The position numbers and the translations under genes are program-made. Positions 1-64,000 of a stretch of DNA of 64,000 nucleotides are shown here, piece after piece. Source of the stretch: Rhizopus arrhizus (Eukaryota; Mucoromycota; Mucoromycetes; Mucorales; Rhizopodaceae); the NCBI GenBank assembly GCA_024220505.1, contig JAKZZE010000037.1, positions 62,001 through 126,000 on the forward strand. Reading direction: 5' to 3'. The notes under the pieces are model-generated. The model was not told where the DNA came from. It saw only the letters and a program-made list of their open reading frames with translations, and ran no database searches. Numbering within the stretch: the first letter of the stretch is position 1; every line of letters begins with the position of its first letter.

Positions 1-822
1 TTTGTTCGCCCGAAGTTTGAGTATGGCCTAGCCATATCTCGGCTGACGGCAACCGACCTCAAATCTATAGAAAATCTGCAAGATCGCTGTCTTCGTCTCT
101 TGGTTGGTGGTCATCGTACCTCTTCTACAACAATCATCAAGCATATTACCACGCTGCCATCTATGCGTCATCGTGTAGATGTGCTTACAACTCGCTACTG
201 TCTTCGTGCTCGCTCTCTCCCTGCTTCTTGCTTGCTGTCTCTGCTGTCAACAACGCTACCTGTCTCTCGTATCAAGGTTCATCTTGAAAAGAATCCGCTC
301 TTCTTGGCTCTGCCTTCTCCTCTTCCGTCCTCCGATGCTCGGCTCAAGACCTTCTTTCGCCAGTATCGTGAGCGTCAAGTCACGTCTATTGTCACCTCCA
401 CTACCCAGGTTCTCCTACGCGCATGTCGCCCTGCTCTGGTGGTTGATCCCGTTCTTTACGTTCCTGCAACCCGTGCAGAACGCTCTCTCTTGGTTCGTTG
501 GCGTCTTGGCTGGCTGCCAGGTAAGCCTGAAGACTGTCCTTGTGGCCGTGATCGTCGTTCCCGTCGCCACTTTCTTGAGTGCGATTTGATCCCGTCTTTC
601 CTTTGGTCTGACCTTCCTCGCTGTCCTCCTGGGTCTTATCCCATTGACTTTGCTCTTTCCTCGTTGCCTCTTGGTCGCTCAGCTCGCTGTCCTCCTTGGT
701 GGTCTTCTCTTCTGTTAATGCTCTGGCACATCCAACGCCTCTGCCGTCCTGATAGCTTCTATGCTATTGACTCTTCTCCTGGTGCCTTATGGTATTCTAG
801 CTCTTCTCGTAACTCTGACTGA
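1..822 (+). pseudogene. LINE ORF2 C-terminal part, copy A (5' end outside window)
   Basis: Open from base 1 in frame 1 to TGA at 820-822 (273 codons). It corresponds to the region after the reverse transcriptase domain of the full-length ORF2 and contains the C-terminal Cys/His knuckle CPCGRDRRSRRHFLEC. The reading frame is uninterrupted, so the copy may be complete outside the window; this cannot be judged here. Confidence 0.85.
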
Positions 823-1103
823 AACCCTTCTTTGTCTGTCTCCTGCTGATCCCCCACGGAAGTAAAGCCATCAAAGTTCCTTACCGTTGGGCTGTGACAG
901 TAGGTCAGCTAAGTTGTGGAAGTAGGCAGTCAATCTGATCTTTTGCTTTATCATTTTTTTGGAGTTTTTCTGTTTCTCAGGCTCCTTTTTTTGTACCTTA
1001 TTCTTTTTTCATTGTACTTGAAGATGCAATAATGACTTTTTAGTCGCCTGCAAATATCTTCCTATTAAATAAAAACAAAATCTTTAACCTGAGCTAAGCG
1101 ACC
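1..1103 (+). mobile_element. LINE copy A, 3' portion (cut by window edge)
   Basis: 3' part of an APE-type LINE: end of ORF2 (1-822), then a 281-bp 3' UTR finishing in the family terminus GAGCTAAGCGACC with no poly(A). It abuts LINE copy B directly. Its ORF2 is slightly diverged from the full-length copies (for example RLTATDLKSIENLQ where they have KFT..Q.KEI.RLQ). Confidence 0.9.
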
Positions 1104-2403
1104 GCTCTATGGTACTTCTCTCCCCTTGGTCGACAAGTTCGTATACCTTGGTATGCCTTTCGTCAAGACTGGTCTCTCTGCTGCTTCGGTGCTTTCTCTT
1201 CGTTCTCCTGGTGTGCTTCAACTAATGGGTATTCTCAACAAGATTGGCGTGAATCGTCAAGGCTTTTCTCTGCTCCTGTGTGCTCGCATCTATGCCACAT
1301 TTGTCCGTCCAAAGTTCGAATATGGTCTTGCTATCTCAAAGTTTACTGCAACTCAAGTCAAAGAAATAGAACGTCTTCAAGACCGATGCCTTCGTATGAT
1401 GGTTGGTGGTCATGCTACCTCCTCTACGCTGGTCATCAAGCACATGACAACATTGCCATCTATGCACCACCGCATAGATGTGCTTACAACTCGTTTCTGC
1501 CTTCGTGCCCGCTCTCTTCCTGGTTCTTGCCTGCTGTCTCTCCTGTCGTCAACGCTGCCTGTCTCTCGAATCAAGATCCATCTTGACAAGAATCCGCTCT
1601 TCTTGGCTTTGCCTTCTCCTCCTCCGTCCTCCGATGCTCGGCTCAAGACCTTCTTTCGCCAGTATCGTGAGCGTCAAGTCATCACTCTCGTCACCTCCAC
1701 TACCCAGGTTCTCTTACGCGCATGTCGCCCTGCTCTGGTGGTTGATCCCGTCCTATACGTTCCTGCAACCCGTGCAGAACGCTCTCTCTTGGTTCGTTGG
1801 CGTCTTGGTTGGTTGCCAGGCAAGCCTGAAGACTGTCCTTGTGGCCGTGATCGTCGCTCTCGCCGTCACTTTTTCGAGTGCGATCTTATCCCGTCTTTCC
1901 TTTGGTCTGACCTTCCTCGCTGTCCTCCTGGGACTTATCCCATTGACTTTGCTCTTTCCTCGTTGCCTCTTGGTCGCTCAGCTCGCTGTCCTCCTTGGTG
2001 GTCATCTCTCTTGTTGATGCTCTGGCATATACAACGTCTGTGCCGTCCTGATAGCTTCTATGCTATTGACTCTTCTCCTGGTGCCTTATGGTATTCACGA
2101 TCATCTCGTAACTCTGACTGAAAACCTTCTTTGTCTGTCTCCTACTGATCCCCCACGGAAGTAAAGCCATCAAAGTTCCTTGCCGTTGGGTTGTGACAGT
2201 AGGTCAGCTAAGTTGTGGAAGTAGGCAGTCAATCTCATCTTTTGCTTTGTCTTTTTTTTGGAGTTTTTCTGTTTCTCAGGCTCCTTTTTTTGTATCTTAT
2301 TCTCTTTTTTTTGTACTTGAAGATGCAATAATGACTTTTTAGTCGCCTGCAAAATATCTTCCTATTAAATAAAAACAAAATCTTTAACCTGAGCTAAGCG
2401 ACC
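1104..2403 (+). mobile_element. LINE copy B, 5'-truncated
   Basis: Begins abruptly inside ORF2 right after the terminus of copy A and runs to the full 3' end at 2403. 5' truncation with an intact 3' end is the signature of incomplete target-primed reverse transcription. Confidence 0.9.
1105..2121 (+). pseudogene. LINE ORF2 fragment, copy B
   Basis: Uninterrupted frame with no start codon of its own, equivalent to roughly the last 338 residues of the 1127-residue ORF2 of copy C. It includes the Cys/His knuckle with FEC in place of LEC. Endonuclease and reverse transcriptase are missing, so it cannot encode an active protein. Confidence 0.85.
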
Positions 2404-2926
2404 GAGGTATGTGGAGATAGTGCAAATGGTTAGAGCGTCTGTCTATCATTCGGGAGGTTGCAAGTTCAACCCCTCGTATCCGCATATCTACCCTTCCCGC
2501 ACTCTAACTGCATGTTCTCTTTCTGCGGTGCTTCAAGCGCTGAATGATTTTGTCTTGTGTGTCGCGTTGAGCGGCAGCTTTGTATCTGTTCGCCTTCCTT
2601 CCCTCCATTGTTGTTTGGTGTTGTGCCGCTTGATAACACCCTGGTTTTAACGCCGCAAAGTTGCTTCGGTGGTTTGAGGTGTTTGTTGATCGTTGTCTGT
2701 GCGTTGCCTGGATTCCCAGCCCCGGGATTAAAGAAGCATCGTTCTGTCTCTGCCTCAAGTCTTCGTCTATGGTTTCTGCTTCCAGATCATAATTCGCTCC
2801 TTCCCCCATTCCCCCTTAATAACTTGTATGCTTTCCAGGATGTTCCTGTGGATTGCAATAATGATTTCTTAATCGCCTGCATATAATCCAATAAAATATA
2901 AAATCTTTCACCTGAGCTAAGCGACC
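2404..2926 (+). mobile_element. tRNA-derived SINE copy 1 with LINE-type 3' tail
   Basis: A 523-bp non-coding unit between LINE B and LINE C. The 5' part has a degenerate tRNA with A and B boxes, the middle is unique to the SINE family and resembles the unit at 7781-8321, and the last ~65 bp match the LINE tail including the hairpin and GAGCTAAGCGACC. This three-part build is that of a SINE mobilised by a partner LINE. Confidence 0.85.
2418..2472 (+). promoter_or_regulatory. Internal Pol III promoter of SINE 1 (A box, B box)
   Basis: A box TAGTGCAAATGG at 2418-2429 and B box GTTCAACCC at 2464-2472 have tRNA-like spacing. The T-arm and anticodon arm do not pair well, so this is a promoter relic of a tRNA and not a tRNA gene. 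Confidence 0.7.
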
Positions 2927-3115
2927 ACCTTTCTTTCGCTCTTCCGACCGTTACACAAGGTATAGTACGCGTAATCAACTTTGAACTCGAATATCTCTGC
3001 GAATACGATACATCCATCCACCGTTTTAACACCAAAATAATCGTCGTATTTTTCTCTACAAACTATATTTTTTTCAACTCGATTGCTGTATTTTTCACCA
3101 TTTTCGACATTTCCC

Positions 3116-4120
3116 ATGTCTCAACAATCTGGCACTCCCATTTCGCTCATCTCGCAAGATGGAGTTGCAAATGTCAACATTACAAACCCTTCTGACATGC
3201 AACAAGCTTTGCAATATTTATTGCACAACTTTGAAACCCTCCAGCAACGTGTTTCAACACACGATGACTTGTTTGCTGAACTGACTGCTTTACGCAGTGA
3301 AAATGCTACTTTGAAGGCGAAAATCGCCTCACTCGAATCTCAACTTTCCGCTGGCGCTGACGTCAACAGTTCTTCCGCTTTCTCCTCTTTGGCTTCCGAC
3401 CCGGCTACCATACGTGCGCCCCAAGATGCACCACAAATGAACAATGTAACCTATAGTGCTATTGCTGCCAAGGCTGCTGCTACTACTGCTACTACCACCC
3501 GTCGCCCACCTAGCAAGAAGCGAAAGCTTGCTGCTAGTCGTCCATTCCAACCAGTTGACCCTTCTGCTCCTCGTGGTTTTGAATACATGTACCTGCATAG
3601 AAACCGCAAGCTGTCCCGTGCTGAAATTAGACGCAACCTGCGTTTACTTGGTCTTGATCTTTCCCGTGTCTTGGACATCTGCTTCCCTGGACCCAAGGTC
3701 ATTGGTCTATTGGTTCATGTTCTTTACAAAGAAGAGGTGATCTCTCTTCTATCCACAGCCAAGGTTCCGTTGGTTGATGGTTTTGATCCTCTGGATCCTG
3801 TCAACTTGGCGGATCCTGAGCTCCAGCATCTTTCGTTGGCTGACAAAGCTAATGAATGTGCTGAGCTCCAGTTCACTCGCTGCTCCCGTGCTCTCTCTCG
3901 TCTTGGTGCTGGCCGTGCTCACCTGGTGGGTCCCATAGGTAAGTACTTTTCATCCAAGGGTTGGATCGATGACGACTCTTTGAGTCAGATTCTGTCTTCC
4001 CTTCCCCCTTCCTCTTTTGCTTCTCGTGGTCGAGATCCAGGCGCTGCTTTCCGTGGTGACACGGTCATGTCAGATGCTTTGGTCTCTGATACCGCTAGTG
4101 CTGGATCACACTCATTATGA
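3116..4120 (+). CDS. LINE ORF1 protein, copy C
   Basis: 334 residues starting MSQQSG. An upstream in-frame ATG at 3083 exists, but 3116 is preferred because copy F starts only there. The N-terminal third has a Leu/Glu-rich heptad-like stretch (about residues 35-80), then a low-complexity Ala/Thr/Ser linker with a basic KKRK patch (about 140), then a conserved C-terminal block starting GFEYMYL. LINE ORF1 proteins bind element RNA and chaperone reverse transcription; no zinc knuckle or RRM is obvious to the eye. The stop overlaps the ORF2 start (ATGA, 4117-4120), suggesting coupled reinitiation. Confidence 0.88.
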   Translation: MSQQSGTPISLISQDGVANVNITNPSDMQQALQYLLHNFETLQQRVSTHDDLFAELTALRSENATLKAKIASLESQLSAGADVNSSSAFSSLASDPATIRAPQDAPQMNNVTYSAIAAKAAATTATTTRRPPSKKRKLAASRPFQPVDPSAPRGFEYMYLHRNRKLSRAEIRRNLRLLGLDLSRVLDICFPGPKVIGLLVHVLYKEEVISLLSTAKVPLVDGFDPLDPVNLADPELQHLSLADKANECAELQFTRCSRALSRLGAGRAHLVGPIGKYFSSKGWIDDDSLSQILSSLPPSSFASRGRDPGAAFRGDTVMSDALVSDTASAGSHSL

Positions 4121-7100
4121 GTGAGGTCCAACACCTTTCTATAAGCCTTTGGAACGCGAATGGTCTTCGGACCACGACCGTTCATGAGGTCTTGTCTCAT
4201 TGTCTCTCCTCTACTCTCCTTTTTATCACCGAGACTTGGCTTCTTTCCCCTTCGCTCCTTCCTACTGACTGGATGCAGTATCATGTGTATGGTGTTCCTG
4301 TACCTTCGGCCAACCGTGGTTCGATGGGTGTTACTGCTCTGGTCTCTCCTTCTTGTCCCTTTCCTGTCTCTCAACTTCCTTCACCGAATCGGTATACCCT
4401 TTCGTTGAAGGTCGGACCCTTTCGCCTTCATTGTTTGTATGTACCTCCTCCTCTTTCTAACTCTGACTTTATTAATGTACTATCCTCTATTCCTTCTCTC
4501 CCCAATACTTTCATTTGTGGCGACTTTAATGCTCGTCTTGGTGACCTCACTGGTGATGCATTGGTCTCTCCTCGTGGTGCTGCTATGGCTCGCTGGCTTG
4601 CTGATCACTCCTTGACCGTTCTGAACGGCCCACTGGCTCATGGTATTCCTACCTGGGTCGGGTTTCGTGATGATCGAGAGATGAGTAGCATCATTGACAT
4701 GTTTCTAACAAACGCGTCATTGATGTCTCCTCGCCTTGACATCGCGTCTGACTTGTCTCTTGGTTCTGACCATCGTCTACTCACGTTGTCTTTTTCATTT
4801 ACTCAGTCAAGTGCCTCTGAGTCATTGTCTGATATACCTGATACCACTCTACATCCTCGTCGATTATGGAACTTGTCTCGCCTTGGTGAACCTGATCCAT
4901 GTCAACTCTATCAAGATACCTTTCGTTCGTTTTCTGCTCCATTGCTTTCTCAACTGAAGAGGTTGGTTCAACACCCTCCTTCTTCACGTCCGCCAATTGA
5001 CGACCTCAACTCGTCGCTCAACAACATCATCTACCGTTCTCTTGACTCTTCTGTCGGTGATCGTCCTCCTCGTCCATCGCATTGGAAAAAGTACTGGACG
5101 CAACAACTTCAAGATGCTGCTGATTTCCGCAACAGGTGCTACCGTAGATGGCGTCGTGCCTTTGGCATCGACAAAGTCTATTGGTGGCATCAACATCAAC
5201 AAGCGAATACCTCTTTCCGTCAAGCTGTGGCCAATGCCAAACGTCTGTCCTGGCAAGCATTTTGCAAGTCTCTCGAATCTGACTTCACTAAAGCCGTTTC
5301 CAAAGTCAAGCAACTCAATCGACGACATCAGTCATCATCGTCGTTTTCCCATCCTGATGGTCCATCTAAGGCAGTGGAGGTAATGGCTAGTCACTTGGCT
5401 TCGGTCTTTGATGGCAGTCTTCTACCTTCTACTCGCCCATCACCACCTTCATCTCCATCCTCTCTTGGTTTGCCTCTTGGTCTTCATGGTTCGTCTCCTT
5501 CTGGTGCATCTCCCTCTGGTTCTTCTGGTCCTCCTGGTTCTTCAAATTCTCTATTCGCTCCTTTAACTATTCACATGTACATCGGTCAGCTCCCTACTCG
5601 TAAAGCTCCTGGTGCTGATCACATCAAGGCCGAGATGCTCAAGCCGATCAGTACTGACCTCTCCCACTTGCTGTCTTGGTTCTTTTCCCTATGCTGTCAA
5701 TGGTCTTACGTTCCTTCTCTCTGGCGGCATGCTCAAGTCTATCCAATCTTCAAGAAAGGTGATCCTTCGCTGCCGTCCAACTATCGACCGATCTCACTGA
5801 CCTCGGTGTTTAGAAAGCTCCTTGAGCTTAGTCTTGCTCCATGGCTCGCCTCGGTGTCGCCTCGACTTGATCTGGCTCAAGGTGGCTTTCGTCCTCGTCG
5901 CTCAGCTCTTGACCAAGCCTTATGTCTTCATGAGCTGATGCAGTCTTACTATCGTCGCTCACATCGTTTCCCTGTGGTGGCATTCCTGGATATCAAGTCA
6001 GCCTACGATACCGTCGACCGGCGTGTTATCTGGGATGCTCTCTCTCGCTCTGGTGCTGGTTCGTCTCCTTGTCTGCCTCTCTTGGTTCATCTGTTTGATG
6101 ATGTCTCGGTGTCTGTCTTGGTTTCCAACCATTCTTCTGCTTCATTCTCTCCTGTCACCGGTGTCTTGCAAGGTTCTGTTCTCAGTCCTCACTTGTACTC
6201 GGTGTACATCAACACTCTTCCTGCTCTCCTTCGTCAAGTCGCTGCTCCTGCCACACATTTGGTTCCCTCCTCTGGTTCTGCTGATGCTGGTATGGTCCCA
6301 GTCAACTCTCTCCTCTTTGCTGACGATGTCGCAGTCATTGGCTCGGCAAAGTCAGTCAAAGAGATGCTCAAGCTCTGTGAGGATCACTCACTGTCTCTTG
6401 GCTATCGCTGGAATCCTCTGAAGTGCGCGGTGCTCAACCACCCCACTTCCTCTTCATCGTCATCTGGTTCAACCCAATTAAGCCTTTATGGTACTTCACT
6501 GCCCTTGGTCGACAAGTTTGTATACCTTGGTATGCCTTTCGTCAAGACTGGTCTCTCTGCTGCTTCGGTGCTTCCTCTTCGTTCTCCTGGTGTCCTTCAA
6601 CTGATGGGAATTCTTAACAAGATTGGCGTGAATCGTCAAGGCTTTTCTCTTCTCTTGTGTGCTCGGATCTATGCTACCTTTGTCAGACCCAAGTTCGAGT
6701 ACGGCCTTGCGATCTCAAAGTTTACCACTGCTCAAGCCAAAGAAATCGACCGCTTACAAGACCGATGCCTTCGTATTATGGTCGGTGGTCATGCCACCTC
6801 CTCTACGTTGGTTATCAAACATATGACAACCTTGCCGTCTATGCACCACCGCATAGATGTGCTTACAACTCGTTTCTGCCTTCGTACTCGCTCGCTTCCT
6901 GGTTCTTGCTTGCTGTCTCTCCTGTCGTCAACGCTGCCTGTCTCTCGAATCAAGATCCATCTTGACAAGAATCCGCTCTTCTTGGCTTTGCCTTCTCCTC
7001 CTCCATCCTCCGATGCTCGGCTCAAGACCTTCTTTCGCCAGTATCGTGAGCGTCAAGTCATCTCTCTCGTCACCTCCACTACTCAGGTTCTCTTACGCGC

Positions 7101-7500
7101 ATGTCGCCCTGCTCTGGTGGTTGATCCCGTTCTTTACGTTCCTGCAACCCGTGCAGAACGCTCTCTCTTGGTTCGTTGGCGTCTTGGTTGGTTGCCAGGC
7201 AAGCCTGAAGACTGTCCTTGTGGCCGTGATCGTCGCTCTCGCCGTCACTTTCTCGAGTGCGATCTTATCCCGTCTTTCCTTTGGTCTGACCTTCCTCGCT
7301 GTCCTCCTGGGTCTTATCCCATTGACTTTGCTCTTTCCTCGTTGCCTCTTGGTCGCTCAGCTCGCTGTCCTCCTTGGTGGTCATCTCTCTTGTTGATGCT
7401 CTGGCATATACAACGTCTGTGCCGTCCTGATAGCTTCTATGCTATTGACTCTTCTCCTGGTGCCTCTTGGTATTCTAGCTCTTCTCGTAACTCTGACTGA
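4117..7500 (+). CDS. LINE ORF2: APE endonuclease-reverse transcriptase, copy C
   Basis: 1127 residues, uninterrupted. The N-terminal exonuclease-endonuclease-phosphatase domain (about 1-235) shows WNANGL, ITETW, GDFNARLGD and GSDHRL, the residues that bind metal and nick DNA. A Ser/Pro/Gly-rich linker (about 440-480) leads to a reverse transcriptase with KAPGADHIKAEM, the IFKKGD/YRPISLT block, QGGFRP, FLDIKSAYDTV, LQGSVLSP and the catalytic FADD at about 734. A Cys/His knuckle CPCGRDRRSRRHFLEC lies near 1031-1048. No RNase H domain is seen. The protein would nick target DNA and prime reverse transcription at the nick in the nucleus. Near-identity to copy D suggests recent activity. Confidence 0.93.
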   Translation: MSEVQHLSISLWNANGLRTTTVHEVLSHCLSSTLLFITETWLLSPSLLPTDWMQYHVYGVPVPSANRGSMGVTALVSPSCPFPVSQLPSPNRYTLSLKVGPFRLHCLYVPPPLSNSDFINVLSSIPSLPNTFICGDFNARLGDLTGDALVSPRGAAMARWLADHSLTVLNGPLAHGIPTWVGFRDDREMSSIIDMFLTNASLMSPRLDIASDLSLGSDHRLLTLSFSFTQSSASESLSDIPDTTLHPRRLWNLSRLGEPDPCQLYQDTFRSFSAPLLSQLKRLVQHPPSSRPPIDDLNSSLNNIIYRSLDSSVGDRPPRPSHWKKYWTQQLQDAADFRNRCYRRWRRAFGIDKVYWWHQHQQANTSFRQAVANAKRLSWQAFCKSLESDFTKAVSKVKQLNRRHQSSSSFSHPDGPSKAVEVMASHLASVFDGSLLPSTRPSPPSSPSSLGLPLGLHGSSPSGASPSGSSGPPGSSNSLFAPLTIHMYIGQLPTRKAPGADHIKAEMLKPISTDLSHLLSWFFSLCCQWSYVPSLWRHAQVYPIFKKGDPSLPSNYRPISLTSVFRKLLELSLAPWLASVSPRLDLAQGGFRPRRSALDQALCLHELMQSYYRRSHRFPVVAFLDIKSAYDTVDRRVIWDALSRSGAGSSPCLPLLVHLFDDVSVSVLVSNHSSASFSPVTGVLQGSVLSPHLYSVYINTLPALLRQVAAPATHLVPSSGSADAGMVPVNSLLFADDVAVIGSAKSVKEMLKLCEDHSLSLGYRWNPLKCAVLNHPTSSSSSSGSTQLSLYGTSLPLVDKFVYLGMPFVKTGLSAASVLPLRSPGVLQLMGILNKIGVNRQGFSLLLCARIYATFVRPKFEYGLAISKFTTAQAKEIDRLQDRCLRIMVGGHATSSTLVIKHMTTLPSMHHRIDVLTTRFCLRTRSLPGSCLLSLLSSTLPVSRIKIHLDKNPLFLALPSPPPSSDARLKTFFRQYRERQVISLVTSTTQVLLRACRPALVVDPVLYVPATRAERSLLVRWRLGWLPGKPEDCPCGRDRRSRRHFLECDLIPSFLWSDLPRCPPGSYPIDFALSSLPLGRSARCPPWWSSLLLMLWHIQRLCRPDSFYAIDSSPGASWYSSSSRNSD

Positions 7501-7708
7501 AACCCTTCTTTGTCTGTCTCCTGCTGATCCCCCACGGAAGTAAAGCCATCAAAGTTCCTTACCGTTGGGTTGTGACAGTAGGTCAGCTAAGTTGTGGAAG
7601 TAGGCAGTCAATCTGATCTTTTACTTTATCTTTTTTTGGAGTTTTTCTGTTTCTCAGGCTCCTTTTTTTGTACTTATTCTTATTCTTTGTACTTGAAGAT
7701 GCAATAAT

Positions 7709-7720
7709 GACTTTTTAGTC
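7709..7720 (+). other. 3' tail hairpin of LINE C (also in SINEs and other copies)
   Basis: GACT-TTTT-AGTC, flanked by an outer GCA/TGC pair (7701-7703, 7724-7726). SINE 1 has GATT/AATC (2863-2874) and SINE 2 GACA/TGTC (8259-8270) at the same place, so pairing is kept while sequence changes. Probably the element bound by the ORF2 reverse transcriptase. Confidence 0.75.
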
Positions 7721-7780
7721 GCCTGCAATATATCTTCGTTATTTAATAAAAACAAAATCTTTAACCTGAGCTAAGCGACC

Positions 7781-8321
7781 GGGGATGTGGATGTAGCTCA
7801 GTCGGTAGAGCGTCTGACTATTATTGGTGTGGTCGCAAGTTCGACCCCTGATAGGATCTTCGGATCTATCCCTTCCCTGCCCCTCTACGTGTTCTCTTTG
7901 CCGAGTGCATCAAGCACTTTTGTTTCTCCGCCTGTGTGTTGCGTTGCGTAGCAGCTGAGTATCTGCCTACTTTCCTTCCCTTTCGGGGGACTTTGGTGTG
8001 CGCTCTTGACGATATTACTGGTTTTAACGCCACTGCTGTTCTGGTCGGTTGGTCTGCGTTGTTTGTTTGTCGAGCGTTGTTGGTCCGCGGTGCCGGGATG
8101 CCCAGCCCGGGCTTAATGAAGCGCGTTCTGTTCTGCCTCAAGTCTTCGTCTTTGGTTCCAGCTCCCCCCAATAATAATTCGTTCCTTCTTTCTTCCTTTC
8201 CCTCCTCCCCCATAATAGTTTGTATGCTTTCCAGTTTATCACTGTGGATAGCAATAATGACATATTTGTCGCCTGCAATTATCCAATAAAATATAAAATC
8301 TTTAACCTGAGCTAAGCGACC
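7781..8321 (+). mobile_element. tRNA-derived SINE copy 2 with LINE-type 3' tail
   Basis: 541 bp between LINE C and LINE D. The head resembles tRNA-Lys (TAGCTCAGTCGGTAGAGC, then GTCTGACT, then GGTCGCAAGTTCGACC). The body is similar to SINE 1 but with many differences, so the two are separate family members. The tail ends in the LINE terminus. Confidence 0.87.
7794..7847 (+). promoter_or_regulatory. Internal Pol III promoter of SINE 2 (A box, B box)
   Basis: A box TAGCTCAGTCGG (7794-7805) is a perfect tRNA-type box; B box GTTCGACCC (7839-7847) is also canonical. The anticodon stem does not fold, so this is not annotated as a tRNA. Confidence 0.75.
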
Positions 8322-8510
8322 ACCTTTCTTTCGCTCTTCCGACCGTTACACAAGGTATAGTACGCGTAATCAACTTTGAACCCAAATATCTCTGCGACTA
8401 CGATACATCCATCCACCGTTTTAACACCAAAATAATCGTCGTATTTTTCTCTACAAGTTATATTTTTTTCAACTCGATTGCTCTATTTTTCATCATTTTC
8501 GACATTTCCC

Positions 8511-9521
8511 ATGTCTCAACAATCTGGCTCCCCCATTTCGCTCATCTCGCAAGATGGAGTTGCAAATGTCAACATTACAAACCCTTCTGACATGCAACAA
8601 GCTTTGCAATATTTATTGCACAACTTCCAAACCCTCCAGCAACGTGTTTCAACCCACGATGACTTGTTTGCTGAACTGACTGCTTTACGCAGTGAAAATG
8701 CTACTTTGAAGGCGAAAATCGCCTCACTCGAATCTCAACTCTCCGCTGGCGCTGACGTCAGCAGTTCTTCCGCTTTTTCCTCTTTGGCTTCCGACCCGGC
8801 TACCATACGTGCGCCCCAAGATGCACCCCAAATGAACAAAGTAACCTATAGTGCTATTGCTGCCAAGGCTGCTGCTACTGCTACTGCTACTATCCCCTCT
8901 CGTCGCCCACCTAGCAAGAAGCGTAAGCTTGCTGCTAGTCGTACATTTATGCCAGTTGACCCTTCTGCTCCTCGTGGATTCGAGTACTTGTACTTGAATC
9001 GCAACCGCAAGCTGTCCCGTTCTGAAGTTCGCAGAAACCTCCGTTTGCTTGGTCTTGATCTTTCCCGTGTCTTGGACATCTGCTTCCCTGGCCCCAAGGT
9101 CATTGGTCTCTTGGTCCACGTTCAATACAAAGAAGAGGTGATCTCTCTTCTATCCACAGCCAAGGTTCCGTTGGTTGACGGTTTTGATCCATTGGATCCT
9201 GTCAACTTGGCGGATCCTGAGCTCCAGCATCTTTCATTGGCTGACAAGGCTAATGAATGTGCTGAGCTCCACTTCACTCGCTGCTCCCGTGCTCTCTCTC
9301 GTCTTGGTGCTGGCCGTGCTCACCTGGTGGGTCCCATAGGTAAGTACTTTTGTTCCAAGGGTTGGATCGATGAGGACTCTTTGAGTCAGATTCTATTCTC
9401 CCTCCCTTCTCCCCTTTCTGCTTCTCGTGGTCGTGATCCAGGCGCTGCTTTCCGTGGTGACACGGTCATGTCAGATGCTTTGGTCTCTGATACCGCTAGT
9501 GCTGGATCACACTCATTATGA
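8511..9521 (+). CDS. LINE ORF1 protein, copy D
   Basis: 336 residues, starting MSQQSGSPIS. Two residues longer than copy C in the Ala/Thr linker, otherwise the same architecture: heptad-like N-terminal segment, basic KKRK patch, conserved GFEYLYL block. An in-frame ATG at 8478 is ignored for the same reason as in copy C. It overlaps ORF2 by ATGA (9518-9521). A role as nucleic-acid chaperone of the element ribonucleoprotein is inferred from the position of the gene. Confidence 0.88.
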   Translation: MSQQSGSPISLISQDGVANVNITNPSDMQQALQYLLHNFQTLQQRVSTHDDLFAELTALRSENATLKAKIASLESQLSAGADVSSSSAFSSLASDPATIRAPQDAPQMNKVTYSAIAAKAAATATATIPSRRPPSKKRKLAASRTFMPVDPSAPRGFEYLYLNRNRKLSRSEVRRNLRLLGLDLSRVLDICFPGPKVIGLLVHVQYKEEVISLLSTAKVPLVDGFDPLDPVNLADPELQHLSLADKANECAELHFTRCSRALSRLGAGRAHLVGPIGKYFCSKGWIDEDSLSQILFSLPSPLSASRGRDPGAAFRGDTVMSDALVSDTASAGSHSL

Positions 9522-12500
9522 GTGAGGTCCAACACCTTTCTATAAGCCTTTGGAACGCGAATGGTCTTCGGACCACGACCGTTCATGAGGTCTTGTCTCA
9601 TTGTCTCTCCTCTACTCTCCTTTTTATTACCGAGACTTGGCTTCTTTCCCCTTCTCTTCTTCCCACTGACTGGATGCAGTATCATGTGTATGGTGTTCCT
9701 GTACCTTCGGCCAACCGTGGTTCGATGGGTGTTACTGCCCTGGTCTCTCCTTCTTGTCCCTTTCCTGTCTCTCAACTTCCTTCAGCGAATCGGTATACCC
9801 TTTCGTTGAAGGTCGGACCGTTTCGCATTCATTGTTTGTATGTTCCTCCTCCTCTTTCCAACTCTGATTTCATTAATGTACTTTCCTCCATTTCTTCTCT
9901 TCCCAATTCTTTTATCTGTGGCGACTTTAATGCTCGTCTTGGTGACCTCACTGGTGATGCATTGGTCTCTCCTCGTGGTGCTGCTATGGCTCGCTGGCTT
10001 GCTGATCGTTCCTTGACCGTTCTGAACGGCCCACTGGCTCATGGTATTCCTACCTGGGTCGGGTTTCGTGATGATCGAGAGATGAGTAGCATCATTGACA
10101 TGTTTTTAACAAACGCGTCATTGATGTCTCCTCGCCTTGACATCGCGTCTGACTTGTCTCTTGGTTCTGATCATCGTCTCCTTACGCTGTCATTCTCATT
10201 TGCTCAGTCAAGTGCCTCTGAGTCTTCATCTGAAACATCTGATGCTACTATTCATCCTCGTCGATTATGGAACTTGTCTCGCCTTGGTGAACCTGATCCA
10301 TGTCAATTCTATCAAGATACCTTTTGTACGTCCTCTGCTCCATTGCTTTCTCAACTGAAGAGGTTGGTTCAACACCCTCCTTCTTCACGTCCGCCAATTG
10401 ACGACCTCAACGCGTCGCTCAACAACATCATCTACAGCTCTCTTGACTCTTCTGTCGGTGACCGACCTCCACGTCCATCGCATTGGAAAAAGTACTGGAC
10501 GCAACAACTTCAAGATACTGCTGATTTCCGCAACAGATGTTACCGTAGATGGCGTCGTGCCTTTGGTATTGACAAAGTCTACTGGTGGCATCAACATCAA
10601 CAAGCCAACGTCTCCTTTCGTCAAGCTGTGGCCAATGCCAAACGTCTCTCTTGGCAAGCATTCTGTAAGTCTTTAGAAACTGACTTTACCAAAGCGATAT
10701 CAAAAGTCAAGCAACTCAAACGACGACATCAGTCATCATCGTCATTTTCTCATCCTGATGGTCCATCTAAGGCAGTGGAGGTAATGGCTAGTCACTTGGC
10801 TTCGGTCTTTGATGGCAGTCTTCTACCTTCCACTCGTCCACCTTCTCCTCCATCTTCATCCTCTCTTGGTTTGCCTCTTGGTCTACATGGTTCGTCTCCT
10901 TCTGGTACGTCTCCCTCTGGTTCCTCTGGTTCCTCTGGTCCTCCTGGTTCAAGTCACTCATTATTCGCTCCTTTAACAATCCATATGTATATCGGTCAGC
11001 TCCCTACTCGTAAAGCTCCTGGTGCTGATCACATCAAGGCCGAGATGCTCAAGCCGATCAGTACTGACCTCTCCCACTTGCTGTCTTGGTTCTTTTCCTT
11101 GTGCTGTCAATGGTCTTACGTTCCTTCTCTCTGGCGGCATGCTCAAGTCTATCCGATCTTCAAGAAAGGTGATCCTTCGCTGCCGTCCAACTATCGACCT
11201 ATCTCACTGACCTCGGTGTTTAGAAAGCTCCTTGAGCTTAGTCTTGCTCCATGGCTCGCCTCGGTGTCGGCTCGACTTGATCTGGCTCAAGGTGGCTTTC
11301 GTCCTCGTCGCTCAGCTCTTGACCAAGCCCTATGTCTTCATGAGCTGATGCAGTCCTATTATCGTCGTTCACATCGTTTTCCTGTGGTTGCATTCCTGGA
11401 TATCAAGTCGGCCTACGATACCGTCGACCGGCGTGTTATCTGGGATGCTCTCTCTCGTTCTGGTGCTGGTTCGTCTCCTTGTCTGCCTCTCTTGGTCCAT
11501 CTCTTTGATGATGTCTCGGTGTCTGTCCTGGTGTCAAACCATTCTTCTGCTGCTTTCTCTCCTGTCACCGGTGTCTTGCAAGGTTCTGTTCTCAGTCCTC
11601 ACTTGTACTCGGTGTACATCAATACTCTTCCTGCTTTACTTCGTCAAGTCGCTGCTCCTGCCACCCATTTGGTTCCCTCCTCTGGTCGCTCCGATGCTGG
11701 TATGGTCCCAGTCAACTCTCTCCTCTTTGCTGACGATGTCGCAGTCATTGGCTCGGCAAAGTCAGTCAAAGAGATGCTCAAGCTCTGTGAGGATCACTCG
11801 TTGTCTCTTGGATATCGCTGGAATCCTCTGAAGTGTGCGGTGCTCAACCACCCCACTTCCTCTTCATCGTCATCTGGTTCAACCCAACTTACACTCTATG
11901 GTACTTCTCTGCCTTTGGTCGAAAAGTTTGTATACCTTGGTATGCCTTTCGTCAAGACTGGTCTCTCTGCTGCTTCGGTGCTTCCTCTTCGTTCTCCTGG
12001 TGTTCTAAAGCTCATGTCGATCCTCAATTTTATAGGTGTCAATCGTCAAGGCTTTTCTCTTCTGTTGTGTGCTCGCATTTATGCTACTTTTGTCCGTCCC
12101 AAGTTCGAATATGGTCTCGCTATCTCAAAGTTTACTGCAATTCAAGCCAAAGAAATAGAACGTCTTCAAGATCGCTGCCTTCGTATGATGGTAGGTGGTC
12201 ATGCCACCTCCTCTACATTGGTCATCAAGCATATGACAACCTTGCCGTCTATGCACCACCGCATAGATGTACTTACAACTCGTTTCTGCCTTCGTGCCCG
12301 TTCTCTCCCTGGCTCTTGTCTGCTGTCTCTTCTATCGTCGACATTGCCAGTGTCTCGAGTCAAGATTCATCTTGAAAAGAATCCGCTCTTCTTGGCTTTG
12401 CCTTCTCCTCTTCCGTCCTCCGATGCTCGGCTCAAGACCTTCTTTCGCCAGTATCGTGAGCGTCAAGTCATCACTCTCGTCACCTCCACTACCCAGGTTC

Positions 12501-12910
12501 TCTTACGCGCATGTCGCCCTGCTCTGGTGGTTGATCCCATCTTATACGTTCCTGCAACCCGTGCAGAACGCTCTCTCTTGGTTCGTTGGCGTCTTGGTTG
12601 GTTACCAGGTAAGCCTGAAGACTGTCCTTGTGGACGTGATCGTCGTTCCCGTCGCCACTTTCTTGAGTGCGATTTGATACCGTCTTTCCTCTGGTCTGAT
12701 CTGCCTCGCTGTCCTCCTGGGTCTTATCCCATTGACTTTGCTCTTTCCTCGTTGCCTCTTGGCCGTTCAGCTAGCTGTCCTCCTTGGTGGTCTTCCCTGC
12801 TTCTTATGCTTTGGCATATACAACGTCTCTGCCGTCCTGATAGCTTCTATGCTATTGACTCTTCCCCTGGTGCCTTATGGTATTCTAGCTCTTCTCGTAG
12901 CCCTGACTGA
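9518..12910 (+). CDS. LINE ORF2: APE endonuclease-reverse transcriptase, copy D
   Basis: 1130 residues with all motifs seen in copy C: endonuclease WNANGL, GDFNARLGD and GSDHRL; reverse transcriptase FLDIKSAYDTV and FADD; C-terminal CPCGRDRRSRRHFLEC. The Ser/Gly/Pro linker between endonuclease and reverse transcriptase is 3 residues longer than in C. There are no stops or frameshifts, so this copy could supply activity in trans to the SINEs and truncated copies. Confidence 0.93.
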   Translation: MSEVQHLSISLWNANGLRTTTVHEVLSHCLSSTLLFITETWLLSPSLLPTDWMQYHVYGVPVPSANRGSMGVTALVSPSCPFPVSQLPSANRYTLSLKVGPFRIHCLYVPPPLSNSDFINVLSSISSLPNSFICGDFNARLGDLTGDALVSPRGAAMARWLADRSLTVLNGPLAHGIPTWVGFRDDREMSSIIDMFLTNASLMSPRLDIASDLSLGSDHRLLTLSFSFAQSSASESSSETSDATIHPRRLWNLSRLGEPDPCQFYQDTFCTSSAPLLSQLKRLVQHPPSSRPPIDDLNASLNNIIYSSLDSSVGDRPPRPSHWKKYWTQQLQDTADFRNRCYRRWRRAFGIDKVYWWHQHQQANVSFRQAVANAKRLSWQAFCKSLETDFTKAISKVKQLKRRHQSSSSFSHPDGPSKAVEVMASHLASVFDGSLLPSTRPPSPPSSSSLGLPLGLHGSSPSGTSPSGSSGSSGPPGSSHSLFAPLTIHMYIGQLPTRKAPGADHIKAEMLKPISTDLSHLLSWFFSLCCQWSYVPSLWRHAQVYPIFKKGDPSLPSNYRPISLTSVFRKLLELSLAPWLASVSARLDLAQGGFRPRRSALDQALCLHELMQSYYRRSHRFPVVAFLDIKSAYDTVDRRVIWDALSRSGAGSSPCLPLLVHLFDDVSVSVLVSNHSSAAFSPVTGVLQGSVLSPHLYSVYINTLPALLRQVAAPATHLVPSSGRSDAGMVPVNSLLFADDVAVIGSAKSVKEMLKLCEDHSLSLGYRWNPLKCAVLNHPTSSSSSSGSTQLTLYGTSLPLVEKFVYLGMPFVKTGLSAASVLPLRSPGVLKLMSILNFIGVNRQGFSLLLCARIYATFVRPKFEYGLAISKFTAIQAKEIERLQDRCLRMMVGGHATSSTLVIKHMTTLPSMHHRIDVLTTRFCLRARSLPGSCLLSLLSSTLPVSRVKIHLEKNPLFLALPSPLPSSDARLKTFFRQYRERQVITLVTSTTQVLLRACRPALVVDPILYVPATRAERSLLVRWRLGWLPGKPEDCPCGRDRRSRRHFLECDLIPSFLWSDLPRCPPGSYPIDFALSSLPLGRSASCPPWWSSLLLMLWHIQRLCRPDSFYAIDSSPGALWYSSSSRSPD

Positions 12911-13193
12911 AACCCTTCTTTGTCTGTCTCCTGCTGATCCCCCACGGAAGTAAAGCCATCAAAGTTCCTTACCGTTGGGTTGTGACAGTAGGTCAGCTAA
13001 GTTGTGGAAGTAGGCAGTCAATCTGATCTTTTGCTTTGTCTTTTTTTTGGAGTTTTTCTGTTTCTCAGGCTCCTTTTTTTGTACCTTATTCTTTTTTCTT
13101 TGTACTTGAAGATGCAACAATGACTTTTTAGTCGCCTGCAATATATCTTCGTTATTTAATAAAAACAAAATCTTTAACCTGAGCTAAGCGACC

Positions 13194-14206
13194 CCTTCGT
13201 ATGATGGTTGGTGGTCATGCCACCTCCTCTACGTTGGTTATCAAACATATGACAACCTTGCCGTCTATGCACCACCGCATAGATGTGCTTACCACTCGTT
13301 TCTGCCTTCGTGCTCGCTCTCTACCTGGTTCTTGCCTGCTGTCTCTCCTGTCGTCAACGCTGCCTGTCTCTCGAATCAAGATCCATCTTGACAAGAATCC
13401 GCTCTTCTTGGCTTTGCCTTCTCCTCCTCCGTCCTCCGATGCTCGGCTCAAGACCTTCTTTCGCCAGTATCGTGAGCGTCAAGTCATCACTCTCGTCACC
13501 TCCACTACCCAGGTTCTCTTACGCGCATGTCGCCCTGCTCTGGTGGTTGATCCAGTCCTATACGTTCCTGCAACCCGTGCAGAACGCTCTCTCTTGGTTC
13601 GTTGGCGTCTTGGCTGGCTGCCAGGTAAGCCTGAAGACTGTCCTTGTGGCCGTGATCGTCGCTCTCGCCGTCACTTTCTCGAGTGTGATTTGATCCCGTC
13701 CTTCCTTTGGTCTGACCTTCCTCGCTGTCCTCCTGGGTCTTATCCCATTGACTTTGCTCTTTCCTCGTTGCCTCTTGGTCGCTCAGCTCGCTGTCCTCCT
13801 TGGTGGTCATCTCTCTTGTTGATGCTCTGGCATATACAACGTCTGTGCCGTCCTGATAGCTTCTATGCTATTGACTCTTCTCCTGGTGCCTCTTGGTATT
13901 CTAGCTCTTCTCGTAACTCTGACTGAAACCCTTCTTTGTCTGTCTCCTGCTGATCCCCCACGGAAGTAAAGCCATCAAAGTTCCTTGCCGTTGGGTTGTG
14001 ACAGTAGGTCAGCTAAGTTGTGGAAGTAGGCAGTCAATCTCATCTTTTTTCTGTATCTTTTTTTTGGAGTTTTTCTGTTTCTCAGGCTCCTTTTTTTGTA
14101 CTTATTCTTTTATCATTGTACTTGAAGATGCAACAATGACTTTTTAGTCGCCTTCAAATATCTTCCTATTAAATAAAACAAAATCTTTAACCTGAGCTAA
14201 GCGACC
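13194..14206 (+). mobile_element. LINE copy E, 5'-truncated
   Basis: About 1 kb 3' fragment starting at CCTTCGTATGATGG inside ORF2 and carrying the full tail to 14206. It abuts the 5' end of full-length copy F. Confidence 0.9.
13195..13926 (+). pseudogene. LINE ORF2 fragment, copy E
   Basis: Open frame equal to roughly the last 243 residues of ORF2, including the Cys/His knuckle. Catalytic domains are absent because of the 5' truncation. Confidence 0.85.
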
Positions 14207-14955
14207 ATCTTTCTTTCGCTCTTCCGACCGTTACACAAGGTAGACGACGCGTAATCAACTTTGAACTCGATTATCTCACCCAATACTATACATCCATCAA
14301 CCGTTTTAACATCAAAAAATTCGCTAATTTTTTCTCTACAAACTATATTTTTTTCCAGCTAAAAACTTTACTTTTGAACATTTTCGACATTCACCATGTC
14401 TCAACAATCTGGCACTCCCATTTCGCTCATCTCGCAAGATGGAGTTGCAAATGTCAACATTACAAACCCTTCTGACATGCAACAAGCTTTGCAATATTTA
14501 TTGCACAACTTCCAAACCCTCCAGCAACGTGTTTCAACCCACGATGACTTGTTTGCTGAACTGACTGCTTTACGCAGTGAAAATGCTACTTTGAAGGCGA
14601 AAATCGCCTCACTCGAATCTCAACTCTCCGCTGGCGCTGACGTCAGCAGTTCTTCCGCTTTCTCTTCTTTGACTTCCGACCCGGCATCCATACGTGCGCC
14701 CCAAAATGCACCTCAAAAGAACAATGCAACCTACAGTGCTATCGCTGCCAAGGCTGCTGCTACTACTACTACTACTACCACCTCACGCCGCCCACCTAGC
14801 AAGAAGCGTAAGCTTGCTGCTAGTCGTACGTTTATGCCAGTTGACCCTTCTGTTCCTCGTGGATTCGAGTACTTGTACTTGAATCGCAACCGCAAGCTGT
14901 CCCGTTCTGAAGTTCGCAGAAACCTCCGTTTGCTTGGCCTCGACCTCTCCCGCAT

Positions 14956-15296
14956 TGTCATGTTTTGACATGTCAATAAGATACAGTCTTATCATTCTGG
15001 ACTAAATCTTTACAAATGAGTTTGAATAAGAATAGAACCTGATAATTATCACTGCCCTAAACAGCCAAGTTTCACTTTCATCTCAACAGTTGATTATTAA
15101 CATCAGTCTATAAAATTTTTCTTATACATGTCAAATCATATCGGTCGTAACTATTTTTGTCATCTAATCTCAGGTCTTGCTCAACTAATATAAATAGCCT
15201 TGAAATCTTTCTTTAATAAAATGATTCGACTTTAGAACTATTGTTCGGTCTCGTTAATTCTTCTTTATCTTATTTTTGAATACTTAAAACACTTCA
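14956..15296 (+). repeat. 5' LTR of Gypsy-1
   Basis: 341 bp starting TGTCATGTTTTGACATG (itself a short palindrome) and ending ACTTCA. Contains AATAAA near the 3' end. Confidence 0.93.
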
Positions 15297-15339
15297 TTTT
15301 TTTTAACGAATTCTGAACTCTTGTTTAAAATTGCAAAAT

Positions 15340-18300
15340 ATGACTGACAACAATCAATCCACTCAAGTTTCTTCCCTTAATGAAAAAGGTAACATTGATA
15401 AACAAGAAGAGACGTCAAGAGTCAGCGAAGACATAGAAATGGCTATTGTTGAAGAAGCTGCTTTTACTACTTCAAATCATTTTGAAATAAAAGAAGATTC
15501 CCCTACTGATGCTGTTATGGGTCTAAGAGTTACATTGACAGACCTTAGACAACAGATCGCTCGTGCTGTGGTGACTGGAGCTCCTCAAGAAGAGCTAACC
15601 AAGCTACAAGAGCAAGCAGTGAATATAAAGAACTGCATCCAGTTTTTAGATGATGCTCAAGCTTTCTGTGTTACTCCCCCCACACCGGCAAGTAATGCTG
15701 CTTTCAGTTCTGGCCTCTCAAATACTGCTTTTAACCCTCGATCGGCTCACATTATCCCACCCGATCTTCCTGTCTGGCAATGGAGTGGTAATATCTGGAG
15801 AAAAGATGCCGATGTACACGACTCTGTAGAAGACTTACTTGACACCTTCTCTTTAATCATTGAATCAAATGGTCTGTCTGTTGATTCTAGATGGTCTCGC
15901 CTGGTCCCAATCAAGATGAACCGAGATCAACGGTCATGGTTTAACGAGGTTCTAAAAGGGCGTAATTTGACTTGGTCTGAAGTGAGAAAAATCATTGTCA
16001 AGACCTATGCCGCTCAAGACGTAGCTCAAGAATTAGAGTACATGGACCAGCTCTTATCACTGAAAATGCTTTCAACCGAGTCGATTGAAGCCTTTACTGA
16101 TCGATTTCAACGTATTCGAAGGGCTGCTAAATGGGATGATGACATCAGGACTGCTTCCATTTATAAACGTGCTTTACCAGGCTTTTTACGTCAGGAGGTC
16201 TCTCGTTCCTTGTTAAACCTTGGTCGAGATCAACAAGACTCTGTGGCAAAAGTTGCTGCCAAAGCACGAATGGTTCTGTCATCAAACCTTTGTTCAGAAA
16301 GCGGCTCATCTAATCGTCAAGATTCTGGATTAAAAACTTCATCCTCGCCTCTCCTTTCAAAAGGAACAGAAGCATCGAAGTACAATCCAAACAACTTGGA
16401 AACATCAAATAACCAACTTGCAAATGTTAAAAGAGTCTCTATGGGTAGTATGAAGAACAAGTTCCGCTGTGCCATCCATGGTATTGCCAATCATCCCACT
16501 GAAAGGTGCAATAAATACAAGGACTTGCTGAAGCAAAACTCTTCCTCGGTTACCTCTCTTCCTGCTACATCTAATCGACCTTTCTCATTTGTCTCTGCTG
16601 CCAAAAACTGTTATCGTTGCTCTGGTAATGTACCATGGTCGAGGGAACATGCTGCTCACTGTCCTCGGGACAAGCCCTACCAAGGTCCAACTAAGGCCAT
16701 CCGTTCTGTTCGCTTGGATACCTCAAGATCCAATGGTAGCAAGCCTAACCTCACCATCACTCCTCAAGCTAGACCACAACAGGCATCTTCCAAGGTGTCT
16801 AGTGGTGATAGCAACTTGATGGACGTAGATGACGATGGTTATCCAGTGAACTATGATTGTAAGAAATTAACAAAACAGAATGAAGTATTTAAAAGTACTA
16901 ACCATTCTTTAATTGTACCTATCACTATAGAAAATGTGAACACTATGGCCCTAGTTGATAGTGGTTCGTCTTTTAGCTCGATAGACACAAAATTTGTTAA
17001 TAAATATAATATTGCAGTTGATAGAAATGTATCTGGTTCCGTTATACTTGCTACAAGTGATAATGTTAGTAAACGTTTCGGTACAACCAAATTTCCATTA
17101 AGTGTTATTTACGGTGATAATGATAAAAATCTTATTCATACATCCCATTCTTTTGAAGTCCTTCCTCTTTCCTTGGATACTGAAGTTGTAATAGGATTAG
17201 ATCTGATGCACAAGTTAAACATTCTTGTTACCAACTTAGCTATCAGACATCCTAATCTTGCACCAGTTATTGACAAAGGGATTACGGATGATACACCTGA
17301 ACCTAACAAAGCTCCTTTCGGTACACCTGAGCAACAAGCTCATTTCCATAATGCTGTTAAACCATTTGTTGATCAAAATGCCTTAATACCAAAGAATTCA
17401 TTCTGTACTGTACCAGAGTCAGTTATACGTTTAGAAACTGTTAAAGGAAAAACTGCTTACCGTGCACCATATCGTACTCCTTTTAAATTACTACCAATCA
17501 TGCGTGAATGTATTGACACTTGGTTAAAGGATGAAGTTATTGAACGTGCATCACCTAATTCAGATTGGAATTCTCCTTTAACATTGGCACCTAAGAAAGA
17601 CTTGCTTGGTAATCTCACAGGACATCGACCCTGTCTTGATCCTCGCTTGCTAAATTCTATTCTTGTGTCAAATGATAGACATCCTATTCCAAAGATTGAA
17701 GAGATTTTCGATCGATTACAAGGATCAACTATTTTTACCACTCTTGATCTTCGACAAGCATTTCATCGATTCCAAATCTATGAGCCTGATCGTATTAAGA
17801 CCACATTCACTTTTGAAGGTCAACAATACCAATTTAGAGGTTGTCCATTTGGTTTGAAACATATTGCTTCCCGTTATCAACGAGTGATTAATATAGTGTT
17901 ACGTGATTTACCTTATGCACAGGCTTTTGTTGATGATATCATCATATTTTCCAAGTCTTATGAGGAACACATCACACATGTGCAAAACATAATTCAGAGA
18001 TTAACTAAAGTGAATTTGATCCTTAACCCAGACAAGTGTCATTTTGCGCAGTCTACTGTTTACTTGCTTGGTTTCTGTGTTGATGCCAAAGGGTCTCGAC
18101 TCGATCCTCGTAAAGTTACAAACGCTTTGACTTGGCCTAGACCTGCATCTGGAAAAGAGATTCAACGCTTTTTAGGACTGGTAAATTATTTTAGAAAATA
18201 CTTGCCAAATATTTCTGAAGTCACTGCACCTTTGGACAAATTACGTTTTGAAGGTAAACTTGATAAACTTTGGACATCTGAACAAGAAAGAGCTTTTGAA

Positions 18301-20170
18301 AAGATCAAGGCATTATTGTCTTCTGCGCCACTTCTTCATCATCCAGATCTAGAACAACCTTTTTATGTTGCTACTGATGCTAGTAACTATTCAATTGGTG
18401 CTGTTCTTTACCAAGTTATCAAAAATGAGACTCGATATATCGGTTTCATGGCACGCTCACTTTCTACATCTGAAAAGAACTATTCTACCACTAAACGTGA
18501 GCTATTAGCAGTGATATTTGCACTAAAGAAGTTTCATCCATTTTTGTGGGGTAATCCATTCACCTTATACACTGATCACAAGGCCTTGACTTATCTCCAC
18601 ACCCAGCCTGTAGCTAATGCTATGATGATCAATTGGCTGGACATTATACTGGATTATAACTTCAAAATCATCCATCGACCTGGTATTCAAAATATTCTAC
18701 CAGATGCTTTGTCGCGTCTTTTCGAACCTGAAAAAACGCTGGAGGGGGATAATAAAACCATCAAAACAATCGTCACTTCCCAAATTATCAATTCTAACGG
18801 ATCAATTCTTACATCCAGAATGATGATGCCTGCTGACTTGATGACCCCAGCACCAGAAGACAGACAAAAGCTACTCATGGATACACATTTAGAGGGACAC
18901 CGTGGAGCTCAAGCAATCGTAACAGCTTTACATAGTGATGGTATTCACTGGACAAAGCTCAAGGAAGATGCACTTGAAATAATACGTAGTTGTCCTGATT
19001 GCCAAAAATTCAATATCGCAAAGCACGGATACAATCCCTTGACCTCAATCTATGCTGATGCACCTTGGGATCACATCTGTATCGACACAGCCGGACCTTT
19101 CCCTACTTCAGTACAAGGTAATCAATACATCCTTCTGGTAGTAGACGTCTTTACACGATATTGTGTACTCAAAGCCTTGCCCGATAAATCTTCTCTCACT
19201 ATTGCACTTGCATTAAGGAGTATCTTATCGCTCTTTGGTCGACCAAAAATTATCCAAAGTGATAATGGTACTGAGTATGTCAATGAACTCGTCAGACTGT
19301 ATGTTGAATCATCCGGTATTGATCATCGTCTCATATCAGCTTATCATCCCCGAGCTAACGGTATAGTTGAACGATGGGTTGGCAAAGCAAAAAAATATTT
19401 TGCACAAAAGATTACAAGGCAGAACTGAGGATTGGGACTTGTATGTTGACAGTACCCAAGAAGCCCTCAACAATACGCATACAGCTTTACACGGCACTAG
19501 ACCTTTCTCATTGATGTTTGCAAGACGTCCCAATGAAAACAAGGATTATAATAACGTGCTGGACAAAACTAAATCGCCTGAAACGATGAAACAGTTAGAA
19601 ACTAGAATTAACGAGTTTAATGACACTGTCTTACCTGCTATTCGTGAAAAAATAAAAACTTCACAAGCTGCTTCTCGAGACAAGTTCAACCAAACTCACA
19701 GAATTCTAACCGATATCCCCACTGGTAGTCAAGTCACGCTCAAGAATGTAAACCGTGTTGCAAAAAGTGATCCCCTCTACGTTGGTAATTATACTGTCAA
19801 AAGAAAAACTCAAGGTGGTTCATATGTGTTGGTTGATGCAACTGGAGCACTCTTACCAAGAGATGTACCTCCATCGCAAATAAAGGTTATTTCCCAGGAA
19901 GTATCCTTATCCAATACTGATCAATCTGAATCATACGATGTTGAAGCAGTTCTACACCATAAGGGATCATCGGGTAATTACTTATATAAAGTTCGATGGA
20001 AAGGTTATGGAGAAGAAGATGACACTTGGGAACCGGCTAGTCATTTCCATGATTACAGACCGATCCAAAAATATTGGTCACGTCTAAGTGAACAAGAACC
20101 AGCGCGCGAGGTTCAACTTGTTCCTAAAAAGATACGACCAAGAAAAGAAAAAACGTGCATCGCAGTGTAA
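15340..20170 (+). pseudogene. Gypsy-1 Gag-Pol with C-terminal chromodomain, one frameshift
   Basis: Starts ATG ACT GAC at 15340. Order: Gag (about residues 60-330), Cys/His motifs around 390-460 (CYRCSG...H...C), protease LVDSGSS, reverse transcriptase with TLDLRQAFHRF and FVDD, RNase H with TDAS and YTDHKAL, integrase HHCC (H...H...CPDC) and DDE residues in IDTAGPF, SDNGTEY and NGIVERW. The frame closes at 19428 but continues in the next frame to 20170; removing one A from the A7 run near 19389-19395 restores it. The second part carries a chromodomain (YDVEAVL, YKVRWKGY, DDTWEP), which in chromoviruses directs integration to histone-marked chromatin. One indel disables an otherwise complete polyprotein. 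Confidence 0.9.
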
Positions 20171-20621
20171 CTAACTCTAAAAGAAACAGACGTTAATACA
20201 TTGACCTTCTTCCACCAACTTTCATTAACTATACATATACGTTACCAGCAAATTACGCAATTATAAAATATTTACAAGGATAGTAAAAAAAAATGAATTT
20301 TTTCTCATGCCTTAATATTTTTCAATATGCACATTTGTACGCAGTCACATTTACAGACAAACATCACTTTAGCAATAAATTCCTGTTCAGGGTTTATTAT
20401 CGCCTAAATGCTTTGTTCCATTCTTGAACACTATACTTTATATGTTTATATAAAGAGCCACTATACGTTATATGACTTAACCCTACCAAGCACCTATTTA
20501 TTACAACAAATAGAGCTCATCTTGACATCTCAAACCTCATTTTCGACATTCACCTAAACAAACATATTTTCACTTGCCACATTAATTCCAGAAAAGATAG
20601 TTACAACCTGGAAGGGGGCAA

Positions 20622-20962
20622 TGTCATGTTTTGACATGTCAATAAGATACAGTCTTATCATTCTGGACTAAATCTTTACAAATGAGTTTGAATAAGAATA
20701 GAACCTGATAATTATCACTGCCCTAAACAGCCAAGTTTCACTTTCATCTCAACAGTTGATTATTAACATCAGTCTATAAAATTTTTCTTATACATGTCAA
20801 ATCATATCGGTCGTAACTATTTTTGTCATCTAATCTCAGGTCTTGCTCTACTAATATAAATAGCCTTGAAATCTTTCTTTAATAAAAGGATTCGACTTTA
20901 GAACTATTGTTCGGTCTCGTTAATTGTTCTTTATCTTATTTTTGAATACTTAAAACACTTCA
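20622..20962 (+). repeat. 3' LTR of Gypsy-1
   Basis: 341 bp, about 99% identical to the 5' LTR: three substitutions seen by eye, all in the last 120 bp. Confidence 0.93.
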
Positions 20963-21414
20963 CGCATCCTTGATATCTGCTTCCCTGGACCTAAGGTCAT
21001 TGGTCTCTTGGTTCATGTCCAGTACAAAGAAGAGGTGATCTCTCTTCTATCCACAGCCAAGGTTCCGTTGGTTGACAGTTTTGATCCTCTGGATCCTATC
21101 AACTTGGCGGATCCTGAGCTCCAGCATCTTTCATCGGCTGACAAGGCTAATGAATGTGCTGAGCTCCAGTTCACTCGCTGCTCCCGTGCTCTCTCTCGTC
21201 TTGGTGCCGGCCGTGCTCACCTGGTGGGTCCCATAGGTAAGTACTTTTGTTCTAAGGGTTGGATCGATGAGGACTCTTTGAGTCAGATTCTGTCTTCCCT
21301 TCCCCCTTCCTCTTTTGCTTCTCGTGGTCGTGACCCAGGCGCTGCTTTCCGTGGTGACACGGTCATGTCAGATGCTTTGGTCTCTGATACCGCTAGTGCT
21401 GGATCACACTCATT

Positions 21415-23895
21415 ATGAGTGAGGTCCAACACCTTTCTATAAGCCTTTGGAACGCGAATGGTCTTCGGACCACGACCGTTCATGAAGTCCTGTCTCATTG
21501 CTTATCCTCCACACTCCTTTTTATTACCGAGACTTGGCTTCTTTCCCCTTCACTCCTTCCCACTGACTGGATGCAGTATCATGTGTATGGTGTTCCTGTA
21601 CCTTCGGCCAACCGTGGTTCGATGGGTGTTACTGCTCTGGTCTCTCCTTCTTGTCCCTTTCCTGTCTCTCAACTTCCTTCACCGAATCGGTATACCCTTT
21701 CGTTGAAGGTCGGACCCTTTCGCATTCATTGTTTGTATGTTCCTCCTCCTCTTTCCAACTCTGATTTCATTAATGTACTTTCCTCCATTTCTTCTCTTCC
21801 CAATTCTTTTATCTGTGGCGACTTTAATGCTCGTCTTGGTGACCTCACTGGTGATGCATTGGTCTCTCCTCGTGGTGCTGCTATGGCTCGCTGGCTTGCT
21901 GATCGTTCCTTGACCGTTCTGAACGGCCCACTGGCTCATGGTATTCCTACCTGGGTCGGGTTTCGTGATGATCGAGAGATGAGTAGCATCATTGACATGT
22001 TTTTAACAAACGCGTCATTGATGTCTCCTCGCCTTGACATCGCGTCTGACTTGTCTCTTGGTTCTGACCATCGTCTACTCAAGTTGTCTTTTTCATTTGC
22101 TCAGTCAAGTGCCTCTGAGTCATTGTCTGATACACCTGAAGCTACTATTCATCCTCGTAGACTATGGAACTTGTCTCGCCTTGGTGAACCTGATCCATGT
22201 CAGCTGTATCAAGATACATTTCGTTCGTCATCTGCTCCTTTGCTTTCTCAACTGAAGAGGTTGGTTCAACACCCTCCTTCTTCACGTCCGCCAATTGACG
22301 ACCTCAACGCGTCGCTCAACAACATCATCTACCGCTCTCTTGACTCTTCTGTCGGTGATCGTCCTCCTCGTCTATCGCATTGGAAAAAGTACTGGACGCA
22401 ACAACTTCAAGATGCTGCTGATTTCCGCAACAGGTGCTACCGTAGATGGCGCCGTGCCTTTGGCATCGACAAAGTCTATTGGTGGCATCAACATCAACAA
22501 GCGAATACCTCTTTCCGTCAAGCTGTGGCCAATGCCAAACGCCTGTCCTGGCAAGCATTTTGCAAGTCTCTCGAATCTGACTTCACTAAAGCCGTTTCCA
22601 AAGTCAAGCAACTCAATCGACGACATCAGTCATCATCGTCGTTTTCCCATCCTGATGGTCCATCTAAGGCAGTGGAGGTAATGGCTAGTCACTTGGCTTC
22701 GGTCTTTGATGGCAGTCTTCTACCTTCCACTCGCCCACCACCTCCATCATCTCCATCCTCTCTTGATTTGCCTCTTGGTCTCCATGGTTCGTCTCCTTCT
22801 GGTTCGTCTCCTTCTGGTTCGTCTCCTTCTGGTTCGTCTCCTTCTGGTTCGTCTCCTTCTGGTTCGTCTCCTTCTGGTTCGTTTCCCTCTGGTTCCGCTG
22901 GTTCTCCTCGTCCTTCAAATTCTCTCTTCGCTCCTTTAACTATTCACATGTACATCGGTCAGCTCCCTACTCGTAAAGCTCCTGGTGCTGATCACATCAA
23001 GGCCGAGATGCTCAAGCCGATCAGTACTGACCTGTCATTCATTCTTTCCTGGTTCTTTACACTCTGCTGTCAATGGTCTTACGTTCCTTCTCTCTGGCGA
23101 CATGCTCAAGTTTATCCTATTTTCAAGAAAGGTGATTCATCACTTCCCTCAAACTACCGTCCAATCTCACTCACATCTGTATTCCGCAAGCTACTTGAGC
23201 TGTCTCTGTCTCCATGGTTGTCCTCTGTCTCTCCTCCTCTTGACCTCGCTCAAGGTGGTTTCCGTCCTCGTCGGTCTGCTCTGGATCAAGCTCTGTGCCT
23301 ACATGAGCTAATACAATCGTATTATCGTCGCTCTCATCGGTTTCCTGTGGTTGCATTCCTGGATATCAAGTCGGCCTACGATACTGTCGACCGGCGTGTT
23401 ATCTGGGATGCTCTCTCTCGCTCTGGTGCTGGTTCGTCTCCTTGTCTGCCTCTCTTGGTTCATCTCTTTGATGATGTCTCGGTGTCTGTCCTGGTGTCCA
23501 ATCACTCGTCCACTCCTTTTTCTCCTGTCACCGGTGCCTTGCAAGGTTCTGTTCTCAGTCCTCACTTGTACTCGGTGTACATCAATACATTACCTGCTCT
23601 CCTTCGTCAAGTCGCTGCTCCTGCTACACATTTGGTTCCCTCCTCTGGTTCTGCTGATGCTGGTATGGTCCCAGTGAACTCTCTCCTCTTTGCTGACGAT
23701 GTCGCAGTCATTGGCTCGGCAAAGTCAGTAAAAGAGATGCTCAAGCTCTGTGAAGAACATTCACTGTCTCTGGGTTATCGATGGAACCCAACAAAATGTG
23801 CGGTGCTCAACCATCCACCATTGTCATCTTCTTCGTCTTCCTCTGATCGCCTCCAGTTGTACGATACTCCTCTGCCTTTGGTGGATCAGTTCGTA
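21415..23895 (+). pseudogene. LINE ORF2, copy F, C-terminally truncated
   Basis: Uninterrupted for about 827 residues through endonuclease and reverse transcriptase (FADD near 23690), then cut at ...LVDQFV by the TA insertion of a Tc1-like element; the frame closes 2 codons later in foreign DNA. The linker between endonuclease and reverse transcriptase carries an expanded (GSSPS)n minisatellite not seen in copies C and D. The C-terminal knuckle domain is missing. Confidence 0.87.
22786..22890 (+). repeat. 15-bp minisatellite inside ORF2 of LINE F
   Basis: Six perfect copies of GGTTCGTCTCCTTCT (22786-22875) and one degenerate copy. It encodes GSSPS repeats in the flexible linker before the reverse transcriptase; copy C has about one unit here. 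Confidence 0.95.
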
Positions 23896-24714
23896 CAGTA
23901 GCGGACAAAACTGGTGCACAAAACTTAAAATTAACATTGTATCTCCGCCATATGTCTGCGACTTTTGTGGCATATACCATCTGAAAGACAGTCCAAAATA
24001 TACATTATGTTATGTAAACCGGAACTGTGCCGGACATCCCCCAGGCATAAGGTCATTTTTAGTGATTTTTTGCATATTTCAATTTTCGCCAAAAATGTAG
24101 TGCTTGTCTAGCCTTCTTTCAATTTTCCCCATATCTCTCCCGTTTGCTTTCAGATTTCACAGCATATTAGTAAATTTTAGTAGCTCTTAAAAAATATATA
24201 AAACTGTACTTATTTTGTATTTCCCATTGAGTCCCCCCTTTTGTTTTTACCCTATTCACTATAACAAAGTACTAGCCTTATATGTTTAAGAAAATAAGCA
24301 ACTGTAAAAACGAAACTCTGAGATCTCGAACACGCCTAGTTCGTACGACAGCAGATATTTCTAGAGTAACAAGGATCTCTAAATGGACAATCAACAGGAG
24401 AAAGAGGGAAGAAAGAAACTTAATGTCTTGTGATCATGAAGGTCTCCCGCTTTTAGTCTGAAAAGTTACTAGTTCAGTCATCAACCTAAAGCTTGGACAA
24501 GGTCCGTTACACACAGTTTCTGATGCTCAGCACATTTCGAGGACCTTAAGATACAGTATTAGCAGACTGTTAGTCTGAAGGCACTGTAGGAAGCTAGATT
24601 TTGAGTCCGGAAGTAAGGAATCGAAGAATTTCATCAGCTGTATAAGTCGGAAAAAGCGATGAATGTGGTATCACAACAAGCCATTGTATACTATAGAGGG
24701 CTGAAAGTCTGCTA

Positions 24715-26361
24715 CAGTTGTTGGAATAATTGTTCGGATGTTTTGCAATTTTATACTTTTTGCTTTGTATCTCTGCAGTCAGATACGATAGAGCTACTTA
24801 CAATACCTCATTAGAAAGCGACAGCTGTCATGTATAGCATATAAAAAGTTAAGGTTATGGGATTACTTTCATATATAGTAAGGTCAAATTGAGTTAAGCA
24901 TATGCATTCGAACAATTTTTCCAACTCAATGCATTCTATAATGATGATGTCATTGACGTTTCTGACATCATAAATGCAGCATTACAAAATGACGTAATAA
25001 TGAAATAGCGCTTTTGCTTTTAGTCAGATCTTAAAATATATAAATAAGGCTGGATTTTGCAGTGTTTCCCTTCTATCTCGTACAGCCTATACTTCTTTAT
25101 ATCATGGTATATCCTTGATCTCGTAGCAAGCAAGAAAGCATTCGGTCGCTGTTGGAAAAAGGTTTATCATACTCAGAAATCATGAAACGTGTTTCAGGAG
25201 TATCAAGGTCCACTTTGAGCAAGTACAAGAACTTGTATGCACCTAAACGTACTCGAGGTCATGCTGGTAGAAAGATTACTATAAGCTCAATAACAAAGAA
25301 TTACCTGAAGAGAGAGCTTATAAATGGTTCACTTCAGACTGCAAAGAGCGTATGGTCATATTTAAACAGTATTGGCTATAAGATAGGCTATTTTGGTACA
25401 GTAAAAATGCTTCACAACATGTGTTTCAGTACCCAAATTAAGAAGAAAAAGCCTCTGCTCAAAAAGCCACACATGGAAGCTAGACTTAAATGGGCTAAAG
25501 CTCACAAAGATTGGACAGAAGATGACTGGAGGCGTATGGTGTTTTCTGATAAGACCAAGGTTAATGTTTGGGGCTCGGATGGTTGTAAATACTTTTGGAG
25601 AAGACCTGGTGACAAATTGCAACCTCATCATCTTGACCTTACAGTCAAAGGAGGAGTTGGCAGTGTAATGCTTTGGGGTTGTATGAGATGGGATGATCCT
25701 GTATATGCCTGCGCAATTGAGGACGGTACTATGAAGGCATCAGATTATGTTCATGTCCTGTCAACCACACTGATGGGCAGCCTGAACTACTATGGCTACA
25801 ATCAGGAGGCTATCTATTTTGAACAAGATAACGATCCTAAGCACACATCGAAGCTTGATCGTGCTTGGTTTAAAGAAAATGTGTTTAAAGAAGAGCACAC
25901 CTTCAATTGGCCTGCTCAAAGTCCTGATATGAATCCTATAGAGCATCTCTGGCACCATTTAAAGTTGAGGCTGAATTTATATGAAAGTAGGGCTAAAGGA
26001 GTGCATGATCTCTGGTCTAGAATCGAGAAAGAATGGACCTCTTTTACCAAAGAGCAATGCCAAGCATATATCAAGAGTATGCCAGCTTGTTATAGAGCAG
26101 TCATTAAAGCTAAAGGCGGTTATACACGTTATTAAATAAAAGATGATTCAGTTGGAAAAATTGTTCGAATGCATATGCTTAACTCAATTTGACCTTACTA
26201 TATATGAAAGTAATCCCATAACCTTAACTTTTTATATGCTATACATGACAGCTGTCGCTTTCTAATGAGGTATTGTAAGTAGCTCTATCGTATCTGACTG
26301 CAGAGATACAAAGCAAAAAGTATAAAATTGCAAAACATCCGAACAATTATTCCAACAACTG
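24715..26361 (+). mobile_element. Tc1-b: Tc1/mariner-like element with 212-bp TIRs
   Basis: 1647 bp inserted at TA in Tc1-a. Inverted repeats 24715-24926 and 26150-26361 begin CAGTTGTTGGAATAATTGTT and are nearly perfect. The paralogous Tc1-a copy at 30454-32083 carries the empty site with one TA (GCTAAAGATAGCAGAC), proving the borders. Confidence 0.93.
25182..26135 (+). CDS. Tc1/mariner superfamily transposase (DDE, D-37-E spacing)
   Basis: The frame is open from about 25119 to 26135. The natural start would be ATG at 25104, but an in-frame TGA at 25116-25118 cuts it, so only the ATG at 25182 (MKRVSG) remains; the earlier HTH residues would be lost if that is used. Catalytic residues: first D in VFSDKTKVNVWGSDG, second D in FEQDNDPKH, E in MNPIEHLW. 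There are 37 residues between second D and E, unlike the 34 of classic Tc1. It would excise and integrate at TA using the 212-bp TIRs. Nearly intact; activity is uncertain because of the N-terminal stop. Confidence 0.85.
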   Translation: MKRVSGVSRSTLSKYKNLYAPKRTRGHAGRKITISSITKNYLKRELINGSLQTAKSVWSYLNSIGYKIGYFGTVKMLHNMCFSTQIKKKKPLLKKPHMEARLKWAKAHKDWTEDDWRRMVFSDKTKVNVWGSDGCKYFWRRPGDKLQPHHLDLTVKGGVGSVMLWGCMRWDDPVYACAIEDGTMKASDYVHVLSTTLMGSLNYYGYNQEAIYFEQDNDPKHTSKLDRAWFKENVFKEEHTFNWPAQSPDMNPIEHLWHHLKLRLNLYESRAKGVHDLWSRIEKEWTSFTKEQCQAYIKSMPACYRAVIKAKGGYTRY

Positions 26362-27176
26362 TATCTTTAGCAATGAAACAAATATGAACATTATGGATGC
26401 AGACAGTATACACTAATATTGAAAGCAAGTCGAGCAACCTTAGCGATTTTTTCACGGTGATCAAACAATGAAGCATGCTGGCTGCTCTGTTATGTTTTAA
26501 GGCTGTATTAGATATTGAGGACCAGAATATGTGTGTCAGGTATACGATGGTATAATGAACTCATAAATATACACATATATTTCGCTTACTTCATACCACA
26601 AAAGCCTAGCGTATAGTAGTCTAAAACGTCGTAATCTCTCGTTTCAGTATGACAATGACACAAGGCACAAGTCAACGCATGTCACAAACTCAATATTTGA
26701 TAACAGCGCTTCTGTGCTACAAGTTTAGCCGCCACTAATCCCGGCCTAAGTCCGCTTAAGCATGCCAGGTGGCAATTGATGGCAAAGGTATGATGATACG
26801 ACACTAGATCAAAAAGGGTCGATGATCTTTGGAAAAGAATAGTTAAAGAGCCGGGTTCTTTTACTGAAAATGATATACACGCATATTATTAGCATATGCA
26901 AAGAAGAACATCCGATAATATCAAGAGATGAGATGATTATATAAAGTCTAAGATTTTAGCCACTTTTGCGGTTTTTAGAAAATATAAGATTTTATAAATT
27001 CAAAGCACGCTTATCGCTCAGTTTTAACAATGTCATGCTTAGAACATACATAGATTACAATGACTAGTATATCCTCCTTCTAGTACAGTTTCATGACTAT
27101 TGCAATTACCATGAGCAGGTAATGGTAGTTAAAAGCTAAAAAAAAGTTTTGTGCACCAGTTTTGTCCGCTACTGTA

Positions 27177-28594
27177 CAAAATATCCACCCACAACTTGCA
27201 TACAATCACCAAACTGCATATATTAGCTTCGCAAACGTATCTGATGTCCAAATTATCATTTGCTGAAGTTTTAAGCTCCTACTCTGCTATAACTCGCTCA
27301 TTAAATCTCAATATGAAACAAGTCCCCCAAGATATGGTATTTCAAGCTATTTCTCTCCTTAAACAAGGTAAGTCGGTTCGGGAGGTGGAAGAATTGACGG
27401 GTTTAAGCAAGAGTACGGTTGGGAGACTCCGAAAAACCCATTGCGCTGGTGTTATGAAGCCAAACAGGGGTCGACCCAAGGTGTTGTCTGCAGCCGATGA
27501 ACGTTACTGTGTACGCCAGGTCACCAAAAATCGTGTTCCTAGTGCTGTGAAGGTTACCGAATGCCTTGAAAACGATATTGGAAAGAAAGTAGGTGTCGAA
27601 ACAGTTCGTAGAGCCCTTCGGAAGGCAGGCTTAGGTGCGATTGAGAAGCCAAAGAAGCCATTACTCAGCGCGAAGAATATCCGAAACAGACTTTCTTGGT
27701 GTATTGCTCACAAGGACTGGACAGTAGATGACTGGAAACGTGTTATTTGGTCAAACGAAACAAAAATAAACAGATTTAATTCGGATGGACGCACCTGGGC
27801 ATGGATTCGATCAGGGGAAAGCCTAAAATCTCATCATGTGAAGATGACTGTTAAACACGGTGGAGGCAGTATTATGTTGTGGAGTGCTATTACCTATGCT
27901 GGAGTCGGTTGGATGTGCAAAATCAATGGTAATATGGACAAAGAATTGTATAAAGAGATTTTGGAGGATGAACTGGAGCGTACAATTGAGTATGGTGTCA
28001 GTAAATTAGGCTTCGAACGTCATCAGGTGATTTTCCAGCATGACAACGACCCTAAGCATACATCAAAAGTAGTAAAGGAGTACCTCCAAAAACAATCTTA
28101 TACTGTTTTACAATGGCCTGCACAATCTCCGGACTTAAACCCTATCGAAAATATGTGGTCATTGCTGAAAAGGAGACTTAATGACTATGAAACCGCACCA
28201 AAAGGCATGAACGAGCTTTATGAACGTGTGACTAAGGTTTGATACCACCTTATGAAGCCGGAAGAGTGTCAAAAAGTTATAGAAAGTATGCCACAACATA
28301 TACAAAAGTGTATTCAGAACAAAGGACGTTGGACAGACTATTAATAATAAATAAATAAAGATATTCCGATTTTTTCAATATGCTCCCAAAAGTGTCCCAA
28401 TGCACCGCTCGTTTTGTATATGATTTATCTCCGCCTGCGCTACATCAATTGAGACGTAACTTGTACCACGTACATCTACACTACCGTAGCTTTCAAATGA
28501 GGTACAACAAGACATATTTTATGCAAATAGCAATAGCACCAATGGCAGTGAAAGACAAAATTACAAAACATTGGGACACTTTTGGGAGTCACTG
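27177..28594 (+). mobile_element. Tc1-c: Tc1-like element, left end lost
   Basis: Right end ...GGGAGTCACTG followed by TA and LINE sequence at 28595. The motif CTCCCAAAAGTGTCCCAATG occurs inverted at the end (28569-28588) and again near 28383, a subterminal repeat. The matching left end is absent: Tc1-a begins where it should be. Confidence 0.75.
27244..28344 (+). pseudogene. Tc1 transposase (DD34E type), catalytically dead and with premature stop
   Basis: Starts at ATG 27244 or 27313 (MKQVPQDMVF). An HTH region (SVREVEELTGLSKSTVGRL) is followed by the DDE domain: QHDNDPKHTSK and LNPIENMW have the normal 34-residue spacing. The first catalytic Asp is Asn (SNETKIN, AAC at 27754-27756). A TGA at 28240-28242 replaces the expected Trp codon; the frame then continues to TAA at 28342-28344 (ending GRWTDY). 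Both lesions are G-to-A changes on the coding strand. Unlikely to be active. Confidence 0.85.
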
Positions 28595-29241
28595 TAGATG
28601 TGCTTATCACTCGCTACTGTCTACGTGCTCGTTCTCTTCCTGGTTCTTGCCTGCTGTCTCTGCTATCGTCAACGCTTCCAGTATCTCGCATCAAGGTTCA
28701 TCTTGAAAAGAATCCGCTCTTCTCGGCTTTGCCTTCTCCTCTTCCGTCCTCCAATGCTCGGCTCAAGTCCTTCTTTCGCCAGTATCGTGAGCGTCAGGTC
28801 ATCTCTCTCGTCACCTTCACTACCCAGGTTCTCCTACGCGCATGTCGCCCTGCTCTGGTGGTTGATCCCATCTTATACGTTCCTGCTACTCGTGCAGAAC
28901 GCTCTCTCTTGGTTCGCTGGCGTCTTGGCTGGCTGCCAGGTAAGCCTGAAGACTGTCCTTGTGGACGTGATCGTCGCTCTCGTCGTCACTTTCTAGAGTG
29001 CGACCTTATACCATCTTTCCTCTGGTCTGATCTGCCTCGCTGTCCTCCTGGGTCTTACCCAATTGATTTTGCTCTCTCTTCGTTGCCTCTTGGCCGTTCA
29101 GCTCGCTGTCCTCCTTGGTGGTCTTCACTTCTATTGATGCTTTGGCATATTCAACGTCTCTGCCGTCCTGATAGCTTCTATGCTGTTGATTCTTCTCCTG
29201 GTGCCTCTTGGTATTCAAGTTCTTCTCGTAGCCCTGACTGA
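28594..29241 (+). pseudogene. LINE ORF2 C-terminal fragment, copy G
   Basis: Open frame from VDVLITRYC to the family stop, with the Cys/His knuckle intact. It corresponds to the last ~215 residues of ORF2; the upstream part is separated by Tc1 elements or deleted. Confidence 0.85.
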
Positions 29242-29520
29242 AACCCTTCTTTGTCTGTCTCCTGCTGATCCCCCACGGAAGTAAAGCCATCAAAGTTCCT
29301 TACCGTTGGGTTGTGACAGTAGGTCAGCTAAGTTGTGGAAGTAGGCAGTCAATCTCATCTTTTTTCTCTCTTTTTTTTTGGAGTTTTTCTGTTTCTCAGG
29401 CTCCTTTTTTTGTATCTTATTCTCTTTTTTTGTACTTGAAGATGCAATAATGACTTTTTAGTCGCCTGCAAATATCTTCCTATTAAATAAAACAAAATCT
29501 TTAACCTGAGCTAAGCGACC
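28595..29520 (+). mobile_element. LINE copy G, 3' portion
   Basis: ORF2 3' end and full 3' UTR, ending in GAGCTAAGCGACC at 29520. It starts at the TA flanking Tc1-c. Possibly the remainder of copy F. Confidence 0.87.
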
Positions 29521-29652
29521 ACCTTTCTTTCGCTCTTCCGACCGTTACACAAGGTATAGTACGCGTAATCAACTTTGAACTCAAATATCTCTGCGAATAC
29601 TATACATCCATCCACCGTTTTAACACCAAAATAATCGTCGTATTTTTCTCTA
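29521..29652 (+). mobile_element. LINE copy H, 5' UTR stub
   Basis: 132 bp matching the first part of the LINE 5' UTR (ACCTTTCTTTCGCTC...), directly after copy G. Breaks off at TTTTTCTCTA, where other copies continue ACAAACTAT. It shows that the zero-spacer junction was present here too. Confidence 0.85.
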
Positions 29653-30310
29653 GTGTTGCATTTATAAATAGGCATCCATGGAATTGTTGTTTAAGACGGC
29701 ACTTGTATTTTGTTCCTGAATGGTTATTGGATTTGAGTAAGCTTGGTTACTAAATTAGTACAGAAAGACTGAAACCTAATAATGGAGACAACAGGAGTCA
29801 TTAAGGCACCAATCGGATTATTGATAAGAATATTTCTAAATCATTCGTTTAGGTCGATAAAGTTACTATGCAAGAAAAACAATATTCTATTCTGACATAC
29901 ATAGTCTCAATGCAACTAAATACATTGGATCATAAAAGAGATTATGCAAAGACTTAATACTATAACAGGTTGGTATTATACATGCAAGACATTTATTACT
30001 TTTTATGATATAATTCATCGTCAGATCTTTATGGTTTAACTATGCTAGTGTTGGAGATGTTTGGTTTATAGCATAATTTATTATTTTATTATGTCTACCT
30101 ATAACAAAATGGTTCCAATGTCGGTTTTTGTACTTAATGTTAGTTTATTCCCTATTGTGTAACAGTGCAAACAAAATTTTTTTCACTGGTATAAGCTGCA
30201 AAAGCGCTACAAAATGCATGTTTTTGTGAGTCGTTACCATTTGTTGTTCAAAAGTTATAAAGCGTTAAAGTTGCGAGACGAAAACATTGGAACCATTTTT
30301 CCACCCACTG
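29653..30310 (+). mobile_element. Tc1-like remnant (right end only)
   Basis: Non-coding AT-rich stretch ending ATTTTTCCACCCACTG followed by TA, a Tc1-style terminus; GGTTCCAATG occurs inverted inside near 30110. No matching left end was found, so the left border is set by the end of LINE H. Confidence 0.4.
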
Positions 30311-30312
30311 TA

Positions 30313-33300
30313 TATAGTATTTTGTGAATAACCACGTATACTTCATGCTGATTAATATTGTTCTTGATTTCGTATAAAGATGCATCCTTGTCTTGTAACT
30401 TTGACCAATCAATATTATCAGTGATAGAAGTAAGGACTTGAATGTTTGACGTACAGTAGCGGACAAAACTGGTGCACAAAACTTTTTTTCAGCTTTTAAC
30501 TACCATTACCTGCTCATGGTAGTTGCAATAGTCATGAAACTGTACTAGAAGGAGGATATACTAGTCATTGTAATTTATGTATGTTCTAAGCATGACAGTG
30601 TTAAAACTGAGCGATGAGCGTGCTTTAAATTTATAAAATTTTATATTTTCTAAAAACCGCAAAAGTGGCTAAGACCTTAGACTTTATATAATCATCTCAT
30701 CTCTTGATATCATCGGATGTTCTTCTTTGCATATGCTAATAATATGCGTGTATATCATTTTCAGTAAAAGAACCCGGCTCTTTAACTATTCTTTTCCAAA
30801 GATCATCGACCCTTTTTGATCTAGTGTCGTATCATCATACCTTTGCCATCAATTGCCACCTGGCATGCTTAAGCGGACTTAGGCCGGGATTAGTGGCGGC
30901 TAAACTTGTAGCACAGAAGCGCTGTTATCAAATATTGAGTTTGTGACATGCGTTGACTTGTGCCTTGTGTCATTGTCATACTGAAACGAGAGATTACGAC
31001 GTTTTAGACTACTATACGCTAGGCTTTTGTGGTATGAAGTAAGCGAAATATATGTGTATATTTATGAGTTCATTATACCATCGTATACCTGACACACATA
31101 TTCTGGTCCTCAATATCTAATACAGCCTTAAAACATAACAGAGCAGCCAGCATGCTTCATTGTTTGATCACCGTGAAAAAATCGCTAAGGTTGCTCGACT
31201 TGCTTTCAATATTAGTGTATACTGTCTGCATCCATAATGTTCATATTTGTTTCATTGCTAAAGATAGCAGACTTTCAGCCCTCTATAGTATACAATGGCT
31301 TGTTGTGATACCACATTCATCGCTTTTTCCGACTTATACAGCTGATGAAATTCTTCGATTCCTTACTTCCAGACTCAAAATCTAGCTTCCTACTGTGCCT
31401 TTAGACTGACAGTCTGCTAACACTGTATCTTAAGGTCCTCAAAATGTGCTGAGCATCAGGAACTGTGTGTAGCGGACCTTGTCCAAGCTCTAGGTTGATG
31501 ACTGAACTAATAACTTTTCAGGCTAATAGCGGAATACCTTCATGATCACAAGACATTAAGTTTCTTTCTTCCCTCTTTCTCCTGTTGATTGTCCATTTAG
31601 AGATTCTTGTTACTCTAGGAATATCTGTTGTCGTACGAACTAAGTGTATTCGAGATCTCAGAGTTTCGTTTTTACAGTTGCTTATTTTCTTAAACATATA
31701 AGGCTAGTACTTTGTTATAGTGAATAGGGTAAAAACAAAAGGGGGGGCTCAATGGGAAATACAAAATAAGTACAGTTTTATATATTTTTTAAGAGCTACT
31801 AGAATTTACTAATCTGCTGTGAAATCTGAAAGCAAACGGGAGAGATTTGGGGAAAATTGAAAGAAGGCTAGACAAGCACTACATTTTTGGCGAAAATTGA
31901 AATATGCAAAAAATCACTAAAAATGACCTTATGCCTGAGGGATGTCCGGCACAGTTCCGGTTTACATAACGTAATGTATATTTTAGACTGTCTTTCAGAT
32001 GGTATATACCACAAAAGTCGCAGACATATGGCGGAGATACAATGTTAATTTTAAGTTTTGTGCACCAGTTTTGTCCGCTACTGTAGCAACAGAATGTCTA
32101 GACAAAGCGTCTGCAGCAGAATTCGTTCTTCCCGGAACATGGATTATTTCAAATTGATAGCTTTGAAGAAACACTGCCCAACGCCAAATCCTTTGAGTAA
32201 CATCATCCTTGACATTCTGTATCCATTGCAAGCTAGAGTGGTCAGTGTAGATATAGAATGTTTTGCGTTCCAGAAATGGACGAAATGTTTTGATACGAAA
32301 AATGATTGATAAGCATTCTTGTTCACGAGCCGAATATCTTTGCTTATGAATTGTAAGAGCACGAGTCGCATAGGCTAAAGGGTAAGGAGCCTTATCATAC
32401 TTTCGGCATAAAATAACAGCAATACCCGCAGAAGTAGCAGCATCCGTATGAAGCTCAAACGGTCTTGAAAAATCCGGCTGTTTGAGAGTGGGTAAAAGAC
32501 ACAAATCTTCCTTTAGAGAGTCGAAAGCTTGCTGTTGTTCCTTTGACCATATGAAAGGAGTGTCCTTTTTCTTCAGCCTTCTTACCGGTTCCGTTTTAAT
32601 TTGGTACTGACTGATAAAGCGTTGATAAACACCTGTCCTACCCAAGAAACGCTCCAATTCAGTTAAGCTTGTAGGTGTTCCATAATTTAGAATTGGCTTG
32701 ATTTTATCCGGGCTAGCACTAACACCTTGTTTGGAGACAATGAAACCAAGATATTCAACCGTATCTAAACAAAATTGAGATTTTGACAGTTTGATTGATA
32801 AATTTGCATTTTTCAATTGTGTAAGAACCTGGCACAAATGTTGTTTGTGTCCGTCAACCGAATGACTGTAAACAATTAAATCATCTTGATACGCAGAAGC
32901 AAAAGAGTAGCGGAAAGAACCCAAGACCTTGTCCATGAGCGATTGAAATACTGCAGGCGCGATCTTCATACCCATAGGCATGACAGTAAAGACATAGGTT
33001 CCGTTCACAGTAACCAAGGCGGTTTTTTCTTTGTGCTCTTGCTTGATTGGAATTTGAAAATATCCTTGTGCTAAATCAAGTTTAGAAAAGACTTCTGCTT
33101 GTCCCAACGATTGTAGTAGATGATGCATGTTGGGGAAAGGATACTTGATAGGTACAGCTACCAAATTAATGACAACTTAGTTACCACAAACTCGCATTGA
33201 TCCATCTGGTTTTTGTCCGGGGCGTACCTGTGAACCCCACTGTGTGAACTGAATTTTTTCCAAGAGACCTGACTCCACCATTTACTCTAACTTTTCATCT

Positions 33301-33445
33301 ATTTCGGCTTGAACATCAGGATAAAAAATACGCGGTTTGCTATAAATTGGCTTGCTATCACCAGTGTCTATTGTAAATTCAATAAGATGAGTCACAGAAG
33401 GTCGATTGGGATCTTTGGCAATGACATCGCCAAATTGGTCTAGAA
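30313..33445 (-). pseudogene. Gypsy-2 pol fragment (RT-RNase H), stops, interrupted by Tc1-a copy 2
   Basis: Minus-strand relic. Begins next to its LTR (33446) with a region like LIEFTIDTGDSKPIYSKP, so gag and protease are gone. Stops occur after EIDEKLE and VCGN. From 33164 to 32086 the frame is open: RT blocks SKLDLAQGYFQIPI and MPMGMKIAPAVF, the catalytic box reads YQDD in place of YLDD/YVDD, then RNase H (LHTDAATSAG, YTDHSSLQW) to ADALSRHSV. Tc1-a copy 2 (30454-32083) splits it; the continuation is at 30451-30313. Same family group as Gypsy-3. Confidence 0.83.
30454..32083 (-). mobile_element. Tc1-a copy 2 (no Tc1-b insertion)
   Basis: 1630 bp, opposite orientation to copy 1, flanked by TA and by the same CAGTAGCGGACAAAACTGG ends. 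It contains the uninterrupted empty site for Tc1-b at about 31262-31270. No open transposase remains. Confidence 0.88.
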
Positions 33446-34024
33446 TGTTATGTCCTGGTAAAGTAATTAAGGATAACAATAAAACCAAAGAATACTTTTT
33501 GAGACTGAACTTTATTTAAGACAATCTTAATTGTTAAAAAGAAATCATTACAAAGTCTACTATTTATATTCTTCTATCAGTTGGCGGGTAAATGAGTAGT
33601 TATGAGCGTAGATCCAATAATTGACATGTTTGATTGAAGAATGATCACTGAATCGATTATGAAAATTTTTAATTCGTTGTTTTTATAGATCTTATTGTTC
33701 TTTAACTGATCTGGGAGAATTGTCCCGTCTTCATTGAGAGGAAAGATATATTTATATGAAATGCCTCCAGTCAGATCATAGTTGACTAGGTACCTGATCC
33801 ATTATTATTCATTTACAGAAATGATGAATAGTAAAGGTCATGACTTATTTATTGTTCATGTTTACTTTATAGAATGAATCTAATTGTGATAGTTTTATAT
33901 AAAAAAGAAGAAGAATATATTTTATTTGATAAAGATTTAAATTATTATCTTTTATCAATTTTAATATACTTCTTTTAGTTGTGATTATTCAATGTCCGTT
34001 ATGATCAGACGCTGTTCTACAACA
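33446..34024 (-). repeat. LTR of Gypsy-2 (LTR1, minus)
   Basis: 579 bp, TG...CA, reading on the minus strand from TGTTGTAGAACAGCG to GGACATAACA, with AATAAAG before the 3' part. Adjacent to the pol relic. Forms a near-perfect inverted pair with the LTR starting at 34120. Confidence 0.82.
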
Positions 34025-34119
34025 CCAACGTCCAATATGCAACCTATCAGTGAAGATCTCCGTAATCGTATCATCAGCTGCTTAAAAAGCGGATACTCTA
34101 TATCAAAAACAGTAAAAAT
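34025..34119 (+). pseudogene. Tc1 transposase N-terminal fragment between two inverted LTRs
   Basis: 95 bp encoding MQPISEDLRNRIISCLKSGY and onwards from ATG at 34036, typical of the first helix-turn-helix of Tc1 transposases. Both sides are LTRs of one family in opposite orientation, so this is a leftover of the insertion target. Confidence 0.6.
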
Positions 34120-34977
34120 TGTTGTAGAACAGCGTCTGATCATAACGGACATTGAATAATCACAACTAAAAGAAGTATATTAAAATTGATAAAAGATAAT
34201 AATTTAAATCTTTATCAAATAAAATATATTCTTCTTCTTTTTTATATAAAACTATCACAATTAGATTCATTCTATAAAGTAAACATGAACAATAAATAAG
34301 TCATGACCTTTACTATTCATCATTTCTGTAAATGAATAATAATGGATCAGGTACCTAGTCAACTTTGATCTGACTGGAGGCATTTCATATAAATACAGTA
34401 GGTCAAAAAATTGCTGCAAGGAATCCATTTTTCTCAATTTTTGTAGCGTACATCCTGCCACAATGGTACAAACTGCCTCTGTTTCCACATAGTAAATTTC
34501 CTACATGTCTTGAAAAATCCGAAAGAGTTTAAGCCCTATTGGATAAGTATTGAAGGAAGTATGAGGCGCGCAATTTGAAAATTTGAAAAAACGAAGATTT
34601 GAACGCAATGAATTTATTTATTAATATTTAGTTGATCCTCCTTTTCTATTAATAACCTCTTGAATTCTTACCGGCATGCTATCGATGTACCTTTGGCAAA
34701 GTTCTTTATCAAATTCATTCCATGCTTTTTGTACTCGTTCCCAAAGCTCATCCGTATTCTTTGCTCTACGTTCGTAACAGCTGAGCTTTAACTTCAGCTG
34801 ATGCCATACATGTTCTATTGGATTTAAGTCCGGACTCTGAGCTGGCCAATCGTTAATATAACTCTATTGGTGACTATTCAACCAGGCTACTGTAGATTTT
34901 ATCTTGTGCTTTGGGTCATTATCATGCTGAAAGTAAATGTAGGACCAGTCGGAATTATAGTGCTCCATAGTATCACG

Positions 34978-35064
34978 TGTGATATATGAATTATCTGAAC
35001 TTGAATATAATAAAAATTACCTTTTTCTCTACTACTTATAAGTCCTACGCAGTCCCATAATACA
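34978..35064 (+). repeat. 5' LTR of Gypsy-3 (87 bp)
   Basis: TGTGATATATG...CCCATAATACA. Unusually short for a Ty3/gypsy LTR. Confidence 0.93.
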
Positions 35065-35316
35065 TGGTGAGGCTCCCAACTAACTGCCAACATTAAGAGG
35101 TCCAATTTATATACAAACAGTTATCCAAATAAGCGTATACGTCGTTTCTCATCACCTGCACGTCTACTTTCTCCTTTACTGCTTCCTACTTCCGAACTTT
35201 ATACTTGGGACGACTTAGGACTTTCTCAAACACTTACTCCACGACGAACAAGTTTTTCTTCTTACTCTTCGTCCTCTACTTATCACACCGTACCCACATA
35301 TTTTATATCAGAAAAA

Positions 35317-38300
35317 ATGTCTGGATCGGCAACAACACCACAGCACTCTTACAACATCCCTGGTGCAACCACGGAATTTTCACAATACTTAGCCCATGAA
35401 AAAGCTAAGACTATCCCAGTCAACAACTATGATCTCAACAACAGCCTTCGAGTTTGGTTTTTAGAATTCGAACAGCAAGCCCTGGTACATGGTATTGATG
35501 ACTTGAATATTTGCTCTTTCCACTTGACGAAGTATATGCCTCTCGTTATTCAAAGGTGGATTCCAACATTGCCTGTCACAGTTAGAAAAAATTTTTCTCT
35601 TTTAAAAGAAGCCCTACTCAACCGTTTCGGTATGGATGCGGAGGATGAAAATAGACTCCTTCTTAAACAGTTGAAACAATGTAAACAGTTACCTAGAGAA
35701 TCCATTCGATTACATGCAGCAAAGTGGGAACATTTGCTTAGTTTGATCACTGATAAGTTCTCAGCACAAACTAAGATCTCATTTTTTATTCAGTCCTTGG
35801 AACAAAGAGATACTCGTCTAACTTTAACTTCTTTAGTTGCTGCCCTTAACATCAACACTGTTGATGATGTTATCCAGCAAGCTATTAACTTGGAAGTGAG
35901 AGCTAAGCTTTTGGATGTACCCGAGACTATGGAGACTAACTCTGATGTTGTACCTATGGAGATTGATTATATCAATAGACATAACAACAAACAATACAGT
36001 AGCAAAAAGAAACAATTCAACAATTACAACAATCACAACAACAAACTTAAGGGACATGGAAATGCTCATCAACAGCAGTCTGAAAAGGCTCCTCGCTTGT
36101 ATGATCGACATGGCAACCCAGTTTGTGGTTACTGTTTTCAGCACCATCGTACTATTGATTGCAGTCAACACCAAGGCAAGCGTAGATTTGCCAAAAACAG
36201 CAAGAAGTACAATGTTCACACTGTCGATACTATCTCGGTTACTCAAGAAGGTGTAGTCAATTTAGATACACCGATGCGAGTGGTCAATTCGGATACTATT
36301 ATTGCACAACCCAGTATTAACCATGTGAACTACCAACACACCAACACACCTATTTCTTATTTGAGTATAGGAAAAACGAAGATCCAAATTTTGTGGGATA
36401 CAGGATCAGCTATTACGTGTATTGCCAAGAGCGTAACTGATAAACTTAAACTACCTGTAGACAAATCTCAAATTATTCTCTATACTGATGTGAATAGAAA
36501 TGCTAACAAGACTCATGGTGTAATCAAACTGGATGTTTTCAACACAACACTTAAACTTCATGTCATTGATGAATTAGCTCGAGATGTTATTATTGGGTAT
36601 GATACTATGCGTCTATGGAAGGCAATGATAGATACAACCAGGCAGGTCATATCCCTTTCTATTCAAAATGTACAACATGTAGTAAAATTTCTGGTCAATC
36701 CTAATTTGGATGTTTCGAATACGGCAAATTCAGTTTGCTACACGTCTATTCAGCCACAGATAGATAAATTGTTGGTAAAGTACAACTCTATTATTCCTGC
36801 AGACAATGATAAGCCGTCCACTACGGATCTCGTTGAATTTACTATTGATACAGGAGATTCGCCACCGGTATATTCAGCTCCTAGAGTTTATCACCCAGAT
36901 ATTCAGAAGAAGATCGATGAGAAACTTGAAAAACTGGTTAAGAATGGTATTGTCTCAAAGGTTACTTTTTCTGAATGGGGTTCCAACGTATCGGCTGTGC
37001 CTAAACCAGATGGTGATATTCGTCCGTGCGGCAACTATGTGAAGCTCAACTCAATTACTCAGACAATCAAATATCCGTTTGTTCATATACATCATGCTTT
37101 GCAGTCATTAGGTAAATCTATCATTTTTTCCAAAATAGATTTGGCATCAGGATATTATGCCATAAAAATTGCTGAAGAAGACAAGAAGAAAACTGCACTG
37201 GTCACTACTAATGGAACTTACATTTTCAACTTTATGCCTTTCGGTCTCAAGAATGCTCCTGCCGTGTTTCAGTCTCTGATGGACCGCGTACTAGGCCCAC
37301 TGAAATACACTACAGCTATAGCATATCTTGACGATGTGATCATTCATTCTAGCTCGGTGGAACAGCACATAATTGATTTAGAAAATGTTTTACGTAGAAT
37401 CCAATCTGCCAATCTATCTATCAACAGAAAAAAGTGTGCTTTCGGAATGAAATCTATTGAATTTTTAGGCTTTATAGTGTCTGATCGAGGAATTTCGGCC
37501 AACCCAGATAAGATCAAAGCTATACAAGTCCTTCCAGCTCCCACCAGTCTCAAGGAAATAGAACAATTTCTAGGCGTCTGTGGTGTATATCAGAAATTCA
37601 TAAGTAACTATCAAGTCATTGCTGAACCTCTTAGGCGTCTCAAGAAGAAAGATGTTGAATTTGTCTGGGCTGAAGAACAACAACAGGCATTTGAAACCTT
37701 GAAAGATCGGTTAGCAACACTTCCAACGCTTGTCCAACCAGATTTCAAACGACCTTTTGAATTGCACTGTGATGCGGCCACTACTTCTGGTATAGGTGTT
37801 ATATTGTGTCAACGCGACGATGATGAAGCTATTTATCCAATTTCCTTTTCTTCACGTTCAATAACCAAATTTGAGCAGAAGTATTCTATTCGTGAATTAG
37901 AAGCATTAAGCATCGTTTGGGGAATTAAGAAAAATCGTATCTATTTGGAATCAGGGCATTTTTTGGTCTATACTGATCATAGTTCTTTACAATGGCTCCT
38001 CTCCACTAATCAGGACAAACAACCTCGTTTATGGCGCTGGTGTCTCTTCTTGCAGGCATATTCATTTGATGTAAAGTATATACCTGGACACAAGAATGTC
38101 GTTGCCGATATGCTCTCAAGAAATCCATTGCCAAATGTTGCAGCTATCTCTGCGGGTGTTCCTTGGTATGAAGAATCCTGGTGGGTTACTGAACAAGCTA
38201 AAGACAATCAACTAGCTATTATCATAAATCAACTTCAGGCCGGTAGTACAGCTGACAAGACGTTACATTTGCATAAAGGCATACTGTGCAAAAAGGTTAA

Positions 38301-39426
38301 GTACAGCAACAAAGCGACTCATTACAAAATGGCTCCTGCACACATGGTCAGTAAAATCATTGAGTTTTATCATGCTTCACAGTTTGCTGGTCATGGTGGT
38401 TCGAACAAGACATATAAGGCTATCCAACATGCTCGAATATATTTTGCTGAAATGGAGAAGACAATCACGGTGTTCATCAAGTCCTGTTTACCATGTCAAC
38501 AAATAAAAGGTGATCGCTCTAAACAATTCCCGCTTTCTTCAACAGTTGGCTCTCGACCTTTTCAGAAGATTGCTATGGACTATTTTGGACCGTTACCTAC
38601 AAGCAATACGAACAATAAATATGTGCTAGTGATCATTGATACTTTTACGCGTTATGTAGAATTGTATCCAGTTGCAAGTACCAATACTATGGAGTTGGCA
38701 AAAGTTTTTTATTACGGGTTTGTTCTGCGTCATGGTATACCTGATATCTGTCTGCAAGATAATGGATCATCTTTTGCTAGCGAATTCAATCAACAATTAG
38801 CTGTGTTCGCAGGCATTCAATTACAGTTCACTCCTCCTTACGTGGCATCTTCCAATGGTCTGGTGGAACGATTTATGAAAACTTTGAGGCAGATGATCTT
38901 GCTTTATTGTTCACAAGAAAACATCAAGAGTAATTGGGATGTACACCTCCGGTTAATTCGCTTCGTATACAATAATATGTATCACTCTTCAATCAAAACA
39001 AGTCCATTTGAATTGGTCCATGGTCGGAAAGCTCAAAGCCCAATGTTTATTACAGATTCTCAGGAAAACGTCAAGTATCCAGCTCAGTACAGAAATGCGG
39101 AAACACCTCAGTCTCACTTTGCAAAGGAACTTGAAGAAAATCTCAACACTGCTTTTGAAATAGTGTACGAGCAAATGAAAACTTATGACAATTCGATTGA
39201 CTATCAAGCATTCAAGCAAGGTGACAAGGTTCTCATTTTTAACATGCAACTCTCGACTATCGCCAAACCAAGAAAGTTAGCCTTTGACTGGTATGGTCCG
39301 TTTTTTGTTGAAGACGTTCTTTCAAGCACTCGGTACAATTTGAAGAATTGTGAAACTGGAAAAACCTTATCAAATATGCATATCTCCTTGCTCAAGCCTT
39401 TTTATGAATGCAATCTACTTTATTGA
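35317..39426 (+). CDS. Gypsy-3 Gag-Pol polyprotein, intact
   Basis: 1369 residues from ATG 35317 (MSGSATTPQH), 252 bp after the LTR. Gag in about the first 220 residues, one zinc knuckle CGYCFQHHRTIDC near 268, protease WDTGSAITC near 362, RT with SKIDLASGYYAIKI, MPFGLKNAPAVF and YLDD (about 672), RNase H with HCDAATTSG and YTDHSSLQW, integrase with a HHCC region (HASQFAGH...CLPC) and acidic residues in MDYFGP, LQDNGSS and SNGLVERF. The C-terminus has a GPY/F-like WYGPFF and ends LKPFYECNLLY; no chromodomain is seen. Gag and Pol are one continuous frame, so no ribosomal frameshift is needed. The product would build particles, copy the RNA and integrate it. Confidence 0.93.
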   Translation: MSGSATTPQHSYNIPGATTEFSQYLAHEKAKTIPVNNYDLNNSLRVWFLEFEQQALVHGIDDLNICSFHLTKYMPLVIQRWIPTLPVTVRKNFSLLKEALLNRFGMDAEDENRLLLKQLKQCKQLPRESIRLHAAKWEHLLSLITDKFSAQTKISFFIQSLEQRDTRLTLTSLVAALNINTVDDVIQQAINLEVRAKLLDVPETMETNSDVVPMEIDYINRHNNKQYSSKKKQFNNYNNHNNKLKGHGNAHQQQSEKAPRLYDRHGNPVCGYCFQHHRTIDCSQHQGKRRFAKNSKKYNVHTVDTISVTQEGVVNLDTPMRVVNSDTIIAQPSINHVNYQHTNTPISYLSIGKTKIQILWDTGSAITCIAKSVTDKLKLPVDKSQIILYTDVNRNANKTHGVIKLDVFNTTLKLHVIDELARDVIIGYDTMRLWKAMIDTTRQVISLSIQNVQHVVKFLVNPNLDVSNTANSVCYTSIQPQIDKLLVKYNSIIPADNDKPSTTDLVEFTIDTGDSPPVYSAPRVYHPDIQKKIDEKLEKLVKNGIVSKVTFSEWGSNVSAVPKPDGDIRPCGNYVKLNSITQTIKYPFVHIHHALQSLGKSIIFSKIDLASGYYAIKIAEEDKKKTALVTTNGTYIFNFMPFGLKNAPAVFQSLMDRVLGPLKYTTAIAYLDDVIIHSSSVEQHIIDLENVLRRIQSANLSINRKKCAFGMKSIEFLGFIVSDRGISANPDKIKAIQVLPAPTSLKEIEQFLGVCGVYQKFISNYQVIAEPLRRLKKKDVEFVWAEEQQQAFETLKDRLATLPTLVQPDFKRPFELHCDAATTSGIGVILCQRDDDEAIYPISFSSRSITKFEQKYSIRELEALSIVWGIKKNRIYLESGHFLVYTDHSSLQWLLSTNQDKQPRLWRWCLFLQAYSFDVKYIPGHKNVVADMLSRNPLPNVAAISAGVPWYEESWWVTEQAKDNQLAIIINQLQAGSTADKTLHLHKGILCKKVKYSNKATHYKMAPAHMVSKIIEFYHASQFAGHGGSNKTYKAIQHARIYFAEMEKTITVFIKSCLPCQQIKGDRSKQFPLSSTVGSRPFQKIAMDYFGPLPTSNTNNKYVLVIIDTFTRYVELYPVASTNTMELAKVFYYGFVLRHGIPDICLQDNGSSFASEFNQQLAVFAGIQLQFTPPYVASSNGLVERFMKTLRQMILLYCSQENIKSNWDVHLRLIRFVYNNMYHSSIKTSPFELVHGRKAQSPMFITDSQENVKYPAQYRNAETPQSHFAKELEENLNTAFEIVYEQMKTYDNSIDYQAFKQGDKVLIFNMQLSTIAKPRKLAFDWYGPFFVEDVLSSTRYNLKNCETGKTLSNMHISLLKPFYECNLLY

Positions 39427-39500
39427 GAATTTACATAGTTATCTTATATTTCTTACATTATCTTTATTATATGTTATACTTCTCTCAATCTACGGGGGAA

Positions 39501-39587
39501 TGTGATATATGAATTATCTGAACTTGAATATAATAAAAATTACCTTTTTCTCTACTACTTATAAGTCCTACGCAGTCCCATAATACA
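39501..39587 (+). repeat. 3' LTR of Gypsy-3 (87 bp)
   Basis: Identical to the 5' LTR by eye. Confidence 0.93.
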
Positions 39588-40733
39588 CACGAAGCGTGGT
39601 GTTCAAATTATGCTGGTAAACATCCGAATAAATGCTTCCATCGTAAATTTGGCAGTCATATCCTGGACTTCCGCATGTTATACAGCCTCACGTCATCAAC
39701 TTGCTAGCTCTATGCTTGACTGTAAATTTCAGGTCACGATGTTGAAAAAGACCACTTGGCCTTTTCCAATAGTAGTTACCACCATCAGATCCCCATACAT
39801 TGATCTCAGATTCATTAAAGAATACCGTTTATTGTCAGTCGTCTACTGTCTAATCCTGATGATCGTTGACACATTCTAACTGATGCTACATATGTGCTTT
39901 TGTCGGAAATAGCTTCTTTTTTTCTATTGAAAAATGGAACTCCATTGATTTCAGTACCTTAATTGCTGACTGGTATGAGATATCATAGCCAAGTTCAGCC
40001 AGCTCCCGGCATACCTCTTTGGCAGTATTTGGAACCCCTTTAACGAATTTTCTTTTGCTTAACCGCTTCGTCACTTTGGAGTTTATTGTAGGTCTACCAC
40101 CTGTATTTATTGTCCTGTTTAAAAACAACCTTCTAAAGTAACTACTAACAGTTGATTTATGTACTCCAGTCTCCTTAGCAATAGCGTACGCTGATGTGGG
40201 CTCAGTTAATGCTTGTTTGAGATTGTTTACTTTCTCGTTTGATAGTCGTTTAGGCATGTGGTTGATGATAGGGTAAAAAAGATAAATAGTGCAAGCAAGA
40301 CAATTTAAAATTTAAAATAAAGGAATTGCAAGCGTCTTTATATACTGCTAACATTCTTACGATGTCAAGGATGTGAATTCATACGATAACAATCGGCTAG
40401 GTCGTATTAAAATTCGTTATTCCAAACATATGTAAACAAGTAAAAAATGCCAGATGTTTATAACATTCCCTTTAACTATATCAAATTCCGCCAATAACCA
40501 TTGTCCATATCAGATAATCGACGAATAAATGCCCTTTCTAGTGAGGTACAAACGATCAAAGTTTGAGATAGTTTGGTGCAGTATCCATAGACAACCAGCT
40601 GTAAAACCGGTATTTTGCAATTCCTTGCAGCAATTTTTTGACCTACTGTATATCTTTCCTCTCAATGAAGACGGGACAATTCTCCCAGATCAGTTAAAGA
40701 ACAATAAGATCTATAAAAACAACGAATTAAAAA

Positions 40734-41194
40734 TGTTTTAATCGCAAGATTAAATAAAAAATTAAACAAAAAAACAATAGCAGCAATATAAAATTAAAAT
40801 CCTTCTTTATTGCAGATTTCTTTATATTGCGAAAAGGCCTCGCTTTATGGATCAAAAGTTGGCATCTATTTATATTCTTTGTGAGCGTAGATATAAAAGA
40901 TATAGACTCGGTCACGATGTCGTGCTGAAGAACCAATGATTAAGCTAAAGCTTGTCGATGTTCTAATATATGCATCTGAAGTTGAACAATAGAAATAATA
41001 ACCAGTCAATTAACTTTGATCTAATTACTTTTGGGGTTGACAATTGATTAGACTCTCTAGGATGACAGATATTGATCTTATTGTTCTAAATTTGGAAAAG
41101 TGTGGAATTGTTCAATCATAGTTTAATCTTTTTGTGTATCGTTATTTATTTTAATACAACTGATATCATATAGAAAATAACTATGTTTACAACA
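40734..41194 (-). repeat. Solo LTR inside LTR2
   Basis: 461 bp, TG...CA, flanked by AAAAA (40729-40733 and 41195-41199). The AATAAAG position suggests minus orientation. Produced by LTR-LTR recombination of a former element. Confidence 0.75.
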
Positions 41195-41419
41195 AAAAAT
41201 TTTCATAATCGATTCAGTGATCGTTCTTCAATCAAACATGTCAATTATTGGATCTACGCTCATAACTACTCATTTACCCGCCAACTGATAGAAGAATATA
41301 AATAGTAGACTTTGTAATGATTTCTTTTTAACAATTAAGATTGTCTTAAATAAAGTTCAGTCTCAAAAAGTATTCTTTGGTTTTTATCGCTACCTTAATT
41401 ACTTTACCAAGACATAACA

Positions 41420-41857
41420 GTTGGTACACTTTTATATAGCAGTTAGCTCCTGTAGATGTAAGTAAAATGGCAAAAAAGGAAAGAAAAACATACTTTGAGC
41501 ATTGAAAAATAAAAAGAAATCTTTTATGGTGGCTTACGCGCTGTGACGAGCAAGATTATAAGCTGATATTGAAATATTTGAAACGGTCCCAAAATTGTAC
41601 AAGTGTAGTCGGCATTTGTAAACGGTCATAACTCCATCAAAACTGATTTTATCGCCGACTAAATAATATTAGCAAAACGCCAAGAAGATATACTTTCGAA
41701 TGATGTATAACATGCTGTAGCTTATTTATCGTTTTAGTGTTGATAAATCCTACTGAAGCAAAAAATGCAAAACACTTGTACAATTTCGTGAGCCACTGTA
41801 CTTCTTTTAGTTGTGATTATTCAATGTCCGTTATGATCAGATGCTGTTCTACAACAT
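41420..41857. mobile_element. Tc1-like end fragment and LTR fragment
   Basis: 41420-41798 ends in TTCGTGAGCCACTG followed by TA, a Tc1-type terminus, with ATTGTACAAGTG repeated inside. 41801-41857 matches the first 57 bp of LTR1/LTR2 on the minus strand. Left borders are unclear. Confidence 0.4.
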
Positions 41858-41862
41858 AGAAT

Positions 41863-42600
41863 ACAGTTGCCGTCAAACTGGTCGCATGCTTTCATATTTT
41901 GCCTATACACGTTGCGGTCTACTTCATTTCTTATTGATTTATCCAAGAATAGAAAGGAACAAGAGAGGACGAGACTCGATTAAGAGATTGCTTTATTTAA
42001 TAAGAAAATGATACTCTATTTATACTTTTTATACACGGATAATATTTCATGTCATGGATTAATAATTAATGAGTATGATATAACTGATGACAAATAGATA
42101 ATGGTTACGTGTTCTTCCATTGTTATCTTTGTCATCATAAGCATTTATCCATAGAATACTCGTATATGATTGACTGTGATTGACTGTGATTTAGTTCCTG
42201 GATTTAATATAATTTAACCGTGCAATTACGCAGCATCTTATTCTTAATGAAGATTTATCCGAATTAACCTGTAGCCTATCTATTGGATATATTTTACATG
42301 TAGCTTATTAATACTGTTTTCATATCGAGTTATGAATGATGGATACATCACTTATTTTATAGCAACATAGTATACACCATTCGAAAGAGCAAACTCTGAG
42401 TAACTCTATGGTAGCACAAGCATTGCAGTAGAGCTAATGTATCGGTAATAACTGATCCTCAAATTTCGACGGTACATGCGACCAGTTTTGACGGCGTTTA
42501 TAAGTAAACGTTTTGACACACTTTATTTAAAAAAATAAATACTTAGCCCAACGACCTTTTGCTTTAATAACTGAAGCACACCTTTTCGGCATACTTGTTG
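41863..42600 (-). pseudogene. Tc1-like remnant with transposase C-terminus, plus LTR sequence
   Basis: The left side has CAGTTGCCGTCAAACTGG and an inverted match near 42476 (GCGACCAGTTTTGACGGC). Minus-strand 42597-42537 encodes SMPKRCASVIKAKGRWAKY, the usual last residues of a Tc1 transposase. In between lies LTR-like sequence (about 41930-42368) with TTTATTTAATAAG. Heavily decayed. Confidence 0.45.
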
Positions 42601-43850
42601 TAAAACAGCAACTGATTGTAGTTGACATTGATAAACATAAATCTTAATACAAGATCATAATTAAATAAAATAAAATATAAGTTTATTTAAATAAGATCAT
42701 ACAATCTATTCCAATTAAGCATATTCTTTTAGAATATGTTTTGTATTAATGAGAGTTCTTTGATAAGAAGAAGTATCAACTAAAATAACAAGATCCAATC
42801 CAATATCAGGAATATTGCTAATCTTTCACATAATTGAAATAACGCGTAAAATAACGTTATTCAAATCAGTGAGGAATTCCCAGAATAAAAGATAATATAT
42901 GACAGACATACAAAAGAACAAATGAAAAGTTTTCATAATCCTAATTATAGATGACACTTGCTAAAGCACCTGAATATTAGAAGAACGCTTACAATAGAAG
43001 ATATCAAGCCACTCACTCAATAAGATATAAATACCTGTCTTCAATTAGAATAATTTTTACCTTAACTTAAAACTGAAATAAAGATCAGTCTCAAAAAGTA
43101 CACAAACTGTTTCTTTATTTTTGTTTCCACCTGTTAAGGATACATAAGATTATAGTCACTTTATTTTAGTAAAAGGAATCAGATATGATCCTGAATAATA
43201 TGTTGACATAACTTGGAATCATTTATAACATTATTCCCAACACAGATCAATAAAATACTTTGATTAGATTTTTATATTAAGCTTTATTCATATTAACTTC
43301 ATATAGTCAAATAAGATGACATGGTTGTAATATAGTTTATTGATAATATGAGCATGTTGAATATGGAATGACGATTACTTACCGGATCATCATTAGTCAT
43401 GAAAACATTTATCCTGACTGAGATATTATTGTTAGCAATGATATCCAATCACGGAACTAAAAGTCTTTATATTCATCCGTACTGTCTCCTTAAATAGTTA
43501 TATCTGAAACCATCCCAATAGCATAATTGACAATACAAGCTAGGAACAGGCTAAACTAATAATTAGAAATAGTAATCATCTATTCTGTCAAATTGATTAT
43601 AAATCTGTCCTAATTCTTTATCCGTATCATGTCTATAAATACTCTCACTTTTTACATGTAGAATCTGAATCATAGTTATCTTAACTTAATAAAGAGATAC
43701 TAAGTTCTAACAGTATTTCTTTATCTTTGTTGCTATATTATATTTTACCTAAAACCCCCCTTTTCCAAACATCCAGTCGAATACAATCTGCTCAAGGTTC
43801 TACAATTTTTATGACATAACCAAGACTTTTCTAGCAATTACCTTTACACT
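42601..43850. repeat. Decayed LTR-like AT-rich sequence
   Basis: Two stretches resemble LTR ends of the families to the left: ATAAAGATCAGTCTCAAAAAGTACA near 43075 recalls the LTR2 end, and AATAAAGAGATACTAAGTTC near 43690 is similar. No coding remnant is visible. Borders are not resolved. Confidence 0.35.
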
Positions 43851-43853
43851 TTA

Positions 43854-44773
43854 CATTCATCTATTGCTTCAGTTTTCTCAATTTTGTATTCTGACAAACA
43901 ACAAATTGCGGAACAAATGGTGATCAAGGAATTTTTTGCAGCAAAACGTAAATCTGAGGTCAAGATTCCAACTGAACAACAATTGGTAACTTGGGATATC
44001 AACATTTTAGTCGAGTATGTCAAGACGCAGTTATCACCCCCAGAAACGTTATCATTAGAACAGCTACAACTAAAAACGATTTTATTATTATGTATGGCTA
44101 CAATGTGGAGACCAAGGTCCGACATCGTCAGACTACAACATCGAGACATTATTTTGAAAGAGGATGAAAATGGAATGACCATGCGAGTTCATGCAAGAAC
44201 CTGAAGGAAAGTCAAATCAAATCAATTATTCTGGGACAAAACAAAGAGGAAGAATTATGCCCTGTACGAACAACCTCCAAATTTCTTTCCAAGACTGCCG
44301 AACTACGAAAAGACTTACCAGATGATCACACTCTTTTCCTGACGTATATTGATTCTCCTAAGGTATCGGCTTCCGTAAGACCAACAACAGTAGCAAACTG
44401 GATAAAGACAGCAATGGAAGCCGCTGGGGTTGACACAAATGCATTTCAAGCACACTCAATACGCGCTTCCTCAAGTACGAAAGCTGTAGAATTGGGTCAC
44501 AAAATTCAAGATATCAAGAAACACGCTAATTGGAACCTGAACTCAAATACATTTGAAAAATACTATTATAAACCATCTTCACAGATATCTTCTAGTACAG
44601 CAATCAGCAATTCAATTTTTTCTACGGAGAAGCGTATCACATTGGAAGTCGGAGTGGAGTCAACTGGGATTAGTTTAGGAACGACAACAAATACGAATGT
44701 TGACGAAACGAAGACTGAAAATGTGATACATACCCCCTCCCCACTTGGTACAAAAGATTCTTTCGCTGAATAA
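43854..44773 (+). pseudogene. Tyrosine recombinase (DIRS/Crypton-like), frameshifted
   Basis: The first frame (to TGA at 44202-44204) has a DIRS-type N-terminal domain and the box I Arg in MWRPRSDIVRL. The second frame takes over near 44190 (KNLKESQIKSIILG) and holds HSIRASSSTKAVELG (HxxR), HANW and the nucleophile region FEKYYYKP, ending at TAA 44771-44773. These R-H-R-H/W-Y landmarks define the superfamily, which cuts and rejoins DNA through a covalent Tyr link. No reverse transcriptase is next to it, so DIRS, Ngaro and Crypton cannot be told apart. One indel breaks it. Confidence 0.68.
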
Positions 44774-44978
44774 TGTTTAGTTAGTTAGTTATCATATATA
44801 TTATCCATATGCTTATCCCTCCCTCGAAAAAAAAAAAATTGAATTTATATTAGCTAGCTTGAAAGATATGAGGGAAAAAGGGAAAAATTTTATTATTATA
44901 ATTATTATAAGAAAAATAAAGCGTGGCTCAGAGAGCATGTATCACATTTTCAGTCTTCGTTTCGTCAACATTAGTATT
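44690..44978. repeat. 42-bp inverted repeat at the recombinase gene end
   Basis: 44690-44731 and 44937-44978 are reverse complements with one mismatch; the left arm lies in the coding end of the recombinase. The spacer of 205 bp includes an A12 run and AT-rich DNA. Tyrosine-recombinase retroelements carry inverted or split repeats, so this may be an element end. Confidence 0.8.
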
Positions 44979-45492
44979 TTTTTTTTCTAATATTGTGATT
45001 TTGTTTCTAATAAAATTTGTCCAAAAAAGCATATACACATTTATATATTGTATTGCAAAGTTTGTAAAAATGCGACTTTACTTTCTGAAAATAGTTTAAG
45101 AATATCTTCATTAAGGAAAAAGCCATATCTTAAACCATACCATTGATCTAAAGTTTATCTTTTGTGAATAATGTTTCAATAATATTGATCTACATGACTG
45201 TAAGGCTAATCATGCCAATGATGTTAATTTGGTGATTAATAGACTAGTTTATAAAAGATTATGTCTGCAATGATTTACAGTGAATAAAGTAATTTTGATG
45301 AAGGGAAGATATGCCGATATTATTGAATAAAGATTATTAGTTTTTAATAAAGTGAGCAGGAAAGAATTGTTTAAAATATATGTTATATCATGTGACCGTT
45401 CAGTTGACTGTCATGATTGTCATACACTATTTGATTATTTTTTCGTTCTTTTTTATTGTTCATGGATAAAATAGAAAGAGAAAAAAGAAATA
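44979..45492. other. AT-rich intergenic stretch, nothing recognised
   Basis: No ORF, tRNA-like or repeat structure seen. Contains the presumed promoter of the FNIP homologue; purine-rich tracts (AGAAAGAGAAAAAAG) lie just upstream of its start. Confidence 0.5.
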
Positions 45493-48289
45493 ATGCTTCA
45501 TAGATTATTTAAAAGCAAAAATATAAATGACAGTCAAGACAATTATACGAAACAATTACTTGAACCACAAGTGTATTTCAGAATGAAATAAAAAAAAAAG
45601 GAGAAAAAGAGAGAGTGAGAGAAAAAGAAAGGGTATTAACTTGAAGTATAGTTGGGAACCAGAATCTATACAAAAAGAAGATGTAAGAATTATATTTTGT
45701 CAAGATGGAGGTGAATCGAATAAGACGATACTTTATGATTCAGACAACAACCAGACAAATACAACTACAAATACAACAAATATGGCACATTCATGGAATG
45801 ATAATAGAATAAAATCAAACTTAGTTTCCAATACAACTAGTTCATCATTTCATACAAGACATCCTCATACTTATCTGAAAACAATGCCTTCTTTATCTGA
45901 TCACAGACATGTAATTTATCCATTGAATTCATAGAATGAAAAGACTCAATTGTTTATATAGAATAATAATAATAATAATAGTAATAGTAGTGGTAGTAAT
46001 AGTAGTAGTAGTAATCGAAAATTAGATTTAATTGGTGAAATGATCTTTGGTACTGCACCACTCGCATATAAAGGAATGAATACCAAGATTCACTATTACA
46101 AAAGAGATAAACAACTACAAATTATTATTTCAAAATTATTTACATTAAACAACAACAACAGTCAAAGACGTACTTCATTTTCATCTATCAATAGTGAATT
46201 TTCATCTATTTACTTCGAAGATAATATATCGGAAAGTGATGAAGACGGACACTTGTATTATCCACCTATATTAGGATTACAAATCAAAAGAAATCGTAGA
46301 TTTAGTCAAACTAATATGGAAACATTATTCAGTCCAACCCCATTACCTACAACACCTACTAAATCAACTATTAATAATTGTAGAATGAAATATGCCGTAG
46401 CATTTATTATCAATTTGGATAAGAATGAAACCTTATATGATTTCATATTCTCTCATTTTGCTTTAATTGAAAATAGATTACATCAACTACAATCAATCGC
46501 ATTTAAACAGCTATATCAATATTTCAAACACCCTATTTCAAATTTAACAAGAAAAAGAAATTTTAATCCTTTCTATTTACATTCTGATACCTTTCAACAT
46601 GATTCAATCCTAACAGAAGCTGTTTCTCAATTCAAGAAATCATTTTTTGATCTTTATACAACCCCTAGAATACAAGTAAAAACACCATTAAATACAATCA
46701 TTTATTCATCTTTGCTAGGAACCTCTTTGGTTAAACATGTCTACCTTTCCACATCGTAAATTGACTTATCAAGCAAGTCTGATTAAAGAATTTGTGGACC
46801 TCATACAACAATTTAATAACAAGACGCATCATTATTTTATATCAACTCTTTTGACGGCTGTCTTGATGCATCATCTCTCTTGGGTTTATACCGTCGCTCC
46901 TCCAAATACAAATATTGTAAGTGTACGTGTCCTTGAAGATTTCTTATTCATTTTAAACATAGCATCTTCACCATGGTAATTACGATCCATTATGGGCTCA
47001 ATTAAGGTAAATGGATTCATAAGAAGACAGTTAAAATTGATCCATATAATTCATATAGTGACCTTTATGGTTTTATTGGTACTCCATCAAGGATCGCAAG
47101 GACAATTGTCATTGGATTAAGACCAAGTGTTGTACAAAGGATACTGTATATTCTAACTTATTTTATTCGATGCAATGAAGTTTATGAGAATATTGAAGAA
47201 AGAACAAAGAGCGTGATTGAGGATTCTATCTTTAGTCAAGAGATCAAAGAGGACGACACCACACGTTTTGAAGATAGAATTGTGCGACATTTGACCGGAG
47301 ACGTAGAATCCATCGCAATACCTAACTCTCACGCACATCATCCACGAGACATCTTTTGTTCTTCACTCGAGTCAGCTTCATCCAATAGATACAGTACAAA
47401 TGAAGAGTGGTCTCCAGATCCATTTGCATCTTCATCTTCACCATCCATCTCTTCTATTGACATACCCAATGTATCTTCTTCTGGAAGTTATCCAGTCATG
47501 ATGCCAAAGTAATTTTTAAAGTAGTAGAATGGTTGGTTTCTTATATGGTCGTATAGGTCATCTATTGTACATATGGAACCTGATATCACTCAAGAAGATA
47601 CAGCAGATACCAAAACGGACAGATTGTATGCTAAATCTTATGGAAGATCACTCATGGCTAGTTATTGTGATAATTACAAATCAGACTTCGTTCTCATGGG
47701 TTTACCTGCTTTACCTTCGACTTCTGTTATTGACGCAGATTTACATAGTACGCTTGAACAATTTACTTTGACAGATTCAGTATTAGAGGCTTCCTGTCTT
47801 GTCATAGACACTAATCAATTGTAACCAACGTTCCTATCCCCTCTCTCTCTCTACTAACCCCATTTTTATTTAGTAAATGCCGAGTATTAAATCATAGATT
47901 GTCGAACATGAATAACGGCCATTGGAATGCCATCTCTATGTCCAACTTGGTTCATGATATGTTAATTGAGATTACTGAAATATATGATCGACAAGGGATT
48001 GAATCAGTGGAGAGACTGTTTGATGTAATGGAAGATAGACTTCAATTGATCTATTTGTATAGCACAATGCTACAAGATTATGTACAAGAGGACAATACAA
48101 TGGTAGAAAATATAGATAAATTAGCTACTCAATTAGGGTAATATATTATTCAATCCATGTAGGTTTATTTATCATTTTCTTGTTAGGTTAAATCAAAATG
48201 ATATACCTCTTTTGCTTAATGTTTGTAGTACTTTTGATAGTAGAATATGGGAGTTACAAAAAGCAGCTAATATTGTTATTGCAGAATAA
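45493..48289 (+). CDS. Folliculin-interacting protein (FNIP/Lst4) homologue, nine exons
   Basis: Exons 45493-45570, 45647-45910, 45962-46675, 46719-46916, 46963-47006, 47059-47508, 47557-47820, 47874-48137, 48187-48289; joined 2379 bp, 792 residues, phases all consistent, introns 43-76 bp. Family landmarks in order: [117 protein letters not shown] and a C-terminal DENN-like end with [17 protein letters not shown] and [13 protein letters not shown]/Lst4 pairs with folliculin/Lst7 as a GAP for Rag GTPases in amino-acid signalling to TORC1 at the vacuole. A poly-Asn/Ser run opens exon 3. The exon 1 splice (GTGTAT donor, GAAG acceptor) is the least certain. Confidence 0.87.
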
Positions 48290-49870
48290 ATGTAAAGGAA
48301 TGAAAACGCACACCTTTCTTTTGCTAAAAATTTTAATTGATTCTACAACAAAAATAAGAGCTTTTAAAAGACGAAATCAATTACCTCATTTGAAAATGCA
48401 TGCATCATTTCTTGGATAGTTTCTCATATTAGCAAGCTATCGTCATCTTTTAATGTGAATGTTTGGATGAGTATTTAAAATGTGTTTTAACGAAATCATA
48501 TCTGCACATAGTAAAAGTATTAGTGCCAAAGTATATGCATTGGATCATCCAAGTTCAATCCACATAATGGTAAAGAAACGAAAGTTCAGCTTGTTTAAAC
48601 ATGTTTATTAAAAATAAATTACTGTCTCTTCGTAAATGTCAATTGAATTGAGAATGGAATTTTATTGGTGTGTAATCGAAAACAGTGGTGTCATAATGGA
48701 TGAGGTCCTTGAGAATGTCAGTATCGTTTCTTCTCACTAATACACATAACTAATACATAGCCCTATTGGTTAGCCTTATACATTATGAATATTTTTTTAT
48801 TACTACTGAAGTTGATATTAATGACCAGCAAAAGCAGAAGGCCAAATAACAAAAAGCAAAAAACTCTTCTGTTAGATGTTTTGTATATAAAGAAAGGCAC
48901 AGCACAGTACGTTCCTCTGTTTGCGAAAACCATATCTTATTTGGAATAAAAGTCTTTTCATGAAATTTTAACAAATATATCCATGAATAATACAGCATTC
49001 AACTCAACCACAGTACAATTTTTGCAAGTAAAGATACTCATCAAATTTTATTCAAAGCCCACTTTTTGTAAACTCTTATGCTCTTCTTCATGAACACAAA
49101 GATATTCCTAATCCTATGTTTAAACTGCAATTTTATCATTCTATTTGTCAGTTAATAAACAGTAGATAAGTGACCGACAAGAAAGGCTTATCTCAAGGTT
49201 CGATGCAGACTTAAGATATCTTAAAAAGAAATAATCTCGGCCTAGTATGTAATAGTACGTTGATTTCAGTGATGGCAAGGATCATATAAAAGAATTCAAG
49301 ACTGTAATTCGTGTAGGACTCGCTCTTTGACATGCACCAAGCAAGTTCATAATCAAAATATCCTTATTTCCAAGATAGTTTATGTATTTTGGAACCGGGA
49401 CATCAATATTTCCAACAATATGACAAGTATAAGCATCTCTGTATTCTTTTTTTTAACGAATGAAAATTTTAAGCTCATCAAAGAACAGAAGGATTAAGAG
49501 TAATGCAAGTGTATAAAACAGAGATCCTCTACCAAGGTGATGCCCCACCTTACGAAAATATCTTTCATACATGAATGTGCCTACATTCTCCAATTTCTAT
49601 TCCTTCTTCGCTCCTTTACGCTTCCAGATGATACTCTGCTTTCTGGCCCATTGTGCTATATCCGTCGGTTTAATAACTATTCACAATAGTATGTACTCTC
49701 AAAATCACCTTTATGGAAAGAATGTCCACCCTACCTTGAAACACTAGGCAATCGAACTCCAAAAAAAATTTTGTTACAATCTTGACAAGACAATCTCTAT
49801 CAAAATCGCTCCTCCCGTAACATTACACTCCATTCTCAATGTCGTACGGTTATTTCTTTGGAACCTATCT
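48290..49870. other. AT-rich intergenic stretch, nothing recognised
   Basis: No supported gene or repeat; ORFs here are short and AT-driven. Some sequence near 49560-49680 may be retroelement debris continuing into the next entry. Confidence 0.5.
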
Positions 49871-49879
49871 TATGGCTAC

Positions 49880-50060
49880 CAATGACCAGAATATAATGAA
49901 ATCACCACATGCATTGGCGTCTTAGATGACTGCATGTTGGTACATCCTGACCATGCCCTTTCCATCCTCCACATACACTTACAAAATTCCAACCTATTCG
50001 TTGTCTCAATATGCACTATCAAATACAATTACCTGAAACAATAGTCAATCCTCTGTCCTT
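49880..50060 (+). pseudogene. Possible reverse transcriptase relic
   Basis: One frame reads GVLDDCMLVHPDHALSILHI followed by LQNSNLFVVS, like the (Y)xDD box and following helix of gypsy- or DIRS-type reverse transcriptases. Too short and decayed to assign. Confidence 0.35.
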
Positions 50061-50523
50061 CCTTCTGAACAAATTACCTCACCGAACACCACATCCCTTT
50101 CAAGCAGTTCTTCCTTGGTTTTTTAGATGGCTCACTATCTGTACCATCCATCATGAGCTCGACTACCTATGCCATGACAAAGATCCACCTTCACCACCAC
50201 CCTATACTGGGCAAAGGCTCCTCAATTGGCTTCCCAATTCCTCTTGCTAGCGACTCTTACACTTGTCAACATTTTTTTCTTCAAACATTTTTGCCTTTGA
50301 TCTCATAAGGAGTTTTTAGCTTCCACTCGTTTTCTTTTGATCTGACCCTGGTGAAAACGGTGAAAACTAAATCATTACGCGCCCATTTGGGTTTCAGTTT
50401 TATTTGTAAATAAAATAAATGTTTAAACATATGAAGCTGTGAAAAAAACTTCTTTCCGCCTTCCATCGCCTTCTATAGATTTTTGCCGCATTTAAAAAAG
50501 TATTCACAACACCAGACCTGAAC

Positions 50524-51272
50524 ATGCCTACTGTAAAACAGTTACAAGCAGAACTCGCTGCAGCCAAACCGGAAATCAATCAACTATAACATCAAAACAA
50601 TCCCCTTCTTGAGCGGTTATCTCAAACTTCCAACACCGCTGTACCCACGCATGATTCTACTGCCGTCGTTTTCTGTCCACCTGATTTTCCTTCGCCATGA
50701 CAAGTTAAAACGTCTACTAAACGTCCTCCACCTCCAGAACTTGGACCTCCTCTCCTCCAAAAACCTTTCAAACCCAAGCACACTTCACCACATCCCAGCC
50801 AAACTGCTGCCGCTGGCACTTCCAGTCCCCCTTCCACTAATCAAGGGTTTAAATACCTCTATCTCCCTATACAACGCTGTCTTCCTATTAGACAACTACG
50901 CTCCTTCTTCGACCGTTGTATATAAACAGCGGTCGGGGTCATCGACATTCATTACCCCGACCGCCATCTCGTTGCCTTCCTCATTCATAACAAATATGAA
51001 GCTGTAATCTGTTCCCCGTTGAAAAAATTTGAGATCCCTTTACGTGACAATTACGTTCCTCTGGATTCAAACAACCTTCGAAACTCTTAATATGACGACT
51101 TTGATTAAGGTGAGAAGGAGTGTATTGCATGCAGCCTCTTTGTTCAACATGTCATTCACGCTATCTATCACCTCCAATGTCCAGTCTAGCGCGCTGTTGC
51201 CCGCCTTTTCGTTGACAAAGACATCCTAACTACTGTTATACTCAATGAGCTATTCCCAGCTAAAAAGGCTTA
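50524..51272 (+). pseudogene. Decayed ORF1 of a second LINE family
   Basis: A frame starting MPTVKQLQAELAAAK with several stops keeps the plan of the array LINE ORF1: heptad-like start, Pro-rich linker, then GFKYLYL (GFEYMYL in copy C), VIDIHYPD (VLDICFPG) and LVAFLIHNKYEAVI (VIGLLVHVLYKEEVI). A distant relative, long inactive. The matching ORF2 is not recognisable downstream. Confidence 0.55.
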
Positions 51273-51886
51273 GTTCAGCATATCGATTCAAAAAACAATG
51301 AGAAGAAGAGAGTATAGTTCTCCCAAATAAAAAAGAGGACCTAATAAGGGTGTCATAGCCAACATAAAGCAGTAACATACTCAATTTATTGTTACCATTG
51401 TAGATAATTATGCATTCTAACAACAGCCTAATCTCTCTAAAGAATGTTGGAGATTGATCATCTCATACTAGCAAGATTGCTTTTTAATAGACTTTCAAAA
51501 TATATATATTGATATGAAGTTGATTCAATGTTAAATGTATATTTTTTGTTTCTGACCCGATATTTCAATAGCCCTTCTACTCCTGAATAGTATATTTTGG
51601 CGGATAAGCATTATAACTGAACGCCCTGAAGTGTTCATTAGAAAATGATTTGCCTGAGATGAGACCCTTTGGATCCCATTTGGAAGCCAAGAAGTCAAGT
51701 CCAATGAATTTGCTCTAGCTGAGCGTAGTCCAGTTCATTTCAAAGCTTTGGAGTTGGAAGGCTACGCTGCTTTTCTTAGGAGCCGCTCTGAGCATACTTT
51801 TATTGTTCAGTCTCATTATGTGAACACACCAAGCAATCATACTACTACCCATTCCAATTTACCGAAAGATTCGGTTATCGTCTTAT

Positions 51887-52372
51887 TTTAGGAATCAGCT
51901 TGCTGACCGTTCCTTGATTACCAAATCAAGATTAAAATTTAGTAATGATGCTTTCTTTGTGATAGAAAACTGGTCTGTTCCAAACCCCAGGTTTCATGAG
52001 CCTATTCGTGACGTGGATTTTCGAAAATTCTTTCAGAAGAATGGCTTCCGTGTTCTCCTGATTTATGAGTTACGAACAAGTAAATGCTGTCCGCGTTGTG
52101 AAGGAATGACCCTAGAAACCTTTTGAATGGCACCAAATCCTTGTCCTTATAGAAGACAGTTCCTCTCTTCAGCTATTAGACACAGCTTATTAAGATGTAC
52201 AAATGAAAACTGCCGAGTGTCTGTGGTTAATAATAGTGGGGATGCTGACAATTGAGAACAATTTCGTCTCTGGAATTGTGACTTAGCTGCCTGCCACGAC
52301 ATGTTGTATATTGTTCGCTCGCTTCGTGAGAATGGTCAGATTCTCGAAAGACTCAGACATGACGTTCCTTAA
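51887..52372 (+). pseudogene. Fanzor/TnpB-like RNA-guided nuclease remnant
   Basis: One frame, broken by stops at 52124-52126 and near 52252, reads KFSNDAFFVIENWSVPNPRF, then QKNGFRVLLIYELRTSKCCP (with CPRC completing the first zinc pair), LLRCTNENCR (second Cys pair) and RLWNCDLAACHDMLYIVRSL, ending near ERLRHDV. The Cys4 ribbon between RuvC parts and the RLWN.DLAA box carrying the last RuvC Asp are hallmarks of Fanzor, the eukaryotic TnpB relatives that cut DNA with a guide RNA. The RuvC-I part is not recognisable upstream. No inverted ends or guide RNA were found. Dead copy. Confidence 0.65.
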
Positions 52373-53457
52373 CGACCAAAAAGACCAGGAAGACCTAGAG
52401 AGCATGCTGATGAACTACAAGACCGACATCCAGTCCGCCACCCTATAAACCAATAATTTCTACTGAACAGTGGTAAGTATTCAATGTCTAGATACATTGA
52501 GAGTAAATGATGAACATCATAATAGCTTTTGAGTTCGTACTCATTTTTTCTTTTTTTATTATTTTCAACTCTATACATACATGATCATTCTCACTTTCAT
52601 GCAAGTGCATTAAACAACTCAACTAAAGACGTATCTAACTTTCTTCTATGTTATATTATATTCATTTGAATGCTTTCTTTGCTTCCATATGGATCTCTTT
52701 TCCCGTTAGTTTTTGTTCTGAATTCTTTCTAATTTTGTTGCGTTTCTTCAACAATTTTTTTGACCTCTTTACAATTATTTCACTCAGTCTACCAATAATT
52801 AATAAGAATAATGTACTTTACTATGGATTATTAAATCTCAATAGACACTTTTTAAATCAAGATAGTAACTGACAAATAAGTGAATGTGTCTGCATTGTAT
52901 TCTATAAGCCTTATCCCAGGGCACTTATTAATAACTGCCCTTCTCAATGGTCTTTTTAGGGTTTTCTATTATATCTTTTAAGCCCTTCTTTTTATTTTTC
53001 TTTTTTTTTATTTTTATTTTCTTCTAATTTTTAAAAAATGATAGAGACTGTAAAAAGGATGTCTTTTTTTTTATTTGCTGTCCTTTGTGTTTATGATTAT
53101 GTTTCGTTTTATTGTAAAATTTCGTTGTTTACCTAATTATGTACAATACTTATTGTTCACTGTTACTCCCCAGATACAAAGCCTGAACAAAGCAATATTA
53201 TTATTGCAAATACAAAAAGGGAAAGAAAAGTATAGCTCAGGGATTGTCGGAGTGATTATATGATAAACAGTATGCATCTAATATTGATATTAAAAAAATC
53301 AAGTAAAAATCAAGTGACAGTTTTTATAAAGTAATGAAAAAAAATAAAAAATAAAAAAAGAGAGCAAGAGAGTTTCATTTTTTATATTTTTTTTTTAATT
53401 TTTTTTTTAATTTTTTTTTTTTTTCTCTCTCTTTTGTGGAAAAAAAACCTTTCTTCC
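52373..53457. other. AT-rich intergenic stretch with poly(T) tracts
   Basis: No gene supported. T- and A-rich runs (for example 53378-53424) precede the phosphatase gene start and may serve its promoter. Confidence 0.5.
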
Positions 53458-54353
53458 ATGTCAACTACCTTTGCTATTACAACAGTAAATAATACAAACA
53501 ACATAAGTAAAAAGAAAAGGACAAGATTATTTCTCAGTCATTTATATCATTACGTTGCAATAACACTTCAATTCATTTATTCATTATTACCCACTAAAAA
53601 AACAAAAAAGATACCCACCCCCAACAGTGTAGCTTTACAATATTATAAAGGAAAGACACTTGTACTAGATTTAGATGAAACGCTGGTTCACTCTGTTAGA
53701 CTTGGTTCTGAAACTATATCATCCGTCAGCCCATCCATTATTCACAAAACAATAGAAGTACAATGTGATAAACAAAGCCTGTTATATGAGGTCTATAAAC
53801 GTCCTCATGTTGATTTCTTTTTAAAGACAGTAAGAAGAGAAAGAATTTTATAAACATTATACTTATATATGTAACTTGTAGATAAGTCAGTGGTATAAAA
53901 TTGTAATTTATACCGCATCCATGGCAGAATATGCTGATCCTGTGATCGATTGGCTTGATCAAGACAATATAATTTCACAACGATTTTTTCGTCAAGTAAA
54001 ATAACATAAATTTAAGCACATGGGATTGAAACATTGATCTATTGTATGTAGTCCTGTGTTGCTAGGAACGGCAATTTCCTAAAAGACATTACGCTGGCCG
54101 AAAATGATCTCAACAAAGTATGTTTAATTGACAATAGTACAGTTGCTTTTGATTTGTTCAAAGGTAAAAAAAAAAAAAAAAATGAAATTAAAATATTACC
54201 CCACTTATTTAATTATTTTCAGAAAACGGAATTGCTTTACCCACTTGGATATCAAACCCCAACGATGAAAGTTTATTAGATCTTTTACCTTTTTTAGATG
54301 CTTTACGATTTGCAGCTGATGTTAGAAGTATTTTAAGACTACAGCACAAGTAA
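53458..54353 (+). CDS. CTDNEP1/Nem1-type nuclear envelope phosphatase, four exons
   Basis: Exons 53458-53829, 53882-53995, 54052-54163, 54223-54353; 729 bp, 242 residues, the length of animal CTDNEP1. A hydrophobic N-terminal segment (about residues 24-42) would anchor it in the nuclear envelope/ER. The FCP/HAD phosphatase core starts [12 protein letters not shown], whose two Asp residues form the phospho-acceptor site; later blocks are [36 protein letters not shown] and [10 protein letters not shown]. The family dephosphorylates lipin (Pah1) with a Spo7/NEP1R1 partner and so controls membrane versus storage lipid synthesis. All splice phases agree. Fungal Nem1 proteins often have longer N-termini, so this is a short form. 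Confidence 0.9.
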
Positions 54354-54565
54354 TTTTTTTCTTCAAAAAAAAAAAAAAAATAAAATTCTTAAAAATTGGA
54401 CCTCCTTATTGTTTACTTGTTGCCATAACAATTCTCCCTGCTGGTGACATCTATGAGCCCAAAAAAAAGGGATGTCTTTAATTTTCATTCTCCGCGATTG
54501 AGCACAGAAAAGTTTTTTTTTCTGCCTTGGTCCCGTCAAACTTTTTTCACGACCTTTCAAAACCA

Positions 54566-55512
54566 ATGTCATTTGTTACAAGACGATTAGTTAATAGTCA
54601 GATCAAAAAGGTAAAATGGAGAGAGAAAAGAAATATTTGATGTTAAAAGAAGGACAATATATAAAACAATACTTTAGACTTTCTATAACAATGCTCTGCA
54701 TCAGCACAGAATAGTCCCAGCCTTATCTTTCCGCTCTTACTCTACAAATACACCGACAGAAGAAAATACGACAGAGAATAATTCTACAAAATATTCACCT
54801 GCCACAAAGAAGGTTGTTTATGGCTTGGCTAGACTTATGGGTTATTATTCAAAGAGTTCAACTGCTATTCGCGCCAGCCGTACACTTTATGCCGAATGTG
54901 CACAACAAATGGATTTAAACAAAGATTTTTATATTAAAGGTAAATAATAAAAATTTAGTGAGTGTGTATTCGGTTTACTGATCTATCATTAGAATGTAAT
55001 CTTCCTGATAACTTTCAGTCCTGGTTTTCGGTCACTCAACTACACGTCTGGATGTTGATGGTTCATCTTCGTGCAGAAGGAAATGGGAAACTCTATATTC
55101 AAGAACTTGTCAATCGATTCTTTGAGGATGCAGAAGATAGAATCAGATCTCACGGTGTAAATATATATATAACTTTATATATGAATATATATGGGTACAT
55201 TGACATTGTAATCTAAACAAAATCTTTTTACAGATTACACAGCAAAAAGTGATTAATAGTTATATCAAAGACCTCTTAGCACAATTTCATGGCGGTGTGG
55301 TTGCTTATGATGAAGGCATGTGTAAAGACGACCCAGTCTTGGCTGCTGCCTTGTGGAGAAACCTATTTGCAATTTCTTCCAACAACGCCACTGATTTAGC
55401 TCTTGTCGTTCAATACATCCGACGTGAACTCCAAGCATTGGAAAAATATGGAGGAGATAAACTCAATGCAGGCATTGTGCAATTTGATAAACCTGAAAAC
55501 GAGTTTGTATAA
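54566..55512 (+). CDS. CBP3: Ubiquinol-cytochrome c chaperone (CBP3/UQCC1), four exons
   Basis: Exons 54566-54610, 54678-54939, 54993-55156, 55234-55512; 750 bp, 249 residues. The start MSFVTRRLVNSQIKK is basic and Asp/Glu-free, as in mitochondrial presequences. The chaperone domain follows: SRTLYAECAQQMDLNKDFY, ECNLPDNFQSWFSVTQLHVW, RFFEDAEDRIRSHGI, SYIKDLLAQFHGGVVAYDEG and LAAALWRNLF. With Cbp6, Cbp3 binds the mitoribosome exit and new cytochrome b during complex III assembly. It ends 51 bp from the stop of the convergent uL3 gene. Confidence 0.92.
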
Positions 55513-55563
55513 ACTTAGCTTCCTTTATTTCATATAAAATAAAGACTAAATGTTGAAAACAAT

Positions 55564-56893
55564 CTAAAGATCCTTCTTGAGAGTACCCATAAATTGGTGC
55601 TTTTCGGCAGGAGTTTGGAAACGACCGTGACCAAACTTGGAGGACGTATCAATAAACTTGAGGGTAACCTTTTCAAGGGCAGAGCGTTTGGTGTGAACAG
55701 TCAAGGACTTACGAAGGGTAATGACACGCTTCTTGGCACCGGCACAACAACCCTTGATCATAACAAAGTCTTCATTAACTTCACCATAGTGAGGGAAACC
55801 ACCCATAGGAGTGATTTGCTTCTCAGTCAAGTCATATTCAGTAGTACCAGACTTGGCATCAGCACCAGTAGCGATACGGTAAATCTTCTTGTTAATTTCA
55901 GTACGGCGGTGGTAACCACGTTGACCAGCACGAGCAACAGAGTACATGACGCGAGAAGGATGCCAAGCACCAATACAAGCAACCTTACGGAGACCACGGT
56001 GAGTCTTACGAGGCAACTTCTTGGTACCCCAACGGTGGGTGACACCTTCGAAACCGTGACCCTTGGTGGTAGCAATGATATCAATCATTTCATCTTGTTC
56101 AAAGATGGAACCGACAGTAACTTCCTTTTCAAAGTGTTCACGGGCCCAATCAACCTTTTGTTCAACAGAACCACCGTTCAATTGGATTTCCATAATGTGA
56201 GCCTTGCGTTGGTGAAGCTTGGCCTTGGAGATTTGAGTGTGAGCGATAACACGGACAACAGAACAATACTTCTTGATACGTTCCAATTCACGAGTGACAT
56301 CCTTGGCACCTTCAGCATACTTTTGAGCATACTTGGTAAAGGCCTTCTTCTTGGAGCGGTACCAGTTCTTATAGAAGCGACGCTTGGCTTCTTCAGAAAG
56401 GTGTTCAGCCCAAACAGTGGTCAAAGAACGAAGACCGCGGGGGGTTTCGACGTAACCAACAACACCGACAACAACCATGGCGGGAGCTTCGATAACAGTG
56501 ACGGCTTCGACGATTTCCTTCTTGTGCATCTTGGAACCGGGACGCTCAAGATCACGAACAATGTGGGTCATACCAGCTTTGTAACCCATGAAAGCAGTCA
56601 AGTGGACGGGCTTCTTAGCATCGTCCTTGGGATAAGCCTTGACACGACCGCGGTGAGATCTGGTTCTCTTACGGGGACCGAAACCCAAGTGACCATGACG
56701 GGGAGCCTCGTATTTTCTATAATGAAATTAATCTCTAATTATGCTTCAATGGAATTCTCCCTTTCGATTTTAAATGGATCATTTTTTAAGGGAAAATGAA
56801 ATCAGTGAATGAACTAACCTGTGAGACTACAAATAAGATTTATATTAATCATCACTTATTATCAATGGATGGATGTTTTTCCTTATTTACCAT
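55564..56893 (-). CDS. RPL3: 60S ribosomal protein uL3 (RPL3), three exons with an 8-nt microexon
   Basis: Exon 1 codes only ATG (56891-56893, donor GTAAATA); exon 2 is the 8-nt TCTCACAG (56819-56826); exon 3 is 55564-56716. Joined: [20 protein letters not shown] and on, 387 residues, the same length as the yeast protein. It is a core large-subunit protein whose fingers reach the peptidyl transferase centre; [22 protein letters not shown]-like residues around the conserved histidine region are present ([21 protein letters not shown]). Intron 1 is 64 bp, intron 2 is 102 bp. Strong C-rich codon preference compared with neighbours fits high expression. Confidence 0.95.
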
Positions 56894-59085
56894 ATTAACA
56901 ACACCAAGTAAGTAGAGGAAGAAAGAGGAAGATTAAATTAATGACGGCCATAATCCCATTGTTCCTCCTGTCAGCTCCTTATTCCCTAAAGTTTTTGAGC
57001 CCACAACTTAAGATAAGATCACGAATCCGAGCCGGAAATTGCTTTTTGCTGGACTTGAAAACGAAAAGTATTTAATAGCTTCTGTTTCAGCGAAGTACGT
57101 GAATGTTTTCTTTCTAATAACCATATTTTACTTGGATTAGAAGTATACAAATTTCGGTAAGTTTCTTTTTTCTTCATTTCTGAACAAATTATTATGGAAA
57201 GAAAGAAAGGGAGATCAAAGGATGATTTAACAAACTTAACCTTATCTACATTGCCTGAGTTCTTTCTTTTGATGTAAACATTGTTGCAACTGATTCTCTC
57301 TTTGCTTTCTTTATAACTTTCATAAAATGGCCATATTTACTAATTTTTTCTTGGTTTTAGGGTTTTGCTCTACGCGTAATCTGCATTTTTTATATTTCCT
57401 TAATAAATTATTTTAAACATAAACAACCTTTTAATTTTCTAATTTTTGGGACATGAAAAATTTTTTTTTGAAAATTTTTTGTAAGCGTGTAGATTGAAAA
57501 ATCACATTCATTTTAATAACTTGCAAATGAGGAATATTAAAATAAAAGCAACGGTTTAGCTCATTTCTATCATTACTGGTTTTTATTTAACAAATGAAAT
57601 GTCTTTTTGTTGCAACCTTTTCAAGATAGGTATTTTAGTTTCTTCATCACCTTTTTTCAAAAAGAAAACAAGAGTACTATTTAGTTTCACATATCTTTAC
57701 TACCACATTTTGTTTGTTTTTTTTTGTATGAACATAATTTGTATCAAATGCTTCTATAACATTTTTAATCTTACGTCTAATGGCAGATAGAAATCTGTAG
57801 TAATACACATGTTAAATGAAGTCATTAAATCTTATTTCTCTTTACCTAATTGCACATCCTAAATTGTTGATAGTAACAATTAGGTGTTGATAATCAAATT
57901 GTAGATAAATAACAAATGACTATCAGCCGTATTAGAACACCAGAATATGTTTGCATAAGGGATACCAATCAAAAAAGTTTCAAGCAATGCACCTATAGAA
58001 GTTACGTTGTGAGCATTGGTAGCTTACATATGAGAAATAAATGTATGAGGAGTTTATCGGGAATTAAGTTATTTCCATAAAGCAACGGGAATGTAAGAGA
58101 AGGGAAAATAATAACCATAAAAAAAATTTTGTATTTTGATTACGCAGAGAGACAATAGGCAAATTTCAACTTGTTTTCTGTGTTAACAAGAAGTCCATAT
58201 TAACCAGACCAAACAAACATATTTCACGCACTTTTCTTTATCGAGGTGATTTGAATTGAATAATCATTTGTCTACTTATTATACACGTCTATCAATTCAA
58301 TAGTTAACGAATCTGTTGTCAGTGAGCTTAAAATACTTATTTTCCCTTCAGCTTTTCTATTAATATCTACAGCCAATTTGGGATATTTGAGATTATAATA
58401 GTTATTCAAATAGTCTTGATTGCGTTAAGAAGCTTTATTGTCAATACTGTTTTTCATGAAAGAATTAAAAAACGAAGTTGAACTCAACAGATATTGCAGA
58501 GATGCTCTTATACAAATGAAGCTATCGGCTACATTGGCTATCCCTCTTACGAAGAAGCATTCCCAAAAAATAGATGTATTATTTTAATAACGCATAGGAT
58601 ATGATTTGGACTTTTATATTTTATTTAACAAACAAGGAATAAATTAAATTAGTGCCTTCAAGAAATAAATCCACACACTCACTCTCAGCGCTTTCCTGAT
58701 ATCAAATGCCATGCCTATGGTATAATAAACTTTTATGATAAGTCTTGGTATACATTCTGGATATTGGTATCTTTTTGTATTTTTCAATCAACAAGCCAAA
58801 CTCCTTGAATTATCCAGTAGTGCAGTGTACGAGTTCATACACAGCTCTAAGAACCAAATGGAACTGATAAGAACTATATTCTATGGTATATATTGTGCTA
58901 TGTGAGTTTAGGTGCGGCTCTACATGCAGATAACATTCATTTATAGCTATGCTGATACACCGTTGGCTCTTCTAATTTAACGTAAGCGATAAATAAATGC
59001 CATAGATATGGTCTATGACACTGTGTATGCTGTACATAGCTCATAGCAAAATATTTCGTATTCTTTTACAATAAATAAGTATCAT

Positions 59086-59123
<38 letters not shown>

Positions 59124-59316
59124 TTGTTTTAATCAAACACAGATTTAACCAACACCTTATTATTGATTGATGTCTATTTCCATGAACCTTATGAAGATTC
59201 GAATCTCAGGCATTCGTGATAATGCAAGCTGTAACTTGTGAAAGTGTCGGTAGTTGAACCTTTTAAAATCAAATTTCCAACCCTGTATTTTTTCTCAAGT
59301 ATTTTATTTATTCAAC
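56894..59316. other. Intergenic region between uL3 and COX23 genes
   Basis: AT-rich. The first few hundred bases hold the uL3 promoter. A 43-codon ORF at 58456-58587 (MKELKNEVELNRYCRD) could be a scrap of a gene but has no further support. An A31-type run lies at about 59091-59121. No tRNA or other RNA gene recognised. Confidence 0.5.
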
Positions 59317-59640
59317 ATGCCTCTTACGAAGCCACCACCACCAGCACCTAAACCTGATTTTGGTGAACCTTCCACACCAAAAGATTTAACAACCAATTTA
59401 AGGAAAAGGCAATTACAAAGTACATGAACCCTTGTGCCTTAGAAGAAAAACAAAGTATGAAATGCCTCGACGATAACAATTACGACAAAAAGAAATGCGA
59501 CTTCTTTTTCATGCAGTATAGAGAATGTAAAAAAAAATGGGTAAAGTAAAACTGCATATCAGTATAATTGATTCAAAAAGATTAACAGAACGTTATAGAT
59601 GGAAGAAAGACGTCGACTTCGAAGGGCAGGTCAACTCTAA
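59317..59640 (+). CDS. Twin CX9C mitochondrial protein (COX23/CHCHD7-like), apparent frameshift
   Basis: Start MPLTKPPPPAPKPDFGEP at 59317. After KDLTTN (59397) the frame must shift by one base to read KEKAITKYMNPC; a single T missing in AATTTAAGG would explain it. Then CALEEKQSMKC and CDFFFMQYREC form two CX9C motifs, followed by KKKW, an intron (59541-59598, GTAAAG...TTATAG) and MEERRRLRRAGQL with stop at 59638-59640. CHCH proteins of this type are imported and oxidised by Mia40 in the intermembrane space; Cox23 acts in cytochrome oxidase assembly. The frameshift may be a sequence error, a real lesion or a non-canonical GC-AG intron. Confidence 0.75.
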
Positions 59641-59855
59641 AAAAATATCAATATACAGCGGAATAGATGATGTTATTAAAATGCCAACATGCCGTAAAAG
59701 CCAATGTACAATCACAATAAAACATAATTTAAATCCCTATCAATAATCTATTCCTTTCTTCCTTCAACTATAAAACATTTAAAATGTAAGTTCTGTAATT
59801 GCAAAACTACAATTGAATTTTTTTATTTTCACGAAAAAAAGTTGATTTAAGCATT

Positions 59856-60165
59856 TTAATCGAAGAGACCTATAAGATACATTAAAAAACTCATTCAGCT
59901 ATCATTTGTTCAAAAATTACCAAAACCCATATCATCATCGGATTCTTCCTTTTCTTCTTCCTTAGCTTCTTCAGCAGGGGCATCGGAAGTGGCGGCAGCA
60001 CCAGCAGCACCAGCAGGAGCAGCAGCACCAGCACCGGGAGCACCAACGTTCAAGAGGAGAGCCTTGAGGTCTTGGCCTTCAAGAGCCTTAGCATAGAGGG
60101 AGAACCAAATGGGTTCAACTTCAATACCAGCAGCAGCAACAAGGGTTTGAAGCTTGTCGGCCTAA

Positions 60166-60203
<38 letters not shown>

Positions 60204-60317
60204 CGCGATGAGCCCATGATACATGATAGTATAATCAATAATTTTGCTTACAGAGATTTCAATGTTGTCATCTTCAAGGATGAGGGCAGCATAAACGACG
60301 GCGAGTTCGGCGGACAT
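59856..60317 (-). CDS. RPLP1: 60S acidic ribosomal protein P1, three exons
   Basis: Exons 60252-60317, 59921-60161 and 59856-59869 (14 nt); 321 bp, 106 residues. Starts [17 protein letters not shown], then the helical dimerisation domain ([19 protein letters not shown]), an Ala/Gly/Pro hinge, an acidic [18 protein letters not shown] stretch and the universal tail GFGLFD. The last four residues come only after splicing; without it the tail would read GFGNF. P1 dimerises with P2 on uL10 to form the stalk that recruits elongation factors. Intron 1 (90 bp) holds a ~31-base T run (sense strand) just before its acceptor. TTTAG next to the ATG suggests a further intron in the 5' UTR. Confidence 0.93.
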
Positions 60318-61308
60318 GCTAAATTAAATCAAGATAAGTTCCTCAACAAGATGGATGGATGGATGGATGGATTCATATACATACGCGCAAAATTAGATGC
60401 TAGTAAGAGGAGGGTTCATTTATGGTCTTCACTAACGTCTTGTTTTACTTTTTCGTAGAAGCAAAAGTCACGCATATTTTTTGTTGTCCGACAACTTGCC
60501 TTCATGCAAAATACCATAAAAGTAAAGTGTAAAAAACATATTTGTGAGCATATCATTCTTTCATTAAAAATTGAGCACTTGATTTAAGACTATTTAGCAA
60601 AATTAGTAGAAGCTTTCAGGATAGCTATAGCTGTTGGATTTTGGTGAATACATACAGAGCATGTCTTGTTCTGTAAGCTTAAAATATCATTTTTTTTTCA
60701 CGCAGCCATCTGCATCAGTCGATGTAAGATTTATTAGTTACAATTTTAACATGTATTATATTATAAGCAATATAGTCTATTATTATAGCTTAATATTTCA
60801 AATCGAAAAGTAGCAAATATATAATACTGGCTAGCAATATTATTAGCAAGGAAATCACAAATTAAAGTTGAAAATTATTACAAACCTCTTTAAACACCTT
60901 CTATATATAATGCTTTTTTCATTCACTCTTGATATAATTTAAAAGGCTCAAGTTTAACAATTTGAATACTATTTAAGATGGCAGTGGCAAATGAAAGCTG
61001 AAGTATTAATGATACTTGGACTCTGGTTTCTTGTTTATGTTCAATACCGTGTGTGAATGTTTTACAATTCTTATTCTCTCAGTCAGCTTAAAATAATTTG
61101 TTCATTAGCTTGCTTAAGCATAGTAGTTAATCTTTAAATATAATATATTGGATATAACTTTATAGGGTTCTTTATATGATGCACAGAGATTACTGAATTT
61201 CACACACTGTAAGGCCCATTTGCAGCAAGAAGGGACGGAATTTAAATTATTAATGTATTTGGCAGTGGCAGTAAGCAACAACCATATAATCCTCCCTTTT
61301 TCATTAAA
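60318..61308. other. Divergent promoter region of RPLP1 and RPS18
   Basis: About 1 kb, AT-rich, no ORF supported. Contains an (ATCC/GGAT)n run at 60350-60370 close to the P1 start; the two genes could share control elements. Confidence 0.5.
60350..60370 (+). repeat. (GGAT)n microsatellite upstream of RPLP1
   Basis: Five GGAT units. A similar run lies at 61399-61423 in the RPS18 intron and a shorter GGATGGAT in uL3 intron 1 (about 56865-56873). Confidence 0.85.
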
Positions 61309-61957
61309 ATGGTAAATGCATCATTAACAAAAAAAAAAATCGGCAGATAGAAAGAAAGAGAGATAAAAGAGAATGTGATATAAGATGGACTATAATAAAT
61401 GGATGGATGGATGGATAGATGGATTTGAATAATTTGTCACTCTTTCTTTCAATGCCTAGAGTTCAATTTGAATGGAAAACTAACTTCATATATAGTCGCT
61501 CGTCGTTCCTGAGAGAACTACTTTCCAGCACATTCTTCGTCTTTTGAACACCAACGTTGACGGTCGTGTCAAGATTCAAATTGCTTTGACCTCTGTTAAG
61601 GGTGTTGGCCGTCGTTTTGCCAACATTGCCTGTAAGAAGGCCGATATTGACCTCACCAAGAGAGCTGGTGAACTTTCCAGTGAAGAGTTGGAACGTATTG
61701 TCACCATTCTCCAAAACCCTGCTCAATACAAGATTCCTAACTGGTTCCTTAACAGACAAAAGGATATTGTTGATGGCAAGTCTAGCCAAGTCATCTCCAA
61801 CGTTCTTGACACCAAGTACCGTGAAGATCTTGAACGCTTGAAGAAGATTCGTGCTCACCGTGGTCTCCGTCACTACTGGGGTGTCCGTGTCCGTGGTCAA
61901 CACACCAAGACCACTGGTCGTCGTGGACGTACCGTTGGTGTCTCCAAGAAGAAATAA
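61309..61957 (+). CDS. RPS18: 40S ribosomal protein uS13 (RPS18), ATG-only first exon
   Basis: Exon 1 is just ATG (61309-61311) followed by a GTAAATG donor; intron 61312-61495; exon 2 61496-61957. Product 154 residues beginning [20 protein letters not shown], then [12 protein letters not shown] (the helix-hairpin-helix region), [45 protein letters not shown] and TVGVSKKK. It sits on the 40S head and contacts the P-site tRNA and the large subunit. The intron carries a GGAT run. A frame start at 61544 would lose the conserved N-terminus. Confidence 0.94.
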
Positions 61958-62568
61958 AGAACGTAAGCTGTTGATGTACATTATTAGTTGATTGATAAAA
62001 GCTAACTTTTTATGATTAGCTGTGGAAACCAATACATGTTTTTTTTTTGTTTTTCAAATAAAAGATTCCTTGTTTGTAAAACTCATATTATGCCTATATG
62101 CTGCGGTTGGTGTGTGTATTATATTTAGAAAAAATAAGCTGATATAAACATTCAAATTTTAATATATTTCTTATGTGAACAATTTACTTTGGTTTACAAT
62201 ATTGAAATGCACTAAGCAGAATGCAAATTTTTGGATTTGTTTTTATAACAATCCTTCAACTTTTAAATTGATAGCTTCTACTTCAGTAACTATTGTAATC
62301 CATGTACCTATACCTGTTTGCATAAAATACAAAGCAAAGATACAATAAGAATGTTATTTATTGGTATTAACAAACATTGTGTCACGTTAAAGGTGCTTAT
62401 TTTTATGTAACAGCTAGTTTTGAAAGCATTGAAGAACCAAGTCTTTCTTTTTTTGCATCAATTCTTTTTGTTGCAATGTTTGTTCTAATAAATTTTTCCT
62501 GCATGTGTCATTTGTTTTTAAAAGCGATTTTGCCCTTTGTTGCTTTTCAGCCTATGATAATAAGTTGA
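61958..62568. other. Intergenic region between convergent genes
   Basis: Holds the RPS18 3' end, with AATAAAAG at 62059. No gene seen. Confidence 0.55.
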
Positions 62569-63557
62569 TTAATATTTAGTACACGATATATTTATAATAT
62601 ATTCTACCATTATCGTCAGAAGATCCTCTATAGCCATTGAAAGATCTTGAGACTTGGCTTGAGCTTCTAATACTTGTACTTGATGTTGTAGTTTATCCAC
62701 TTGAAGTTTTGTTAGTTGTACTTCAGTATTTACTTGTTGGCATGCAGCTTTTAACCTTAGCTTTTTTCTACAAAAAAAAATATTATTAAATCTCACTTTA
62801 TGCATAACTGTCATTTTACATTATATGGGCTTGTATAGTAGGATCAACGTATAACTCCCTCACTCTTTTTGCTAATCTCAATTCTGCCTCTCTAGTTTCT
62901 TGTTCTAATCTATTTTTTACTTGAAAAAGTCTTTTGCTTTCAGAGATTCTTCCTGCATGCCCTTTTGTAATTTCGTTTTGCAGTATTCGTTTGTCAGTAT
63001 CATCCTTGTCCTTTTCTGTTTTGTACTGTTGTTTGTTCTCAATCTTGATCTTTGTAGTAATGTGTTCCAGCGACTGACCAAGCTGTCTTAGGTAATCAAC
63101 ATTCGATGAAGATAACATTTCTTTTATTGTAGGTTGAATACGCGCAAGCTCTAGTGATGTCGCATTATCTTTAAAAGTATGCTGATGTTCAATAAGTTTT
63201 TCTAGTTTATCGCATATGAATTCAGGTGAATGTTGTTTTGACCCATTAATTGGTAATTGTTGGGAAGCTGCCTTATCTATTTGCTTTAGCTTGTATATCT
63301 TTTTTATGTCTTCAATCGATTTGATATACTTCTTTTCGACCTCCTTATGCTTATTTATACGCTGTCGCTTAATATGTACTGATTTTTCAAACTGATGAAC
63401 ATGTGCCTCTATAAAAAGTTTTTATTTTTTTTTAAATATTTAGTTCAGCTTGTAAAGAATCGCGAAATTTGCTATTATTACCAAGTTCAGCGATGTCATT
63501 TAATAATTCCTCATTTCTTCTTTTACGACTATTGTATTGTTCTCTGTATTCTTCCAT
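62569..63557 (-). CDS. Unidentified coiled-coil protein, three exons
   Basis: Exons 63482-63557, 62820-63408, 62569-62767; 864 bp, 287 residues; donors GTAATA and GTAAAA, acceptors TATAG and TTGTAG, phases agree. Starts MEEYREQYNSRKRRNEELL. Most of the protein is charged helix with heptad spacing (EAHVHQFEKSVHIKRQRINK, RLAKRVRELYVD, QLTKLQVDKLQHQVQVLEAQ), so a rod-like subunit of a cytoskeletal, kinetochore or tethering complex is possible, but no family was recognised and no catalytic motif is present. No signal peptide or membrane segment. Confidence 0.7.
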
Positions 63558-63579
63558 GATATTTATTTATTTATTTTGG

Positions 63580-63630
<51 letters not shown>

Positions 63631-64000
63631 ATAAAATTTATTGTATAAAAAGGTAGTAACGGCAAGATAAAAGCAACATATACAAATGCATTTAAATGAA
63701 GTATACAAAAGGAAAGAAAACAAGGATTTATAGAATATACATTAGATATATAAAACAAAAATAATACAAGCAATATACTATTATTTCAAAGCAAAAACAT
63801 CTTTTAATGTTTTTTTTTATTATAAAAAGAGTATTTAAATTCCGAGCGAAAGACTGTAAGCTTAAACTTATAAAATCAATCACATTTAGTCTTGGTAGAA
63901 TGAGTTATCTCTAAAGAACTTCTTTTGATATTTTATTTATGTAGATTCGCGTTTGTGACTGGGGCAAAAGCAAGCTGAGTTAAAAAACTAACTCCATGTT
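63558..64000. other. Window end: long A run and AT-rich DNA
   Basis: A ~48-base A run at 63580-63627 lies just upstream of the coiled-coil gene start. The rest shows no supported gene; the ORF reading the run on the minus strand is poly-Phe noise. Confidence 0.5.

Follow-up and report, generated by a model that had tools for sequence, protein, structure and literature searches.

The general idea that a LINE and a SINE can have a tail hairpin in common is already known. In eel and fish elements (UnaL2, ZfL2-1/ZfL2-2) a tail stem-loop is common to LINE and SINE, and its recognition by the ORF2 protein was demonstrated experimentally (PMC4176376). Plant L1-clade LINEs and monocot SINEs likewise have a common tail hairpin with variable stems, compensatory mutations and constant loop and flank letters, and the available text on these plant elements mentions no tRNA target (Ohshima, PMC3747384). 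A tail hairpin is also mentioned for the fungal element Tad1 (PMC5135761). Non-LTR elements that target tRNA genes include TRE5, TRE3, NLTR-A and NLTR-B of social amoebae, which insert up- or downstream of the gene, 2-6 bp away at closest; TRE5 has ORF1-TFIIIB contacts and an oligo(A) tail (PMC5006619, PMC5911963). Among NeSL-related elements, NeSL-1_TV is specific for tRNA-Pro, LIN15_SM for tRNA-Arg and LIN25_SM for tRNA-Glu (PMC4640811). LINEs account for 3.78% of the Rhizopus oryzae genome assembly, where LTR elements are frequently located together with tRNA genes; the available text of that paper does not mention LINE targets (PMC2699053).

We analysed a stretch of 64,000 nucleotides of Rhizopus arrhizus (hereafter the window), which lies on contig C31 of the 50.3-Mb, 41-contig genome that was surveyed. 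As in the stringent-type pairs UnaL2 and ZfL2, its LINEs and SINEs have in common a 3′ tail that is more than poly(A) and holds a stem-loop conserved by structure. Unlike those pairs, they reside in a different host, have a three-helix arrangement with free helix letters and use tRNA genes as targets, and their recognition by ORF2 is something that we infer, whereas it was measured for UnaL2 and ZfL2 (PMC4176376). The stems vary with compensatory changes as in the plant elements; the constant letters are here UGA...UCG of the inner helix, P3, and the hairpin sits inside a larger structure (PMC3747384). Like the social amoeba elements, they encode endonuclease and reverse transcriptase and are tied to tRNA genes (PMC5006619, PMC5911963), but insertion does not occur at a distance outside the gene: the cut lies inside it, at A14, and the bare 14-mer is reused. 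Sequence-specific insertion into tRNA genes is common to NeSL-related elements, although the endonuclease is restriction-like there and of the Exo_endo_phos type here (PMC4640811). Grem-LINE1 of Mucor may be comparable as a pericentric L1-like Mucoromycotina LINE that is numerous at one kind of place, and tRNA is absent from the main text of its report (PMC7377519); Mucor-named proteins among the best 120 matches were 48-61% identical in the reverse transcriptase region. We found no report of this tRNA-targeting LINE system in fungi or Mucorales in the open-licence literature, judged largely by listings and partial texts. What looks new is the fungal clade, the complete structure with its covariation across many families, and an A-box target that renews itself.

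Results

A LINE/SINE array with structured tails

The window carries LINE and SINE copies in head-to-tail order, all on the forward strand. Bit scores below are those of covariance model hits.

1..1089, + strand: LINE-A copy, 3′ part (tail structure 1020-1061; target copy 1090-1103)
1104..2389, + strand: LINE-A, 5′-truncated (tail structure 2319-2361; target copy 2390-2403)
2404..2912, + strand: SINE 1, with a tRNA-like head and a tail of LINE-A type
2849..2890, + strand: SINE 1 tail structure (64.5 bits, and fold; P1 TGGATT/AATCCA)
2913..2926, + strand: 14-bp target-site copy 3′ of SINE 1
2927..7766, + strand: full-length LINE-A copy, flanked by two 14-bp target copies
3083-4120, + strand: LINE-A ORF1, an open frame whose start was assigned mechanically
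4117-7500, + strand: LINE-A ORF2, endonuclease and reverse transcriptase
7695..7737, + strand: LINE-A tail structure (61.3 bits, MFE fold and pair counts)
7695-7700/7732-7737, 7701-7703/7724-7726 and 7708-7712/7717-7721, + strand: helices P1, P2 and P3 of that structure, with the loop at 7713-7716
7738..7766, + strand: LINE-A 3′ terminal part with AATAAA, ending ...ATCTTTAACC and not in poly(A)
7767..7780, + strand: 14-bp target-site copy after LINE-A, TGAGCTAAGCGACC, the reverse complement of tRNA-Ile(AAT) nt 1-14
7781..8307, + strand: SINE 2, with tRNA-like head GGGGATGTGGATGTAGCTCAG and a tail of LINE-A type
8245..8285, + strand: SINE 2 tail structure (59.7 bits, and fold; P1 TGGATA/TATCCA, P3 TGACA/TGTCG)
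8308..8321, + strand: 14-bp target-site copy 3′ of SINE 2
8322..13179, + strand: second LINE-A copy (tail structure 13108-13150; target copy 13180-13193)
13194..14192, + strand: LINE-A, 5′-truncated (tail structure 14124-14165; target copy 14193-14206)
29438..29520, + strand: LINE-A tail structure (29438-29479) and final target copy (29507-29520)

The joints of this array are exact at 1104, 2404, 2927, 7781, 8322, 13194 and 14207. The LINE-A ORF2 contains Exo_endo_phos and RVT_1 domains, as expected of an endonuclease-type (APE) non-LTR retrotransposon. It matched nine solved chains, among them L1 ORF2p, R2 and one reverse transcriptase-like protein, and a similarity search found its reverse transcriptase region to be 95-96% identical to proteins named Rhizopus delemar and Rhizopus stolonifer. 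The SINEs, as read, have the LINE tail in common with it but neither its head nor its coding part.

The original prediction had described a short covarying hairpin in three of these tails, and we found it at each place: GACT-TTTT-AGTC in the LINE (7709-7720), GATT-TCTT-AATC in SINE 1 (2863-2874) and GACA-TATT-TGTC in SINE 2 (8259-8270). Two stem positions are indeed changed on both sides (position 3 is C-G, T-A and C-G, position 4 T-A, T-A and A-T, in LINE, SINE 1 and SINE 2, respectively), and the outer GCA/TGC pairing and the ATAAT bulge have the same letters in all three. When up to three mismatches were allowed, the pattern that surrounds the stem occurred 8 times in the window where 0.03 occurrences were expected by chance. 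Two features had been overlooked: an outer 6-bp helix, P1, which reads GAAGAT/ATCTTC in the LINE, TGGATT/AATCCA in SINE 1 and TGGATA/TATCCA in SINE 2, and the conservation of U-G as the basal pair of P3. From the outside inwards, the complete tail structure comprises P1 (6 bp), P2 (3 bp), an asymmetric internal loop, and P3 (5 bp) with its loop of four nt. One P2 pair is broken in the LINE-A tail at 14124-14165 (TGC to TTC).

Tails from seven families

Tails were collected genome-wide by anchoring on the element 3′ end, the ORF2 end or the SINE body, so that the hairpin itself was no selection criterion. The 16-mer CCTGAGCTAAGCGACC, with up to two mismatches, gave 103 genome sites, of which 100 were read. 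The ORF2 end of a second LINE family gave 150 scored places of 465 candidates, which fall into LINE-A, LINE-B, LINE-C, LINE-D and decayed kin; stretches were fetched at 40 of these and 39 were counted, the 51-base L130 being left out. The ends of SINE 4 and further SINEs contributed 20 additional candidate stretches. A family match was obtained for 143 of the 159 candidates (68 LINE-A, 20 LINE-C, 16 SINE 4, 12 SINE 1, 11 SINE 2, 10 LINE-D and 6 LINE-B), and copies inside one family are nearly identical. The tail structure is common to four LINE families (A-D) and three SINE families. A provisional 'SINE3' family was rejected, as it proved to be a LINE of the second family (LINE-B), truncated and with an ORF2 end of its own.

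The 16 unmatched stretches were considered as hairpin-less counter-examples and rejected as such. Nine are tRNA-Ile genes themselves and two are other repeat sites (C17:2751 and C34:474940). Another two, C3:1682446 and C12:25963, resemble tails that an insertion has split; the former probably continues in L127, in which the hairpin is kept, and no counterpart was seen for the latter. The remainder are an interrupted LINE (L117), a decayed LINE (L118) and a stretch without a tail (L122).

A fifth LINE family with an almost unrelated tail sequence

Searching for AATAAA together with the tRNA-Lys, tRNA-Met or tRNA-Phe 14-mers, a target-based pattern in which the hairpin was not used, returned 15 places. 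Eleven carry CTTTAACA and represent a new fifth LINE family, LINE-E, whose ORF2 shares 43% identity with the LINE-A ORF2 in an alignment of 482 positions. On contig C2, tRNA-Lys(TTT) marks the start of a LINE-E, and 5.3 kb farther along a LINE-E tail ends with a copy of nt 1-14 of that tRNA (the stretch between was partly read). The LINE-E tail lacks the UGA...UCG letters of P3 and is almost unrelated in sequence, and its best single fold has the same topology. This tail may be convergent, or may be recognised differently.

When each family tail is folded by itself, P2 stacks on P1 and leaves 2-5 nt bulged out in the 3′ strand; the internal loop that follows is long on its 5′ side and short on its 3′ side, and P3, of 4-5 bp, closes a 4-nt loop. 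This topology was obtained for 8/8 family tails, LINE-E being the eighth, versus 1/8000 dinucleotide shuffles, with a pattern that was written after the folds had been seen. Folding energies alone were modestly better than those of shuffles (z -0.49 to -2.25). The tail of the decayed LINE-F (L118) did not form the full structure on folding. An AATAAA-like signal lies directly 3′ of P1 in all eight family tails.

Paired changes between families

A covariance model built from LINE-A and SINE 1 only recovered SINE 2 strongly, and its hits to LINE-B, LINE-C and one LINE-D variant were weak (E 0.007 to 0.9); among the 18 stretches given to it, it missed two of the three LINE-D tails (L103, L104) and the decayed LINE-F (L118). 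In the model-fitted alignment, which is fitted to the structure, 96.7% of 209 cells were paired and two-sided changes occurred at 9/14 pairs. Its covariation score was 0.644, versus 0.03-0.10 when partners were slid by 1-3 columns. P2 was the weak part of this alignment, with 86.7% of cells paired and 5 unpaired at one position. Whole-tail alignments made with MAFFT put P1 in the wrong place.

Reference tails of the seven families were parsed by hand after the folds had been seen; this parse underlies the family count, the pair tests and the within-family count. It gave 96/97 cells paired and two-sided changes between families at 11/14 pairs (all six of P1, all three of P2 and the two inner ones of P3). 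The letters of P1 differ at every position between some families, and P1 was paired in 41/42 cells in cis versus 132/252 when strands were taken from different families. Among the 5040 permutations of its 3′ strands, the true arrangement alone did so well. Furthermore, the P1 value was reached in 0/20000 simulations in which a paired ancestor evolved without constraint along a tree derived from the P1 differences themselves. In the same permutation test P3 was moderate (8/5040) and P2 alone weak (120/5040 as good). The claim that an RNA structure is under selection is well supported by these comparisons between families, since the permutation and simulation nulls fail to reproduce the P1 pairing and slid partners give far lower covariation scores; this is good evidence that the structure itself is maintained by selection.

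The P3 base is U-G in all seven families, and further sense-strand wobbles occur in LINE-D, LINE-E and the SINE 2 copy L144. The selected molecule is most likely the sense-strand RNA, because these wobbles would be A-C mismatches in cDNA.

Changes within families

The original prediction would be refuted, by its own criterion, if more copies showed unpaired substitutions at the stem positions as often as paired ones. We applied this criterion within families to 140 copies, 3 of the 143 being cut short and left out. Five stem pairs were broken by substitution and 4 were altered yet paired, one of them through an A-U to G-C double change in L144; 4 more were affected by gaps. Distinct substitutions numbered 10 in 194 stem positions versus 12 in 103 unpaired positions (Fisher P = 0.06). 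This is a weak test of little power, and it does not favour the selection claim. It does not undo the result between families, because single copies need not remain functional.

Insertion at the first base of tRNA genes

Insertion is in antisense orientation at tRNA nt 1, and the 14 bp that are duplicated correspond to nt 1-14 of the tRNA, with their end in the A box. Where the sequence ahead of an array was read, it is an antisense tRNA gene that stops at its base 1; tRNA-Ile(AAT), tRNA-Ala(AGC), tRNA-Pro(AGG) and tRNA-Gly(TCC) were found at array starts, with a few extra bases at some tRNA joints, for example Pro and Gly. There were 11 tRNA-Ile matches: nine full-length and identical, one 85% alike and one (C18) without nt 1-7, where LINE-A adjoins. 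Six of the nine full-length genes adjoin LINE-A or LINE-B, one adjoins 8 bases that match the SINE 1 head, and two on C25 are free. The junction keeps C where tRNA nt 15 is A (Gly, Ala), so the duplication is 14 bp and the base before the 14-mer belongs to the element.

The motif N7-TRGYNNA, that is, tRNA nt 1-14 with the A-box start, fitted 136/139 duplications. Of the 139, 86 had been found through the Ile 14-mer; among the other 53, 50 fit. There are 16 distinct fitting 14-mers, five of which (Ile, Ala, Phe, Pro, Gly) were matched to an ARAGORN-called tRNA in a fetched stretch; the tRNA gene listing for the assembly comprised 63 scored of 2878 candidates. We had considered that CCTGAGCTAAGCGACC is wholly element sequence and rejected this, as its last 14 bases vary with the target. 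On C34 a LINE-A piece lies in a repeat without a tRNA gene, with right and left 14-mers that both read ...GAGACC, and the empty site on C17, the same repeat without the insertion, carries the variant 14-mer ...GAGACC. The two sides of C34 and the empty site agree, and the 14 bases therefore derive from the target. As to targeting through polymerase III factors, the use of bare 14-bp copies in arrays and of this off-target repeat argues for sequence recognition.

LINE-A used the Ile and Ala 14-mers and LINE-C at least seven 14-mers. All nine LINE-A tails that were not found through the Ile 14-mer were at the Ala 14-mer, and neighbours in the C41 array end in different target copies (Ala and Ile). 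A complete SINE 2 copy (L093/L142), whose tail is of LINE-A type, lies between two tRNA-Pro 14-mers. The tRNA-Pro target accounts for 8/19 LINE-C, and no LINE-A tail was read there, most LINE-A tails having been found through the Ile 14-mer. This SINE 2 copy does no more than hint that the LINE-C ORF2 may accept a foreign helix sequence. Because the duplication recreates the target, elements accumulate head to tail as in the window, and target copies that were hit again give LINE-LINE-SINE-LINE runs with exact joints.

Discussion

Most likely, it is by this tail structure that the LINE ORF2 protein recognises the RNA that it will use as template in target-primed reverse transcription. Recognition by ORF2 fits because the tail is common to LINEs and SINEs, and because of the published cases. 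In the model that we propose, ORF2 would bind the tail structure of a LINE or SINE RNA, and its endonuclease would make a nick 3′ of A14 in the tRNA-sense strand, either in a tRNA gene or in one of the 14-bp copies. Reverse transcription would begin at the nick, about 30 nt downstream of the structure, and the RNA end (...AACC, ...CGTC, ...CGAC or ...AACA) would be copied from the nick primer. A cut in the other strand 14 bp away, just before tRNA nt 1, would produce the 14-bp duplication. Each insertion would then be flanked by the intact tRNA gene and, at its opposite end, by a new 14-bp target, which later LINEs and SINEs would enter to form head-to-tail arrays. The binding, the order of the nicks and the assignment of each SINE to the protein that mobilises it are the parts of this model that we infer from the sequences.

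It is unlikely, though it deserves the most weight among the alternatives, that the structure is real and serves 3′-end formation, nuclear export or RNA stability instead. The AATAAA-like signal next to P1 in 8/8 family tails is what such a role would lead one to expect. The SINEs, however, have tRNA-like heads and are presumably made by polymerase III, what they share with the LINEs is mainly the need for ORF2, and the tail hairpins of UnaL2 and ZfL2 function in ORF2 recognition (PMC4176376). We consider it very improbable that the hairpin works as single-stranded DNA, be it cDNA or nicked target, with a role such as priming of the second strand or template jumping. DNA can fold likewise, and exact head-to-tail junctions could arise by template jumping, but the sense-strand wobbles would become A-C mismatches in first-strand cDNA, and adjacent elements can end in different target copies, as with Ala and Ile on C41. 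That the paired changes merely reflect common ancestry of a few tails plus chance, in an unselected structure, is scarcely credible: only eight family tails with nearly identical copies are at hand, and breaking changes are no rarer than preserving ones within families, but P1 stays paired in all cells except one despite differing at all positions between some families, neither null reached its value, and LINE-E makes the same fold from other letters.

Returning to recognition by ORF2, we tentatively suggest, as something rather less than an even prospect, that this Rhizopus LINE clade reads RNA shape and not letters: the P1 and inner P3 pairs would drift freely between families under one constant architecture, and an ORF2 could also move SINEs of another family, as with SINE 2 and its LINE-A-type tail at tRNA-Pro, the LINE-C target. 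The endonuclease would read the 14-bp 5′ end of the tRNA through the A box, the tRNA gene would be kept whole and the target recreated, and tRNA loci might thus act as self-extending docks for a LINE/SINE community.

The eight tails form a natural series, with one fold and different letters, in a single genome together with their LINEs and tRNA targets. Such a series allows a direct test of whether LINE proteins go by the shape or the sequence of an RNA, and of which LINE moves which SINE. A 14-bp A-box target that rebuilds itself accounts for the LINE/SINE tandem arrays, and it points to target-primed reverse transcription by a system that is compact, sequence-specific and sparing of its tRNA host gene.

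LINE-A joints, interrupted tails and array orientation

At its joint with a LINE-A element, a tRNA-Ile gene lacks nt 1-7 (fetched stretch L170, C18:837327-837393), and because these nucleotides were lost there the insertion has damaged the gene. In an odd joint on contig C41 (L041:4428-4450), CGACCGACC comes directly after the Ala 14-mer (the target-site copy, tRNA nt 1-14) and precedes the 5' end of LINE-A; the copy that follows terminates in the Ile 14-mer. LINE-A was also inserted off-target, at C34:473505-474940, into a repeat without a tRNA gene. This element carries a 14-mer of its own, and the corresponding empty site lies at C17:2751-2766 (C34/C17 stretches L047, L043). LINE tails at L126, L127 and C3:1682446 are interrupted by a repeat with the ends CACTGCAAATAATTGG and CCAATTATTTGCAGTG.

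Single contigs hold arrays, the head-to-tail LINE/SINE runs at tRNA genes, in pairs, one per orientation:

C3: 1635-1700 kb (+) and 1791-1808 kb (-), array pair
C24: 47-134 kb (-) and 212-281 kb (+), array pair

In the window, a broken LINE-A lies upstream of an LTR element:

Window 15331-20170: Ty3-type LTR element, identified by RT, RNase H, integrase and chromodomain

LTR elements of this kind are often located near tRNA genes, according to the R. oryzae genome paper (PMC2699053).

SINE bodies and a tRNA-Pro target

SINE 4 and SINE 2 have stretches of the central body in common, whereas their tRNA-like heads and tail helices differ (L099, L093). One SINE 2 with a LINE-A-type tail (L142, C32:32100-32350, with L093) is flanked on both sides by the tRNA-Pro 14-mer, a target also used by LINE-C. 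This pairing of tail and target sequences suggests possible cross-mobilisation.
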